From NCBI GenBank assembly GCA_027922465.2, contig BQMF02000366.1:62001-126000 (forward strand): a DNA stretch of 64,000 nucleotides, written 5' to 3'. The notes below the pieces were generated by a model that was not told the origin of the DNA, did no database searches, and saw nothing but the letters and a program-made list of their open reading frames with translations. Made by a program: the position numbers and the translations under genes. Each line of letters opens with the position of its first letter. Position 1 is the stretch's first letter. Origin of the DNA: Turritopsis dohrnii. Its lineage: Eukaryota; Cnidaria; Hydrozoa; Anthoathecata; Oceaniidae. Shown here in pieces: positions 1-64,000 of the stretch.

Positions 1-236
1 TCAAGTTCGCTTCCAACCATCTTGATTCTTATTCGCGCGAAAAGAAAGAATAAAGTTGAGAAAAACGATCATTTTGTTTGCCTAAAGACAACAAAGGAAA
101 GTTTGCTTTTTTGTTTATATGTTGTCTATTTAGCTAGGTAAACTGACAAAAAACACAAGTGCTGTGTTTTTATTTTTGTGGTGATAAAAATTAAAAAACA
201 TTCCTGTTTTTGTTATATACATTGTTCTTTTGAGTT
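1..236. other. Flank upstream of first Helitron gene
   Basis: AT-rich non-coding sequence preceding the Helitron start codon. The window itself begins with TC, the dinucleotide that starts Helitrons, but this cannot be separated from chance because the sequence to the left is unseen. No clear TATA box or coding frame was recognised. Confidence 0.4.
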
Positions 237-3200
237 ATGAATTCTGATCATGACTACGAAATCCCTCAAAGGTTTGTTTTGCCTCGATCACAATTTGATA
301 GAGACATAGTTGATGCACGGCAACATCAACAGGAGAGGCAACAACAACTCCCTGATGACCCTCAACAACGTCGTCGAATTAGGAATGCTGAACGACAAAG
401 GAGATACCGTGCAAATCAAAGTGCAATTCGTGCTCAGTTGAGAAGGGAGAGGGATGCACAAAATCAAAGACAGCGACGGACTAATGAGCAACCTGAACAA
501 GCTGCTGCTCGACGTGCAGCTGATGCTCAACAGCACCAACTTCTAAGAAACAATGAGCAACCTGAGCAAGTTGCTGCTCGACTTGAAGCGCAAGCTCACC
601 GGCAACAGGCGCTAAGAGATAATGAGCGACCGGATCAAGTAGCTGCTCGACTTGAAGAACAAGCCCTCCGACAACAGTCGCTAAGAGATAATGAGCAACC
701 CGAACAAGCTGCTGCTCGACGTGCAGCTAATGCTCAACAACACCAAAGAGCATATGTCCGAAACAGACGAGTGCGCAGGGCTCGCTTTTTAAATGCTGCA
801 CGGATTGATATTGAAAACAATAATTTACCTGACATTCATTGTTTAGGTGAATTTAACATTTTATGTGAACATTGTGGAGCAATCAAATTTGACCATGAAA
901 CTAATTTTAAATGTTGCACAAATGGTAAGGTACAACTTCCGAATTTATTAGATTATCCGCCTGAGTTACGGAATCTTTTACTTGATGATTCTGCACTGGG
1001 TAAACATTTCCGTAAGTGCATTAGAGTTTATAATAATGCATTTAGTTTTGCTTCTCTGTCAGCTAACCTGCGTCCGCCCCCAGGAAATGGGCCTCCATGT
1101 TTTAGGATATGTGGACAACTGCTACATAGGTATGGAGCACTGCATGCTAATGAAAACCAAGTGCCTATGTTTAGCCAACTGTATATTATCGAAGCTGCTA
1201 ATTCGCTTGACATGCGTATGCAAAACCCTTCCAATGCGGATTGCAACAGAGACTTGATGGGGCAAATACAAACGGTCATTAATAGAGTTTCACCTTATGC
1301 CGCAGCATATCGTAATTTGGCTCAGGTCGAACGAGAAGAAGAAGAAAGGGCACTCTTAGAAAATAGACCAACCTCGGTAGTGGGTATGTATATGCGTGAA
1401 GGTGAAGACAGGAGGAGATACAATGCTCCACATCACGAAGAAGTCGCAGCAATTTTTGTAGGTAACGATGGTGCGCCTCCGGCTGGTAGAAATATTGTAG
1501 TGTATCCAAGAGATCAGCCCTTGCGAAATATTTCTTACATGTCAACAAACATTGACTCCATGATGTATCCAATAATTTTTCCTAGAGGTGATCCTGGATG
1601 GAGTCCGAACATGAATCACGTACAACAGCATGCAACTGAAAGGCGGAATAAAATTACACAATTGCAGTATTACATTTATCGTATTACCATTAGACGTGAA
1701 TTTTCTGCTTTACATTTAGCTGGAAAACTATTTCAACAGTTTGTTGTTGACAGCTATGTCAAAGTGGAGGGAGCGAGACTCGACTTCATACGCCAGAACC
1801 AAGAACAATTACGGGCGGATAGCTACACAGGCTTGATGGACTATTTGGAGGAAGCTGCCCATGAACGAAACCTCCGTGCGGGTAATGTCGTTGTATTGCC
1901 ATCCACCTTTTCAGGTTCACCGAGAAATATGCACCAATTGTACCTAGATGCTATGGCATTAGTTTCGAAAAAAGGTAAACCAGATTTATTTTTAACTTTT
2001 ACATGCAATCCTAAATGGCCTGAAATTGTTCAAAATCTTTTGCCTGGTCAAACTCCATCAGATAGGCCAGATCTGGTTACACGAGCATTCAAATTGAAGT
2101 TGGAAGCTATTAAAAACGATATTATAAAAGATTCTGTTCTAGGTGTATCTGTAGCACAGGTGGATGTTATAGAATTTCAGAAAAGGGGGCTACCTCATGT
2201 GCACATGCTGTTGCATCTCGGCAACGAATTTAAGTTGCGCAATGCTGATGACATTGATTCATTGATATCAGCACGAATTCCAAATCGGGACCAAGAACCA
2301 GAACTTTACGAAATCATCAAATCTTGCATGGTCCATGGTCCGTGTGGCCATTTGAATGTGTCTTCACCGTGTATGCAAGATGGTAAGTGCAGGAAAAATT
2401 TTCCGAAGCAGTTCAACAATGGAACTGTTTTAAATGTGGATGGCTATCCTTTATATCACCGACCAGATGACGGAAGAGCTGTTCGAATTCGGAATATGGA
2501 TCTTGACAACAGATGGATCGTCCCATACAACCCTTTCCTCGGCAAAAAGTACAATGCACATATAAACCTAGAGGCCTGTGTTTCCGTTAAAAGCGTCAAG
2601 TATTTGTACAAATACATTTACAAAGGACATGATACTGCTCATATTGAAATCAATGAGCGAATAGATCATGACGAAATCAAAACCTTTTTAGATGCGAGGT
2701 ATGTATCTGCTCCAGAAGCTGTGTGGCGTTTATGCTCTTTTCCAATGCACACTCAAAGCCATGCTATTTTACGACTTCCTGTTCACCTTCCAAATGAGCA
2801 GCAGATTTTTTTCAGAGAAGGACAGGAACAAGCAGCACTGGAAAGAGGACAAGGGCACACCAAGTTAACTGCTTGGTTCGAATTAAATCGTGTTGACGAA
2901 CGGGCACGTCAATATTTATATCCTGATATCCCCCACCATTACGTGTTTCAAACACGACAACATAAGTGGGTGACACGGCAGCGTGGAGCAGAAAAAATTG
3001 TAAGTAGAATGTACAATGCTAGCATTCGGCAAGGTGAAAGGTATTTCTTACGTGTGCTGTTGTTACATGTTCCTGGTGCGACTTCCTTTGAATACCTTAG
3101 AACTGTTAATGGGATTGTATATAGATCTTTTAGGGAAGCGTGTATTGCACTTGGACTATTGGATGACGATACTTTATGGATACGAACCATGGAGGAACTT

Positions 3201-3451
3201 GCTGCATCAGCAACTCCCTCTAAAATTCGCAAAGCCTTTTCCTTCATTCTGATCCATGGAGAGCCAAGCAATCCAGCTGAATTGTGGGAAAGATTCCGTG
3301 CTCACATGGTTGAAGATTTTTTGAGACACCAGACGGAAGTACAAGCAGAGCAGTCAGCTCTTGGTAAAATTCAGGAAGTCCTTCAGCAATTTGGTAGGGT
3401 TGTTACTGACTTTGATTTACCTGCTTTTGAACAAGCTATTGCAGACGATCT
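237..3451 (+). CDS. Helitron Rep/helicase, N-terminal and Rep part (interrupted)
   Basis: This is the first part of an autonomous Helitron transposase, the nuclear protein that nicks and copies the element by a rolling-circle route. The open frame runs from the ATG at 237 and carries Helitron sense as far as codon CTA at 3449-3451. After that it reads into a SINE and stops at 3467. The first ~170 residues are Gln/Arg-rich, with four 23-residue repeats (residues 83-175, each starting NEQPEQ or NERPDQ). The Helitron-like N domain follows. The HUH nuclease motif is LPHVHML (His-x-His codons near 2195-2203), and the paired catalytic tyrosines lie in KYLYKYIYKG (about 2598-2630). The frame has no other stops, so the gene looks young. 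The helicase half resumes at 3791. Identity as Helitron is firm. The exact start is the first ATG and could lie downstream. Confidence 0.93.
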
Positions 3452-3452
3452 A

Positions 3453-3790
3453 GGCGCCGTAGTATAGTGGTTATCACTCTCGTTATTCATGCGAGAGATC
3501 GGGGTTCAATTCCCCTTGGCGGCGATTCACCATGCGCGAGTGAATGTACCATAGCGCCGGGTCGACCCATGCCATGTGAGGGAAATTGGGTAGATAATAC
3601 ATCGGGTGTTGCAGGAGGTCATCCAGAAGAGCACAGGCCTTTGATTGGGTTCGTGTCACTCATGAGTGTGTCAAATACTTCGGAGCCTCCAACCTAAGCC
3701 GTGGCCCCTCCTGGAAAGCAGATGCAATAGCAACTGAGTGAGGCTAGCCACGTTAAACAATACCCAATAATAATAATAATAATAATAATA
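3453..3790 (+). mobile_element. tRNA-derived SINE inserted in Helitron gene
   Basis: This ~338-bp insert separates two out-of-frame halves of the Helitron gene. Its head (3453-3524) folds as a tRNA: A box TAGTATAGTGG at 3460-3470, B box GGTTCAATTCC at 3503-3513, a five-pair anticodon stem, and an acceptor stem with one mismatch. A unique body follows, and the tail is an (AAT)n run at 3765-3790. This is the standard architecture of a pol III SINE with a simple-repeat tail. The Helitron protein flanking it matches the second Helitron of the window residue for residue in length (30 residues each across the site), so the insertion added or removed no codons and shows no obvious target-site duplication. 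The donor tRNA is probably Glu-like (TTC at the anticodon position), but that is uncertain. Confidence 0.85.
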
Positions 3791-5167
3791 CCAAATGCTG
3801 ATGAAATGAGGGAAGAAGCCATCAACATGAGGAACACGTTGAATGCTGACCAGCTTGCTGTTGCCGACGCAGTCCTAGATGCAGTGGTAACAAACGACAA
3901 CAATAGTGCTAAAATCTTCTTCCTTGATGGACCCGGTGGAACAGGTAAAACTTTCACGTACAATTACATCATTCGCGAGGTTATTGGAAGAAACCTATCA
4001 GTAAGTACGTGTGCGTGGACTGGAATTGCAGCAACACTGTTACAAAATGGTAAGACAGTCCATTCTCTTTTCAAATTACCTGTTCCTGTATTGGACAATT
4101 CAACGTGCAATGTTAAGCCTAATAGTAGGCACGCCAATTTTTTACGTAACCAGCATATTGTAATATTTGATGAGGCAAGTATGATTCCTAAGCATGCACT
4201 TGAGGCTATTGATAGAATGTTTAGAGATATCTGTAACAGTGATGTGCCTTTTGCTGGAAAGGTTGTTCTTTTAGGTGGTGATTTTAGACAGACTCTTCCT
4301 GTTGTGAAAAGAGGCAGACCAGCTCAGATTGTGGAAGCGTGCATCAAGAGCTCTGTCTTGTGGCCAATAGTGCAAATCTTTCATCTGAATGTCAACATGA
4401 GAGCTGCACCTGGGCAAAGGGAATTTGCGGAATTCCTACTTGAGTTAGGAAACGGAGCGATACCGAAAAAAGAGGATGATCCATTTAAAGATTCCATTGA
4501 AATTCCGCATGAATGTGTTTTGCATGAAAATAATGATATCGTTCACTCTATTTTTAGTGATGCTGGAGGAGATGATATGTCGAGTCGTGTTATTCTGACA
4601 CCGACCAATGACGAGGCTTTGGTGATTAATGAACGGATTCTTCAGGGAATGCCTGGTGAAACAGTCACATACTTTAGTGTAGATTCTGTTGTCTCTGATG
4701 AGCAAGAAGAGATTGATCTGTATCCTATGGAGTTCATCAATTCGCTTACTCCTTCTGGAATGCCTCCACACCGGTTGAACTTGAAAGTCAACAGTATAGT
4801 GATGCTGCTGCGAAATTTATCATTGAAGGATGGTTTATGCAACGGCACACGATTAGTCATCCGTAATCTCCGAGAGAATATCCTTGATTGTGAAGTGCTG
4901 ACCGGTATCTCTGCTGGAAATCGGGTGCTCATTCCTAGAGTGACCTTGTGTCCGAATGATACCAACCTTCCGTTTCAGCTGAAGGGAACACAATTTCCTG
5001 TCCGTTTGTCATATGCAATTACCATTAACAAAAGTCAAGGTCAGACTTTTGAACGGGTTGGTATTTATATGCAAAGGCCTTGCTTCAGTCACGGTCAACT
5101 TTATGTTGCATTTTCACGAACACGAAGCTTTGAAGCAGTGAAAGTAAAGGTTTGTAGAATTTTATAA
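3791..5167 (+). CDS. Helitron helicase domain (PIF1-like), C-terminal part
   Basis: This is the second half of the interrupted Helitron protein, a PIF1/RecD-like superfamily 1 DNA helicase that unwinds the element during transposition. Sense resumes at CCA 3791 directly after the SINE tail, and the first ATG is at 3806. Walker A is GPGGTGKT (about 3929-3952). Walker B is IFDEAS. Further motifs are GGDFRQTLPV, the strand-binding motif TINKSQGQTF and the arginine-finger region YVAFSRTRS near the C-terminus. The length and motif order match a complete Helitron helicase. No internal stop is seen, so the SINE is the only visible lesion. If the two halves were transcribed together, the product would be truncated before the helicase, so the element is probably no longer autonomous. 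Confidence 0.93.
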   Translation, partial: PNADEMREEAINMRNTLNADQLAVADAVLDAVVTNDNNSAKIFFLDGPGGTGKTFTYNYIIREVIGRNLSVSTCAWTGIAATLLQNGKTVHSLFKLPVPVLDNSTCNVKPNSRHANFLRNQHIVIFDEASMIPKHALEAIDRMFRDICNSDVPFAGKVVLLGGDFRQTLPVVKRGRPAQIVEACIKSSVLWPIVQIFHLNVNMRAAPGQREFAEFLLELGNGAIPKKEDDPFKDSIEIPHECVLHENNDIVHSIFSDAGGDDMSSRVILTPTNDEALVINERILQGMPGETVTYFSVDSVVSDEQEEIDLYPMEFINSLTPSGMPPHRLNLKVNSIVMLLRNLSLKDGLCNGTRLVIRNLRENILDCEVLTGISAGNRVLIPRVTLCPNDTNLPFQLKGTQFPVRLSYAITINKSQGQTFERVGIYMQRPCFSHGQLYVAFSRTRSFEAVKVKVCRIL

Positions 5168-5208
5168 GAAAAACAAAGACAAAAAACGCGATTTTGTTCA
5201 TGCTAAAC

Positions 5209-5236
5209 GTTTCGGTGTTTATTACACCATGATCAC
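5209..5236 (-). ncRNA. Hammerhead-ribozyme-like motif of Penelope-like element
   Basis: Read on the minus strand, just beyond the stop of the Penelope ORF, this segment has GTGATCA, then a hairpin (GGTGT, loop AATAA, ACACC), then GAAAC. The hammerhead core is CTGATGA, stem II, GAAA, so the match is close but two of seven bases in the first block differ. Penelope-like elements are known to carry such ribozymes in their terminal repeats, which makes the placement meaningful. Cleavage activity is doubtful because of the core changes. Confidence 0.45.
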
Positions 5237-5310
5237 TAGCTCAATATACAATTTATCAAGTTCATACAAATATAACGATATTACAACATTCTTAATGTGT
5301 TTCAATTATG

Positions 5311-5982
5311 TTAGAACATCTCCAGGGGATATGAAACAACAGTGTTATTAAGATCTGGATGTAACTTTTTACACATTAGGGACTCTTTTATCAATAGTTC
5401 TAAATCACTCTTACCAGTTGCAAGTATCTTAACTGTCTCTAAGGATGTTTCATGACGTTCTGTCACGGCAGTTGGCTTTCTGATGTCATTATGTTCCCGA
5501 TATCGTGTTACTAAATGTCGTTTCGTTTTACCCACGTAAAATGACGGACAGTTTGTACAGTATACTCCGTATACTACCATAGATTTTAACCTTTTAGGTA
5601 TGGTGTCTTTTAATTTAAACAAGTCCGAAATACGACAGGTGGTGCGAAAGATAATTTTTATGTCGACTTGATTGTATGTGTCGGAAACCAACTTTTTTAC
5701 TCCTTTGTGTAACTTTTGGGATAAGTCACCATGAAAAGGAAGTACCATTAATACTTGTTTTTTTGGAACATCGTATGTTTGCTCAACTATTTCACTATTA
5801 TTGACTGAATTTACAAAGTTCTTCATAACAGCTTCAATCAATTTAGGTGGATATTGGTTTTTCACCAGATTTTCTCTTATAACATTTGCATCAGCATCGT
5901 AGGATGATGTTTTTCTTATAAAATTGATATGGCCCAGTTCTCGATCATTTATAGGTTTGTAGAACTTTACAGCAAGGCTATG
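5311..5982 (-). pseudogene. Penelope-like retroelement fragment, GIY-YIG endonuclease
   Basis: The minus-strand frame is open from 5982 to the stop at 5311, about 223 codons. The C-terminal half holds a GIY-YIG nuclease core, seen as VYGVYCTNC followed by FYVGKTKRHL and an Arg/Glu-His segment. In Penelope-like retroelements this endonuclease follows the reverse transcriptase and nicks the target. Here the reverse transcriptase is absent: a stop at 5983-5985 ends the frame and nothing recognisable lies further upstream, so the copy is 5'-truncated. It sits right behind the Helitron helicase gene on the opposite strand and probably inserted into the Helitron's 3' region. A hammerhead-like motif lies downstream at 5209-5236. 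Confidence 0.85.
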
Positions 5983-6119
5983 TTAGAGAGAGATGCTACA
6001 CTAGAAATGTAGTATACCAACAGGTATTATGAATATTTTTACCTTGCGAAAAATATACGTGCAATTGATATTAAATATTTTGAATTAAAACTTTACGCAA
6101 GGTTAATGAGGAGGCATTA

Positions 6120-6420
6120 GATTATAGATAACCTGGAAATTAAATTGGTATACATTGAATTGAATATACTGAAATTAAAGCAGTTTACATTTAATTGAAT
6201 TACACTGAATTGAGTTAATTGATTTGAATTACATTGAATTGAATTACCTTGAATTGAATTACTTTGAATTGAATTACATTGAATTGAATTATATTGAATT
6301 GAATTGAATTACATTGAATGGAATTACATTGAATTGAATTACATTGAATTGAATTGAATGAGTGTAGCATTAGATTAGATGACCTAGAAATTAGATTAGT
6401 TTACATTAAATAGATTAGAT
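6120..6420. repeat. Degenerate GAATT/ACATT simple repeat
   Basis: Long run of the units GAATTGAATTACATT and ATTGAATTGAATT with many small changes, bounded by two imperfect copies of a longer phrase containing GATTAGAT and ACCTGGAAATTA or ACCTAGAAATTA. It is low-complexity, non-coding, and of no recognised class. The 137 bases before it (5983-6119) hold nothing I recognise. Confidence 0.75.
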
Positions 6421-6510
6421 TGAATATGCCAAATGATTAGTATATAGCATAAGATTAGATTACCTTGAACTTTGAGTAGATTGAAGATTGAATAGATTAT
6501 GGAAGATAAT

Positions 6511-6660
6511 GGAAGCGGCATGGACCCGGGAGGAGGGAGGGTATGAAAGCGGCATGAAGCCGGGTGGAGGAGGGTATGAAAGCGGCAATGAGCCGGGTGG
6601 AGGAGGGTATGAAAGCGGCATGGAGCCGGGTGGAGGAGGGTAGGCAAGCGGCAAAAAGCC
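6511..6660. repeat. 33-bp GC-rich minisatellite
   Basis: About 4.5 tandem units of 33-34 bp start at 6511, 6544, 6578, 6611 and 6644, each opening with a variant of GAAAGCGGCA and containing GGGTGGAGGAGGG. The G-rich composition contrasts sharply with the AT-rich surroundings. Open frames on the minus strand through this array, rich in Pro, Ser and His, are by-products of the repeat rather than genes. Confidence 0.9.
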
Positions 6661-6892
6661 GTTGTATGTATGACATATTGTAATTTATTCTCTTTTTTTG
6701 AGATTCTGATGTCATTGAAAAGGCAGTTTTATCATTGTTATACAGTAACATATGTCATACATATTGAACTGCATGGTTTCTTTTAAAAATTGGTATGAAT
6801 GTTTCCCTTATAATTCTTTTCCTTTTTTTAACCTGATAGTCCATTGTTATTTGCATAGCTGCAGTTCACTAACAATTTCTTTTCTTTTTTAG
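6661..6892. other. Non-coding, no feature recognised
   Basis: AT-rich sequence between the minisatellite and a possible exon. No coding frame, repeat or terminal inverted repeat was recognised. Confidence 0.4.
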
Positions 6893-6990
6893 ATAGGGAG
6901 ACAAAGCGTAAACTTTTCCAGATTATTGATTTTACATTGTGGTATTGAGACACCATATACTCAGCTAAATGATTTTTTCATTAAGCATGG
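6893..6990 (+). CDS. Possible isolated exon
   Basis: A pyrimidine-rich tract ending in TTTTTTAG precedes 98 bases that are open in one frame, then a strong donor reads GG|GTAAGA at 6991. Translation in that frame gives about 32 residues with a mix of charged and hydrophobic positions and no low complexity. No partner exon or family was recognised. The evidence is only the splice-site pair plus an open frame, so this may be chance. Confidence 0.28.
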
Positions 6991-7429
6991 GTAAGAAACC
7001 TTTTAAAAATGACATTTCGTTGCACTTGAAATTTCAGCCTATGTTTATTGAGATATTAGCCAGTTAGAAATTCATGACATCGCCCACCCTCCTTTTTAGC
7101 AGTTTAAATTTCTTATTGAACATTGCTTATCTATATCGGTTTCTTCTGGAAGAATAGACTTTGTCAATCCCTTTTTGGATAACCAGAAGTTTTTACCCTG
7201 GTGTCTGTATAATAATCACACGTGTTTCATATAATCGGGCTTGAGAACATGTGTACGTTTTTCTTTTAGTAAGCCAATGGCCACGTCATCTATTGGTCCT
7301 CTTCTCGAACCGTTTCTGAAGGAACCTCGTGTGCGTACCAACTATAATCTGAATGTATTCTTAGTAAATTTAAGAATGACAATAATAAAAACGTTAAATA
7401 AACTATTCGGTTCTTTTCTTGATTCCCCT
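6991..7429. other. Non-coding stretch, no feature recognised
   Basis: AT-rich sequence between the possible exon and the Helitron 3' end. Short open frames of 60-80 codons lack any recognisable motif. It may include the body of the Helitron that ends at 7512, but its 5' TC end could not be placed. Confidence 0.4.
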
Positions 7430-7512
7430 GTTTCCGATTTTTGTGAACTCTTTGGTGGTGCCACAAACGCATGCTGAACATTGGCAGCGAGCGACGCCGC
7501 CTTGGCGGCTAG
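7430..7512 (+). mobile_element. Helitron 3' terminus
   Basis: The sequence ends with a perfect hairpin GCCGCC-TT-GGCGGC flowing into CTAG at 7509-7512, the Helitron 3' signature (terminal palindrome plus CTRR). The preceding phrase CTGAACATTGGCAGCGAGCG closely matches the 3' ends of Helitrons A and B in this window. Its 5' end is not identified. The next base starts another Helitron. Confidence 0.75.
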
Positions 7513-8346
7513 TCTATATATTAATAGCCGATTCTCTGTTTGTTTGTCTGTAAGTCACGCAAAATGGTAGATTAAGTTGTGAGCGAAATTATTTCTTTTT
7601 TTGTGTGCGACGTGAGTTCGAAGCAAATACATTGCAACCCCAATCGAACGTGACTTTTTTTGGCTGATGAACTAATAGGAATAACGTTTCGTTTTTATTA
7701 TTTTGTTAGTTTTATATTCCACGTTGACTTGGCTTTGAAAACAATACATGAACTAAATACAAAGAAACTAACTGATTAAACATTTTGGACAAAAAGGAGC
7801 AGTGGCAGAACGTGGCAGCATATGTTCGGTTTGACACTAACTCTTGCCTGACTGTCTGAGACGGGTGAACTTTTTTTTTGAGCAATCAAAATGTTAAAAA
7901 ACCGATAGGTAAAAAAAGAGTATCATATCAAAACAAAATGATTTTTTTTTTGCTTTTCTTTTAATAAATTAATTTCTTCTTTTAATTGTTAAGCGTTCTG
8001 ATTGAACGTTTTTTTATTCTATTTATTCATTTAGCACGTGCCTTTTTTCTCTCCTCCGTGTGAACTTTTTAAGAAGAGAAACCATTTCCCCCTTACGTTT
8101 GATAGCACCCATGTTAGAGCGCGTAACTTTTTTAAAACAAAAGTTAATAAAAAGTTTTCTCCCTATACGTTTTGAGTGTATTGTTACACTGATAAAAGAT
8201 CGGTTTTACCAGAGGTTGTGACTTCGAATCTGCTTTTGGTTGAACACATGTTGTACGAGCCGTTTATAAGGAAATTTTACGTTTATTGATACAGTGATAC
8301 ATGGACAGTGGACATGGGCGGCGAGCGACGCCGCCTTGGCGGCTAG
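7513..8346 (+). mobile_element. Complete non-autonomous Helitron (834 bp)
   Basis: The element starts with TCTATATATTAATAGCCG immediately after the CTAG of the preceding Helitron and ends with hairpin GCCGCC-TT-GGCGGC plus CTAG at 8343-8346, followed by T. It has no long open frame. A phrase near 7630 (ATTGCAACCCCAATCGAACG) is nearly the same as one near 50092 in Helitron C, so it belongs to the same family. It depends on a Rep/helicase supplied elsewhere, for example by an intact relative of Helitron A. Confidence 0.8.
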
Positions 8347-9310
8347 TTATTATTATTATCAACAATCTTTATACAGGTCTTTACATTTCAACAAACTTAA
8401 TTGCTGCTATCAACGTGCATCCTGTTAAATAAAAATGTAAAAATAAAATAAAAGTAATAAAATTTATACAATATATTTCTACGATAATTAGTTAAAATGT
8501 CAAATGTTAAAATCTATGAAAGCAAGATTTAAATAAGTCATCGACATAAAGTCGCTGACTTAACAACAAGGCAAGAAAAGCTAACGAGTTTCGTAAAGTA
8601 GCTAAAGTTTGATATGTGATGTAAGAAATGTAGCTTGAAACATTCATAGAACAATGACAAAGAACAACTCTTCTATGTTATTCTTTGAAGTATTGTTTTA
8701 TAGATGCCTCAGATGACCTAGCAGAAATTGGGAGCCCGTTAAAACATTTTGTTCATGGAAACGAAAAGACTTTTTACCAAATTCTAAATTAACTCATTAA
8801 GTCATTGGAAACTTCTGATAAAATAGGTGGATGCGCGATGATTTTAGTTAATGGCTATGGATCTGCTATTATATGATCAAAAGAATCTGATTTTCTGTTT
8901 GATTAATGATGAACGTGGGTAAATTAGGAGGTGGTAAATCTATCAAAGATTTAGAAGGTCTAGCAGAAACTGGTTAAAACCACTTGACCTCTATTTTATT
9001 TTGCACAAAAGTGAAACAAGCATCGGTTCAGATGTCTCTCTGTGTTACAAGCCATCCTCTGAAAATCGATCATACATGAAGGAAGTGTTTTCTTTTCGTG
9101 ACTCAAACCCCTACAAATTCCGCAGTGGCGAGTCACCAGTAGCCAGGTGTTTAGTAAAAAGTTTGGTCTAAATGATACATTGATTTATTTTTTTATCTAT
9201 TTTACTTCTTGTATGGTTTCTAATTATCTCAACAGAATTAGTCGATTGAAATTAGCTACATATGCTGAAGTTTTTCTTTTTTTGTTTCTTTTTAAAAGAT
9301 GTTTAATGCC
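8347..9310. other. Non-coding, no feature recognised
   Basis: AT-rich region starting with a short (TTA)n run next to the Helitron. Short frames such as 9147-9350 are hydrophobic and low complexity, with no family resemblance. Confidence 0.4.
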
Positions 9311-9352
9311 TTTTAACATATATTTCACCATGGGGCGAAATATATGTTAAAA
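9311..9352. repeat. Perfect 16-bp inverted repeat
   Basis: TTTTAACATATATTTC at 9311-9326 is exactly repeated in reverse complement at 9337-9352, with a 10-base loop. It could form a stable RNA or DNA hairpin. No function is evident. Confidence 0.7.
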
Positions 9353-10867
9353 CCGGCAGTTTCCTTCTCCACCTCCTCCTCATCCTTCTTCTCCTTATCT
9401 GTTCACTTTTACAGCCGCGGTTCAGTATTAAATTTTCGCTCAGCAACCAAAGTAGTTAAGAATAGAGGCTAGTCTACAGCGAAGGAGTATGCCATTTTTT
9501 TCAGTCAGTGCGGATGGGCAGCAGAAGAATTTTGCTTTTTCCTGTCAGCTTTTAAAATGATTCAATAGATAAAAGGATAAATGATGGAAATAAATCGTTT
9601 TTGTTCACTTTGCATCAACGCTTGCAACAATGTAACATCTTAAAACCTGGTTCAGACTTGACGATTACGACGATTAAAAAAAATATCAATCGTCGTAGTC
9701 GCCAATCGCCAGGTTTGAACACTCTCAAGTATGTTATTATACTAATTCGCGATTGTGTGTAACACATTTAATTCAGTGAGTGTTGCTTTTAAATTTACGG
9801 TCAATATCTTCTTAAATTGTTACAAACTGGCGATTTTATTGCCAAAAATAAATATTGTGCTTTAAACTTTCTGGGTTTAAACTTCAAAATTGAAAGTTAC
9901 TAATTGCGGGCGTGAAAAGCGGGAATGAAAGATCAGCTATAGTATGTAGCGCTGATAAAAAGGCAGATATCAAGTTACATCATATTTAACTAATCAAAAG
10001 AAAATCATACATGTTTATGCCTTAAAAAGTAGCTGTAGCAAACACAAGGTTTACATCAAACCCCATGTTGCTCCTATAAATCTATCACTGAAACATTGGT
10101 ACTTACAATCTAAATAAATAGATACAAGAAATCTAGAAACAAAATAAAAGAGGAAAAGAAGATGAACAGTCATTATCAGCATAGCATGCAAGTAAAAAGT
10201 AAAAAGAAATGTTCAAGTCCTTTTCGATGGATCTTATTATCAAAAAACACAAAATATAAAAATGTACATAATATGCTCCAACAATGAAAAGCAAAGTCAT
10301 TAGAACGTAATTTTTTTGAATTGCACAATTGCTTTCTTCTAGGGAGGTCATTATGTTGTTACGGATGAGAACTCAAAAACATATCATCATAAGTTCGTTT
10401 TGTCCTGTATGACTTGACATAGATGTACATCTTTGTAGCAGTTAAACAACCAACCCCTTCGTCTATTTAAATCAACATTTTTTTAAAATGCTGTAAACTG
10501 TTGGATATTTTGATACACTGAGGGCAATATTCTGGTTCAAGAAAAACTTACAAAAATGAACAGCAACTTTATAATACACAATCCCTACCTCCGTAATAAA
10601 TGCTAACACTGAATTCCTACTACGAAAAGCCATCCATGTGTTAATATTACTCAACAATAACTCTTAATGTGTAATCAATTGTTTTTTAACCTAACAAACC
10701 AAATAAAGAATTTGTTTATCTGAAAATTTCAAATAATCGAACTTGCTAGTGAAAATTCGTACGATGCACAGTGTGTGAAAGAACCAATAATTACATGTTA
10801 AACACATTTTGCCATATGCACACAATTTGATGGCATTCAGCTATTCTATCAAATACATATGCAAACA
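9353..10867. other. 3' flank of the adhesion GPCR gene, with one short inverted repeat
   Basis: This lies downstream of the minus-strand GPCR stop codon and probably includes its 3' untranslated region. The only structure noted is an imperfect hairpin at about 9651-9714: CTGGTTCAGACTTGACGATT on one side and a matching CAATCGCCAGG arm on the other, likely a small MITE. No gene was recognised. Confidence 0.4.
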
Positions 10868-13800
10868 CTACATAGAGGTTTCTGACATCATTGGGGTTCT
10901 TGATGTGTATCCTTGTGCTTTTGTCGGTGTTTTTCCAAAGGTTTTCAAAATGGCTCTTCGAACATCTTCTTTAGTAGCAACGAACAAAACAAAGATCATG
11001 AATCCTTGAATGGAATTCGAAAGACAAAATAACCAGTCAAAAACGGGCTTTGCACTTCCTACTGAAAATACTGCAAACGTCCACGTCAAACCAAGTAGTG
11101 TTGAAAATACTGCAATGCGTTTTAACTCCGGTGAATGATTAACTTTACTGGTAGATTGCTCATCAATTGAAGATGCTTTTATTCCACGAAATATTGCAAA
11201 AAGGAGAATCCAGTTAATAAAGAGGATGACACATATCGGTAATAACAAACCAAAGTAGAATGTACAACCAGATAGAACACAACTAAGAAAGAAATCAGGG
11301 GAAGATAAGCCTTCGAAAAACGAAGAAACTTATTCAGGCATTATTAGCAGATTCAATTTTGTTAAATATACCAGTAAGTAACTGTGAGTTTACAAAATAT
11401 CAAGTAGCCTTACACGAGAGCAACTCGTTACAAGTTTAAGCATTTCTAAAATTTATAGAAATTTAGAAATATCCCCTAAACTTTAATAAACCACTTACAC
11501 ATGTCTACTTGTCAAATTGTCTTCTGTTGATAACAGATACGTGGCGATTACTATTATCACTGGCATTCCTACATAAAGATTAAAGAGTGCAATCAATATC
11601 AGGAACTAACTGATAGTTTAATGTCATCTCTGCAAATACTAAGGGTTTAACAAATTCTAGACCAAGTTGCAGGGCGTTAGTTATGTCTATGAGGTATCAT
11701 CTAAAAGTGGAGGTATTTCAAATTTTCACAATTTAATTTCTGTTAAACATTTGGTAGATTCAGCATTTTTGGAGATACATCGAAACTATAAATTAACCAT
11801 CAACCAATATCTATTGATCATTTTAAAATGAATCCCTATTAAAAGACGAAGAGAAGCTGCTTCTGTATGGCGATTTGGTATTTGGTACGATTTTTCATGG
11901 ATATTGTCTTTTACAGGGAATGGAAATAGATTGCAATATATCAATATAAGCAATATCAAACTCCTACAACCAGACTTTAACATAAGCTCAAGAAAAAAGT
12001 ATATCAGCAATAATCCACACGAGAGGACCAATCATTCTTTTACTTTGTTTTAGTGCTTTCTTAATAAGAAGTAGCTGCTTGTTTCCAGACCATTTTTCAA
12101 TTGTTATATTTCTACTGACATCAGCATGGTGCAACCCTCAGCTCTACATGTAATATTTCATTACCTATAACTTTTATTAATTTATTTCGTGAATGATGAA
12201 TTTAAAAGATGCGTGAATGAAATTAAAGACAAATGAAATGTATCAGACTTGTAAAAACACTAAGTTTTTATATTACGTTAAAGAGTACTTACCCCAAGCG
12301 AATAATGAAAACCATCGATATAGTTTACTTTCATCTCCAAATCTAAACACCTGAGTACATTTCCTGTATAAGTTGATTCCTCCTATCACCATACACAAGA
12401 ATGCGGTTAATAAGAAATACTGCAACAGCATAGAAGATATTTTGCAAACAAGTCCACTTTGTTTCGCACCAATCAGAAACATAACATATAATCCCAACAA
12501 TGATACACACAGTGATATCAAGATTCTCGGAACTAGTTTTGTTCTGAATGATCTAAAGTTTCATACAAAAATGTCATGTCTTCAAAAGTACTTTACCTGC
12601 TTATTAGCGTCAGCAAAATATAGTAAAGCCTCGATAATGCTCAAATGCAAAATAACATTATTACATCCAAGGAAAATCCACTTAAAAACTTAAATACCTT
12701 GAAACATAAACGATAATTGTTGACAGCAAGCCAACTATTGACAAAACACATCCAATCCACGTAATGATACTCAATGCAATCGGATTATGGAAAGACTGGT
12801 CGACATTGAGAATTAATGCAAAGTTTGTTAAATGATTGCATTCACATTTAACTAAATCAGTATCGTTGGTGTCGATCAATCTGCAACCTTTGGAAGACCA
12901 GCCACCATAAACATTTTTAATAATTGTTTCTAAAATGTGGACAGGTAAAGTAATTGTGATCGTTCCTATCAGTTTAAAGCAATCTTTGGATGCAGATGTT
13001 CTTCTGTAAACTCTTATGTAAACTGTAATGAATATAAAGACTCTAGTAAAAATCATAAAATTCTCGTTTGGGCTTTTATGGAATCAAATCCTTTATTGGT
13101 CAAATTCTGACTTCCTGAGAAAGCCTTAATCAAGAATTGAAGTAAGAAAATCAAGAATTATACCCTTTTTAAAATCCCAAAATTTACAAGTCCCATCATA
13201 TCCTTGATCTCTGTTTTTTCTGAACGCAAGCGTTATAGGCGTGGTCACATTAACATACGTTCGATTTTGTAAACTTGCTGATAAGATATTGCCAGCTACA
13301 ATGACATTGTTTTCAGTTCCTTTCAACTCTGCTTCATTCATGAAGTAGAAATGGTTACGATAGGTGAATGCGAACACAAAAGATATGTTATTATCTTCAA
13401 TGGTTTCCTTTGAAATTTTAATCATACTTGTTACTTTGTCAATATTTGGCTTTCTGTTCGACATTTTTATTGCAGAATATGGCAGCGCATCAGCTGTTAT
13501 GTAGATATCTTTTGGTGACGTTTTTTTAACCAACACTGCTATGTTCTTCTTTGGCAATGATACGGTACTTTCTCTGTCCGTCAAAGATTTGGCCATCTGC
13601 AACGCTAAATTTTCTAAATTTCGTAGCAGCTTTGTTGATGTTTGGAATTCTTTTTCGGAATCCCCTATGGCATTGTGTGATGCATCCAGTACATTGCTTG
13701 CCGTTTGCAATACATCCGAATATATCTATAAAATCAGCGAATTGATAAATTTGCGAGAAACGTTTCAGGTATTAACATTTAGGCTTACACAATTAACTTC

Positions 13801-15012
13801 CCACTGACCGAATAACATTTGTGTACTTTTTTGAAATTTTGTCAATGAAAATGGTATGAAATTGAATAACTGCCTTCTTAATAAGGTCTTAGAAAGCCTT
13901 AATGCACAAAGACAGTGTAGTAGCTAATAAAGAAAGGAAGAAGAAATTTTGAAATGATAAGCTTTCCTTCCAAGAAAAGCAACAAGTATATTCATTTAGT
14001 GTCTAGAAGTCCCATTCTTATGTAGTTTTCCTTGATTACTATTCATTCCTTCATGAACAGAGTTATAAAATATAAAAATAAAAGGTAATGTCCTTTTAAA
14101 TGTTCGATATGTAATATCTTCCGAAACTCGAAGGCGATGTTCCTTTATTAAAACTTACATTACGTTATTAGTGGACAGAATTGCTATAAATCACAGACTA
14201 ATTGCCATGTCGGACGGAATAGTAGTAGTGGAGGTAGAGGAGGAAGAGGAGTCTCTTAATACGGTATTCGCTTTCGTTTCTATCATAATAATATTTAAAC
14301 ACCATGACAGCTACAATCAGTGACAGAAATTGTGGCCAAAGCTGCAGTTGCTCCTAGTTTTGTGCTGCCAGACATTGTATAGTGCCCCCTCCCCCACAAA
14401 TCAATGTTGGATGGAAAAAACTGATGAAACAACATTGATTGTGGGGAGGAGGGGTCTTTTCCTTTGAGAAACTAGCTTTTGTCAACATATTTTGTCACTG
14501 ATTGTAGTTATATCCCTCACATCTTTGGTCCATTCTTTCACGAAATTTGAAAAATATTAATCCATTATTAGCACATCAATAATGTCTGAGAACACTAACT
14601 TTGTCTTTCTTAATTCCTGACTTTTCTTTCCCTATTTTGATTATAAAACTCCTCAATGTTTTCATTGTTTTTACTGTGTAATATTAGGACGCAAAACAAA
14701 ACTAACTACACAGTGGTAACATCTCTGAAGCAAAGAATAACTATAAGCATTAAAAGCTTAAAAATGTCATACTCAAGTTACTTGAAACTGAGAAACTGAT
14801 AAGATACAAAACAAAATGCATCCCACCTGTTCTTTCTTCTCTGTAGAAGCAGTTATCTTGTTAGTGATATTATCAATAGCAACAATAATGTCTGTGATTT
14901 GTGAAGGATTTTCAATTTCACTTTTAGCGTTTCTAGTAAGAGATTTTAGTCCACTTGCAACGTTGTAGACTTTCGTGCAATTTTCAGTAACGTCATCTGA
15001 GCATAAGACGGT
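10868..15012 (-). CDS. Adhesion G-protein-coupled receptor, GAIN-GPS-7TM exons
   Basis: Six minus-strand exons join with matching phases: 15012-14827, 13725-13164, 12929-12698, 12543-12293, 11568-11499 and 11282-10868 (stop). Together they give 571 codons plus stop. The first two encode GAIN-domain sequence. The third holds the GPS autoproteolysis site, with CECNHLTNFAL (expected cleavage between Leu and Thr) after GGWSSKGC, plus helix 1. The fourth gives helices 2 and 3, the fifth helix 4, and the last helices 5-7 with a short cytoplasmic tail. Every junction has GT-AG ends. The product is a plasma-membrane receptor that would self-cleave into a tethered N- and C-terminal pair; its ligand is unknown. 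The 5' end is missing: exon 15012 starts in phase 0 after an acceptor. Discoidin and FN3-like exons at 33 and 55 kb may be upstream parts. Introns hold a ~200-bp MITE at 14310-14508. Confidence 0.88.
14310..14508. mobile_element. MITE in GPCR intron
   Basis: The ends are inverted copies (CTACAATCAGTGACA and its complement TGTCACTGATTGTAG). The interior also folds back, with CCCCCTCCCCCACAAATCAA pairing imperfectly with a later G-rich stretch. At ~199 bp with no coding capacity, it is a typical non-autonomous DNA transposon. The superfamily is not recognised. Confidence 0.7.
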
Positions 15013-16681
15013 CTTAAATGACAAAACAAGAAAATATAAGTCACAATCTGAATTAATCTGGTTACCTTAAATCCATAAAATACACATGTTATTAATTAAT
15101 GCAGAGTTGTTAAACCGATAAATGAAGGTTTGGACAAAAAGATATGCAAAACATTAGGATAGACCTTCCCCGAATTTCTTTTTAAACACCGTGCTAATGG
15201 CTTCATATTAAGTTTCGCCTTGATTCTATACTAATTACATTGTTTACTACTTAGAAATATTTATTTCCTTTCCGCAGTGGGATAATTAAAATGTATAATT
15301 AAAATGTTCAAAACGAGGCGATACTTGTTGGCTTTGTAATAACACGATGTTTAAACAGAAATTCGGGAATGTCTATTGAAAATGCGGCCAAAATCAACAA
15401 AAGATAGGATGGTTAGTGCCAAATAATGATATGCTATGCAAACAAGAAATACTTATCATATCAAGATATCATTTTAGTAGCCTTTTTAGGATTCGATTAC
15501 AAAAAATTTAAGTTCTTTTCAGAAATTTGAATTTCTGAAATTCGAATTAGTTGGGATTAAATTCAAGCACAATTGAAAATGAGAGTGTTTCACTCTACTA
15601 TTATCTGTATTAATGGCTTTTACTAAAATATTCAGGAACAAATAAATACAAAATAAAAGTGTGAGAAAAAAGGAAATATATCCCCATTGTACTTTGAAAT
15701 TACTGGAATTAAAATGAATATATAGTTTTAAAAAACTTTTTGCAAAAAGAAATCTCCATTAAAATAATTTTATATCTTAAAAACATGATTGACAGTGTAA
15801 ATCTAATTTCCCCCGCAGCGAGCGTAAGCAAGCGAGGAGGCATATTAGTTTCACGAGATAGGCGAATGTCAGTTTCCGATTTTGTTCATCATCATAATCT
15901 TCATCTTCATCATCCTCCAACATTTCGTGTTGACGTTACACAATTATTAGCTTTTTTCCCGTTTCAAAGAATGGTACTGTAAGTGGGAGACAGAGTGTTT
16001 TCTCGTAATTCTTTCCTAATTTGTTATTACATTATACTATGTTATGAAGTTCGTATGCTAAAATTGCTTAGACATTTTTGGATTTCTGCGAAAGCAAGAA
16101 ATACATTAAAACCGACTGTGTTCTTTTTCTTCATCTTCTTACTGTCCAAACCTAGCGGTTTTTTGTATATTTCGTGCGTGCGTTTACTTGAAACAAAAAC
16201 GCCGTGCAATGCATGTCTTGTATCCCAGCGAAGAAACCCTTTTAGATTTACAAAAGTTTCTTTGTTCAATATTAAATGGATTTTAAAAGAAGAAATACAT
16301 ATTTTAAGATGAAAAAAGAACATTTGTAGAAGAAACTTCGAATTATCTTGAATTGTGATCATTCTGAAGTTCTCAACGTTTTGTAAACAGAAGAGTGAAA
16401 AAGGTATACATTAGTTTTTTTTAAGTGAAAACTCATACATCTTTGTTTGTTTTGGTATATAGGTTGTTACTCTTTTTAAGCTTTGGATACTGAAGCTCAG
16501 CTCTTCAGCTCCAACATCAAAAATGTGCGTCTACTCTGCATCACTTACTTTTAATGTTTGATGTTAATGTTTTAATGTAATGTTTCAATTTATATTCAAG
16601 TTATACTGCCAATGCCCCTTATTACAAATGGCTTTCCTAATCACAACAGCAAATTAAAACATCTTCCAACTATCTGTAAAT
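15013..16681. other. Non-coding, no gene recognised
   Basis: AT-rich region upstream of the first visible GPCR exon, presumably intronic for that gene. Short frames near 15740-16312 show no family. A small palindrome around TCAGAAATTTGAATTTCTGA lies near 15519. Confidence 0.4.
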
Positions 16682-17024
16682 TCAAAACACTGTACTTAAT
16701 GCTTTTTATCTTTACAAAAAGTTTTCCCCAAGCAATGAAATAAAACATCTTATCGACTTTCGTGAAGTTGTAATCAAGAACCTGGTTGGAAATAGATTGA
16801 AAGCCCCATCCGAAAGACCATTGGCAAATTTTCATTATGCAAGAATCATACCTGACAATCCCAAAACGAAAAAGCCAACAAAACGCTGTAAGCAATGTAC
16901 AAAAAAAGCCATAAGGAGAGAATCACGCTATGTGTGTGGCTACTGTGATGATCAACCAGCCCTTTGCGTCGACCCCTGCTTCCGGTTATATCATCAATCA
17001 ATAGGTGTTACAAATGATCAATAA
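16682..17024 (+). pseudogene. piggyBac-type transposase, C-terminal remnant
   Basis: One plus-strand frame is open from about 16682 to the stop at 17022-17024. The upstream part reads NAFYLYKKF, then a stretch ending DFREVVIKNLVGN, as in the end of the piggyBac DDE domain. The tail is the cysteine-rich zinc domain: CKQC, then CGYCDDQPALC and PCFRLYH. Only the last ~110 residues exist and no catalytic aspartates are present, so this is a 5'-truncated or decayed copy. A start at 16797 is not a true initiation site because homology begins earlier. Confidence 0.85.
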
Positions 17025-18090
17025 TAAAATTGTTGAGTAGAAATAGTTTCAAGATAAGAAATGTCGTCATCAAATATGAATCACTTTTGTTTTTCTTCTT
17101 TTGACGGATTTGACCCGCGAAAGTGCCCCATAATATCAAAACATTGATAGAAATTTGAAATCTGGTGCCACTAACGTCATTTATGAAAATTATGTCATTA
17201 TTTAGGTTAAAGTTTGTAATAAAACAGCATTTCATGTGAAAAATACTGCAATTGTTGAAATATGATTCACTAAAGTCAAACGAGTTTACTCGTCGTCCGT
17301 ATGCAACGTGTTAAAAGCCTGTTAAAAATGAAAAAAAAAGGTATATATGTCCATAGTGCCAATCTTCCGCCTTACGCTAGATATGGCCACTAAAATCACT
17401 CCGTAGCCAACGTGTTAAGTTCTAAAGTCTATGTCAACCGATTTGGCAGTTCGAACATTTGTTATGATAACTAAGTCAAAATAAATGATTTTAAAATTTT
17501 AGCGTTAAAATTTGCGTTAGAAAAAAGTACACCAAAAGCGTTGAAACTTACACAGGAGCGAGATCAATCCTTCACAAAGAAGTGTGCAAACTTTATAACA
17601 AAATCTTTATTCTATCGGAAGTTCTCAGCCCAAATATGGGACCCGGTAGAGCCCTAACAATATCTGATAACCGAAATAACTGAAACCCCGCATGATATCA
17701 TGTTTTTTTATTATTTTGTGGTACACCCAAATGAAATGAAATTGTGGTGCCGTGTAAAAATATCGAATATGTCCGTGGCGCCGCTATTCAAAAATGTGCA
17801 GGTATCCAGAACAAAGTTTACCAAAATCCCGCTGGACCCGCACTTTATATTTTTTTGGCTGCGTATTATGGAGAGAGAGAAGAGATAGTTCGAAACTCGC
17901 TGTAATCAAGCAAACAATCAAAGCAGATCGCGACTCTATTCAATACGAGTGGGAGCATACAAAACTCACTGTGTTCTAAAAGATTTTCTATTTTTCGCCA
18001 ATGTTTGAGCTTGGAGTCCGCAACAAGTACGCAAAATTTTTCATTCGAAAATCTCATCATGAAAACTTATGTTCTTTTTTCATCCACTTT
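17025..18090. other. Non-coding, no gene recognised
   Basis: This follows the piggyBac tail. Two phrases containing GCAACGTGTTAA (near 17300) and CCAACGTGTTAA (near 17408) surround GC-richer DNA and might be remnants of the same piggyBac element, whose target site is TTAA. Nothing else was recognised. Confidence 0.35.
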
Positions 18091-18202
18091 CATTTTATTA
18101 CATAGTGTGGCAGCTTTTTCGTATTACATAGTGTGGCAGGTATTACATAGTGTGGCAGAAGATTGTTACATGGTGTGGCAGGTATTACATAGTGTGGCAT
18201 AA
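18091..18202. repeat. Short tandem repeat TTACATAGTGTGGCAG
   Basis: Five copies of TTACATAGTGTGGCAG or close variants, separated by 1-12 bases. The predicted frame across it merely translates the repeat. Confidence 0.85.
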
Positions 18203-18394
18203 CAACGTTTTGCATGGGGTGTTTTGAGCTTGTGTATCTGGTAACTATTTGTATAGTTCAGTATCATTGTTTTTGGTTTAATATGACTCTCTGGTTTTGA
18301 ATTTAAGAACTTTAGAAGGATCTTGTGTCCAAAACGATATGAGCAAATATGATAGAGTTCAAAAAGTTGTTTGTTAGTAAATATTTCATAAGTT

Positions 18395-18570
18395 ATTTCC
18401 AGTTTTTAGGATATGTATTGCATTTTAAAAATCTTCACTTTATGCAATGAATATTTTATGATGTAATAAGATAGTATATAGCTAAAACTTCTCATCGCAA
18501 GTTATGATTAATACATATCTTTTTAATTTACTATAGGAGTGAGGGCTTTCACTGTTAGTGAGTGAAGTTA
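18395..18570 (+). repeat. Interspersed repeat, copy 1
   Basis: About 170 bp closely matching, in reverse complement, the segment 62910-63250. Shared phrases include CTTCTCATCGCAAGTTAT and TAATTTACTATAG and GGGCTTTCACT. No terminal inverted repeats or coding sequence are seen in it. The second copy is interrupted by a MITE. Confidence 0.7.
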
Positions 18571-19024
18571 TAATATATGCAGAGTTTATACACATCAAAC
18601 TTAATAAATCTCATTACAAAAATTATTTGTGGTATGATTTGATGATTTTTAATCAAAATATCTACCAATGAAAACAGAATTCCCAACAACTAAGACATCT
18701 CGAACAACTTTGTATATTCAATCTTCCCTTGAAATATCATTTTGGATGCAGGAACACTTTGGAGTTTTATTCCTTCATTATACAAAAAAGACTTAACATT
18801 CTTTTTTTGCAAAAGATCAAAATATTTTTTCCATTATAAAATCATTTCTTGTTTCCTATTTCTTCCTATTTGTTCTTGGAATTGCCTCAGGAACTTCTAG
18901 AAACACCATTCTATACTATCCTGATTTTGGTTTCCCTAAGTTGAAATTATAATTCTCGACTGGTACATAAAATGTATTTATTTAATGTATGTATGTATTT
19001 ATCTATTCTGAGTGATCCAATCAG

Positions 19025-22000
19025 CCATGGTACCATGGCAAAGGTTCAAAGGTTAAATTTCAAGCTTCTACACCACCACCAAAAAAGAGAAGTGTGACCA
19101 ACTCTCCTAACAATACTAGGTAGGCAATTGTTCGTACTTTAATAAATTGCCAATTTGAAATAGGGAATCTAAGATAACACCAATATTTACCGTGGCCCAT
19201 TAGTGACATTTTATTCCATCAACTACATTTTATTACTGAGTTAACATTATCACGTTTTATCTGCCTATGCCACCTTTCTTGATCATAAAAATATCGACCC
19301 CATTAGAAATTTAACTGTCCATACGTTATTTAATCCTTCCATTACAAGAAAATATTTACTTAAATTATCACGTCCTTTTGAGCTTACTGTCCATTTCGTA
19401 TATTATCGCGCCTTTCCCGAACTAACTGGCCATTACGTAATTTTTATCGCGCCTTTTCCCGAACTAACTGTCCACTATATAATCATTAACGCGTCTTTCC
19501 CGAACTAACTGGCCACTACGTAATTATTAACGCGCCTTTCCCGAACTAACTGTCCATTATATTATCTTGACATCGCTCCAAAATTAACTGTCCTTTTCTA
19601 AAGAATTATCACGCCTTTTTAAACTAACTGGCCATTTCGTTTATTATATCGCGCCTTTCCCGAATTAACTGTCCATTACGCAATTATTAACGCGCCTTTC
19701 CCGAACTAACTGGCAATTTCGTTTATTATCGCGCCTTTTCCCGAACTAACTGTCCACTATAAATCATTAACGCGCCTTTCCCGAACTAGCTGTCTATTAC
19801 GTAATTATTAACGCGCCTTTCTGGAACAAATGGCTGATGGCGGGAAAGTCAGCGCTTAAAAAGATGGAAAGATGGCAGCGATAAGTGTTGGAAAAGTAAG
19901 TCAATTAATTTGTTTCTGGAACTGTGTGTGACTTGTGCAAAGTTAAAAGCGATAACATAATTACGAAATAGTCAAAAACACCTAAAGCAACCTATTTTCC
20001 AATTTTCATCAACTACGAGGAAAACAAACAGTTTAATGAAACTTTAACTCCAAAACAACAAGTGAAGTGATGAAAAATAATAACTCCGGCTACTAGTTGT
20101 AAGGTCTTTCTACATGAATTTTAAGTCTATCATAATATTAAAACACAAATTCTTGTTTCAAATCATTAATGTTCGGTTCTCTATCAATATTTTTGAAATT
20201 TTTTAAACTTTAACAAACATAGTAGCTCAACATTTTTGTATTTATTTTCTTTGACAATTTTCAACCAAAGGTAACATCAGCATGTTTACTTATGCATGAA
20301 TAGATTATTAAACATAGACTCATTAGCCAAATAAATGTTTCATTCATTCATAACGAAGATCTATGTTTTGAAACTATATTATAGTTGTGAAGTGGTGATC
20401 ATGTTACATTGCTGATTATAGATCAGTGATTTCCTGCTCAGTCGTGATGTGGAACAAGCTGTCATCGATAATTTCATTAAAAATAAGGTATATATTATAT
20501 TTCATTATAAAATGGCAGGATTATCACTTATGTGAATAAAATTATATGAATATAATTATGCCTGTAGTGATGGTTATATTATATATATACTTGAATTTTT
20601 TTTCAGATAGATGAAAATGCTGTGTGGACTGCTTCTGAGGAACAATTAAGACAGTTAGGACTTGAGAGACAAGGTGATATCATCAGCTTAAAATCATTTG
20701 TAATGCCACCATTTTTAAATGTTGGTACTAGTGAATTGGTGAGCAAAGTAAAACAGGCTGGTGTGGAAAGAACCAGAAATAAAAAGTCTTCATTAAAGAA
20801 ACTGGGAAAGACGAAACAAGTTTTCCTTGGTTGGAAACATTTTCAAGCTGATTTGAAATGTTATAGGCCTGTCCGTTCCGCTAATGGTGGTGGTTCTAGA
20901 ATTGCAGCATTTCATTTAAATGCCACTAAAACTGATATTATTAATGTGGCCAAAGATTACTTTTTTCCAGATGGGAAATCAAGTTTTGGTTATGCAAAAC
21001 ATATAGCATTTGAGTTAGCATCATTTGATGATCAAGTAGTGCAATCTGATTTCATTTTGAAGAGTTTTATAGAAAAGTTAGGACTAACTAAAGTACGTTT
21101 ACTTCTACGGTCCAAAAGAAAACCCTTTGAATCAATGTTTGAATCAGATGATTCGGATGAAGATGACTATGGTGGCCGAGAGCCGCCAAGTAGAAAAGTT
21201 AAATAGGACACGATATATTAAAAAAATATTTAAAAAAATAAAAACGAAAATAAAATAAAATAAAAAATTTATTTAAAGTAGTGGAAATTGGCGGACCTCG
21301 GCTTTTATATCAACTTTGCTTTTAAATTTTTGAAAACTGAAAACTCCTAGACGAGAAGCAAAGTGGACATTGTTGTTGTTGCGCACGTGGTAGAAACAAC
21401 GGCTGTTCTTCAGTGGGAACAGCATGGGGAGCGCGCAGAGTGGAGATCTTGAAAGTGTTTCTTGTGCTGTTGTGTGATGTTGGTTTAAGTTGAATAGTAC
21501 TTAAAAATCTTTGAGTATAATTATCATGGCTGCAAGAGCGGATGTGCCTAAAATAAGCTCTCTTTTTTTGTGTCTTTCATTTTTTTTCGTGTTAGAGTGA
21601 ATGAGTAGAAAAGAGTGGGCTTGCTTCTTAGATCATCTATATAGCCAGGCTAAACAAAAGATAAGAAATTTATTAGGAAAAAAATAGCTTTTTTGTTTCT
21701 GTGTTATTTATTACAACTTACTTGTTTTTAGTCGTTGATATTTTATAAATTATGTCAGATTGGAAGTCTGATTTATTGTTGAAAGACATACTTGTGAGGT
21801 ATGTATCACAGAGGCTTAAAAGAAGTGAAATTCTGAGTTATGTTACAAGAGACTTCCCTCAGTATTGCTGGAGCATGCGATCATTGGAAAGGAGACTTAG
21901 CTACTTTGAAATAAAATACATTGATTATGCTGTCTCTGCTAATGATGTACAAGCTGCTATAGAGTCTGAATTAGAAGGTGCTGGAGCTCAGTTAGGGTAC

Positions 22001-25000
22001 CGTGCTATGACAAACAAAATAAGGCAAAATCATGGACTCAATGCACCACGAGACTTAGTTTACAACTTGATGTATGAAGCTAACCCCGATATGGTTAAAA
22101 ATCGGACACCTCGATTCAAGAAAAAGAAAAATAAAGAACAGTTTGTTTCAGAAGGAGTAAATTGGTTTCATTCATTAGATGGCCACGATAAGCTAATGGG
22201 GTACCAAAACTCAACGTACCCCATTGCTATCTATGGTTGCATCGATACAGCAAGTCGAAAGATTTTATGGCTGAAATGCTGGACATCAAACAGTGATCCA
22301 AACTTACCTGGCTATTGGTATATTGAACATCTTCTGGAAACAGGACTTTTAGCTAGGAACATCAGAATTGATCGTGGCACAGAAACTGGAAAATTGGCTT
22401 CAGTTCATAGTTTTCTTCGAAGACATCAAGGCGACTTAGCTGACCCCTGTGACTCAGTGCATTATGGACCATCTACATCAAACAAGGCAAGTTACATAGT
22501 ACAGTATGGTTGCAAAAATGTTAAGGTGTGAAATGAGGCCAGAAGGTGTAATTCTCAGCGACATTGAGGAACCTGAGCAGATGTCCATAATATGGACTTT
22601 ACATGTTTTAAGAAAAGATAATATGAAAAGTGGTTCATTTTGAGTTGGTTTTTATGCTTTTACCAAATTAAAAAGTGCAAAAATGTAACAAAAAAACACT
22701 TTCATAAATTTTGAAAAATCATGACATCATGGACTTTTGGGGGGATTTTAGGGCAAAAAATGGTTTTTTGGTTGGGGCTGGATGGGATAAGCTGTCAAAA
22801 TTTGATTTTTGTCTGGGTTCATTTTTACATGGTTTATCAGTCTCAACTAAAGTCATCACCTAAATTTCTCTTATCTAGCCCATGTTGCTGAGGTTTTCAG
22901 GGTTAATTTATTCAAAAATACAAGGCATACAATTGATATCAATGCTATTCTTTTTATAGATCGAAAGATGGTGGAGGGAACTCCATGACCGTCTGGAAAA
23001 GTTCTTTAAAAAAGGTTTAAATGAATTAAAGAATGATGGTGATTATGAACCTACCAGCCCTCAGCATAGGTGAGGGTAGTAATATGTATGCTAATATGAT
23101 TATTGCATAGCTATTTTAAGCAAATTCATGTGCAACATGTCCATAATATTTTTAGAAATTTATTGGCATTTATTATGATACCACTAATTCAAAGAGAACT
23201 AGACATCTTTAAAGATACTGTCTGGAATACACACAGAATTCGCTGCCAAAAAAATACGTTACTTCCGAGTGGAGTTCCGAACCATATGTATGATTTTCCT
23301 AATGAGTATGGGCTTGAACAATGTGGTATGTATTTTCTATACACAAAAGACTCTTTTCTCAGTGTGCTCTTTTAACTTCCTTTTACTACTTCTACAGAAG
23401 AATGAAATGGACAACTTGAAAGTGTTACATCATTATTTTCCTGTCTACAGGATTGTATATGTTGCTTTTTTGCAGGACATATTATTTCGAAAGAAGAAAT
23501 TAAAGAAGCTGCAATCAACTCTGGTGTTCTGGTAGCTGGCCAAGATTTTCTCCACAATGATGTACGCACAAGATGTGAAATGCTGATACCCAAACCGGCA
23601 GAAATCTCCTCAAAGCACTTTAAAACCGCATATTTGTATTTAAAGCAAAACTTTTGATTAAGCCTATTTTGTCTATTCTTTAGTTATTTTAGTATATTTT
23701 GTTAATGAAAAAGTACCGCTTTGCTCTACCTGCCATTCATCTTGTATCATGTAAATATTCTTTTTCATGCTATCAAAAAGCTATTAGGAAGGTTAACTTT
23801 GTTTTTGTTTTTATATGTATACTGAAACTTTGCATCTTTTGTTGTATTCATTTAAAAAAACTAATACAAATAGATGATATACGGCTGCATAACCCTTTCT
23901 TTCCCCTGCCCAGCATATGTATTATATATCCTAGATCTTTTGAATAAGTTCTTAAGGGTTTAAGTCACATGAGTTATGAAAGAGAAAATTTCAAAAAACA
24001 TGAAAAAACATTGTTGAAAAAGTCATCAGGAAATGATTCTTTTTTTTTTTTTGTAGAAAAGCAATATACACAAACAATGGCCAAAAAGAATCCAGCTTGG
24101 GATCTAATTGCAAAAAAAGTTTCTGATAAAAGAAAGGGAGAAAAAGCTGGTGGTACAAAGGCTGGGTTATCATCCAAGATATTGGCAATTCTGGACAGAG
24201 AAGAGTTAACTGTACAAAGGTTGAGTAGTGAAGTTAGTGGCAAAAACCCGAAATACTCACTAATTGGGGCACGTGAATTTGTGCCCTTTACATTCCCAAC
24301 ATTTACCGTTGAAAATATAAAGAAAGCTTGTTTGGATCATTATTGCACTGTAGATCCAACATTAACTGGAAGTGCCTGTGATGTTCTCGCTTCAGATCGT
24401 GGTCCATCATGTACAAACATTGATCAGTTACCTAACCCTAGCTTGATCAATGTTAGATTTTTAGGTGGTAGCATCTTCAATTCCACGAGAAAAAGGACTT
24501 TCTCTCTTGCTTCCTCTCCCTCAGCTGGTCATGTGAAATCTGTTGCTGCTTCCGTACCCGCTTCATTGTTGTTTAAGCGGAAAAAAACTCAGCCAGTATT
24601 GGTGCCAACAATCTCAATGTCAAACATGCTGAAGTTGGGCAAAGTTTTGGAATCAAAGGCAGTCTCTATAAAAGTCCAGACATTTTCTGTGTTACATATG
24701 GTTTGGTCAGAGTCCAAGAATGTTAATTTTACCATATCTGAAAACTCTCTTGGCGAAGGCACTTTTAGAAAGGCATTTCTAGCTAATAGCTTGGACAAAG
24801 ATTATGCGAATCATTCGTGGGTAATTAAAAGGCTTAAAGATGATGCAATATCCAGCATCGCTGACCTGGATCAAACACCTGAGCAACAAACAAGAAAAGT
24901 GGTGCAAATGCACTGCTTAGCAAAATATTTCACATTAAAAATGAAGGAGCATGTTGCAGAAAATTGTTCATCTGCGTTTGGCGATACTTTCGAGTATACA

Positions 25001-28000
25001 GATATAATGTTTGGAGAACTTTGCGTGGAAGGTGTCAACGAATATGTGACAATTGAGGAGTATTTGGTGGGAACATTCGAAAAGTATTTAAATAATGATG
25101 CTAAATGTGATGATGGGCCAAAAGATGATTTGGTACAAAAAGGAGAATGCCTAGCCCATTATTCATACTACCAATCTGAGGGTCAGTTGCTGCTGACAGA
25201 TATCCAGGGATGTAAGTATATGTTAAGCGACCCAGAAATCGCAAGTGTTAAATGCTTCAAAGATGGTGAACATATGTATGCGTTTGGAAACCTTTCAACT
25301 ATTGCCATCAAAACATTTGGTTTGAGCCACGAGTGTGGAAAGTATTGTGAATTATTAAAGTTGCCGAAATTGAACAAAGAAGAATTTCAGGCTATGGAAG
25401 ATGACGTGTAGGAATTTGTTTTCTTTCATTTTTGCTTGTTTTAGGCTTATGTATTTATCTTTTATTTTAATTTATTTTATTTTTAAGAAAATTTGCACAC
25501 TTCCTTTTTAAAGTCTGTTCAAAAAATATGTGGACTAATTTCAGTTACCATGTGGAAACCAGATTTAGCAAATTACATCAATTCCCTTGAGCCTGGTTTT
25601 TATATAAAAGCTGAAATCAGTCCACATATTTTTGGAACAGACTTTAGCTTGATCTCCAGCGTCTGAACCTTTCCTGTAATGAAGAGCCAATGAATCGTTT
25701 TCCAAAACGTCGAAGGAGAGCCACGTAATTATTGTGTATTCCTCTTGGGAATAATATGTTATCTACTACGCAAAGGAGTGTACAAAAGCAAGACACATGC
25801 AACCAATAATAGAGCCAAATTGCGATGGAATCGTATTTTTCTATTGTAGAAATATTTCACACACTTCAAAATATGCGCATAAAATTTTCGGAAATCTTGA
25901 AAAAGATAGTTCATTCTGGGACAGCGTTTTTCAAAATAGCGCGCGCAATATGAAAAAGTGCGGAGGGTCCGCAGGTCGTCAGGCTACGTTCGTATTTATT
26001 TTTTTTCCTGTAAGATATTGCTTTACTTTTTAGACAGTTGTATTTTATCTTGTTTAGTAACAGTTGCGTTTGAATAACAGCTTTTCTTGACAAATTCTTA
26101 GTTATCATTCCACCTCTACCAATTTTATGACTTTCGCCTTTTGACTGGACTATGTTTTAATTTCAAACTGTGTGGACAGATAAAAGTCAAAATGGGGTGC
26201 GTCGAAACTAAATAGTTGAAAAAAAATTGTTTACAATGTTTTTGACTGACGTCTTAATTGAGAAATAAAACAAAAACGTACTTGCGTAGTCGGGTAATAA
26301 AGATGACGTATTGCCCTCGCTAAAGCTTGGCAAAGTGATAAAATCCGTGCCTGTTCACAAACTCCCCAACAAACACACGAAAAAGTGCCGACGGTTTATT
26401 GTAGTTATAGTTCTTGCTCCTCGTTCAGAGGTCAGTGAGAAAAATCACAGCCAAGCATCCTGTTGAAAAATGTTGCTGTTTCTTAGGGATTAAAATCGAG
26501 AAGAGCCCCTGGGGGATCAGATTGACTAGAAAATAATACTGCAAAAAAATCAACCTCGTTTCCAGGGCGTCTCCTTTCTGACGGGCTAAAAGAGAAAGAG
26601 GCCCTAGGATCTAGGCTGCAAAAATATAGAAACACTGCAAGTTAAAAGTTGGCCGAGAGCCGCCAAAAAAAAGTAATGATAATTAAAACGAAATCAAATT
26701 TGCTTGGCCGAGAACCGCCAAAAATAACATTGACAAAAAAAGAATTTAATTTGTTGAACAAAAAAAAATCAAATACTTATAAAAAGTAAAAACAAAGTGA
26801 AAAAAAAAGCTAAAAACAAAAATGAAATAAAAAAATGAAATGAAATGAAACATAACTTCATGAAATCACACAACTTTTCTACTTGGCGGCTCTCGGCCAC
26901 CATAGATGACCTTATTCAATCAAACCTGCACTTGGTAATTCGTATTGTCTATTTAGATAATATCCTAAAGTTTGGCCATAACCAATTGCTTAAATCTAAA
27001 TCTTTTGAGGAATGATGAATGTGTTCTTATGGGCAATTCTGAAGAACGGGAAGCACTACGAATTGAACAAGATGATGCTTACATGGAGTCCCTGAGTCAA
27101 GATAGGAAGTATGAAACTGAGCAAAAAGAGTTACGTGATTAGTTCGGGAAAAGCGCGTTAATGATTACATAGTGGACAGTTAGTTCGGGAAAAGCGTGAT
27201 AATAAACGAAATGGACAGTTAACTCAAAAGGACCTGATAATTTAAGTAAATATTTTCTAATGGGGTCAATATTTTTTTGATCAAGAAAGGTAGCATAGAC
27301 AGATAAAACGTGATAATGTTATCTCAATAATAAATTGTATTTGATGGAATAAAATTGATCTAGATGTCACTAATGGGCCACGGTAAATATTCATATAATT
27401 CATCAAACATTGCTTAGAATCAATTTAAGCATCAAATAGGCAAATTGATTTTCTGATTATGTTTTTACTTATTTCAGAATTTTTACTCCGAACAATCATT
27501 CGGAAACATCGCCTCTAGAGAATCAGATACTGAAGTATGTAATCTGATATTTTCTTAGTTTTTAAAACCAAATTTTAATAGAATTTTCTTATAGCACAGG
27601 ATATCGCATTGGAAAAACAACTGGGAAATGCAAAACTGAACTGTTCAATGTTCTTGCCTTCTTTTCCTTACAACAAGCATTCGTTTTCTAAATGACACTA
27701 CAATAAGTGACAGTGATTGCTACCTTTACAGTGATTGCTAAACTTTATTATTACTTAGTATAAACTTTGCTTCTATTAAACCAGTGCACATTTTGACCAA
27801 AGTTATGGTTGCTCATGCACTGACGTGGTGGGGCTGGGGAGAGATGATTCTGTAGTAGTTGTTTGAACAGTCCACGGAGAAATAGAATTATTTTCAGACA
27901 TTTCTCACTAAAGTTTCTTTTTGTTCATTTTTTATACTTTTGACTTTGTGCTTTTAGAGAAATAGTCAATATGATTGACGAATTTAACAAGAAGCTGGAC

Positions 28001-30556
28001 ACATTGCAGCGAACGGTGGACAAGCAGCAGACCGTAATTGATGGGTTGGTAGCTGCAATTGAAGATACACGATCTGCCAATGCCAACAACACTTCCAGAC
28101 AAGAAGAAGAAGCTTTGCCTGTTGAGCTTTCTGTATGTAATGCCGCAATTCATTCTCAATTTGCTTTTTTAGTCCTTTTTTAAAATCTGTACTCAAGCAT
28201 TTCAAGTCATAATAGCAAATGATTCATGACGCATACAAAGTCATTGATGAGAAGGTTAATGTTAATGTTAGTTAAGGTTAGTGCGAGTATCTTTCATTTT
28301 TACTAAATTTTACCGGCAGTGGTGCGTACAAAAATAGTCAGCCAAACATAATAGACCTAGGATTCAATATTATGTACCATAACACCTATGATTATGTCGA
28401 TTTAATTCGACCCATAACATTTCCGTGACCAATAATATCGTCACGATGATAAAAGACAAGTTTCCTGACTCGTCTGACTTCTCATTGCGAACTATTCGAA
28501 GTATGACAAATTAACCATTTTTTGTCCAAAATCATTGCATTCCACCATCTTTTTGACATAGGTATGTTAATACAATTTTTGTTAGGCTGATAGTTCGTGT
28601 TCAAATCAATAATAACAATACTGTTGATCTGAAAAACTAACAAGAGCCAGATGGCGCAAAACGGTAGCAGCAAGCAGCATACTTTCGAAAGCACGACCAA
28701 AAATTGCCATAAACAAAATAGTTAGTGTAAAAACCACTAACCCTAATATCCAGCAAACATTCTAAAATAAATTTTTCTAATATTTCATCGCTTAATAATA
28801 CATGAAGAAAGAAATATAGAAGAAAGAAAGGCTTTAAGTTAAAAGTAGTAAGTAGTTACTTTTACTAAAAATGCTTAACATTTGGATGTAAGGTACGATT
28901 TTATCGTCGGTAGTTCAACCTTAACTAACTTTTTAAAGTCTGTTTAAAAATAGTGTGCACACTTTTAAGATTTGCTTACCATTTGCTCAATTCTGAACCA
29001 ATTTTAACAAATTTGGTATCGTTGGATAGACATTAAAAAGCACCATATTGTACAGAAATAAAAAACCCAAAAAAAGAAAAAGAAAATGAAGAAAACAGAA
29101 GATGAAAAAAAACAAATGTTTTATACAAAAGTCATATATATTTGATTTTTATATCATTGGAAACCTTATTCTTTGGCGATTTCAAAAATATATATATTTA
29201 ATGGAAAATTTTCATTAGTTTTTGGAATATTGCAGCAACGATGCTATTACTTAGAACATTTTAGACTTTTCAACCATTTGCAATTTTTAGAAAGCCGGGG
29301 GTTACTTTATAAATAATTTCATAGTGCATTTAGTTATACATTATTCAAAACAATTACATTTGATGTGAAAATAATGCTGAACTTATTGCAGTGTCCAAAT
29401 TCTATTGAGCCAAAACTTGATTTGATAAAATGGAATAGACAAAAAGCCACTCAAATAGTGTTTTCAAACGTGAAATTATAACGCGTGTATGTTTAAAATG
29501 TATGGAAAAGTAATGTAATGTTGTTATAGTGTAATCTAGACTTTGATTTGATTGATGTGATTTGATTTTCACACCTTAAAAAGTTGTTAATGTTCTTGCT
29601 TAAGTACAAGTATAATTACTGTGTTTTCAGATATTTCCCCCGTCTTTCAAAAATCAATAAAACTGCCAAATTTCAATATACCCCCAAATGTATCATAATA
29701 AACAGACTTTAAAAAGTTAGTTAAGGTTGAACTACCGACGATAAAATCGTACCTTACATCCAAATGTTAAGCATTTTTAGTAAAAGTAACTACTTACTAC
29801 TTTTAACTTAAAGCCTTTCTTTCTTCTATATTTCTTTCTTCATGTATTATTAAGCGATGAAATATTAGAAAAATTTATTTTAGAATGTTTGCTGGATATA
29901 ACCTTGGAATATTTTTAGACTGCGTTCCTTTGTGAGATTTCATATGATTTTCTGAACGAAATCTGATCGAATGTTAAGCGTAGGCTAAAAACTGCCGTTT
30001 CGGCCGGAGGAGTAGGAGGAGTAGTAGTAGTAGGAGTCCAAGGGTGTTACGCTGCTACCGTAATAACACAATGTATATCAATTTACACAAGCCTGTCGAA
30101 GATACTTCCAGACTCGAGAGCAGAGAAAGAAAAAGTGAATGATAATTACGACCAATTAAAAGAATTAAAGAGGCAAAATTTGACTATAGAGTAAGTTCTT
30201 ACGTTACTATTACAACCTCTCTCTTTAGTACTTTACATGAAAGAGGTTTACAAATATTTTTTCTTTTTCACATGTTTTGTTAGTTGAAGAACGCACGTAG
30301 CAAATTTGGTGATTCGGAGGTGTGGAGTGAAATACCTGCCGAATTGATGAGTGACACTGAAGATGACCAATATGGTAACAAGGTGAAAAGGTCTGTTTTG
30401 TGGCGAATGGACGCGGTCACGGAATTGTGTTGCGAGAGTGATCGTGCTCGAAACATTTTGTATATGTATGGGGAACATACAGCATGTGGGCCAAGCAACA
30501 AAGTACCGGTGACATTGATAAAGCCACAATTTGTTAATGACTTTGTTACCGAGTAA
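19025..30556 (+). CDS. Coiled-coil protein gene of unknown function (host gene)
   Basis: Four plus-strand exons fit by phase: about 19025-19119 (phase 2 out), 27478-27534 (2 to 2), 27958-28132 (2 to 0) and 30284-30556 (stop TAA). The first encodes a basic, nuclear-signal-like patch, PPPKKR. The third gives a heptad-rich coiled coil (about residues EIVNMIDEFNKKLDTLQ onward). The last encodes a compact C-terminal domain with FGDSEVWSEIP, RSVLWRMD and a final KPQFVNDFVTE. Donors read AG|GTAGGC, AA|GTATGT and CT|GTATGT. The 5' end is not found because an in-frame TGA lies just upstream of the first exon's probable acceptor. No family was identified with confidence. The first intron is occupied by an 8.2-kb transposon and the last by a fold-back element. 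Splice sites on both sides of the transposon remain intact. Confidence 0.6.
19360..19832. repeat. Subterminal ~41-bp repeat array, left end
   Basis: About 11-12 copies of a ~41-bp unit built on CGCGCCTTTCCCGAACTAAC followed by TGTCCATTACGTAATTATTAA or TGGCC variants; unit starts at 19407, 19448, 19490 and 19531 show the spacing. The right end has two or three reverse-complement copies at 27141-27230. Such arrays in DNA transposons usually bind the transposase; here that role is inferred. TG/GG and ACGTAA/ACTATA variants alternate. Confidence 0.88.
19872..21206 (+). CDS. SAM-like / GGG-domain protein of the transposon
   Basis: Three exons join in phase 0: 19872-19895 (ATG, donor AAA|GTAAGT), 20422-20487 (donor AAG|GTATAT) and 20607-21206 (stop TAG). 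The product is 229 residues. Residues ~9-57 look like a SAM-type helical domain (FLLSRDVEQAVIDNF then WTASEEQLRQLGL). The middle has a second domain with LGWKHFQADLKCY, SANGGGSRIAAF and FFPDGKSSFG, the pattern I know from the N-termini of transposon-associated G2E3-like ubiquitin-ligase-like proteins in fish and cnidarians. No HECT domain follows; the protein ends in an acidic run (ESDDSDEDDYGG) and a basic tail. It is the first gene behind the left subterminal array, so its promoter probably lies in that array. Its job is unknown; an adaptor for the integrase or kinase is speculation. Confidence 0.78.
21207..21751. other. Intergenic spacer and leader of the integrase gene
   Basis: Non-coding gap inside the transposon. 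An A-rich stretch with several AAAATAAAA runs at 21222-21266 could serve polyadenylation of the first gene. No core promoter could be assigned. Confidence 0.35.
21752..23657 (+). CDS. IS3-like DDE integrase/transposase
   Basis: Four exons give 398 residues: 21752-22486, 22960-23069, 23156-23325 and 23476-23657 (stop TGA), phases 0, 2 and 1. The first intron has a GC donor, AAG|GCAAGT; reading through instead reaches a stop at about 22531 and loses the catalytic glutamate. Residues 1-135 hold a helix-rich DNA-binding region with SMRSLERRLSYF, LGYRAMTNKIRQNHG and a lysine patch RFKKKKNK. The catalytic core follows: FHSLDGHDKLMGY with Asp143, IDTASRK, RIDRGTETG with Asp207, and, across the splice, IERWW with Glu247, i.e. 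a DD39E triad. The C-terminal exons contain LIQRELDIF and NTHRIR, typical of this integrase family. It would cut and join the ends of the surrounding element in the nucleus. No frame lesions are visible. Assignment to the IS3EU-like group is from memory of the family. Confidence 0.85.
24077..25411 (+). CDS. Alpha-type (MHCK/eEF2K-like) protein kinase of the transposon
   Basis: A single coding exon of 444 residues is read from the ATG at 24077 (context AACAATGGC), just after a long T tract and acceptor TTTGTAG at about 24054. The frame opens further up at 23969, but that part is A/T-rich and probably untranslated. Residues 1-215 form a Ser/Lys-rich region with a conserved-looking CDVLASDRGPSC block. 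The alpha-kinase domain spans ~220-430: glycine loop GEGTFRKA (226-233), ATP-contacting Lys in WVIKRLKDD (Lys251), FEYTDIMFGE, YVTIEEYLVG, catalytic TDIQG (374-378), MLSDPEI, and the zinc site HECGKYC (His418, Cys420, Cys424). The loop usually rich in glycine before the zinc site reads FGNLSTIAIKTF, a departure from the family. It should phosphorylate proteins on Ser/Thr. It lies 420 bases behind the integrase, same strand, inside the same inverted repeats. Confidence 0.85.
   Translation: MAKKNPAWDLIAKKVSDKRKGEKAGGTKAGLSSKILAILDREELTVQRLSSEVSGKNPKYSLIGAREFVPFTFPTFTVENIKKACLDHYCTVDPTLTGSACDVLASDRGPSCTNIDQLPNPSLINVRFLGGSIFNSTRKRTFSLASSPSAGHVKSVAASVPASLLFKRKKTQPVLVPTISMSNMLKLGKVLESKAVSIKVQTFSVLHMVWSESKNVNFTISENSLGEGTFRKAFLANSLDKDYANHSWVIKRLKDDAISSIADLDQTPEQQTRKVVQMHCLAKYFTLKMKEHVAENCSSAFGDTFEYTDIMFGELCVEGVNEYVTIEEYLVGTFEKYLNNDAKCDDGPKDDLVQKGECLAHYSYYQSEGQLLLTDIQGCKYMLSDPEIASVKCFKDGEHMYAFGNLSTIAIKTFGLSHECGKYCELLKLPKLNKEEFQAMEDDV
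25412..26649. other. Transposon interior without gene; contains a 138-bp MITE
   Basis: Non-coding region after the kinase gene. At 25509-25646 lies a MITE with ends TAAAGTCTGTTC and GAACAGACTTTA and ~37-bp arms (ATATGTGGACTAATTTCAG pairs with its complement). The rest shows no coding pattern. Confidence 0.6.
25509..25646. mobile_element. TAAAGTCTGT-family MITE
   Basis: 138-bp inverted-repeat element with imperfect ~37-bp arms, no coding capacity, ends identical in the first ten bases to the elements at 28934-29711 and 33786-34842. It is nested in the large transposon, so the family moved after the large element arrived. Confidence 0.8.
26650..26910. repeat. GGCCGAGAGCCGCCAA repeats and inverted copy of gene end
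   Basis: The 16-mer GGCCGAGAGCCGCCAA occurs at about 26652 and, with one change, at 26706 on plus. It also occurs on minus at about 26884-26899 within a 34-bp exact inverted copy (26877-26910) of 21168-21201, the last codons of the SAM-like gene. Long A-rich runs lie between. This may be a partial inverted duplication of the gene's 3' end, possibly a shared terminator or a rearrangement scar. Confidence 0.65.
26990..27141 (+). pseudogene. Possible remnant exon near right end of transposon
   Basis: One frame is open from about 26970 to TAG at 27139-27141, directly abutting the first right-end subterminal repeat. The translation ends with a highly charged helix, EEREALRIEQDDAYMESLSQ and onward, of the type found in UBX/FAF-like and other ubiquitin-pathway coiled segments. 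No start codon context or acceptor is convincing. It could be the stranded last exon of a longer version of the SAM-like gene. Confidence 0.4.
28133..30283. other. Last intron of coiled-coil gene, with fold-back element
   Basis: It holds the fold-back element 28746-29899 and otherwise non-coding sequence. A GGAGGAGTAGGAGGAG purine-rich run lies near 30005. Confidence 0.5.
28746..29899. mobile_element. Fold-back element with nested TAAAGTCTGT element
   Basis: Bases 28746-28946 are repeated in reverse complement at 29699-29899 (201 bp each, apparently identical in every stretch I compared). Within these arms sit the ends TAAAGTCTGTTTA (28934) and TAAACAGACTTTA (ending 29711), so a 778-bp TAAAGTCTGT-family element forms the centre and its flanks are themselves inverted copies. 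There is no coding capacity. Confidence 0.85.
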
Positions 30557-32834
30557 AATTTGAAGGAAGAAGAAGAAGAAGAGTAGACCTTGCTATTCTA
30601 TTCCATTTTATTTATTTAGCTTTATTTAAGTTGGACTAAACTAAGACAGTTTTATTGGTTTAAAGACAAGGCTCTCTATGTTTTAGTCTAGTTTGCAAGA
30701 ACTTTCTATCATGCCGTGTTTCTATTTCACCATTTCGGATTGAAAATTAGTTATTACAAGAAGGCATTCGTAGTACCTGGCTTTCCTTTGAATTTACTTT
30801 GAAATACCAGAAATACTGTTTAACCTTCAAAAAATAAGTTCGTATCATATGTACATTCGTACATATTAAAAATTACGAAATAATGCAGGAAATAAATACA
30901 TGTTTCTGGGAAATGAATGTGTATTGTTGAAAGAAAAGGAATTTGTTACGCCAGTGTTCTAAAGGGGTGTTCACATGGATAAAATCAGCCCGACAAAGCA
31001 GGCTGGCTCGGTTTGCCGAGATCTCACCTTTTCTGTCAAAGTCTCATGAAATTCAACATGTGTTCTTTTTTTGAAGACACACTGTAGAGGATTTATGCCA
31101 ACCGATTATCTGTTTTCTACCTACCTGTTTATACCTGCGAATGTGAAGCAAATATTGTCGCGAAAAAATTTCTTAGAGAAGATATAAGTCTTAATCAATA
31201 ATCAATAAATTTTTGAAAATTTCTAGTAAATGCAAAAAATGTAGGTTCTGTAAGCTTACAGATTTTGGTAGATGTTGGTCTAAGTTATGCATCTTCTTGT
31301 AATTTTGTTGTGTAGTAAAGTCTTCAAAATGTCTAAGTTTAGACACACAAGTTTCTCAACTTTCTAATACTAATCCAAGTTATGAACAATTTCTTTCAAT
31401 ATTTACTTTACCATTTTACAAATTCACACTTCGGACCAAATTCGCACCGAATTTCGATTAGTCCCTCTTTATAGCGGTGCACTTTAGATCACGAAATAGA
31501 AACCCTTTATTTGCCACCACCCTTCCTTAAGCAGAACTCCAACAAAAAGTGGCGCTTTTTGTAGATAACCATAATGAATGCCGTGCTTATTGGAGTTATA
31601 TCAAAAACAATAAAAAGCAGGAATTTCATTCTGATGTTTCCTCTCCGCCTGTTACGAAAATTTTTTAAGCCTCGATGTTTTAAGTTATCACGTACACTCA
31701 GATCATCCATACGATTTAAGGGTGAATTAAAAAGATATAAAAAAACGAATGGCGTAAACAGAAAGAAACAAACGTATTTTCGACACTATCTTTTTTTCTG
31801 TCTATCCTTTCTGTTTCTGTCTATTGTCCTTCAAATTCCTTCTTTCTTTTGTTTTCATCATGCACATGAGAATCCTTATGCTTCGATTAAGCCGATTTTA
31901 AAAAACTGTTGGTGGGTTGTTAAAGATGTCAAAAGCTCAAAATTTTGAAAGCAGAAGAGTTCATAATAATAAAGTTGCAAGAAAAGGAACGCATGCAGGA
32001 AACAGATCAGTGATCATTATCAGACATTTTCCATACTCGTTAAGATCTTCTGCCAAATTTCAGTTAGCATGTTACTGCTTTTTGAGATGCGAATTTCTTT
32101 TTTATGTTCTTCTTAATTTAAATCGCAAAGAATTACCACGGCAAAGGCCGCACTGTCCACGTCCCATAGTCAAAGTAACAAAACGTTATTTTTTTAGTTC
32201 TTTAGACGTTTAAAGAAGACAAAACAATTATATGTTCCAAGCTTTTAGACCTCAAGTAAACTTTATTAAAATTTTTAGTTAAGTCAGTTTTCAAAAACAA
32301 TTTTCAGTACTTTCAGGGGGTATCAATTTCAAAGTTTTCTGAGCGTGTGACATTTCTATGGCTGATGCTCCTACAATCTCAGATTTTCATAGCAAAGAAA
32401 GTATCTTTATTACTTACTCTCAGCGCATCCATAAAATTCAATCCTCATGCAAACTTTATTTAATTTTTTTCTTCTTCCAAATGTAATTTTCAGTTTTCTT
32501 GCTGTCAAAAATTTGTCTTGAAACCAGTATCGATAAGTATATTTACTTCCAGGATATGCGAATCTCTAGAAATAAAAAAAGTTTTCATTATCCTTTTGTA
32601 AAACAATGAACATATGAACATACAATGTTTAAAGCCGTCAAAGGAGACTCTTTTAATAATATTAAATTGGCTTCCATAAGAATCGAAGTTTTTTGTTTTG
32701 ATTTTAGTGAAAAACCGTCATTACAAATTAGAATCGTGATAAGTACTTTTTTCACCGTGTTGATGCTGTTCAGTATCTTGTTATGTATCAAATCAGTGCT
32801 CAGAAGGCTCACATATGCAAATCAAATTACCAAC
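30557..32834. other. Non-coding, no gene recognised
   Basis: AT-rich region between the coiled-coil gene and the discoidin exons. Open frames near 31574-31948 and 31917-32213 show no family pattern or splice context. The missing second half of the discoidin domain was looked for here on the minus strand and not found. Confidence 0.4.
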
Positions 32835-33353
32835 CTGTGGTTTCTGTTCACGATCCATGAACCATTCCGTGACTTTATCTTCTTTTGTAGCATACCGTAA
32901 TAAAATGTGTTCTGTATTTCCATCGTTTCCTTGTAAAGCTAAACCAGTTATAGTCATCAGCCTGCGAAAGTCAATTTCAACAGCTACACGATAATCATAA
33001 GTTTCTGAACACCATTGTTTGTCGCTGTTTAATCCAATTCCAGAAGTAGGGTTGGCGAAAGCTTCAGTGGAGGTTCTTACTTGTCGATGGTGTTTCTTGA
33101 TTGCACCATTCTCAAAACCAAGTGGTAGCATGCATCTGTTGATATCTAAAGAACAACAATCTTTACATCATAAACAAAAAACTTCGCTTGATCTAATCTA
33201 ATGGGGCAGATATACTTATTCGTATTTGTTTTTAACCAACATATTTACTTCACAACCTCAATTTCTATCCAATAAGCAGTTACTACCTCCTAAAGTTGTG
33301 GCTGTCACCATCAAGCTTTTTATCACATTGCCATCAGTCATATGAGCTTTAAC
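32835..33353 (-). CDS. Discoidin (F5/8 type C) and FN3-end exons, probably GPCR ectodomain
   Basis: There are two minus-strand exons. Exon 33353-33287 (phase 0 in, 1 out; donor GGAG|GTAGTA) encodes VKAHMTDGNVIKS and onward, shaped like the last strands of a fibronectin type III fold. Exon 33145-32835 completes the split codon and encodes the first two-thirds of a discoidin domain: CMLPLGFENGAIKKH, GIGLNSDKQWC, VEIDFRRLMTITGLALQG, ending at donor CCACAG|GTTGGT in phase 0. Discoidin domains bind carbohydrate, lipid or collagen outside the cell. The expected C-terminal part of the domain was not found. Phase 0 out matches the phase 0 start of the GPCR exon at 15012, and the strand agrees, so I infer one gene. 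A separate secreted or receptor gene is possible. Confidence 0.65.
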
Positions 33354-33785
33354 CTACGAGAGATGAGATAGCTACATTAAAATACTTTGTGACACTTGCA
33401 GATGAACTTGCAGATCGTTTCGATAAACATCACTAACAAGACGCAATGGACTTGCTAAAAATATATGGACATCTTTCCCAACGGGAAAAAAGACGTCTTA
33501 AAGTCGTCGTAGAGACGTCTTTTGAAGACGTCGCCCAATGGTCGCGAAGTGGAAATCTCAAAAGACGTCACATTTACATCTTCACTGAGACGTCTCGACG
33601 ACATCCCAACGACATTGGTAACGACGTCATACTTTAGCAGTAACAACAAAGACGTCCTTTTTGTGAGATCATAAGCGAACTATGTTGAGACCATCAAAAC
33701 AAATACATACAAATTCAAGATGTCTCCTGTTTAGTTCTTTTTAAAAATTTACAAAGCAACAATTTACAATTCAACATCTACTAGC
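33354..33785. repeat. GACGTC-rich palindromic repeat region
   Basis: At 33488-33660 the hexamer GACGTC or AGACGTCT recurs about eight times in both orientations (for example GAGACGTCTTTTGAAGACGTC at 33513-33533), giving potential hairpins. It looks like an inverted-repeat element. The remaining bases show nothing. Confidence 0.6.
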
Positions 33786-34842
33786 TAAAGTCTGTCTCAA
33801 TATAATTGGCAGTCGAAACAAATTACCTCATAACTTTTGATACCCACTTCCGATTCCAAAATTTTTTTTGCATGTTTTAGATTATCAAAAGCACTATATT
33901 TGAATATATTTTTGGTTGAAAAATTCGCGAATTTTAGCAGTTAAATTTGCGATTTAAAAAATATAGCTTTTTTTCTACTTAAGCTATAACTTTCATTTCT
34001 GCACCAGTGGTAGCCCTGCCTTAGGCAAAGAAAGTTATAAAGTTTGAGGGCAAACCAATGGGTCGTTCAGAAGATATGGGACACGAAGTACCCCTCAGTA
34101 GCGATTTTATGCGAAACATCAAATCTCCAACTTTCAACAAAAAACGGGGGTTATCTTTTCTTTCATCAACAGCTCAATTAAAAGTTGAAAAGTGTTACAG
34201 TAATGCGTTGATGTTTGTTGACCAATAAGCAAAACAAAGGGAAGCAGCCTAATTGTTTTTTATTGTTAAAACGATGTGGAATAAAAAAGTCACACAGATC
34301 TTGAAAGCGTTTTTGTTGAACACAATAAGATATCTTTTAAACACAAAGCTATGAAACCGTATGATACAATAGAAAGTAAACTTTGATTATTCCCAAAACA
34401 CAAATAACAGTTTCTCAAAAGATAATTTAAAAGATAATTGAACGTGATGTGTTTAAAAAATTGTTCCACCATCATTGCCCCCGTTTTTTGTTGAAAGTTG
34501 GAGATTTGATGTTTCACATAAAATCGCTACTGAAGGGTACTTCGGGTCCCATATCTTCTGAACGACCCATCGGTTTGCCCTCAAACTTTACAATTTTTAT
34601 TGCCTAAGGCAGGGCTACCACTGGTGCAGAAATAAAAGTTATAGCTTAAGTAGAAAAAAAGCTTTATTTTTTAAATCGCAAATTTAACCGCTAAAAATAG
34701 CGAATTTTGCAACCGAAAATATATTCAAATATAGTCCTTTTGATTATCTAAAACATGCAAAAAAATTTTTGGAATCGGAAGTGGCTATCAAAAGTTATGA
34801 GGTCATTTGTTTCCACTGCCAATTATATTGAGACAGACTTTA
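33786..34842. mobile_element. 1.06-kb fold-back element, TAAAGTCTGT family
   Basis: The ends are TAAAGTCTGTCTC and GAGACAGACTTTA. Arms of about 365 bp (33786-34151 and 34477-34842) are reverse complements with scattered changes, sharing phrases such as GCACCAGTGGTAGCCCTGCC and CAAATCTCCAACTTTCAAC. A ~325-bp unpaired centre has no coding capacity. Confidence 0.88.
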
Positions 34843-35707
34843 ATTTGTTATCAGTTATGAAACTCATATGCATTTCCACATTTAAAACTCCCTTCGGCAA
34901 GGCTTTTGGAAATTTCGCCAACCTCTTTGTCAATCAGGAGATTTTTGAGCATCAACACAGGTTTTCTTTTTATGTCATTTTCAGTACTTTTGTGATGCTG
35001 AAATACTGAAACTAAGCTCAACAAGAATGTATAAATATGTATAAATATACTCGTCGAACGGAATTAGAAAACTGAAACTCACCATTAATTTCATCGAACA
35101 AGGTGTTTACAAGGTGTTTTTCCAATTTCTATGTTATTTCATAAATTATTCCCAGACTCCTGAGTATAAAGCGAGATGGAACGCGGAGCGCAAGTCAGTC
35201 AAGACTCGACCTGGCAAGAACAGGGCAGATCGGTAGCAAAAGATCGAAGCTAATAGGTATTTTTTAATGTTTTTTACTGGTTTCAGTTTCTGATTCCACA
35301 AGATATCTCTTCTATTATTATGGAGAATGAAAATGAGAATGTAAACAAAATGTTAACGTAGGATTCACAGGAAGTGCTGCTGTCTCCTCAAACATATTTT
35401 CTCCCACCATTAACACTCCTGATGCTGTTGATGATAGTAGTACAGTAGTTGATAATAGCATATGTCAAAACTAAGTGAAGTGAAGAGGTGAAAAATTTAA
35501 AGAGTGCTCACCAGAATAATAATGTCCCTTCAAATAGTAGGGGCAGCAGCACTTCATTACAAAAACTACCTAAGAAATGAAAATCCTCAATAAAGATGGC
35601 AGCCGAAGAGAGCAGACGCTTTATAATTGCTAAAGTTATGATTGTTATACTTGCTGTTATTTTTGTGAAGAAACTATATTGTGATACTCAAGGATTTGAA
35701 TGTATGA
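34843..35707. other. Flank and likely 5' region of LINE
   Basis: No gene was recognised. From about 35160 the composition shifts (GAGATGGAACGCGGAGCGCA) after a GTATAAAG sequence; this may be the start of the LINE 5' leader. No promoter is claimed. Confidence 0.35.
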
Positions 35708-37631
35708 ATGTATAATTTAAAGAAGTCTACAAATCATGGAAATATATGGTATAGCTGCAAAAAAATGAAGTCAAGCTGTTATGGCAGAAGAAATGTGTTT
35801 GTATCAATGCTTTTATTACTCGCTGGGGATGTTGAAGCTTGTCCAGGACCCGATATTCCTGAGCTGTCCACATTATTATCGAAGAAAGTTTTGAGCCTGT
35901 TTCATCAAAATATTCGAGGCTTAGCAGCAAATATTCCTCACTTAGAAATAATTTTACAAACTTACAAAAACATTGATATATTATCTCTCAGTGAAACATA
36001 TATTTCATCAACAGACTTTGATTCGTTTGAAATTCCAGGGTACAACGTTTTCAGTAAAGCAAGATCAAATGGGAAAGGAGGAGGCGTTGGAGCTGATGTC
36101 TCAAATAAAATCCCTATACAAGACCGTGAAGATCTGGAAAAAAGTAAAATTGAACTTTTATGGCTGGAAATTGACCTGAAGAATGCGAAAAACGTCATAC
36201 TAGGAATCCTGTATCGACCCCCGGATTCTTCTAAATATCTAACAAAAAACTTTAATAAACTTTTTGCAGATAACTTATCCACCGTTTCAAAGGAAAACAA
36301 AGAGATAATTGTTATGGGTGATGCAAATGTTAACTTTCTCAATAAAAATTCAAACATTGACTTCAAAGCAATTATGAGTCTTTATGGTTTGAAACAATCA
36401 GTGAAAGCTCTCACGAGAACTTCGAATGAATCTGAGACAGTTATTGACATTATTGCATCTACACACAGTGAAAACATTAAAGATACAACAACAATTCCCT
36501 CAAGTATTGCTGATCATGAAATGGTTGGCTGTATTAGAAAACAACAGCGTTCAAAGTTCGCTCCAAAGAAAATAAATTGTCGTGATTATCGAAACTATTC
36601 TGAAAACGTAATACGAGACGATTTGTCAGCAAAAAACTGGGATTTTCATTACTCTATTACAAATGTCAACGATGGGTAGAATTTATTCTATACATATCTC
36701 ATAGAAACAATTAACAAAAGAGCACCTAAGATGGAAAGAAAATAATGGGGAAACCGTGCCCTTGGCTAACTAAAGAAATAAAATCGCTGATAAATCAAAG
36801 AGATAATATGTTACGAAAATGTCGTAAAAGTAAACATGAAACTGATAGAGAAGCATACAAAGTATTAAGAAACAGAGTAAATATTCTTATACGTAAAGCA
36901 ACCTCAGACTATAATAAAAACTTGCTGGAAGAAAACAAAAACGACCCCTCTAAATTCTGGTCAACTATTAAAGCGATATATTCTATTGCTGGAAAATCCT
37001 CCGTCCAAAGTACATCATTTTGTGTAAACGGTTCAAGAACTGAAATGATTGCAAATGGTTTTTGTTCATTTTTGGGAACCATCGTGAGCAATCTAAAGAA
37101 ATGTCAAATCTCTCTAATAAATTTTACATGGACATTTCCAGCTTATCAAAAAACCCGCAGTAATAAGAGATTCTGTCTCCAATACGTATCGGTTACTGAA
37201 GTCTCAGCACTACTTAGAAAATTAAAACGAAAAAAGTCTCCCGGTCTAGACGAGATTCCAGCTGGTTCCTTAAAAGATGCTGCACCAGTTATATCAAATC
37301 CGTTATCTCATCTGATAAACTTGTCGCTGAAAGCGGGTATTATCCCAAATGCATGGAAAGCTGCTAAAGTCACTCCTATTTACAAATCGGGATTACGATC
37401 TGATTTTGGCAACAATTTCAAATTCAATATTATCTATTATTTCGAAAATACTGTTGAATACGTTGAACTAGCTTGGTTCTCAGACTATTTATTTAGCCGT
37501 AGCCAAAGAGTCGTTTACGCTGGAGAAATCTCAGATCCTCAATATGTTACAAATGGAGTACCTCAGGGTTCCTTACTAGGCCCTCTACTGTTTATTTTGT
37601 ACCTAAATGTACTCTCTGAAAAATTCACTCA
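35708..37631 (+). pseudogene. LINE (CR1/L2-like) with APE endonuclease and truncated RT
   Basis: Frame 35708-36679 encodes an APE-type endonuclease: FHQNIRGL, LSETYIS, ILYRPPDSS, VMGDANVNF and the final SDH-like SIADHEMV. A 2A-like motif, GDVEACPGP, precedes it at residues 40-48. After a stop at 36679 and a second lesion near 36740, the frame 36745-37653 continues into reverse transcriptase (KKSPGLDEIPAGSL, VTPIYKSG, then NGVPQGSLLGPLLF). An internal deletion near 37410 removed RT core blocks, and the catalytic YxDD segment is missing because Helitron A interrupts the element at 37632. In life such proteins copy LINE RNA into nicked chromosomal DNA. This copy is dead. CR1/L2 affiliation is tentative. 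Confidence 0.88.
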
Positions 37632-38541
37632 TCTACTTATATTAATCGCTTAGTGTGTATACCACTTTTATTTTAGAGAGTGATATATTTACTTTTTCTT
37701 TAACGGTCAAATCCTTCTTATTTTTTCCCTTTTCGTCGTAAAACCACGCAGCGCGACAGACACTTTTTTTAATGTTACGTAATCTAAGTATGACGTTTCT
37801 TTCGGGAAACCAACACCATGCGCATAATACCTGGTAGAGATTTTTTTAATGTTACGTGATCAGTATTATCTTTGATTGTTTTGATTGTTTTGATTGACGT
37901 GAATGCTTTTGAACCAATCAAAATTGGTTTCCAAGATCGGACAAACTATAGCAACCAATTCGTTGGAAAAAGTAAACAAATTAAGTTTTTATTGAGTCCA
38001 GTCACGCTCGATAGACGATTGTTTATTATTACATACCATTTATTTAGCGAAAGCAAAAGATTAGGTAAACTGTTTGTTTAATCTAAAAATGGGAAACTTA
38101 TTAGCCAGTAAGTTTCCCATTTAAACAATGATTAAATAGAGATTATTTATTTATTTAGATCTTTCTGTTTGCTGTAGCTGCTGTCCTCCTGATTGATAGA
38201 TTGTTTGCATTGTTTATACGTTCAGAAAATACGTCAACGAGGTAAGATATGTTTAAAAATGGTAAACTTTACGGCGGATTTTCTTTTTAGAACTGTTTAT
38301 AACGTTTATTTCTGTTTGTCTTCCAACACGTTCTCTGTCTGCATTTCAGGTTTGCTGTGTCTTTTGAATAGACGTTAGTTAGTTTGTAGAAAGAAAGGTT
38401 TGGGGGACATTTTTATCACTGTTTCGACTTATTCTGATTATTTTCTCACTTTGCTTCTCTGCCTCTGCCTAGATTGCTTTGTGCTGTATACTCACAGTTG
38501 GTAGCTATTTCTTTCTTTTTTGTTGTTAGTGTTTCTGAACT

Positions 38542-41500
38542 GTGATGTTTAATATAAGAGGCACTAATATTATTCCTGGCTTCCAAGCATGCAAGCATGC
38601 ACATGAGGATGTGGCTGAGGCATGGCGCCAACAGCTTCAGCAAAACATTAATATCCAGCCACCAGATATTCAGGCTGATAATGAACGTCTTAGAATAAAT
38701 CATACAGAAAGACGTGTTCAGTATCGTCAGGTTGAAGATGACGATCAAAGGGTAGCCCAGAGAAATGCTAATGTTCTTCGCATGAGGGCAAGGCGGGCTA
38801 TTCGACAAAATGCAAATCCCCAATTGCATCGTGCTGCTCGACAAGACCAATTACCTGAGCTACATTATCTTGGTGCCATGGTTTTGTGGTGCCAAGATGT
38901 TTGTTGATGAAACCAATTTTAAGTGTTGTCACAATGGTAAAGTTCATTTAGATAACATTTATTATCCTAATGACCTTAAAGATCTTTTAGTAGGTAGTAC
39001 CAATCAAGCAAAGAACTTTCAAGAAAATATTCGAAAGTTCAACAGTTCAGTTGCTTTTACTTCGATGGGTGCAAAATTGGCTGTACCGCCAGGTCGTGGT
39101 CCACCGGTTTTTCGAGTAAATGGCCAAATATGCCGCCAAACAGGTAATTTACACCCACAACCAGGTGTTCCTCCATCTTACGGTCAGTTATATATCTATG
39201 ACGGTATGGATGCATTCGGAAAATCAACGTTGCTCCCCTGAAGTGATGCAAACTTTACAAGACATCATATTAAGGGAGAGTCCATATGCAGCTGCTTACA
39301 AGCACATGGCTGAGGTAGAAGCGGAGGAATTGCAACTCGCAAATCAACAAAATCGCCACCCATCTGAGGTAAATGGAAATAACTGTTAATACTGAACAAA
39401 TCTTTAATTAACATTAATATTTTTCTTGATTTATTACAGATTACAATGCATCTTAGAAGTGGGAGTGACCGCCGTCGTTATAATCTACCTCATCATGATG
39501 AAGTAGCAGCTGTTTTTGTTGGTCAACATGGTGCTCCACTATTAGCTCGAGACATTGTCGTTTACCCTCGAGATAAACCATTGCAGGATTTGCCTGTGCA
39601 TTCACCTAATCTCGATCCAATGGTGTATCCTGTATTTTTTCCAAGAGGAGAGTTGGGTTGGAGTTCTGATATTCCTCATGTAGCAGAATATGCAGTAGGT
39701 CACCAACGTCGCACGACAATGCTGCAATATTATACATTTAAGTTTGCATTTAGAGATGCGTTTAGCCCCATCTTAAAAGGTAAAAGATTACTTCAACAAT
39801 ATGCCGTGGATAGTTATTGTAAAGTTGAAGCTAGCCGTTTGAATTTCATACGGATGAATCAGGCAGCTCTTAGGGTTGAACAATATCAAGACCTAATTGA
39901 TCATCTTGCCAATGTTGCGGAAAGTCGTGGCCTTCATGCAGGCAGATCAGTTATTCTTCCTTCATCTTTTCAGGGTGGTCCAAGAGCCATGCTACAAAAT
40001 TATCAAGATGCTATGGCTATGGTCACCAAAATGGGAAAACCAGATTTGTTTTGCACTTTCACGTGCAATCCCAAATGGCGAGAAATTACTGAAAATTTGG
40101 ATAATGAGCCAGCACATTATCGACCTGACTTGGTTGCACGTGTTTTCCGTTTGAAATTGAAAGCACTTTTAGAGGATATTACTAAAAATGGTGTTTTGGG
40201 GAAAGCCATTTCTCACCTGTATGTTATTGAATTTCAGAACGTTCTTTACCTCATGCTCATATTCTTATACATTTAGCTCAAGAGGACAAACTGCAGAATG
40301 CTGATGACATTGACAGCTAAATTTCTGCGGAAATACCAGATCCTAAGCAGGAACCAGAACTTCATAATATCATCAAGTCATGTATGATTCATGGTCTCTG
40401 TGGGAATGCAAATCCTAATTCAGTCTGTATGGGAGATGATGGCAACTGTACCAAGAATTTTCCAAAATCATTCTGTGATGCAACCCAAATGAATGCAAAT
40501 GGGTATCCAATGTATCGCAGACGCAATGATGGTCGTACAGTGAGGGTCAAAAACGTGGACTTGGATAACCAATGGGTTGTACCATACTGCCCGTGATTAT
40601 CAAAAAAATACAATGCTCACATAAATTTGGAAGCATGTACCACGATAAAAAGTGTGAAATATCTCTTTAAATACGTTTACAAAGGACATGACCGTGCCAA
40701 TGTTGAGATTAAGGAACGTCTTGAACATGATGAAATTCAAACATTTGTGGATGCTCAATATGTCAGTGCACCTGAAGCATTATGGAGAATTTTCGAGTTA
40801 TCCATGCATGAAAGGTCACATGCTATTAAACGCTTAGCTGTTCACTTACCTAATTGTCATCAGGTTTATTTTAGAGCTGCTGAAGGAGCATTAAAAGATA
40901 GTCACCTAACAGCATGGTTTAAGTTGAATGTAGAAGATCCTGATGCTCGGCAGTTTCTTTACTCAGATATTCCATATCATTATGTCTTTCAAGAGAAACA
41001 ATAGAAATGGCAAAAACGTAAAAGGACACGTAAGCCAGTAGTTTCTCGGTTATACAATGCCCGGCCAACAGAAGGAGAACGTTTTTTCATTCGAGTTTTG
41101 TTGCTGCATGTTCCAGGTGCCACATCATTCGAATATCTGCGTACTTTCAATGAAGTGGTTTACGACACATTCCGAGAAGCGTGTATTGCCAGACGTCTTC
41201 TACAAGATGACGAAGAGTGGCATAACACATTGGAAGAGGCGTCAACGTTTCAAATGCCCCAACAGATGAGACAGCTGTTTGTCACGATTTTGACACACTG
41301 CGAACCCTCCAATCCCATTGAGTTGTGGAATACATTCAAGGAGCATCTGTGTGAGGACTACACTCGAACATTAGCTCTTGCTCAAGCAGAACAAAGGGTT
41401 TTGGGTTATATTGATAATGTCCTGAAACAATTCGGTATGTCCTTAACTCAATTTAACCTTCCTGATTTGGTTCAACAGATCCCCGAGGAAGAAGTGGATG

Positions 41501-42942
41501 TGAGTGTTTACATTGACAGGGCACAGCAGATAAGGCCTCAGCTTAATGAACAGCAAGTAGCTGTGGCTGATGCAATTTTGTCTGCTGTTTCAAATGTGCG
41601 TAATGGTTTAGCACAACTTGAAACATTGTTTTATCTGGATGGACCAGCTGGCACAGGTAAAACTTTTACATATAACTATGTTATTACAGCATGTAGAGCC
41701 AGAGGTTGGAAAGTTGCGACTGCTGCATATACAGGTATTGCAGCAATCTTACTCTCTGGTGGGTGTACATTGCATTCATTATTCCGTTTACCTGTTCCTG
41801 TTTTAGAAAACAGCGTATGTAACATAACCCCGACATCTAAACATGCAGAATACCTTCGGAGTATTGACCTGTTTCTGATTGATGAAGCTACAATGGTGTC
41901 TACGCACATTTTTCATGCCATCGACAGATTACTAAGTGATATTTGCGGTAGCGATGCACTTTTCGGTGGAAAGGTTCTTTTGTGGGGTGGCGATTTTCGT
42001 CAGTGTCTGCCAGTTGTGAAGAAAGCAAAACCAACTGATGTTATTGAAGTTTGCTTGACAAGTTCTGCTTTGTGGGCATCAGTCGTAAAGTACTCTCTTA
42101 CTGAGAACATGAGAGCCAGGCCGGAAGAACAAGAAATCTGTGCTTGGTTATTACAACTTGGCAATGGTGAACTGCCAACAAAACAAAATGAACCTGCTAA
42201 AGGCTCAGTTGAGATCCCTGATTGTTGCGTTGTTCCCCAAAATACTTCTATTATATCGGTGATGTATGAAGGATTGGAACCTCATGAATATGCCGCCACA
42301 GCCATTTTGACACCAACAAACGAGCAATCGTTAATCATTAACAATGAGGTGTTGGACAGATTGCCAGGAAACGCAGTTTGTTATTACAGTGCTGATGAGG
42401 TGGTATGTGACGATGAAGACGAGCGGCAAAATTATCTGCTTGATTTTTTAAATAGCATAACGCCGTCAGGTATGCCTCCTCATTGTTTAAAGCTTAAAGT
42501 TGGAGCTTTTATTGTGCTCTTGAGGAACCTAAATATCAGGAAGGGTCTCTATAATGGCACACGCTTGATCATCCGTGAACTGTCAGTCAATTTTATTAAA
42601 GCTGAAGTTTTGACAGGGTCAGCAGTTGGAGAAATCATTTTCATACCTAGGGTTGAACTGTCACCTTCAGATACAGGTATGCCTTTTATATTGAAACGCA
42701 GACAATTGCCTATCCGTTTAGCCTACTCTTTCACTATTAACAAGAGTCAAGGTCAAACATTTGATAAAATTGGTTTGTTTTTGCAGAGTCCGTGTTTTTC
42801 TCATGGTCAGCTATACGTGGCATGTTCCAGGGCAAAGGCATTTCATAATGTGAAAATCAAAGTTGCTGCTACTGGGAAACAAGGTTATATCAATGGAAGG
42901 ATGTATACTCAAAATGTTGTCTTTCCACAAGTATTACAGTAA
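38542..42942 (+). pseudogene. Helitron A Rep/helicase, with frameshifts
   Basis: This is homologous throughout to the first Helitron protein but broken. N-terminal sense shifts frame near 38890 and 39230. A 71-bp GT-AG intron (39369-39439) separates HPSE from ITMHLRSG and is absent from the first Helitron. At about 40238 one base is missing just before the HUH motif (LPHAHIL in the next frame), followed by a stop near 40318. Another stop is at about 41002 (FQEKQ*). From 41098 to 42942 the helicase is open: DGPAGTGKTF Walker A, LIDEAT, GGDFRQCLPV, TINKSQGQTF, YVACSRAKAF. The Rep Tyr motif KYLFKYVYKG is retained. The product would have been the rolling-circle transposase; this copy cannot encode it. 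Confidence 0.9.
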
Positions 42943-44082
42943 CTTAATTCTGCATATCTTTTCTTTTATCCACAAAAGTATTGTATTGTCGAGTGAGTTA
43001 CAAAAATACCGGAATGAAAACACTGCTTTACCGGTGAGCATTTTGATATCCTCACTCATTTGGAGAGTGACTATCATTGCAGTTGTCTAAAAGATGCTTT
43101 TCGGCTAAGTTGGTATACCAACTCTGTGACATTGTGTTGCTCAACTGTAGTGGTGGATTGAGTGATGCTATTTTGTTAAATCACTGACAATTACTTTGTG
43201 GTAGTGCTGAAAATAGATGATATGCTTTTATAGTTACTGTACTATTTTACCTAAAAAACATTTTGTTTCTGTACATTTGTTTTTTTAGGTGGAGTACAAG
43301 TCCCATTGACTTACGTTCACGTCGTGTACTCTGTTACCATGAGTTGTGCATGCGTTTTATCAATTCATCGGAATCAGATATCATCTTATTTTGGTTTTTT
43401 AGAGTCTACTATGAGATAGTCATTGCATGCACAAACCATGAACCAAAAGTCAGGGCATTCATCCTGTTGTCTTTTGGAAGTGTAATCCTTAGTTTTTTTA
43501 TTTTAGTGACTTATAATAAAAAAATGGCTGTACCTGAACAAAATGGTAATAATTTTTCTGCTTTTTTTATTTTGAAATAAGAATGAAAAATGGTTTTTCA
43601 CATTTCGGAAATTTAAATTCAATCTTATTTTTATAGTTTATTTAGATTGTTGGTTTTGGTTCGGATTGCAAGAGCAGGAACTCTTACGAATTTTTCATCG
43701 TTTAAGATACGACGAGTGTCATGAAACGCTAAAATTTACTTTTCGGATGATTCAGGAGGAACAAACTACATACCAAGATGCAATGCGCTTCCTATTAACG
43801 TTGAAAATTATTATTTCCAAGAATAAATGGACTGAACTATCAAAACACATTGGAGGACTGTTAACGAGGTCGTATCACTTTCAAAACTAAAGATCGTTAT
43901 TTGCAAAATGTGAGAAACATTCAGTTATGGATTATGTGTTAGGAATATTTCATATATGCTATGTTGTATGTTGTAACACTTTTTTCATGTGATTTTGTGT
44001 TTCCGTTTAAAGATTTGATAATAAAACTTTTCGTCATCTATTTTTCACACAAGATTTACAGCCATTGTTTTCAAAGTTAAAC
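42943..44082 (+). other. Helitron A tail with short unidentified frames
   Basis: Frames at 43263-43580 and 43666-43890 lie behind acceptor-like TTTTTTAG and TTTTATAG sequences. The second gives 74 residues rich in charged helices (RIFHRLRYDECHETLKF). They may be exons of an accessory gene carried by the Helitron or captured host exons. No family was recognised. Confidence 0.35.
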
Positions 44083-44571
44083 TCGGTTTTTAAATCTTCT
44101 GAATGTAAGAATTGAATTAAAAAATTAATGCCTGCAAAAACTTTTACACGAGGTAAATTCTGCTACATAACGCAAACTGAACATGGGTGGCGAGCGACGC
44201 CGCCTGGGCGGCTAGTCTTATTATAATAATCCGCGATTGTGCATACCACTTTTATTTTAGAGAGTGACATATTTAGGTTTTTTTATGACGGTGAAATCCA
44301 TCTTATTTTTCCCTTTTCGTCGTAAAACCACGTAGATGCGAGAGCGTTTTTTTACGATTAGTATATGGGGAAATCCCGCCGCTGATCGTTTTCATTGGCT
44401 AATAAAGGAAAACTCTTAAAATGCGCTGTTTTGATTGGGTGATGATTTCCAAATAATTAGTTCGTTAATAACGGATTTTCATTATCGGTTGTGAGTTTGA
44501 CGAAGAAACACAGGTTTGTACACATACGAAAATATTGTTATTATAAAACTGACGTTGAAGTTGTTTAAAAA

Positions 44572-45307
44572 TGGCTGCAGAAAGGATGACGTTTATTTAC
44601 ATTGGTGAAGAAAATGGTTTTACTTCTTTTCGGTGGGAAATTGTTTGGAAAAGATATAAAGTAATATACGTAAGTACATGAGTCAAACGGATTTAATAAA
44701 TACAGCGTTATAGACCACGATCTGTGTGTTGATATTGTTTCAGTTCGTGGTGCACCTCTACGAACTGGGAAAAAATTTTAGAAAAGACTCATTTTTGTTT
44801 GTATTCTGCAAATCTAAAAAGTTCCCACGTTTTCATCCTGCAGTTTTTGAGAAAAAAAGCATTATAGTTGGCAAAATTAAGCCATAAATCACTTTATCGA
44901 GAGGATTCGTTTCTCTTCGATTTTGTTGTTTTCAGCAGAAAATATGCTCCGTTCTATTTTACAGAACGAAAGAATAGATTAGAAAATCTACAGAAAATGG
45001 ATTTTGCAAAATATATCCTCGCGTTGTAAACAGAAAATTCAAAATGGCATCGTGGGAAGAGCATGTTGAGAGAGAACGCGTTATAGGAAAGATAGAAGAG
45101 AAAGAAAAATGTGTCGTATCATTCAAAGTGTTTGTTGTTGTTATTTTACAGACACTACCAAAATTGATTTTGAAAAAAAAACGTATAAAAAAGAAAAAAC
45201 GCTATGGCAGCAAGAAATCAGTCAGACAAGCTCAACAACAAACGAACCCATCATCATATCTTCATCTACCAAATAATCAGCATCAATTTTGCCAGAACAA
45301 TGTTTGA
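44572..45307 (+). other. Short frames near Helitron B 5' end
   Basis: An ATG at 44572 opens about 30 codons ending at a GTAAGT donor near 44670, and the frame 45044-45304 gives an 87-residue Lys-rich protein (KKKRIKKKKRYGS). Together they could be exons of a small gene, but no homologue was recognised. Confidence 0.3.
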
Positions 45308-45344
45308 TTTGTAAAAAATCTAGAATAAATTACTTCACTGACCC

Positions 45345-46470
45345 ATGACTGATGGAAAAAGAAAAAGAGAACAATTGAGTTTGGTTGAGACTGTTGATGG
45401 TGAACAATTAAGAGAGGCATCAGAAAAGAAGAATGATAAAAAAATCCTTCAACAAATTAATGGAAAAGATATGGTGACAATTGAAGTTAGAGGCCATCAT
45501 CATTCATTGTATAGCAGACTACATAAAGTTTTTAAAAGCTCGTCTTTCCGCCTCTCACCCTTGACTGTATGATCTTTCTATTGATAAGTTTTGCACTGAC
45601 ATTATTGATTCAAAAGTTATTGATGCTGGAAAACTATTTAGTTTGAAAAATGTACTTAAGTGTCTCGCAAAAATTGTAAAAAAAGGACATGATGCTTCTA
45701 AGTATCAAAGTGCTCGTTTACAAAACAGTCTGAAAACAAAATACCCTGAGTTATTATTTTATCAGCCATCTGATTGAACAAAAAGTGAACTGGTATTTTC
45801 AAAAGATGCAGGGAGACTCTCAGAGCCAGTAATCAGCTTCTCAGAAGGAATGTGAAACTGATTGTGAGGAAGAACAAGAAAGAAATTTTATTTTGAAGTT
45901 TATTAACAAAACCATGGTTCACCGAGTTGCAGTGCTTGTGAAAAATGCACTTGATGCTTCAGAAGGAGTCAAAGGAGTAATGGCTACCATCACCTTCAGA
46001 ATTTGTCACTAATAACATTAAAGCCTATATACCACTGGTTTTGTTTTATTCTTGGTCTTACTGACGGAGTTGATGTGTTCAATCGTGTTGATATTAGTGA
46101 CAGTAAAACCATGAGAATTTATTTCTTTGCACAGGACTTGTGTGAAGTCAAAAGGATAATTGACTATTTATTATTTCATCAAATAGTTAACTGGATCTTA
46201 AGAAGCCATCATAATTTTAAACTGATTTGGACATTGTTGATCAGCTGTCGAACGAACTAAGGAGATACAAGGTCCTATTGCATTGAAAGAATGATTTCAA
46301 TGAGGAGCCTCTCAGTGGAGTTGGATCAACACATGTATCAGTGCTGATATGGAGGAGATACCAACTTATTCTTTGGGCAAGAGAGTATCACTTTCTGTTA
46401 AAGATGTCTTTCAAGATGATGCAGTTGAAATCAGTTTTGATCAAGAGCAATAATACTTTCGTACTTTGAT
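45345..46470 (+). pseudogene. Decayed gene of unknown family inside Helitron B
   Basis: Frame 45345-45572 reads KKNDKKILQQINGKDMVTIE and then a His-rich piece. In a shifted frame from about 45575 sense continues as FCTDIIDSKVIDAGKLFSL and KYQSARLQNSLKTKYPEL, then SELVFSKDAGRLSE after a stop near 45777. Further pieces follow at 46003-46260 and around 46380-46450. The pattern (ING.D followed by a charged helical region) recalls large uncharacterised protein families in cnidarian genomes, from memory only. Several stops and frameshifts make it a pseudogene. It may have been captured by the Helitron. Confidence 0.5.
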
Positions 46471-46802
46471 CTTGCACATATTACCTATGAACTTAAAGTT
46501 CTTGATACTATCCTGCTGGACAGGCTTCAACATGCTATATAAATCATCAATTGGGGGTGAGAAAATTTTGAAGATATTAATTTACAAATTACTGCAGCTT
46601 GGGGTGGTATTTGTGTGGGGAAAACATCAAATATTTTATATGTATCTTTGTAGTGTTGAATGGATAAGCTACCTTCACCTGGTAGCGTGCTGAATCTTAT
46701 CTTATCTTATCAGTCTTATCAGTTGCAAATGCACGATGGGGTGCGAAGGTGGTCATGTGTGAACGCTGAACTGAAATGTTCCGAATTATGTAACTTCAAA
46801 GA

Positions 46803-47006
46803 TTGTTCGAAAAAAAATTGAAAAAAGAACCAGAAGACGCAAAGGGAGATGAAGATGCTTACGAAGATTCCAAAATAAGGGACGACGAAAACGATTCGGA
46901 TGTCGACAATGAATCTGAAGACGGTTATGATATCGCGAACAATGCGAGGACGATGGTTACAACTGTTACGAATGACGTGTCCTTACCATTTATTAGAAAT
47001 GTATAG
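46803..47006 (+). CDS. Short acidic ORF, unknown
   Basis: 67 codons with a strongly acidic centre (DDENDSDVDNESEDGYDIAN). It lies inside Helitron B. It could be a last exon of some gene or chance. No family was recognised. Confidence 0.25.
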   Translation: MFEKKLKKEPEDAKGDEDAYEDSKIRDDENDSDVDNESEDGYDIANNARTMVTTVTNDVSLPFIRNV

Positions 47007-48014
47007 TATCGTATAGTATGTTTTTTCAATTAAACCCATAGCTGTTTAGCATGCACGGAAGGTCGTGCATGAAAAGAGCGTTGTGGTTATTTGTCATTCT
47101 CTCGAAATTCTCAACATACGGAGTGTCAAACGGTTTTCTTTAATTGTTTATAATTGTATTTCTTTCTTTCATCTGAACCTTCAACGGGGAGGAAGAAAGT
47201 CCACGGTGACGAAGGCATAAAGACCAACTGCTCCCACTCGAATTGCTGGTATCAAACAATGTGTCAGACGAATGGTGCCGTTATAATCATTTTGCTCCTT
47301 TTTATATTGACAGATTATTGATAATAGACCCTCATATTCTGAGGGTACCTGTGACTGACGCATTTGGTTCGGAGACGATGTTTCCTCCTTCTAGGGGTTT
47401 TTCACTGCCTGCTTCGTCAAACATTGAATGTATATATACGTACAGTACAGTATAGGTTGCGAATCCAAATACTAAAATGTACCTTGAAATGTTGTTGTTT
47501 CTATTTGTTGTAATGTACATTATCAAGAGGGAAGATTAGTTGGGAAGCTTTAACACAAAAGGATAAACTCAAGAAAGAAAATTGTTACCCTCCAAGCTTT
47601 CAAGGGTGACAAAAGTAACGTTTAGAGATAATATATGTCGTTAAGAGGTCTTTTATTTCACTTTATTAAGCAAAATCGATAAAAAATCGATAATTTACAC
47701 GATAGCCATTAAAAGTTGACCAGTTCTTTGTTTCTTGGCTTGAAATTTTCCAAACATGTTTGAAAATATAAGTGCAATGAGAAAAACTTTTTAGAGCCCC
47801 TGAAACCTATTTATGCTTTAAAATCGAAACACGAAAAACACGATAAAATCGATAATAACAACTTTGACCGCTTATTTCTCGAAAACAGCAGGTCAAAAAC
47901 GTGGGAAATTTTTATATTCGTACTCAGGATACTTAAAATCGCCAAAATACAAAAAAAATCCCAGTTCGCAGATGTGCACCACGAAAACTTTTTTAGAGCT
48001 CTTTTTGAAAGCAC
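47007..48014. other. Helitron B interior, nothing recognised
   Basis: AT-rich, with frames of 60-70 codons only on both strands and no motif. Confidence 0.4.
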
Positions 48015-48816
48015 AGATCATGGTATCTTAAAAGAGAGTAAAAGCAGAGTTAAAACGATCAAATCATAAAGATGCATGTCTTACAAGCAGTTACTGATTT
48101 GTTTTGGTAACGAAATTGCTGTTCCTTATTTTATTTATTTCAAAATGGCTCCACAGTTATGAAGTTACGAAGAAAGCATTTTTATGTCTTTCACTGTATA
48201 AAAATGGTAGTGGAATTGCAGTAGAAAACAAAGAGAAAATGTATGTTTACAATAGCAAAGTATGCTGGAAAGTAAATCGAGTGTTATTAATTTGTTTACA
48301 GGTATGAAATATAGAAAGTAAAGAGTTTAGAAGTGTTTGATAATGGCTACAGATCATGTGAATTGGTATTGAGAGGTAAAGTTAAAATAGTATCTATTTA
48401 GTTAAAAGACAGTTAGATCATGGTATCTTAAAAGAGAGTAAAAGCAGAGTTAAAACGATCAAATCATAAAGATGCATGTCTTACAAGCAGTTACTGATTT
48501 GTTTTGGTAACGAAATTGCTGTTCCTTATTTTATTTATTTCAAAATGGCTCCACAGTTATGAAGTTACGAAGAAAGCATTTTTATGTCTTTCACTGTATA
48601 AAAATGGTAGTGGAATTGCAGTAGAAAACAAAGAGAAAATGTATGTTTACAATAGCAAAGTATGCTGGAAAGTAAATCGAGTGTTATTAATTTGTTTACA
48701 GGTATGAAATATAGAAAGTAAAGAGTTTAGAAGTGTTTGATAATGGCTACAGATCATGTGAATTGGTATTGAGAGGTAAAGTTAAAATAGTATCTATTTA
48801 GTTAAAAGACAGTTAG
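48015..48816. repeat. Exact 400-bp tandem duplication
   Basis: Bases 48015-48416 recur at 48415-48816 with a shift of exactly 400 and no difference noticed. The same 67-codon frame appears at 48104 and 48504; it is hydrophobic, without a family, and needs no coding explanation. The near-identity implies a very recent event or an assembly error. Confidence 0.92.
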
Positions 48817-49398
48817 TATTAGTGGATAAATAAAGGATAAGAGGGATGTTTACTGTTGTGTTTTGAATTTTCCAGAGAGGAGCTTTGAACTGGAAATAAA
48901 AAATGGCTCCACATATGTGAATGTTTTCATAAGTTAAAAATTCTTTAGCTATACTAATTCTGTCATTACGTTTTTTTTTTAATTATTATTTTTAAGGTTA
49001 ATATGTTTACAAAGTTTCGTTTAGTTTGTTTTGTTTTTCTTTTGATTTCGTCATATTACGATTAGGTTTTTTGTATATGTTTTTTGAATATTTTCATCTG
49101 AATAGTTAAACTATGTTGAGAGGGTTAGTTAAGAGAAGAACGGATTATGTATTTAAAAAGTTCATTAGTTAGGACTGTGCAATGAAACTGTCCTACAAAA
49201 AAGAAGCGTTATTGGGTGGATTTTTCTTAAGTTTATATTTTATCATGTTTATGCATTATTTGGTGTTATGGTAATCGTTTACGTACCTGGGTATATATAT
49301 AAGTTTGGCATTATGATTTTATTTGTGACTTTTTATCTTCTGGGTAAATTTTTGTTTTTAGTTATTGTTTTTAGGATAAATGCGTACTTGAATTTCAT

Positions 49399-49430
<32 letters not shown>

Positions 49431-49760
49431 ATTTATTTCAATATTCTTATAGCATGATTAGGTTTTCGGTATTACAATTCAAGTATTAATTTTTTAGGTA
49501 AAGCATAAAGAAATGAAACTCATGGTTTTAATCATGACATTGATGGTTTTGGGAAGAACAGACTATGTATCATTTCAAAAATTCATTAATGGTTGCAATG
49601 CAGTAGTAACTTTGGAACAAAAGAAAAAGTTGGAAGGTATCAATTTGTTTTGAATTAACATTTTGTAATGTTTGGTTTTGTATGTCTGGATAAACAGTTC
49701 TGTGTTATATATTGCCTTTTTTTACACTAAAGTTTACTATTCTGAGCCATGTTGCTATTT
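48817..49760. other. Helitron B interior with (TTG)n
   Basis: No gene was recognised. A (GTT)n run of about ten units lies at 49400-49430. Confidence 0.45.
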
Positions 49761-49897
49761 GTTTCTGTTTTAAAGCTTCTGAATGTAAGAAATGAATTAA
49801 AAAATTAATGTCTGAAAAAAAACTTTTACACGAGTCAAATTCTGCGACACAACACATACTGAACATGGGTGGCGAGTGACGCCGACTGGGCGGCTAG

Positions 49898-50190
49898 TCT
49901 TATTATGATAATCCGCGATTGTGCATACCACTTTTATTTTAGAGAGTGATATATTTAGTTTTATTTTACGGTCATCGTCCTCTTATGTGCGCGTAAAAAC
50001 ACGTAGAAGCGAAAGGCACTTTTTCACGATTATTCCAAAAGCACGTGGCATCATTTGACGTCAGTTGTTTTTATGATCACGGGGAACCATTACATTGCAT
50101 CCCCAATAGAACGCGACGTTTTAGAAAAAATATCTCGAGCACCAATGGGGACAACTGACGTTTTTTAGGGTCTGTGATACGGGCGATGTG
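49898..50190 (+). mobile_element. Helitron C, 5' end only
   Basis: It starts TCTTATTATGATAATCCGCG directly after Helitron B's CTAG and follows the A and B 5' ends for ~150 bp (ACCACTTTTATTTTAGAGAG, then the phrase ACCAATGGGGACAACTGACG). No 3' end was found before the Penelope-like sequence begins near 50195, so the element is truncated or interrupted. Confidence 0.72.
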
Positions 50191-50194
50191 GTGA

Positions 50195-50765
50195 CGCAAA
50201 ATTTTGGACACCATCTGTAAAAGACATAACACCATCTATGTCGGTCATACTGGCGAATGGTTGAGCGATAGATTTTCAAAACACCGGTATGACATCGAAA
50301 AAAGACCGGGAAGTTCAGAACTTACGGAACATTTTCATACAGACCACGATCTCACAACAGATATGCAAGTTCTGATTTTGCAGAAGAATATTCAAACTCA
50401 AACCAAATTTAGAACGGCTTGAGGATCGGTGGATTTGCCGTTTACAAACTCTCCAACCGACTGGGATGAACATAGAACTCCAATAGTACGGAAAAGAAAT
50501 GTACAGGCATTTCACAAAAACATTAACAATTACAAACAAAAACAAGAAGATTTATAGTTCTTTGGATTTTACTTCTCGTTCATTTTGCATATTTCCTGCT
50601 ATTGTTAATCATTTATTTTTATGACGTCAATTTTTTATGCAATGTAATGTCTTCTGTTTAACTGTAAACATCATTCTTGAAAATGAACCGGAGGGGTTCG
50701 AAACGTTGAAACCTGGCGTATTTATTAATTGAGGAAATTTAATCTACGCGAAATTTTATCCACTT
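50195..50765 (+). pseudogene. Penelope-like element fragment, GIY-YIG region
   Basis: Frame 50204-50422 begins TICKRHNTIYVGHTGEWLSD, the GIY-YIG nuclease start with its cysteine/histidine context, then RFSKHRYDI and ELTEHFHTDHD. Near 50418 the sense moves to another frame (DRWICRLQTLQPTGMN) and ends near 50556. Reverse transcriptase is absent. An untranslated tail follows with TTCGAAACG at 50697-50705. It is on the opposite strand from the copy at 5.3-6.0 kb and not a close duplicate. Confidence 0.82.
50677..50706 (+). ncRNA. Degenerate hammerhead-like motif of the Penelope fragment
   Basis: TTGAAAATGAACC, then loop GGAG, then GGGTTCGAAACG: a hairpin followed by GAAAC as in the hammerhead of Penelope-like elements. 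The CTGATGA block is poorly conserved, so activity is unlikely. Confidence 0.3.
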
Positions 50766-52666
50766 AAGGTATGTGGTATAGTTGCTATTTAACCTTTATT
50801 CTTTTACTTTGGTCTCTTCAGGCTTCCATTTCGTTCAATCGAATGCAATTGTTTATGAATGTTTGAGTTTTTCTACAGGTTAGGACAGTAACAATGATGC
50901 CGAGTATGGAGATCTGGTGTTGAAAAAGCAAGAGAGAATAGCGAAGAATCGGGCTCTGAACTGTAGAAGGGAAATAGCTGAAAAGCATTTAGGTATTGTA
51001 AACAACTGTAATATTTATGTGCGTTTCGCTTTCGCTTTTGTTTACCTTCTATGTTCTAGATTTGTTAAGCCTTTTTCAATTTTCACATAGATTCGTTAGC
51101 CGTGGAGTTATCAATATATTTTCCAAAAATTAGATATTAGAATGGATTCTTTGTGTTGAAAGTTTTTTAATACAGGTGGGTATGTTACAAAAATACTTGT
51201 TTTATGTCGGACGGACAACTCGATACTTCGGCTATATAAAAAACAGCACGTTTATGATACAATATCATGCAAACGTTTTTCGAAAGTATACTAGAATAGA
51301 CTTTACAAAATTCAAAAACATGATTTCTACAAGGGTGATAGTCAAAAAATATTGAAACAAACAGTTATTGTGTCGGATGGACAAAATGCTAATACTTTTG
51401 TAACAGATCCAGATATTAGTATGTAATCCTTCTTAAAAGTCAGTACAATTTCCAACCATGGATTCCATAAAAATGTCAAAAGACCTTGTCAGTTAGATAT
51501 ATGCTGTATCACCACAAAAATTATACGAGACATTCAACTTTCGAATTCAAACAGATGAGGCATAAAGCCAAGAAATTGATGTGCGAAATGATTTAATCAA
51601 GTACAGTTAAAGAGTGTAATGGATCGTCCATAAAACTGATTCATTCATGATTAGTAATATATTTCATTTATCAACTCCAGTTGTACTTAGTTATTCAGTT
51701 CTTGTTTTACATTTGGAAGTAGAAAAATAAATGTATCTCAATTTTCTATCCGTAAAAAAACTGACATCAATTCTATAAACAATTGGTTTTTCATCCTTTT
51801 TGGTAAAATATCCATATCTCAAAATGTAAAAATGATATACACACGAATCTTTCAGGAAAGGACAATAATAGGCTACCGATCATATCTGGAAAGTTTAAAG
51901 TCTTAAGATTAAGTAAAAAAAGCTACATCAAAATTTCAATTTTAGGCACGTTTTTTTTGGTACACCCGGTACATTAACTTCAATTCCCAAACAGTGAAGG
52001 ATATGAATAATGTTTTCTTACATAGCAATAGTGAAACTATTGAAGCAACATTATGGAAAGAGTGGATTGCACACTTAAGGGATGAGATTGATAATGGTAA
52101 TGATTACTGCAGCATTTGTAACTTGTAATGGTATGATTAGCTTGTCGACGTGCTCAGACACACAAGTCAAGGTTATGAAAGGTGGGAAATGTAATGCTAC
52201 AACAAAGTAAGTAAATACTTTCCTATCAATTTCCTGTTGAAACCGTTCAACTGTTCCTGTTTGTTCCAAACAGAAATAACGAAATAACAATCAGATTTTA
52301 GTAATAGTTCTTTTCTGTTCACCTGCTGCCTGAAAATTTTCGGAATATGAAAATTAGCCTTGAGACAAGCAGTGCAACTCATGACGTATGTATTTGTTTC
52401 TGGTACTCGCCTGCGGAATATTTTTGTCCATTCTAGTCGGATTAAATTTTAAATAAATTAACGGTAAATAAAAACAATTATTGTCTCATATGAATCCAAG
52501 TTGCACTTAAGGCTGACCTTAAATCCGTAAGGCTCTTGTCATCTTTCATATATGCTATAGTCCATACGTTTTAAGTATTTTCAGATCAGTTAACTTTTTG
52601 ACCGGTGAATTTATATGTCAATTTAACAAGTTATCGAGTAGGCTAACGATCATGTTGCCCACTCTC
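50766..52666. other. Non-coding, no gene recognised
   Basis: AT-rich. The phrase GTCGGACGGACAA (51207) and the similar GTCGGATGGACAA (51373) recur, and GGTACACCCGGTAC near 51959 resembles a transposon end. Nothing firmer can be said. Confidence 0.4.
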
Positions 52667-54590
52667 ACTTATCAAAACATATGCATTTGATTTTCTCAAT
52701 ACGTTTGCTGCTAGAAATCTCTGCTAAAAAATTGACCTATGAATATTCATTGAAATATTCCGCAATATTTAGTTAATGACTTTACACTGCATTTTAGGGA
52801 GTGACTTTTCGGACTATATTCTTGACTAGTGACTGAGGGAAAATCATAACAAGTGATAATTTCTGATCAATTTATCAGTCAATTACTGATTAGGAAACAA
52901 TAGATTTAATCAGTAATTCGTTTGATTTATCAGTAAATCGTTCGATGAATCAGTAATTACTGATAAAATAATCGGTAAATACTGATAAATAATCAATAAT
53001 ACTGATTCATCGAACGAATTACTGATAAATCGAACGAATTACTGATACTTACTTATCAAAACATATGCATTTGATTTTCTCAATACGTTTGCTGCTAAAA
53101 ATCTCTGCTAAAAAATTGACCTATGAATATTCATTGAAATATTCCGCAATATTTAGTTAATGACTTTACACTGCATTTTAGGGACTGACTTTTCGGACTA
53201 TATTCTTGACTAGTGACTGAGGGAAAATCATAACAAGTCATAATTTGTGATCAATTTATCAGTCAATTACTGATTAGGAAACAATAGATTTAATCAGTAA
53301 TTCGTTCGATTTATCAGTAAATCGTTCGATGAATCAGTAATTACTGATAAAATAATCGGTAAATACTGATAAATAATCAATAATACTGATTCATCGAACG
53401 AATTACTGATAAATCGAACGAATTACTGATACTTACTTATCAAAACATATGCATTTGATTTTCTCAATACGTTTGCTGCTAAAAATCTCTGCTAAAAAAT
53501 TGACCTATGAATATTCAATGAAATATTCCGCAATATTTAGTTAATGACTTTACACTGCATTTTAGGGACTGACTTTTCGGACTATATTCTTGACTAGTGA
53601 CTGAGGGAAAATCATAACAAGTGATAATTTCTGATCAATTTATCAGTCAATTACTGATTAGGAAACAATAGATTTAATCAGTAATTCGTTCGATTTATCA
53701 GTAAATCGTTCGATGAATCAGTAATTACTGATAAAATAATCGGTAAATACTGATAAATAATCAATAATACTGATTCATCGAACGAATTACTGATAAATCG
53801 AACGAATTACTGATACTTACTTATCAAAACATATGCATTTGATTTTCTCAATACGTTTGCTGCTAGAAATCTCTGCTAAAAAATTGACCTATGAATATTC
53901 ATTGAAATATTCCGCAATATTTAGTTAATGACTTTACACTGCATTTTAGGGACTGACTTTTCGGACTATATTCTTGACTAGTGACTGAGGGAAAATCATA
54001 ACAAGTGATAATTTGTGATCAATTTATCAGTCAATTACTGATTAGGAAACAATAGATTTAATCAGTAATTCGTTCGATTTATCAGTAAATCGTTCGATGA
54101 ATCAGTAATTACTGATAAAATAATCGGTAAATACTGATAAATAATCAATAATACTGATTCATCGAACGAATTACTGATAAATCGAACGAATTACTGATAC
54201 TTACTTATCAAAACATATGCATTTGATTTTCTCAATACGTTTGCTGCTAGAAATCTCTGCTAAAAAATTGACCTATGAATATTCATTGAAATATTCCGCA
54301 ATATTTAGTTAATGACTTTACACTGCATTTTAGGGACTGACTTTTCGGACTATATTCTTGACTAGTGACTGAGGGAAAATCATAACAAGTGATAATTTGT
54401 GATCAATTTATCAGTCAATTACTGATTAGGAAACAATAGATTTAATCAGTAATTCGTTCGATTTATCAGTAAATCGTTCGATGAATCAGTAATTACTGAT
54501 AAAATAATCGGTAAATACTGATAAATAATCAATAATACTGATTCATCGAACGAATTACTGATAAATCGAACGAATTACTGATAAATCGAA
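52667..54590. repeat. 384-bp tandem satellite, five units
   Basis: Units start (ACTTATCAAAACATATGCAT) at 52667, 53051, 53435, 53819 and 54203, each exactly 384 bases after the last, differing by only a few substitutions. Each contains a large imperfect palindrome rich in TCAGTAAT and ATTACTGA (for example TAATTCGTTCGATTTATCAG against its complement). The segment AGTGACTGAGGGAAAATCAT inside each unit is matched in reverse complement at the far end (54700-54722), so the array seems to derive from an inverted-repeat element plus flank. Confidence 0.93.
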
Positions 54591-54725
54591 CGTATTACTG
54601 ATAGATCGAACAAATTACTGATTATTTATCAGTATTACTGATTATTACTGATAAATTTCTGATAAATTACTGATTAATTTATCAGTAATGTCACTTGTTA
54701 TGATTTTCCCTCAAACCGTCACTGT
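54591..54725. mobile_element. Right end of inverted-repeat element adjoining satellite
   Basis: Tandem ATTACTGATAAAT variants lead into ATGATTTTCCCTCAAACCGTCACT, the reverse complement of the unit's left-end phrase AGTGACTGAGGGAAAATCAT with a small difference. This marks the true right end of the element. Confidence 0.7.
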
Positions 54726-55179
54726 GAAGCTGGCGAAGCTTTGTACAAAGATGTTTTTTTAAGCACAGTCATTAAGCAGAGGTGTCAATACTATTGAACA
54801 TGAAATTGTGGAAACAAACAGGCTTAGTCTGCTAAAACTGTAAAAACAATGCGCACAAAAATCGAAATCATATTGGAAAACTGTTTAATGCTTGATGCCT
54901 TTCCGTTATAATCAGTAATTTACAAAAGGATGAAAAAAGGTCAACATTTCTTCAGATATTAGTTGAAGAATAACATATTTGTTTTTTTTAATGTATTGTC
55001 TAAAGTTAAGAGTTATTGATTTAATGATCGTTGCTTAAATAATTCTTTCTATGAGATACTACTGTAAGTTGTCTAGGGCTCGATGGAGTGCCGAACGAGA
55101 AGGATAAAAGGGAAGTATTGCAAGGTAATTAAAATATGATTAACTTTATTACGTCGTGTAACAGAAAACATAAACTCAC
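54726..55179. other. Non-coding, probably intronic
   Basis: No feature was recognised between the satellite and the FN3-like exon. Confidence 0.4.
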
Positions 55180-55391
55180 GTGGCAGTCGTAAGTTGTCAG
55201 TATTGCTAAGTTGTTGACTGTTCCTTTATTGGCAGCAGCAGGTACGTTTGAAAACAAGATCTCCCTGCCAAACATTCGAGAGCATTCGATGGTGTAGTCT
55301 GAGATTTTAATCTTGTAATCTATTTTCCATGAGAAATCGAGGCTTGTTGCATTGTTTCCAGTTAATAGCAAGATAAACGCCGAAGTGGAAT
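55180..55391 (-). CDS. FN3-like extracellular exon
   Basis: Minus-strand exon with acceptor TTTTCAG at 55392 and donor CCAC|GTGAGT at 55179. It takes in two bases of a split codon and ends in phase 0. The 70 residues include SLDFSWKIDYKIKISDYTIE, CSRMFG, and a final LAILTTYDCH. Alternating hydrophobic strands, the tryptophan and the Y-x-C near the end suggest a fibronectin III or immunoglobulin-like sandwich. Its phase 0 end fits the phase 0 start of the 33353-33287 exon (VKAHMTDGN), which would supply the last strands, so it may be an upstream exon of the adhesion GPCR 40 kb away. That join is inference, and the exon could belong to another gene. Confidence 0.5.
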
Positions 55392-56179
55392 CTGAAAATA
55401 GAATTAATTACATCAATAGATTTCTATAAAGTTTTCAATTCAAAAATTTCTTTGCACTGTACGTCATTTTCCAATCAATAATATTTAACGTAAGCACTTT
55501 TGTCAGCAGTTATGAAAAATTTTGTAAAAATGCAAACTCAAAATTTATTTAATATACACAACTTTTGCAAGTCCAAATTTATGGCAACGCATACCTCGCC
55601 GTAGGAATAAGGAAAATATTTTGCAATTTTTATATCTGAAGCCAATTTCTAAATGCACAAGAATTTTTGTTCGAGATTGAGATTTTTGAGTTCTGAGTTC
55701 TTATTATGAATTATTTTACATTGCACTGGCTTTCCTTAGAATCCACGATGTGCTTTGTTTTCTGATTTTATTGGTTAGGGAGAATTAAAATGTAAATCAG
55801 TCTTGAAAAGATAGAGATTTTACATTCATTCGCATTTTAATCGACCATTAAATATTTGATGAAGTTTTTCAAAGATACGTTTCTTATTTTTCAAAAAACA
55901 TATTGTCATTTCTCATAAATATACAAGTTGACAAATGATGAAAAGGGATTTCTATTGACCATACCCTAAAAAAAAAACAACTTTGAAATTTGTGTTTGTA
56001 GCATTTTGAGACACTGTATATAACTGAGTTTTTAACAAATATTATATGAGTTTCCGAAGTTTTTCGAAAAGTTTTTACAATAAAAATTGTTGCTGCAGTC
56101 ACAATATTTATTTATCCATATTATGTCATGGTGCGAATTAGTGTTTATTATGTTGCGGTATTTAATACAAATGGTAGCT
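55392..56179. other. Non-coding, no gene recognised
   Basis: AT-rich intron-like sequence with no supported feature. Confidence 0.4.
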
Positions 56180-56805
56180 TTTGGATGCGGTGTTAGCTAG
56201 AGGGCCGTGTTCATTAGAGGGCGGCGTGTATTGCATGTGATAAATACAACGTCTTATTTTCTTAAAAAAAGGTGCAAAAGATTGTGTAAAAACGTTTTTT
56301 AAAAAAGATATGTTTGCATCATACAAAAATGTCAAAAATGTCTCTTCTACAACATGAAAACTTTTATAGCTTACGGTGACGTCAGAATCAAAAATTTGAA
56401 AGGGATTTTCAGAAGGTTGGCCATAGTCCAGTGCTTCCGTTTCTTGTTTCAATGAAGCAACACCAGTCTAACAAAATGAATCCTTTTTATGCGCATGGAG
56501 TATACAAGATGTCAGTCAAGGAAATTTTAGTGGGACATTTACCAATATGACTGTCTTAGCTCGCAGCGTTTGGTTTACATGATCATGTGTAATTAATTAC
56601 ACATCAATTAAAATTCATGCAAACGTGGTCGAATTTGTTAATGTAAGACAAAACTATTTAACTACTTCTTGGCCAGCCCCTTTTCTAATAAACGCCAGTT
56701 TTCCAAGAAGATCTTGCGTTTATCAGAGGGCGGCGTTTATTAAAAACATTCACCTATAAGTGCGGCGTTTAATAGAGGATGGCTTTTATTAGAGGAAATA
56801 CGGTA
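56180..56805. mobile_element. Partial TACCGTATT-family element
   Basis: It ends with GAGGAAATACGGTA at 56805. Phrases such as TTAGAGGGCGGCGT and GCGTTTATCAGAGGGCGGCG recur at both sides (near 56210 and 56710). The left TACCGTATT end was not found, so it is probably incomplete. It is related in end sequence to the elements at 61050 and 63671. Confidence 0.5.
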
Positions 56806-57589
56806 TTGTAATTTAACGTAACTGTTTTTTCTCTTTGCAAGACATTTAATGTCTGGAATCCGAAATTTTGATAAAGTCGAGTTTGTGTGCGATCTGTAAA
56901 AAATTATGTAAAAAGTACAATTTATAGCGTACTAGGTCGCACAATCATGATACGGCAATCTGCATTATGTCCCACGAAAACAAGTTCAGTTACTTCTTCA
57001 AATGATAACAAAAGTAGTGCCTTTGGTGTAAATGAAGAATTTTCATGTCAAGTTAGCGGTAAATAGTTTTTGAATCATTAATTTTAGCATCTCCAGAAGA
57101 TGAAAGCAAAGATGAATCTATTGAACCGAGAAAAAGGTTCAAGAAGTAGTAATTGGTGTCTATGTAACCGAGTTATCATTTAATCATGTTTTTTAACAGT
57201 GGCCTTCTCCTTTCTCTTTATGTTTGTTTTCTCTTTACAATCATATTGTGTATTAATTTACAAATCCTATGCTGCTACTTTACAGCTCATTTATTTATTT
57301 ATTTATTTATTTTTTTATTTATTTATAAATTCATTATTTCCAAATTTATTCTGTTTGAACACTTGCAATTATGATTTGCAGGCTTCGCAGTGATACGACA
57401 TGAAGCCTTTCGATCCAACGTAAAACCATGTTGCGTAAATTTTCCATTATAGTCTAGGAGCTCACTACGGGTGATTCCATACCATAAAGAATAGAATTTT
57501 CACTATTCTTAAATGATTCCTAGACCCCTTCGGACTCGAATTCTCTTGGTCAGCTCAGTTTCTTTTGGGGGTCTAGGCCCCAGGGCCCT
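56806..57589. other. Mostly non-coding; possible tiny last exon at 57089-57150
   Basis: A TTTTAG acceptor near 57088 precedes about 20 codons, SPEDESKDESIEPRKRFKK, ending in TAG; the charged, basic tail looks like a protein C-terminus but no partner exon was found. A (TTTA)n run lies at 57290-57330; the hydrophobic frames across it are spurious. Confidence 0.3.
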
Positions 57590-58170
57590 GAATAACGAGC
57601 CCAAATGGGTATTAAATTTATGCCATCAGCAATAGGACCCAAAGTTTGTGGAAGCAAACTAAGGGATAAGGAGGACTTAAAAATACCTAAGCATACTAAA
57701 ACTTTTAGGGGGTTTTCCCAGCATACCCAGTACCAAAATGCCTAAAATGAAGTCATATTTACTTCATAAGTAATAGGGATGAAATTTTGTGTGCATGTAG
57801 GTGGATGGAAAGGGCTCCCAAAAAACCCTAAGCATACTAAAATTTCTGAGGGGTTTCCCCAGCATCCCCCCTTTGAAGATCACATAAAACAAGAAATTGA
57901 GATATCTTCATATTGCATAATTTTATAGCAATTCATCAGGAATACGGTCCAAAGCTTGTGAAAAAAACCCTGTTAAATGGAAAAGTTAAAAATATTTAAG
58001 TATTACTAAAATTTGTAGGGGGTTTCCTGAGCACACCTGGACCAAAATGCCCAAAATGACGTCATATTTATGTCATAAGTAATAGGAATAAAATCTTGTT
58101 GGAATGCAGGTGGATGTAAAGGGCTACCCTAAAAGCCTAAGCATACTAAAATTTCTGAGGGGTAATCTAA
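57590..58170. repeat. Imperfect ~307-bp tandem duplication
   Basis: Two diverged copies. CAAAATGCCTAAAATGAAGT at 57736 corresponds to CAAAATGCCCAAAATGACGT at 58043, and AAGCATACTAAAATTTCTGA occurs at both 57830 and 58139. GAGGGGTTTCC-type phrases recur also within each copy. Non-coding. Confidence 0.8.
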
Positions 58171-58319
58171 CTGTAATCTAACTTCATCTTTTGTGCGCAA
58201 TTTCATGATGGTTGCTGCTATTTGCTTGAGTAGATGGCCGTTGCTAGTGCATCCAAAAAGCCACGCATAGAAGTTTTACTTCTCATCAATTTTCGTTGCT
58301 GCTACCTTCTAAAGCTCTA

Positions 58320-59905
58320 GTTCATTTTGACCAACTTTGAAAACAATTGGTTTTCTGGGCCAGAACTCGTTCTCCTTCTGCAAAAAATGATTTTTCCTGG
58401 AAATAACGCTGGTTGTTGATGAACTAAGGCATGCTTAATCCACGAGCAGCGTTGTCGGCGGGGTTCCGATTTGATTGAACGTGTCTCCATTGCTTAGGTT
58501 GGTCTGCTCCAGAATCTATTGGTGACAAAAACTTTACACCCTTTCCTTTCACTCCTTAGGTATCATAGGACGACCTGAATGTGTGTCCAAATACATCCTT
58601 GGCAATCAAATTCCAACTCACGTTGGACCAATTTTTATGGAATTTTAATGGAAAGCGTTGATGTTGTCTGCTCTAGTCGAGGTATCGTAACTCTTTTAAC
58701 CGGTGCAACCATTGAGTTAGCGATGATGAGAGACCAATTGACTTTTTCGCAGTTACCATTCAACCTGAAAAAACTGGCGTATTTTTTCAGGACACGTTGT
58801 GTGATAAACACCGAAATGGGAGGTATACAACAAATTTTCTTCATGATTTTTGCCCTTACGAGCGAAACCTTTCTGTAGAAAGTTATTAATTAAAATGACG
58901 TAATCTTTGTGCAATTTTAGTTCATTTGGAGTCACTTCTTCAGGCCTATAATTCATGCTCTTACTTTTATTTCATTTGGGGCCAACGATGCATTCTGATT
59001 ACGAAAAAGTAGGGGTAGTACGTTGTGGCCATCTTTCAGTTTTACTTCTTTGTCCATGAGGGCAATAAACTTCCTGTCCTCAACAGAATAATCAATATCT
59101 CCTTTCGATGATTGTTCATTGAAATCTTGCTCGTACATTTGATGCAGCATCTGCTTCAGTGTGTCTTCCTGAACCTCTTTCTGAGTAGCAAAGTGATGAA
59201 GTGATAAAAGATTTGATGCAGCTTCTTTTGTGGCAAAGAGATTGCCCTAATGGGATGAAGATGTTTTTGATGCAGTTTGTCCCGATACACGCCAGCCAAG
59301 AACAGTCTTGAATACATAGGGACAACCATCACGACCTTTCACAACTTCTAGATCCTCCAGAGCAGTTGAACAATTGCCTGCAATCAGCAACTTCATATAC
59401 ACTGACTGTGCATCATTTGGAAGGTAAGGAAGAATTTTTTCGAGTGACTTCCATTTACGAAATTTCTGAGGTGTTGATATTTCGTTTGAATCAATTGGTG
59501 GAAGTGATTGTGTGTAAGTGCAAGGAAGCGTGAATTTCTTGGAACCGTTATTGACATTTGATATTGCAAGACCATCGACAACAAGACACTTTTTTTTGGA
59601 CTCACCGGAAACCATCGTTATTGATACTGATACTGTTTCGATTCCTTCAGGTCTTAACTCACGCAAAAGATCCTCTTTTATGAAACTACCTTGGCTATCA
59701 TTATCCAACAGAGCATACGTCTTCATTCTTCTGGTGGTGGTTTTATGTGACAAAACTGCTGGTGCAACACTGAGAGAAACTTCTGCTTGTTGTTGAGCGC
59801 ATGCTGATTTGATATCCACTTCTTCGGCTGGGACTATGATTTAGCCAAATGATCACTAGATATCGGCTTGTAGCACGCATAACAAAGCTTTTTTTTTCAA
59901 AGATT
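58320..59905 (-). pseudogene. BEL/Pao LTR retrotransposon remnant
   Basis: Read on minus from 59905: a gag-type zinc knuckle piece (LCYACYKP then H), a stop, then frame 59819-59247 with the retropepsin-like protease (TYALLDNDSQGSFI; the usual Asp-x-Gly reads Asp-Asn-Asp) and the downstream PAO region ending near VLGWRVSG. After a frameshift, 59150-58953 gives the start of the reverse transcriptase segment (YSVEDRKFIALMD, LPLLFRNQN), and 58956-58753 gives HFGVYHTTCPEKIRQFF. Most of the polymerase is deleted: about 400 bases later comes QWRHVQSNRNPADNAARGL from the RNase H end. No LTRs were recognised. The element is dead. Confidence 0.87.
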
Positions 59906-61049
59906 TTTTTTCATGAGTTTCTTCCTTGCCTCTAATGGTTGTCTGAGATACTCGAGGGTACAACTCACCAATTACGACCTTTTTCTGTTAAAGCACACTC
60001 TCTGTTTGGCAACTCTGAATTTTCTGCTATATACGACATCGTATGCTTCTATCTTAAGCTGTCTGATCGATAACTCTGCCTTATTCAAGCGTTTTTTACT
60101 TATGTGAGAAGCAACACTAACATATTGCTATAGGGCATGAACACTGTGATTTATAAAAAACAACTATTATGGCATACCGTGCTTTCAAGCGCGCGTTGTA
60201 TATTAATTATATTTCTCAAAATGCGTGAATGAGAAATCTCTTTTAGGAAAACATTACAAGGAAATAAACTTTCAACATTGCATTAAAATTCGACTGTACG
60301 ATATGACGACCACCTGAGTTATCAATTATATGAAGACTGGAAATAATTTGTTCGATCAGCCATATTTGTTTTTCTAGGACGGTATATTGTGAAAAGTGAT
60401 ATCATGATTTGGAAAGTTACTCGAGTGATTTGTACAACCGATATTAGCACTGTTGGGCATTACTCAAGAGGAAAAGCTTCTTAAGAAAAGCAAGATACAA
60501 AATTCCACGAACACTATGGACTAAATTTATAAATATATTTACGACACTGATGATACTTTTTTCCAGTTCTCGTATCGATCACCGGTGGTCAGAATTTTCA
60601 GATGGAAACTATGAAATTTTAAGCGATATGGAGCGAGCTTGAGTTTCGGTGTATTTAACTACTAGTAAATCTGGACTTAATTTGAACTAATAGCCAATTT
60701 TCAAATATTAACTACATTTGCCTTTTAAACATGATACAGAAAGAGTTGCAAGCTCATTTCGTTCCAAGTTAGCAAAAATAAAAACTTGAAGTTTAAATGG
60801 CGTTTTCAGTGGATTAATATATAAGTGTTTCAAAGATAAAGCTACCCAAAAAATTACTCACTGTGGCGTTTGATGTAATTCTGAATATAAGAATTTAATA
60901 TAATAGCAATTAAAATCTAAAAACACTATTAAAAACACAAATATCTGTGCTGTACACAACACAGCTCTTCTCCTCAGCTTTAGTTATTGCACACGCCTAA
61001 AATGCAGAAATAATTTTCTCAACTGAGAGTTTGTTAGTTACTTTCCACT
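59906..61049. other. Non-coding, no gene recognised
   Basis: AT-rich with no supported coding frame or repeat structure. Confidence 0.4.
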
Positions 61050-61734
61050 TACCATATTTCCTCTTTTTAGAGGCTTCCTATTTTTAGCGCTCCTCTCTAA
61101 TAAGGGCCCCCCTTTACCCGAAAGTAAGCGCCCCCAATAATACGTACACAATCATACGTTCAAGCGCGCCCGGGCGCTTATGAGAAACTACCCGTAAATT
61201 TTAATCTTAACTTGACAAAAGCATTAATATATATATTTTGAAGGAAAAATACAAAGTTTTTTTTCTTTTTCCGTTCAATTCCAAATGATGGGAGAAAGGA
61301 CAACGAAATATCTTGTTTTGAAGAAAGGAAACCCTCAAGCTCTAGTTTTGAACGGTTGAAAGCTGAAATGAAAGAGGTCAACCAGCCGCTCGTGGATCCT
61401 TTTAATGAATCTGATATCAACGATGATCCTAATCTTGTTATCGACTCCGATCGAGAAGAACACGACGACGTAGACATAGAATAGCAAGGCATTACATGAA
61501 CTATACTTTATATTGTTTCTGCTTACTGTACATAGATTTTCAGAGTGAAGTTGAATTATAAAAATGCAAATAAGTATTTATCTTTAGCATCTCTCAGAAT
61601 TATATGTATGGTTTTTTTGAAATTATTTTTCAAGTGCCCCCACTTTTAAACGCACACTCCACTAAGCGCCCCCACACCCAAATTTTCGAAAAAATTTAAT
61701 AAGCAACCGAGCGCTTAAAAGAAGAAATACGGTA
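61050..61734. mobile_element. TACCGTATT-family inverted-repeat element (685 bp)
   Basis: The left end TACCATATTTCCTC and the right end GAAGAAATACGGTA are inverted copies. Both subterminal regions carry AAGCGCCCCC or its complement. The plus-strand interior keeps an acidic reading frame at about 61255-61484 ending DSDREEHDDVDIE and TAG, which looks like the last exon of a transposase and suggests this is an internally deleted copy of a larger element. The superfamily is unknown to me. Confidence 0.72.
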
Positions 61735-62909
61735 ATTACAAAGAAAGTTACAGGGGCGGATCTAGGATTTTTTAAGGGTTAGGCAAATTTTTTTTTGCCA
61801 AACACACATAAAGGTGCAATCGATGAAATTTACGCCAGTTTACGCCCAATCTAATACCTACTTTTCGAAATGTAAAAAATATTAACTCGAATTCAATCGT
61901 CCTAACGTAAAGAGTGTTATAATGCAGGCCTGTATTGTTGCACTAATGGAATGAGGGAAATAAACAAAAGAAAACTAATTGAGTATGAATGGAATGTATT
62001 GAGCTACTTTATGTAGGCCAAAATAATTTTTTCTGCCAGATTGGAGGTTAAGTAAATAACCAATAAATTACTTCATCTGTTATCTTCTTCATTTTCTTGA
62101 TTGCTTGTACATGAACAGGAAGAATCCACCAAATGAAAACATACTTGTAATGAATCAAATAAATAAATTTTCAATCACCTATACCATGATAGATTGGAAC
62201 ACTCAGATAAATACACGATATTTCATCTATGTACTGGTCAAGATGGTCAGATAGAAAGAAAAGAAAAGAAATTATGCTAAGAAATAGAGTAAAATGACCA
62301 AAATCAAGGTTAGAGACAAGCTCCTTGATCATTATCCGGCAGCAAAATAAAAACATATTTCTGCACTAGGCATTCATCAAATCAAATAGTGTACCCTACC
62401 CTAAAAATGATCCATGGTTAAATAATTATGTCAACCACAATATAGTAAAAGATGGTGTTTCCAGAATTCCCTGAGACAAGTCCAAGAACCTATATATAAA
62501 ACTACACAACAACAGATAAATTATGTACTGCTTCCTCTTTAATAAGAGCTACAACATTTTTTCCAGAATTTAATGTAGCATAGGAAACAAGAAGTCAAAC
62601 TAAAACATTATGTAATTACCTTTTTCAAAAGAAGACATAACATAGGTTTTTGTAAAATGAAAGAGTAAATCCAAAGATGTTAAAGTGTTCCTGCATCCAA
62701 AGTGATTTTTCGAGGGATGATAGAATACACAAAGTTGTTTCAGAAGTCTTATAGTTTTTGTAAATTCTGTTTCCTTGGGCAGATATTTTGATTTAAAAAT
62801 CATAAAATCATACAATACATAATTATGATGTATAATTATGTATAAGAATAAGATTTTTATTCTTTGTTTATGTGTATAAACTCTCAATATATTATAACTT
62901 CATTTTCTT
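61735..62909. other. Non-coding; fragment of a GGGGCGGATCTAGG repeat
   Basis: AGGGGCGGATCTAGGATTTT at 61752 resembles the end of hAT-like MITEs and of the element at 63017. No gene was recognised in the rest. Confidence 0.4.
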
Positions 62910-63250
62910 ATCACTCACTCAGAGTGAAAGCCCTTTCTCTCTATAGTAAATTAAAAAGATATAGTATTAATGATAACTTGCGATGAGAAGTTTAACCTAT
63001 ATACTATCTTATTATACAGTGGCGGATCTAGAGGTATGTCGAAATTTGTGTAGAAGAGTGTTAGCAATCTAACCATGAAAGAAAAGTGTTCAAATAATCC
63101 CATTGGCAATATAAATTGAATTCACAAATTATGTTAATGCTCTCCTACACAAATTTCGACATACCTCTACATCCGCCACTGTTGCATTGCATAAAGTGAA
63201 CGTAAGATTTCGAAAATTAAATACATATCTCAGAAACTGGAAGTAAGTAA
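62910..63250 (-). repeat. Interspersed repeat, copy 2, interrupted by MITE
   Basis: Reverse complement of the repeat at 18395-18570, split at 63017 by a 165-bp MITE. Shared phrases include ATAACTTGCGATGAGAAG and AGTGAAAGCCC. Confidence 0.7.
63017..63181. mobile_element. CAGTGGCGGAT MITE (165 bp)
   Basis: About 42-bp terminal inverted repeats, CAGTGGCGGATCTAGAGGTA on the left and the complement of CAGTGGCGGATGTAGAGGTA on the right, differing at two or three positions. It is non-coding. The ends recall hAT-type MITEs, but no 8-bp duplication is evident. Confidence 0.88.
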
Positions 63251-63670
63251 TACTAACAAGCTGCATGGCTGCAACAGGTCACGACTTAAAGCTTTACTGT
63301 TATTTATTGCCTGAAGTGTTTTTTATTTTGCTATGTTTTTTCATTTTAACTGTATTATATACTTTTACTCTACATTTCTAGAGTTTGTAGACATCAAGAC
63401 AGGCCAAGGAGCGTGAAAACTAAGGGTTATTTGTAGATATTTTAATTTGAAATTTTAAAATAAAATGTGATATTATAACAAATTTATGTGTTGGAATTGC
63501 GTCGAAAAATACGCTTATGCTTTTTCTTCTCACTCGCGGAAAAGTAGGTTAGGTAAACCTCCCCCCAACCATGCTGGGTCATGCTTTAAAATGTTCAATC
63601 TTGAAGGGCTTATATAAATTGACAACTCTTAATTCGTTGAACTATGCATTCCCAAAAGGTAAAATCTGCA
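63251..63670. other. Non-coding, no feature recognised
   Basis: Nothing supported. Confidence 0.4.
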
Positions 63671-63787
63671 TACCGTTTTCTCTCTAACTAGCGCCCCTCT
63701 CCAGTAAGCGACCCTCTCTAATAAGCGCCCCCTAATTTCTAAAAAAATTTTATAAGCGCCCGGGCGCTTATTAGAGAGAATACGGTA
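63671..63787. mobile_element. TACCGTATT-family MITE (117 bp)
   Basis: It starts TACCGTTTTCTCTCTAACTA and ends TTAGAGAGAATACGGTA; GCGCCC and GGGCGC blocks form the interior stems. It is much shorter than its relative at 61050-61734. Confidence 0.82.
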
Positions 63788-64000
63788 TTTGAAACTTACA
63801 AATGTTTCAGAACTTTAATACACCTTTCCCGTAATTGATTGCGCAATATTTTTATCATGATCTACCTCGTTTTCAAAATGCTATACCATGACAACCGAAT
63901 CTCCCGTGCTCAATCATTAACATTATCACAATCATAACACTAATTGCTCATTACTGAAATGAGTCCCGTGCCATTCAACGTGCCATATCAACCTTTGCGA
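63788..64000. other. Window end, nothing recognised
   Basis: AT-rich, no supported feature. Confidence 0.4.

Follow-up and report, generated by a model that had tools for sequence, protein, structure and literature searches.

Does the 8.2-kb block between two matching inverted ends in this window (the whole stretch of 64,000 nucleotides analysed) represent one transposon or more than one? The first-pass annotation described it as a single element whose lesion-free genes couple an integrase, an alpha-kinase and a SAM-like adaptor. Its outer frame was borne out: the inverted ends, starting TACCGTGGCCC, are identical at 22/22 positions (none of 100 shuffles gave a match), and three genes on the same strand lie between them. 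The start had been placed one letter too early, at TTACCG rather than TACCG, the extra T belonging to the target site duplication (TSD) AATATT. A second, perfect 33-bp terminal inverted repeat (TIR), TATGGTGGCC..., with GATGAC on either side, bounds a separate element within the first (Table 1). By their ends and TSDs, the block thus consists of two nested transposons, with the integrase and the alpha-kinase as genes of the inner one, which splits the SAM-like gene of the outer one.

The last residues of the interrupted SAM-like gene, YGGREPPSRKVK, are the sequence of the inner TIR, and at a related locus, L012, the DNA is uninterrupted across the insertion site (window 19444-21167 and 26904-27028 correspond to L012rc 378-2104 and 2098-2224). 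The inner two-gene unit entered the SAM gene of the outer element and left the observed 6-bp target duplication. A composite transposon, with the genes for all three proteins (SAM-like adaptor, integrase, kinase) as conserved parts between the outer ends, would account for three genes on one strand enclosed by matching ends, but it is very improbable. Within the SAM gene, the integrase and the kinase are enclosed by a TIR and TSD of their own; the ten other two-ended outer copies all contain a different integrase, with no kinase match in any and no SAM gene in nine (tblastn, E 1e-3); and four complete kinase elements elsewhere are without a SAM match. Both observations that the first-pass annotation had named as contrary to its own reading were therefore made, namely a kinase with its own insertion junctions and other copies lacking the kinase and SAM-like genes. 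We assign a probability of about 0.87 to the reading that one IS3EU-type cut-and-paste DNA transposon (integrase B and kinase) is nested in another, internally deleted one, and that the kinase has long been inherited together with its integrase, in an inferred role. Such nesting recommends a check for inner ends before genes between two matching ends are read as one element.

Table 1. Features of the two nested elements (window coordinates).
Feature	Position	Strand	Remarks
Outer TSD, left, AATATT	19182..19187	.	6-bp TSD also in 10/10 other two-ended outer copies
Outer IS3EU-like element	19188..27385	.	8198 bp with nested element; internally deleted; without own transposase
Outer left TIR TACCGTGGCCCATTAGTGACAT	19188..19209	+	interrupted inverted similarity reaches ~19459
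Subterminal array	19386..19821	+	41-bp unit, 10.8 copies
Outer SAM-like/GGG(-HECT) gene, 5' half	19872..21167	+	cut by inner insertion
Exons of this 5' half	19872-19895, 20422-20487, 20607-21167	+	borders inferred from splice-site sequence
Inner TSD, left, GATGAC	21162..21167	.	
Inner IS3EU-type element	21168..26904	.	5737 bp; integrase and alpha-kinase
Inner left TIR TATGGTGGCCGAGAGCCGCCAAGTAGAAAAGTT	21168..21200	+	33/33 identical to right end
Integrase	21752..23657	+	398 aa, DD39E
Inferred integrase exons	21752-22486, 22960-23069, 23156-23325, 23476-23657	+	GC donor after first exon
Alpha-kinase ORF	23969..25411	+	480 aa; translation likely from ATG at 24077
Kinase N-terminal domain	24167..24463	+	residues 67-165, conserved
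Alpha-kinase catalytic domain	24752..25348	+	residues 262-460
Two subterminal copies of 17-bp TIR motif TTGGCGGCTCTCGGCCA	26650..26721	-	26650-26666 exact; 26705-26721 one mismatch
Inner right TIR	26872..26904	-	pairs with 21168-21200
Inner TSD, right, GATGAC	26905..26910	.	
Outer gene, remainder	26911..27141	+	LIQSNLHL.., then past deletion ..SEEREALRIEQDDAYMESLSQDRKYETEQKELRD, stop; without HECT part
Outer right TIR	27364..27385	-	matches left TIR
Outer TSD, right, AATATT	27386..27391	.	

IS3EU elements are described as having TA..TA ends, 6-bp TSDs and a DDE integrase-type transposase (Repbase; PMC10045372 and PMC12730594), and fungal families bearing TET end in TAYGG..CCRTA (PMC12730594). 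The inner element has all three features, with termini TATGG...CCATA. The DD39E integrase was confirmed once its four exons, inferred from splice-site sequence rather than transcripts, had been joined; the triad lies in HSLDGHDKL, IRIDRGTETG and KIERWWRE, the spacing being counted on the translation. The protein scored 72.4 bits against PF24764 (cut-off 26) and had 508 homologues at E 0.001. A further trait expected of IS3EU is the lack of an HHCC zinc domain ahead of the core; for this protein, Pfam at E 1 listed PF24764 and a weak HTH_21 only. Taken together, the ends, the TSD and the DD39E triad fit the IS3EU superfamily. The integrase would cut at the TATGGTGGCC ends and insert with a 6-bp stagger.

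The outer element, 2455 bp long once the nested element and one TSD copy are removed, has TACCG..CGGTA ends and a 6-bp TSD, as do the ten other two-ended copies; the ends are of the TA..TA form of IS3EU and depart from the fungal TAYGG form. The likeness of both elements to IS3EU was judged by such features. The integrase of the other outer copies (A) is distinct from that of the inner element (B) and is absent from the window copy, which is thus at most a non-autonomous IS3EU member. In L012, integrase A (an ORF with PF24764, 112.7 bits) is convergent with a longer SAM-like/GGG gene that has a HECT-like C-terminus. The 5' half of the window gene is 96% identical to that of L012 (tblastn), and compared with L012 the window copy is short of ~215 bp (near 27024-27028) and ~4.9 kb (at ~27138-27140); with the inner insertion as well, neither "lesion-free" nor "one block" describes it. 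Internal deletions have thus shortened the window copy relative to this longer form. The break near 27024-27028 had also been considered as an intron, which the L012 comparison rejected in favor of the ~215-bp deletion. The units of the 41-bp subterminal array are candidate transposase-binding sites.

The SAM-like label of the outer gene product is only suggestive: PF18017 gave E 0.089 and 13.3 bits, below the cut-off of 23.6, the structure model was too poor to use (pLDDT 44.9), and the protein search returned one homologue, P0121. By eye the GGG domain resembles the N-terminal domain of the kinase; homology was unsupported by hhalign (probability 0.2-0.3%, one side being a two-sequence profile). 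The HECT-like part of L012 scored 23.3 bits against Pfam HECT (cut-off 23.9, E 5.9e-5), with the best stretch confined to residues 442-514, and no PDB sequence matched the HECT exon at E 0.1. Near the C-terminus of the translation, AKACFKILYLP was picked out by eye, and its Cys is a candidate HECT catalytic residue.

The alpha-type kinase was confirmed as an open ORF scoring 102.2 bits against PF02816 (Pfam cut-off 21.3); NCBIfam gave no match for the three window proteins. Homologues P0001, P0002, P0004 and P0006 begin near the likely start. Among 68 aligned proteins, D411, Q413, D421 and H397 are present in 68/68, K287 in 67/68, and H454, C456 and C460 in 66/68. We take these to be active-site and zinc residues, with roles assigned in part by alignment to 1ia9; the catalytic Lys and Asp and the zinc His and Cys of the alpha-kinase family are retained. 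Compared with TRPM7/ChaK, MHCK A and eEF2K, the element kinase is ~20% identical over the domain (the fold comparison covered residues 229-477) and has instead a distinct N-terminal domain, outside the catalytic part and kept across the 68 proteins, with no other Pfam domain above cut-off. The N-terminal domain is predicted to comprise a helix, two strands, a helix and two strands (pLDDT mostly >90). An NLS-like K[KR]x[KR] motif occurs in the linker of 32/68 proteins, compared with 8.9 expected by shuffling. Of the kinase matches in the genome that cover 390 residues or more, 44 in all, 29 are free of stops by a hand count.

The association of kinase and integrase extends beyond the window. 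Of 98 kinase matches the best 30 were considered, and for 28 of them a piece of integrase lies no more than 1.5 kb away. Many of these hits are pieces because the flanks were 1.5 kb. The window's own locus and near-identical copies are counted among the 30, as are two pairs of loci, one on C682 and an inverted one on C201. At a 29th place, L063, an integrase end lies at the edge of the wider stretch. Of 12 loci taken with wider flanks, four hold further complete integrase-kinase elements with TATGGTGGCC ends and a 6-bp TSD: L057 (3416 bp, CAAGTG), L059 (4004 bp, CAACAC), L060 (3681 bp, ATGTAC) and L062 (4990 bp, CTTTAA/CTTTAG with a mismatch). None of the four has a SAM or HECT match. Ends and TSD were not found at the other eight (L052-L056, L061, L063 and L064); the integrases of L055 and L063 are partial, and only the last part remains at L056 (C193). 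The L052 stretch began inside its own element, and other end-less loci may be decayed or cut short. Furthermore, kinase and integrase divergences agree over nine families (Mantel r = 0.67, 4/10000 permutations). Linkage, complete relatives and matching divergence, all from one genome, support the kinase as an old, co-inherited partner of the integrase in the inner lineage. As a conserved part of the element the kinase stands, and the adaptor does not. Profile searches found no relative in viral contigs (kinase, integrase and SAM alignments) or genome contigs (kinase and integrase).

Could the kinases be passengers, captured repeatedly from the host by IS3EU elements and without a role in transposition? 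In fungi, passive movement of TET genes from one transposon superfamily to another has been reported (PMC12730594), and one kinase locus, L064 (C269), has no integrase match in 6.6 kb. Passenger status is nevertheless unlikely, given the agreement of the divergences, the conserved N-terminal domain and the content of the complete elements of 3.4-4.0 kb, which hold the two genes and otherwise long ORFs of only roughly 100 codons. Selection on kinase and integrase is weakly shown. Kinase dN/dS was 0.26-0.95 on few changes in 18 listed pairs with dS 0.03-1.2 (16 distinct, two loci having been entered twice), and integrase pairs gave 0 to 1.01. Between families dS is saturated; the per-gene comparison proposed earlier was possible only within near-identical groups, where changes are too few for a decision on each gene.

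As a partner of the integrase, the kinase would be enzymatically active, would act in the nucleus and would raise or time transposition. Tentatively, it may phosphorylate the cognate integrase or the transpososome; to the same tentative degree, host chromatin, repair or silencing factors may be substrates. An action on the host only, countering silencing or damage signalling with the transpososome untouched, is conceivable at somewhat less than even odds. For fungal TET, another IS3EU accessory gene, the author of PMC12730594 proposes an action on silencing, and the sister lineage here has a HECT-like gene; however, a direct partnership explains the co-divergence with the integrase at least equally well. 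A broader proposal, which we regard as rather doubtful, is that the standing second gene of IS3EU is a signalling enzyme, whose phosphorylation or ubiquitylation controls transposition; in one lineage, seen here and reported from fungi, it would be an alpha-kinase that diverges together with its integrase, and in the sister lineage a SAM/GGG-HECT ubiquitin-ligase-like protein. With a kinase diverging in step with the transposase across many families, self-regulation of a transposon by phosphorylation would become tractable to test.

In rust fungi and Tuber, TET lies between transposase and alpha-kinase in all TET-positive IS3EU families, the two genes being oppositely oriented (PMC12730594). 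An alpha-kinase gene has thus already been reported in TET-bearing fungal IS3EU, and the inner element is of a known kind. The searched open-licence literature yielded no animal report of an integrase-kinase element and none joining IS3EU and HECT. The genome here is animal-like, judging by the nearest matches; L057, L059 and L060 have convergent genes as in the fungi, whereas in other families, the window's among them, the two genes share one strand. These two architectures and the HECT-like partner in the sister lineage are new. The pair may predate the animal/fungal split or may have moved between animals and fungi. Related integrase-type transposases occur in GingerRoot (6-bp TSD, mostly TA ends) and IS481EU (single protein, TSDs of ~4, 15 or 25 bp), as described in PMC10045372, whose main text does not use the word kinase. 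Finally, since in this genome an integrase lies next to 28 of the top 30 kinase matches, predicted genes of this sort can be transposon genes, which may account for some animal gene predictions labelled "TRPM6-like" or "myosin heavy chain kinase-like".

Between terminal inverted repeats (TIRs) at the two ends of the outer element, the first-pass annotation had read a single transposon carrying a SAM-like gene, an integrase and an alpha-kinase. The ends themselves were confirmed, with 22/22 identical bases (19188-19209 vs. 27364-27385; 0 in 100 shuffles) and interrupted inverted similarity extending inward to about 19459. Because the target-site duplication (TSD) is AATATT, the outer element starts at TACCG (19188); it ends at 27385 and is 8198 bp long. 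A second perfect inverted repeat (33/33 bases, 21168-21200 and 26872-26904), with GATGAC on either flank, delimits an inner element whose gene content is the integrase and the kinase. Three pairs came out of a scripted search of 17000-29500 for TA-starting inverted 14-mers (at most three mismatches) with the same 6 bp on either flank. Two are the ends of the outer and of the inner element, and the third is internal to the outer subterminal region (AATATT flanks). The chance rate of a random 6-mer match in the window is 0.00046. The SAM-like gene is split by the inner element: the SAM protein as first annotated ends in inner TIR residues (YGGREPPSRKVK), and when the flanks of the inner element are joined, the frame carries on as ..DSDEDDLIQSNLHL.. 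The window corresponds to C366:62001-126000 of a genome of 436 Mb in 891 contigs, which also holds an empty site. In L012, an outer copy (contig C150, 7480 bp, TSD CGAATG), two adjacent stretches (378-2104 and 2098-2224 of its reverse complement) align with window 19444-21167 and 26904-27028, so the inner element is missing from it. Against L012, two stretches are missing from the outer copy in the window: some 215 bp near 27024-27028 (2224 to 2439 of the reverse complement) and some 4.9 kb around 27138-27140 (2555 to 7433).

Of 40 outer-end matches listed for the genome, 22 form facing pairs, at the window and at 10 other places, and 18 are unpaired. All 10 pairs outside the window were fetched as L009-L018, together with three unpaired matches, L019-L021. 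An exact 6-bp TSD was found in 10/10 paired copies, as was an integrase 30-41% identical to that of the window; kinase matches were found in 0/10 (both tblastn) and the SAM gene in one (L012). This integrase A, common to all 10, is mostly >90% identical to L012's version; the stretches in L013 and L014 are shorter and weaker, and several copies have their matches spread over more than one frame. A single insertion that was later duplicated may account for L014 and L015, which have the TSD GATATG in common. Facing integrase A (1039-2208, +) in L012 is an opposite-strand gene (3935-6337, -) with SAM-like/GGG, then a EEREALRIEQDDAY linker, then a C-terminus matching Pfam HECT (E 5.9e-5; 23.3 bits, narrowly below the 23.9 cut-off). 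Since this gene ends HECT-like, the SAM/GGG part, previously taken for an adaptor of the kinase element, corresponds to the 5' half of a HECT-ligase-like gene from another element. The L012 gene adjoining integrase A is a transposon-borne ubiquitin-ligase-like gene, and a second copy is present in the unpaired L020, its HECT part in more than one frame. Unpaired L021 has an integrase A relative; neither this nor the SAM/HECT gene was found in L019.

Searching the genome for the kinase gave at least 98 matches, with 89 out of 232 first-look candidates scored. Forty-four cover at least 390 residues, 29 stop-free and 15 with a stop by hand count. The best 30 of the at least 98 matches (L022-L051) take in the window itself and near-identical copies. 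An integrase relative, in many cases a piece, was found within the 1.5-kb flanks of 28 of them (E 1e-4), and none was detected at L040 and L041. In wider stretches of these two places, an integrase end lies about 2.9 kb upstream, at the stretch edge, for the former (L063), and no integrase was found within 6.6 kb for the latter (L064). In L056 the integrase is reduced to its final portion. Both ends and a TSD were identified in 4 of 12 wider kinase loci (see table), an end pair was not found in the remaining eight, and SAM or HECT matches were found in 0/12. A close copy of the inner element on contig C206 has the left end with one mismatch, the right end being absent from the fetched stretch; the left end is exact in L025. 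At C201:311332-315338 of the same genome, two kinase copies of equal score point in opposite directions, separated by about 1.3 kb.

Of 16 loci compared for co-divergence, 13 entered with enough of both proteins, after exclusion of L055 and L063 for too little integrase and of L052 as a copy of the element in the window. The identity matrices of kinase and integrase are correlated (r 0.91; 0/10000 permutations as high), also with one locus per family (n=9, kinase identity <80%; r 0.67, 4/10000), where identities range over 0.33-0.53 for the kinase and 0.43-0.63 for the integrase. On these comparisons, the partnership appears to be old. Kinase dN/dS is 0.26-0.95 over 18 listed pairs (16 distinct; dS 0.03-1.2) and integrase dN/dS 0 to 1.01 over 19, which is weak evidence given the small number of changes, the overlap among pairs and the stops in some copies.

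IS3EU elements generally have TA..TA ends and usually 6-bp TSDs (PMC10045372). According to PMC12730594, fungal TET-bearing IS3EU families have 6-bp TSDs and TAYGG..CCRTA ends, a signature that the inner TATGG..CCATA ends fit, and in all of them TET sits between a transposase gene and an alpha-kinase gene that run in opposite directions; an alpha-kinase in IS3EU is therefore already published. In rusts, the alpha-kinase family is described as highly expanded in one paper, and PF02816 is tabulated as enriched in wheat rusts in another. In the open-licence literature searched, no animal report of an alpha-kinase in IS3EU was found, nor any open-licence paper combining IS3EU with HECT. New here are two-gene integrase and kinase elements in an animal-like genome, the two ways in which their genes are arranged, the test for co-divergence and, in a sister lineage, a HECT-like partner. 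Alongside the observed structure, TSDs, linkage, co-divergence and kept catalytic residues, we propose that the integrase would cut and paste the element at its TATGGTGGCC ends and that the kinase would act in the nucleus. Its target may be the cognate integrase or transpososome (probability about 0.4) or, just as plausibly, host factors of chromatin, repair or silencing, which leaves a smaller share for a kinase with no role in transposition.

Features of the window and complete inner-family elements elsewhere in the genome
Feature	Window position	Strand	Length	TSD	Content
Helitron	237-5167	+			ORFs Helitron_like_N (203 bits) and PIF1 helicase (201 bits)
Adhesion-GPCR-like gene exons	10868-13710	-			GAIN, GPS, 7tm_2
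Short minisatellite	18096-18199				GTATTACATAGTGTGGCAG unit
Outer subterminal array	19386-19821				41-bp unit, 10.8 copies
Non-LTR retrotransposon pieces	35708-37653	+			Endonuclease, reverse transcriptase, each under Pfam cut-off
Second Helitron, more broken	38542-42942	+			PIF1 helicase ORF 41098-42942 (182 bits); upstream pieces by eye
L057			3416 bp	CAAGTG	Integrase and kinase convergent
L059			4004 bp	CAACAC	Integrase and kinase convergent
L060			3681 bp	ATGTAC	Integrase and kinase convergent
L062			4990 bp	CTTTAA/CTTTAG	Integrase and kinase on same strand

A tRNA-Glu call at 3453-3524 may be spurious, as it overlaps the end of the first Helitron ORF and scores barely above the cut-off (31 vs. 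29 bits). Inside the inner element, a small palindromic repeat (25509-25646; 54-bp arms, 83% complementary) has partial similarities near 28924 and 17562, and is perhaps a MITE.
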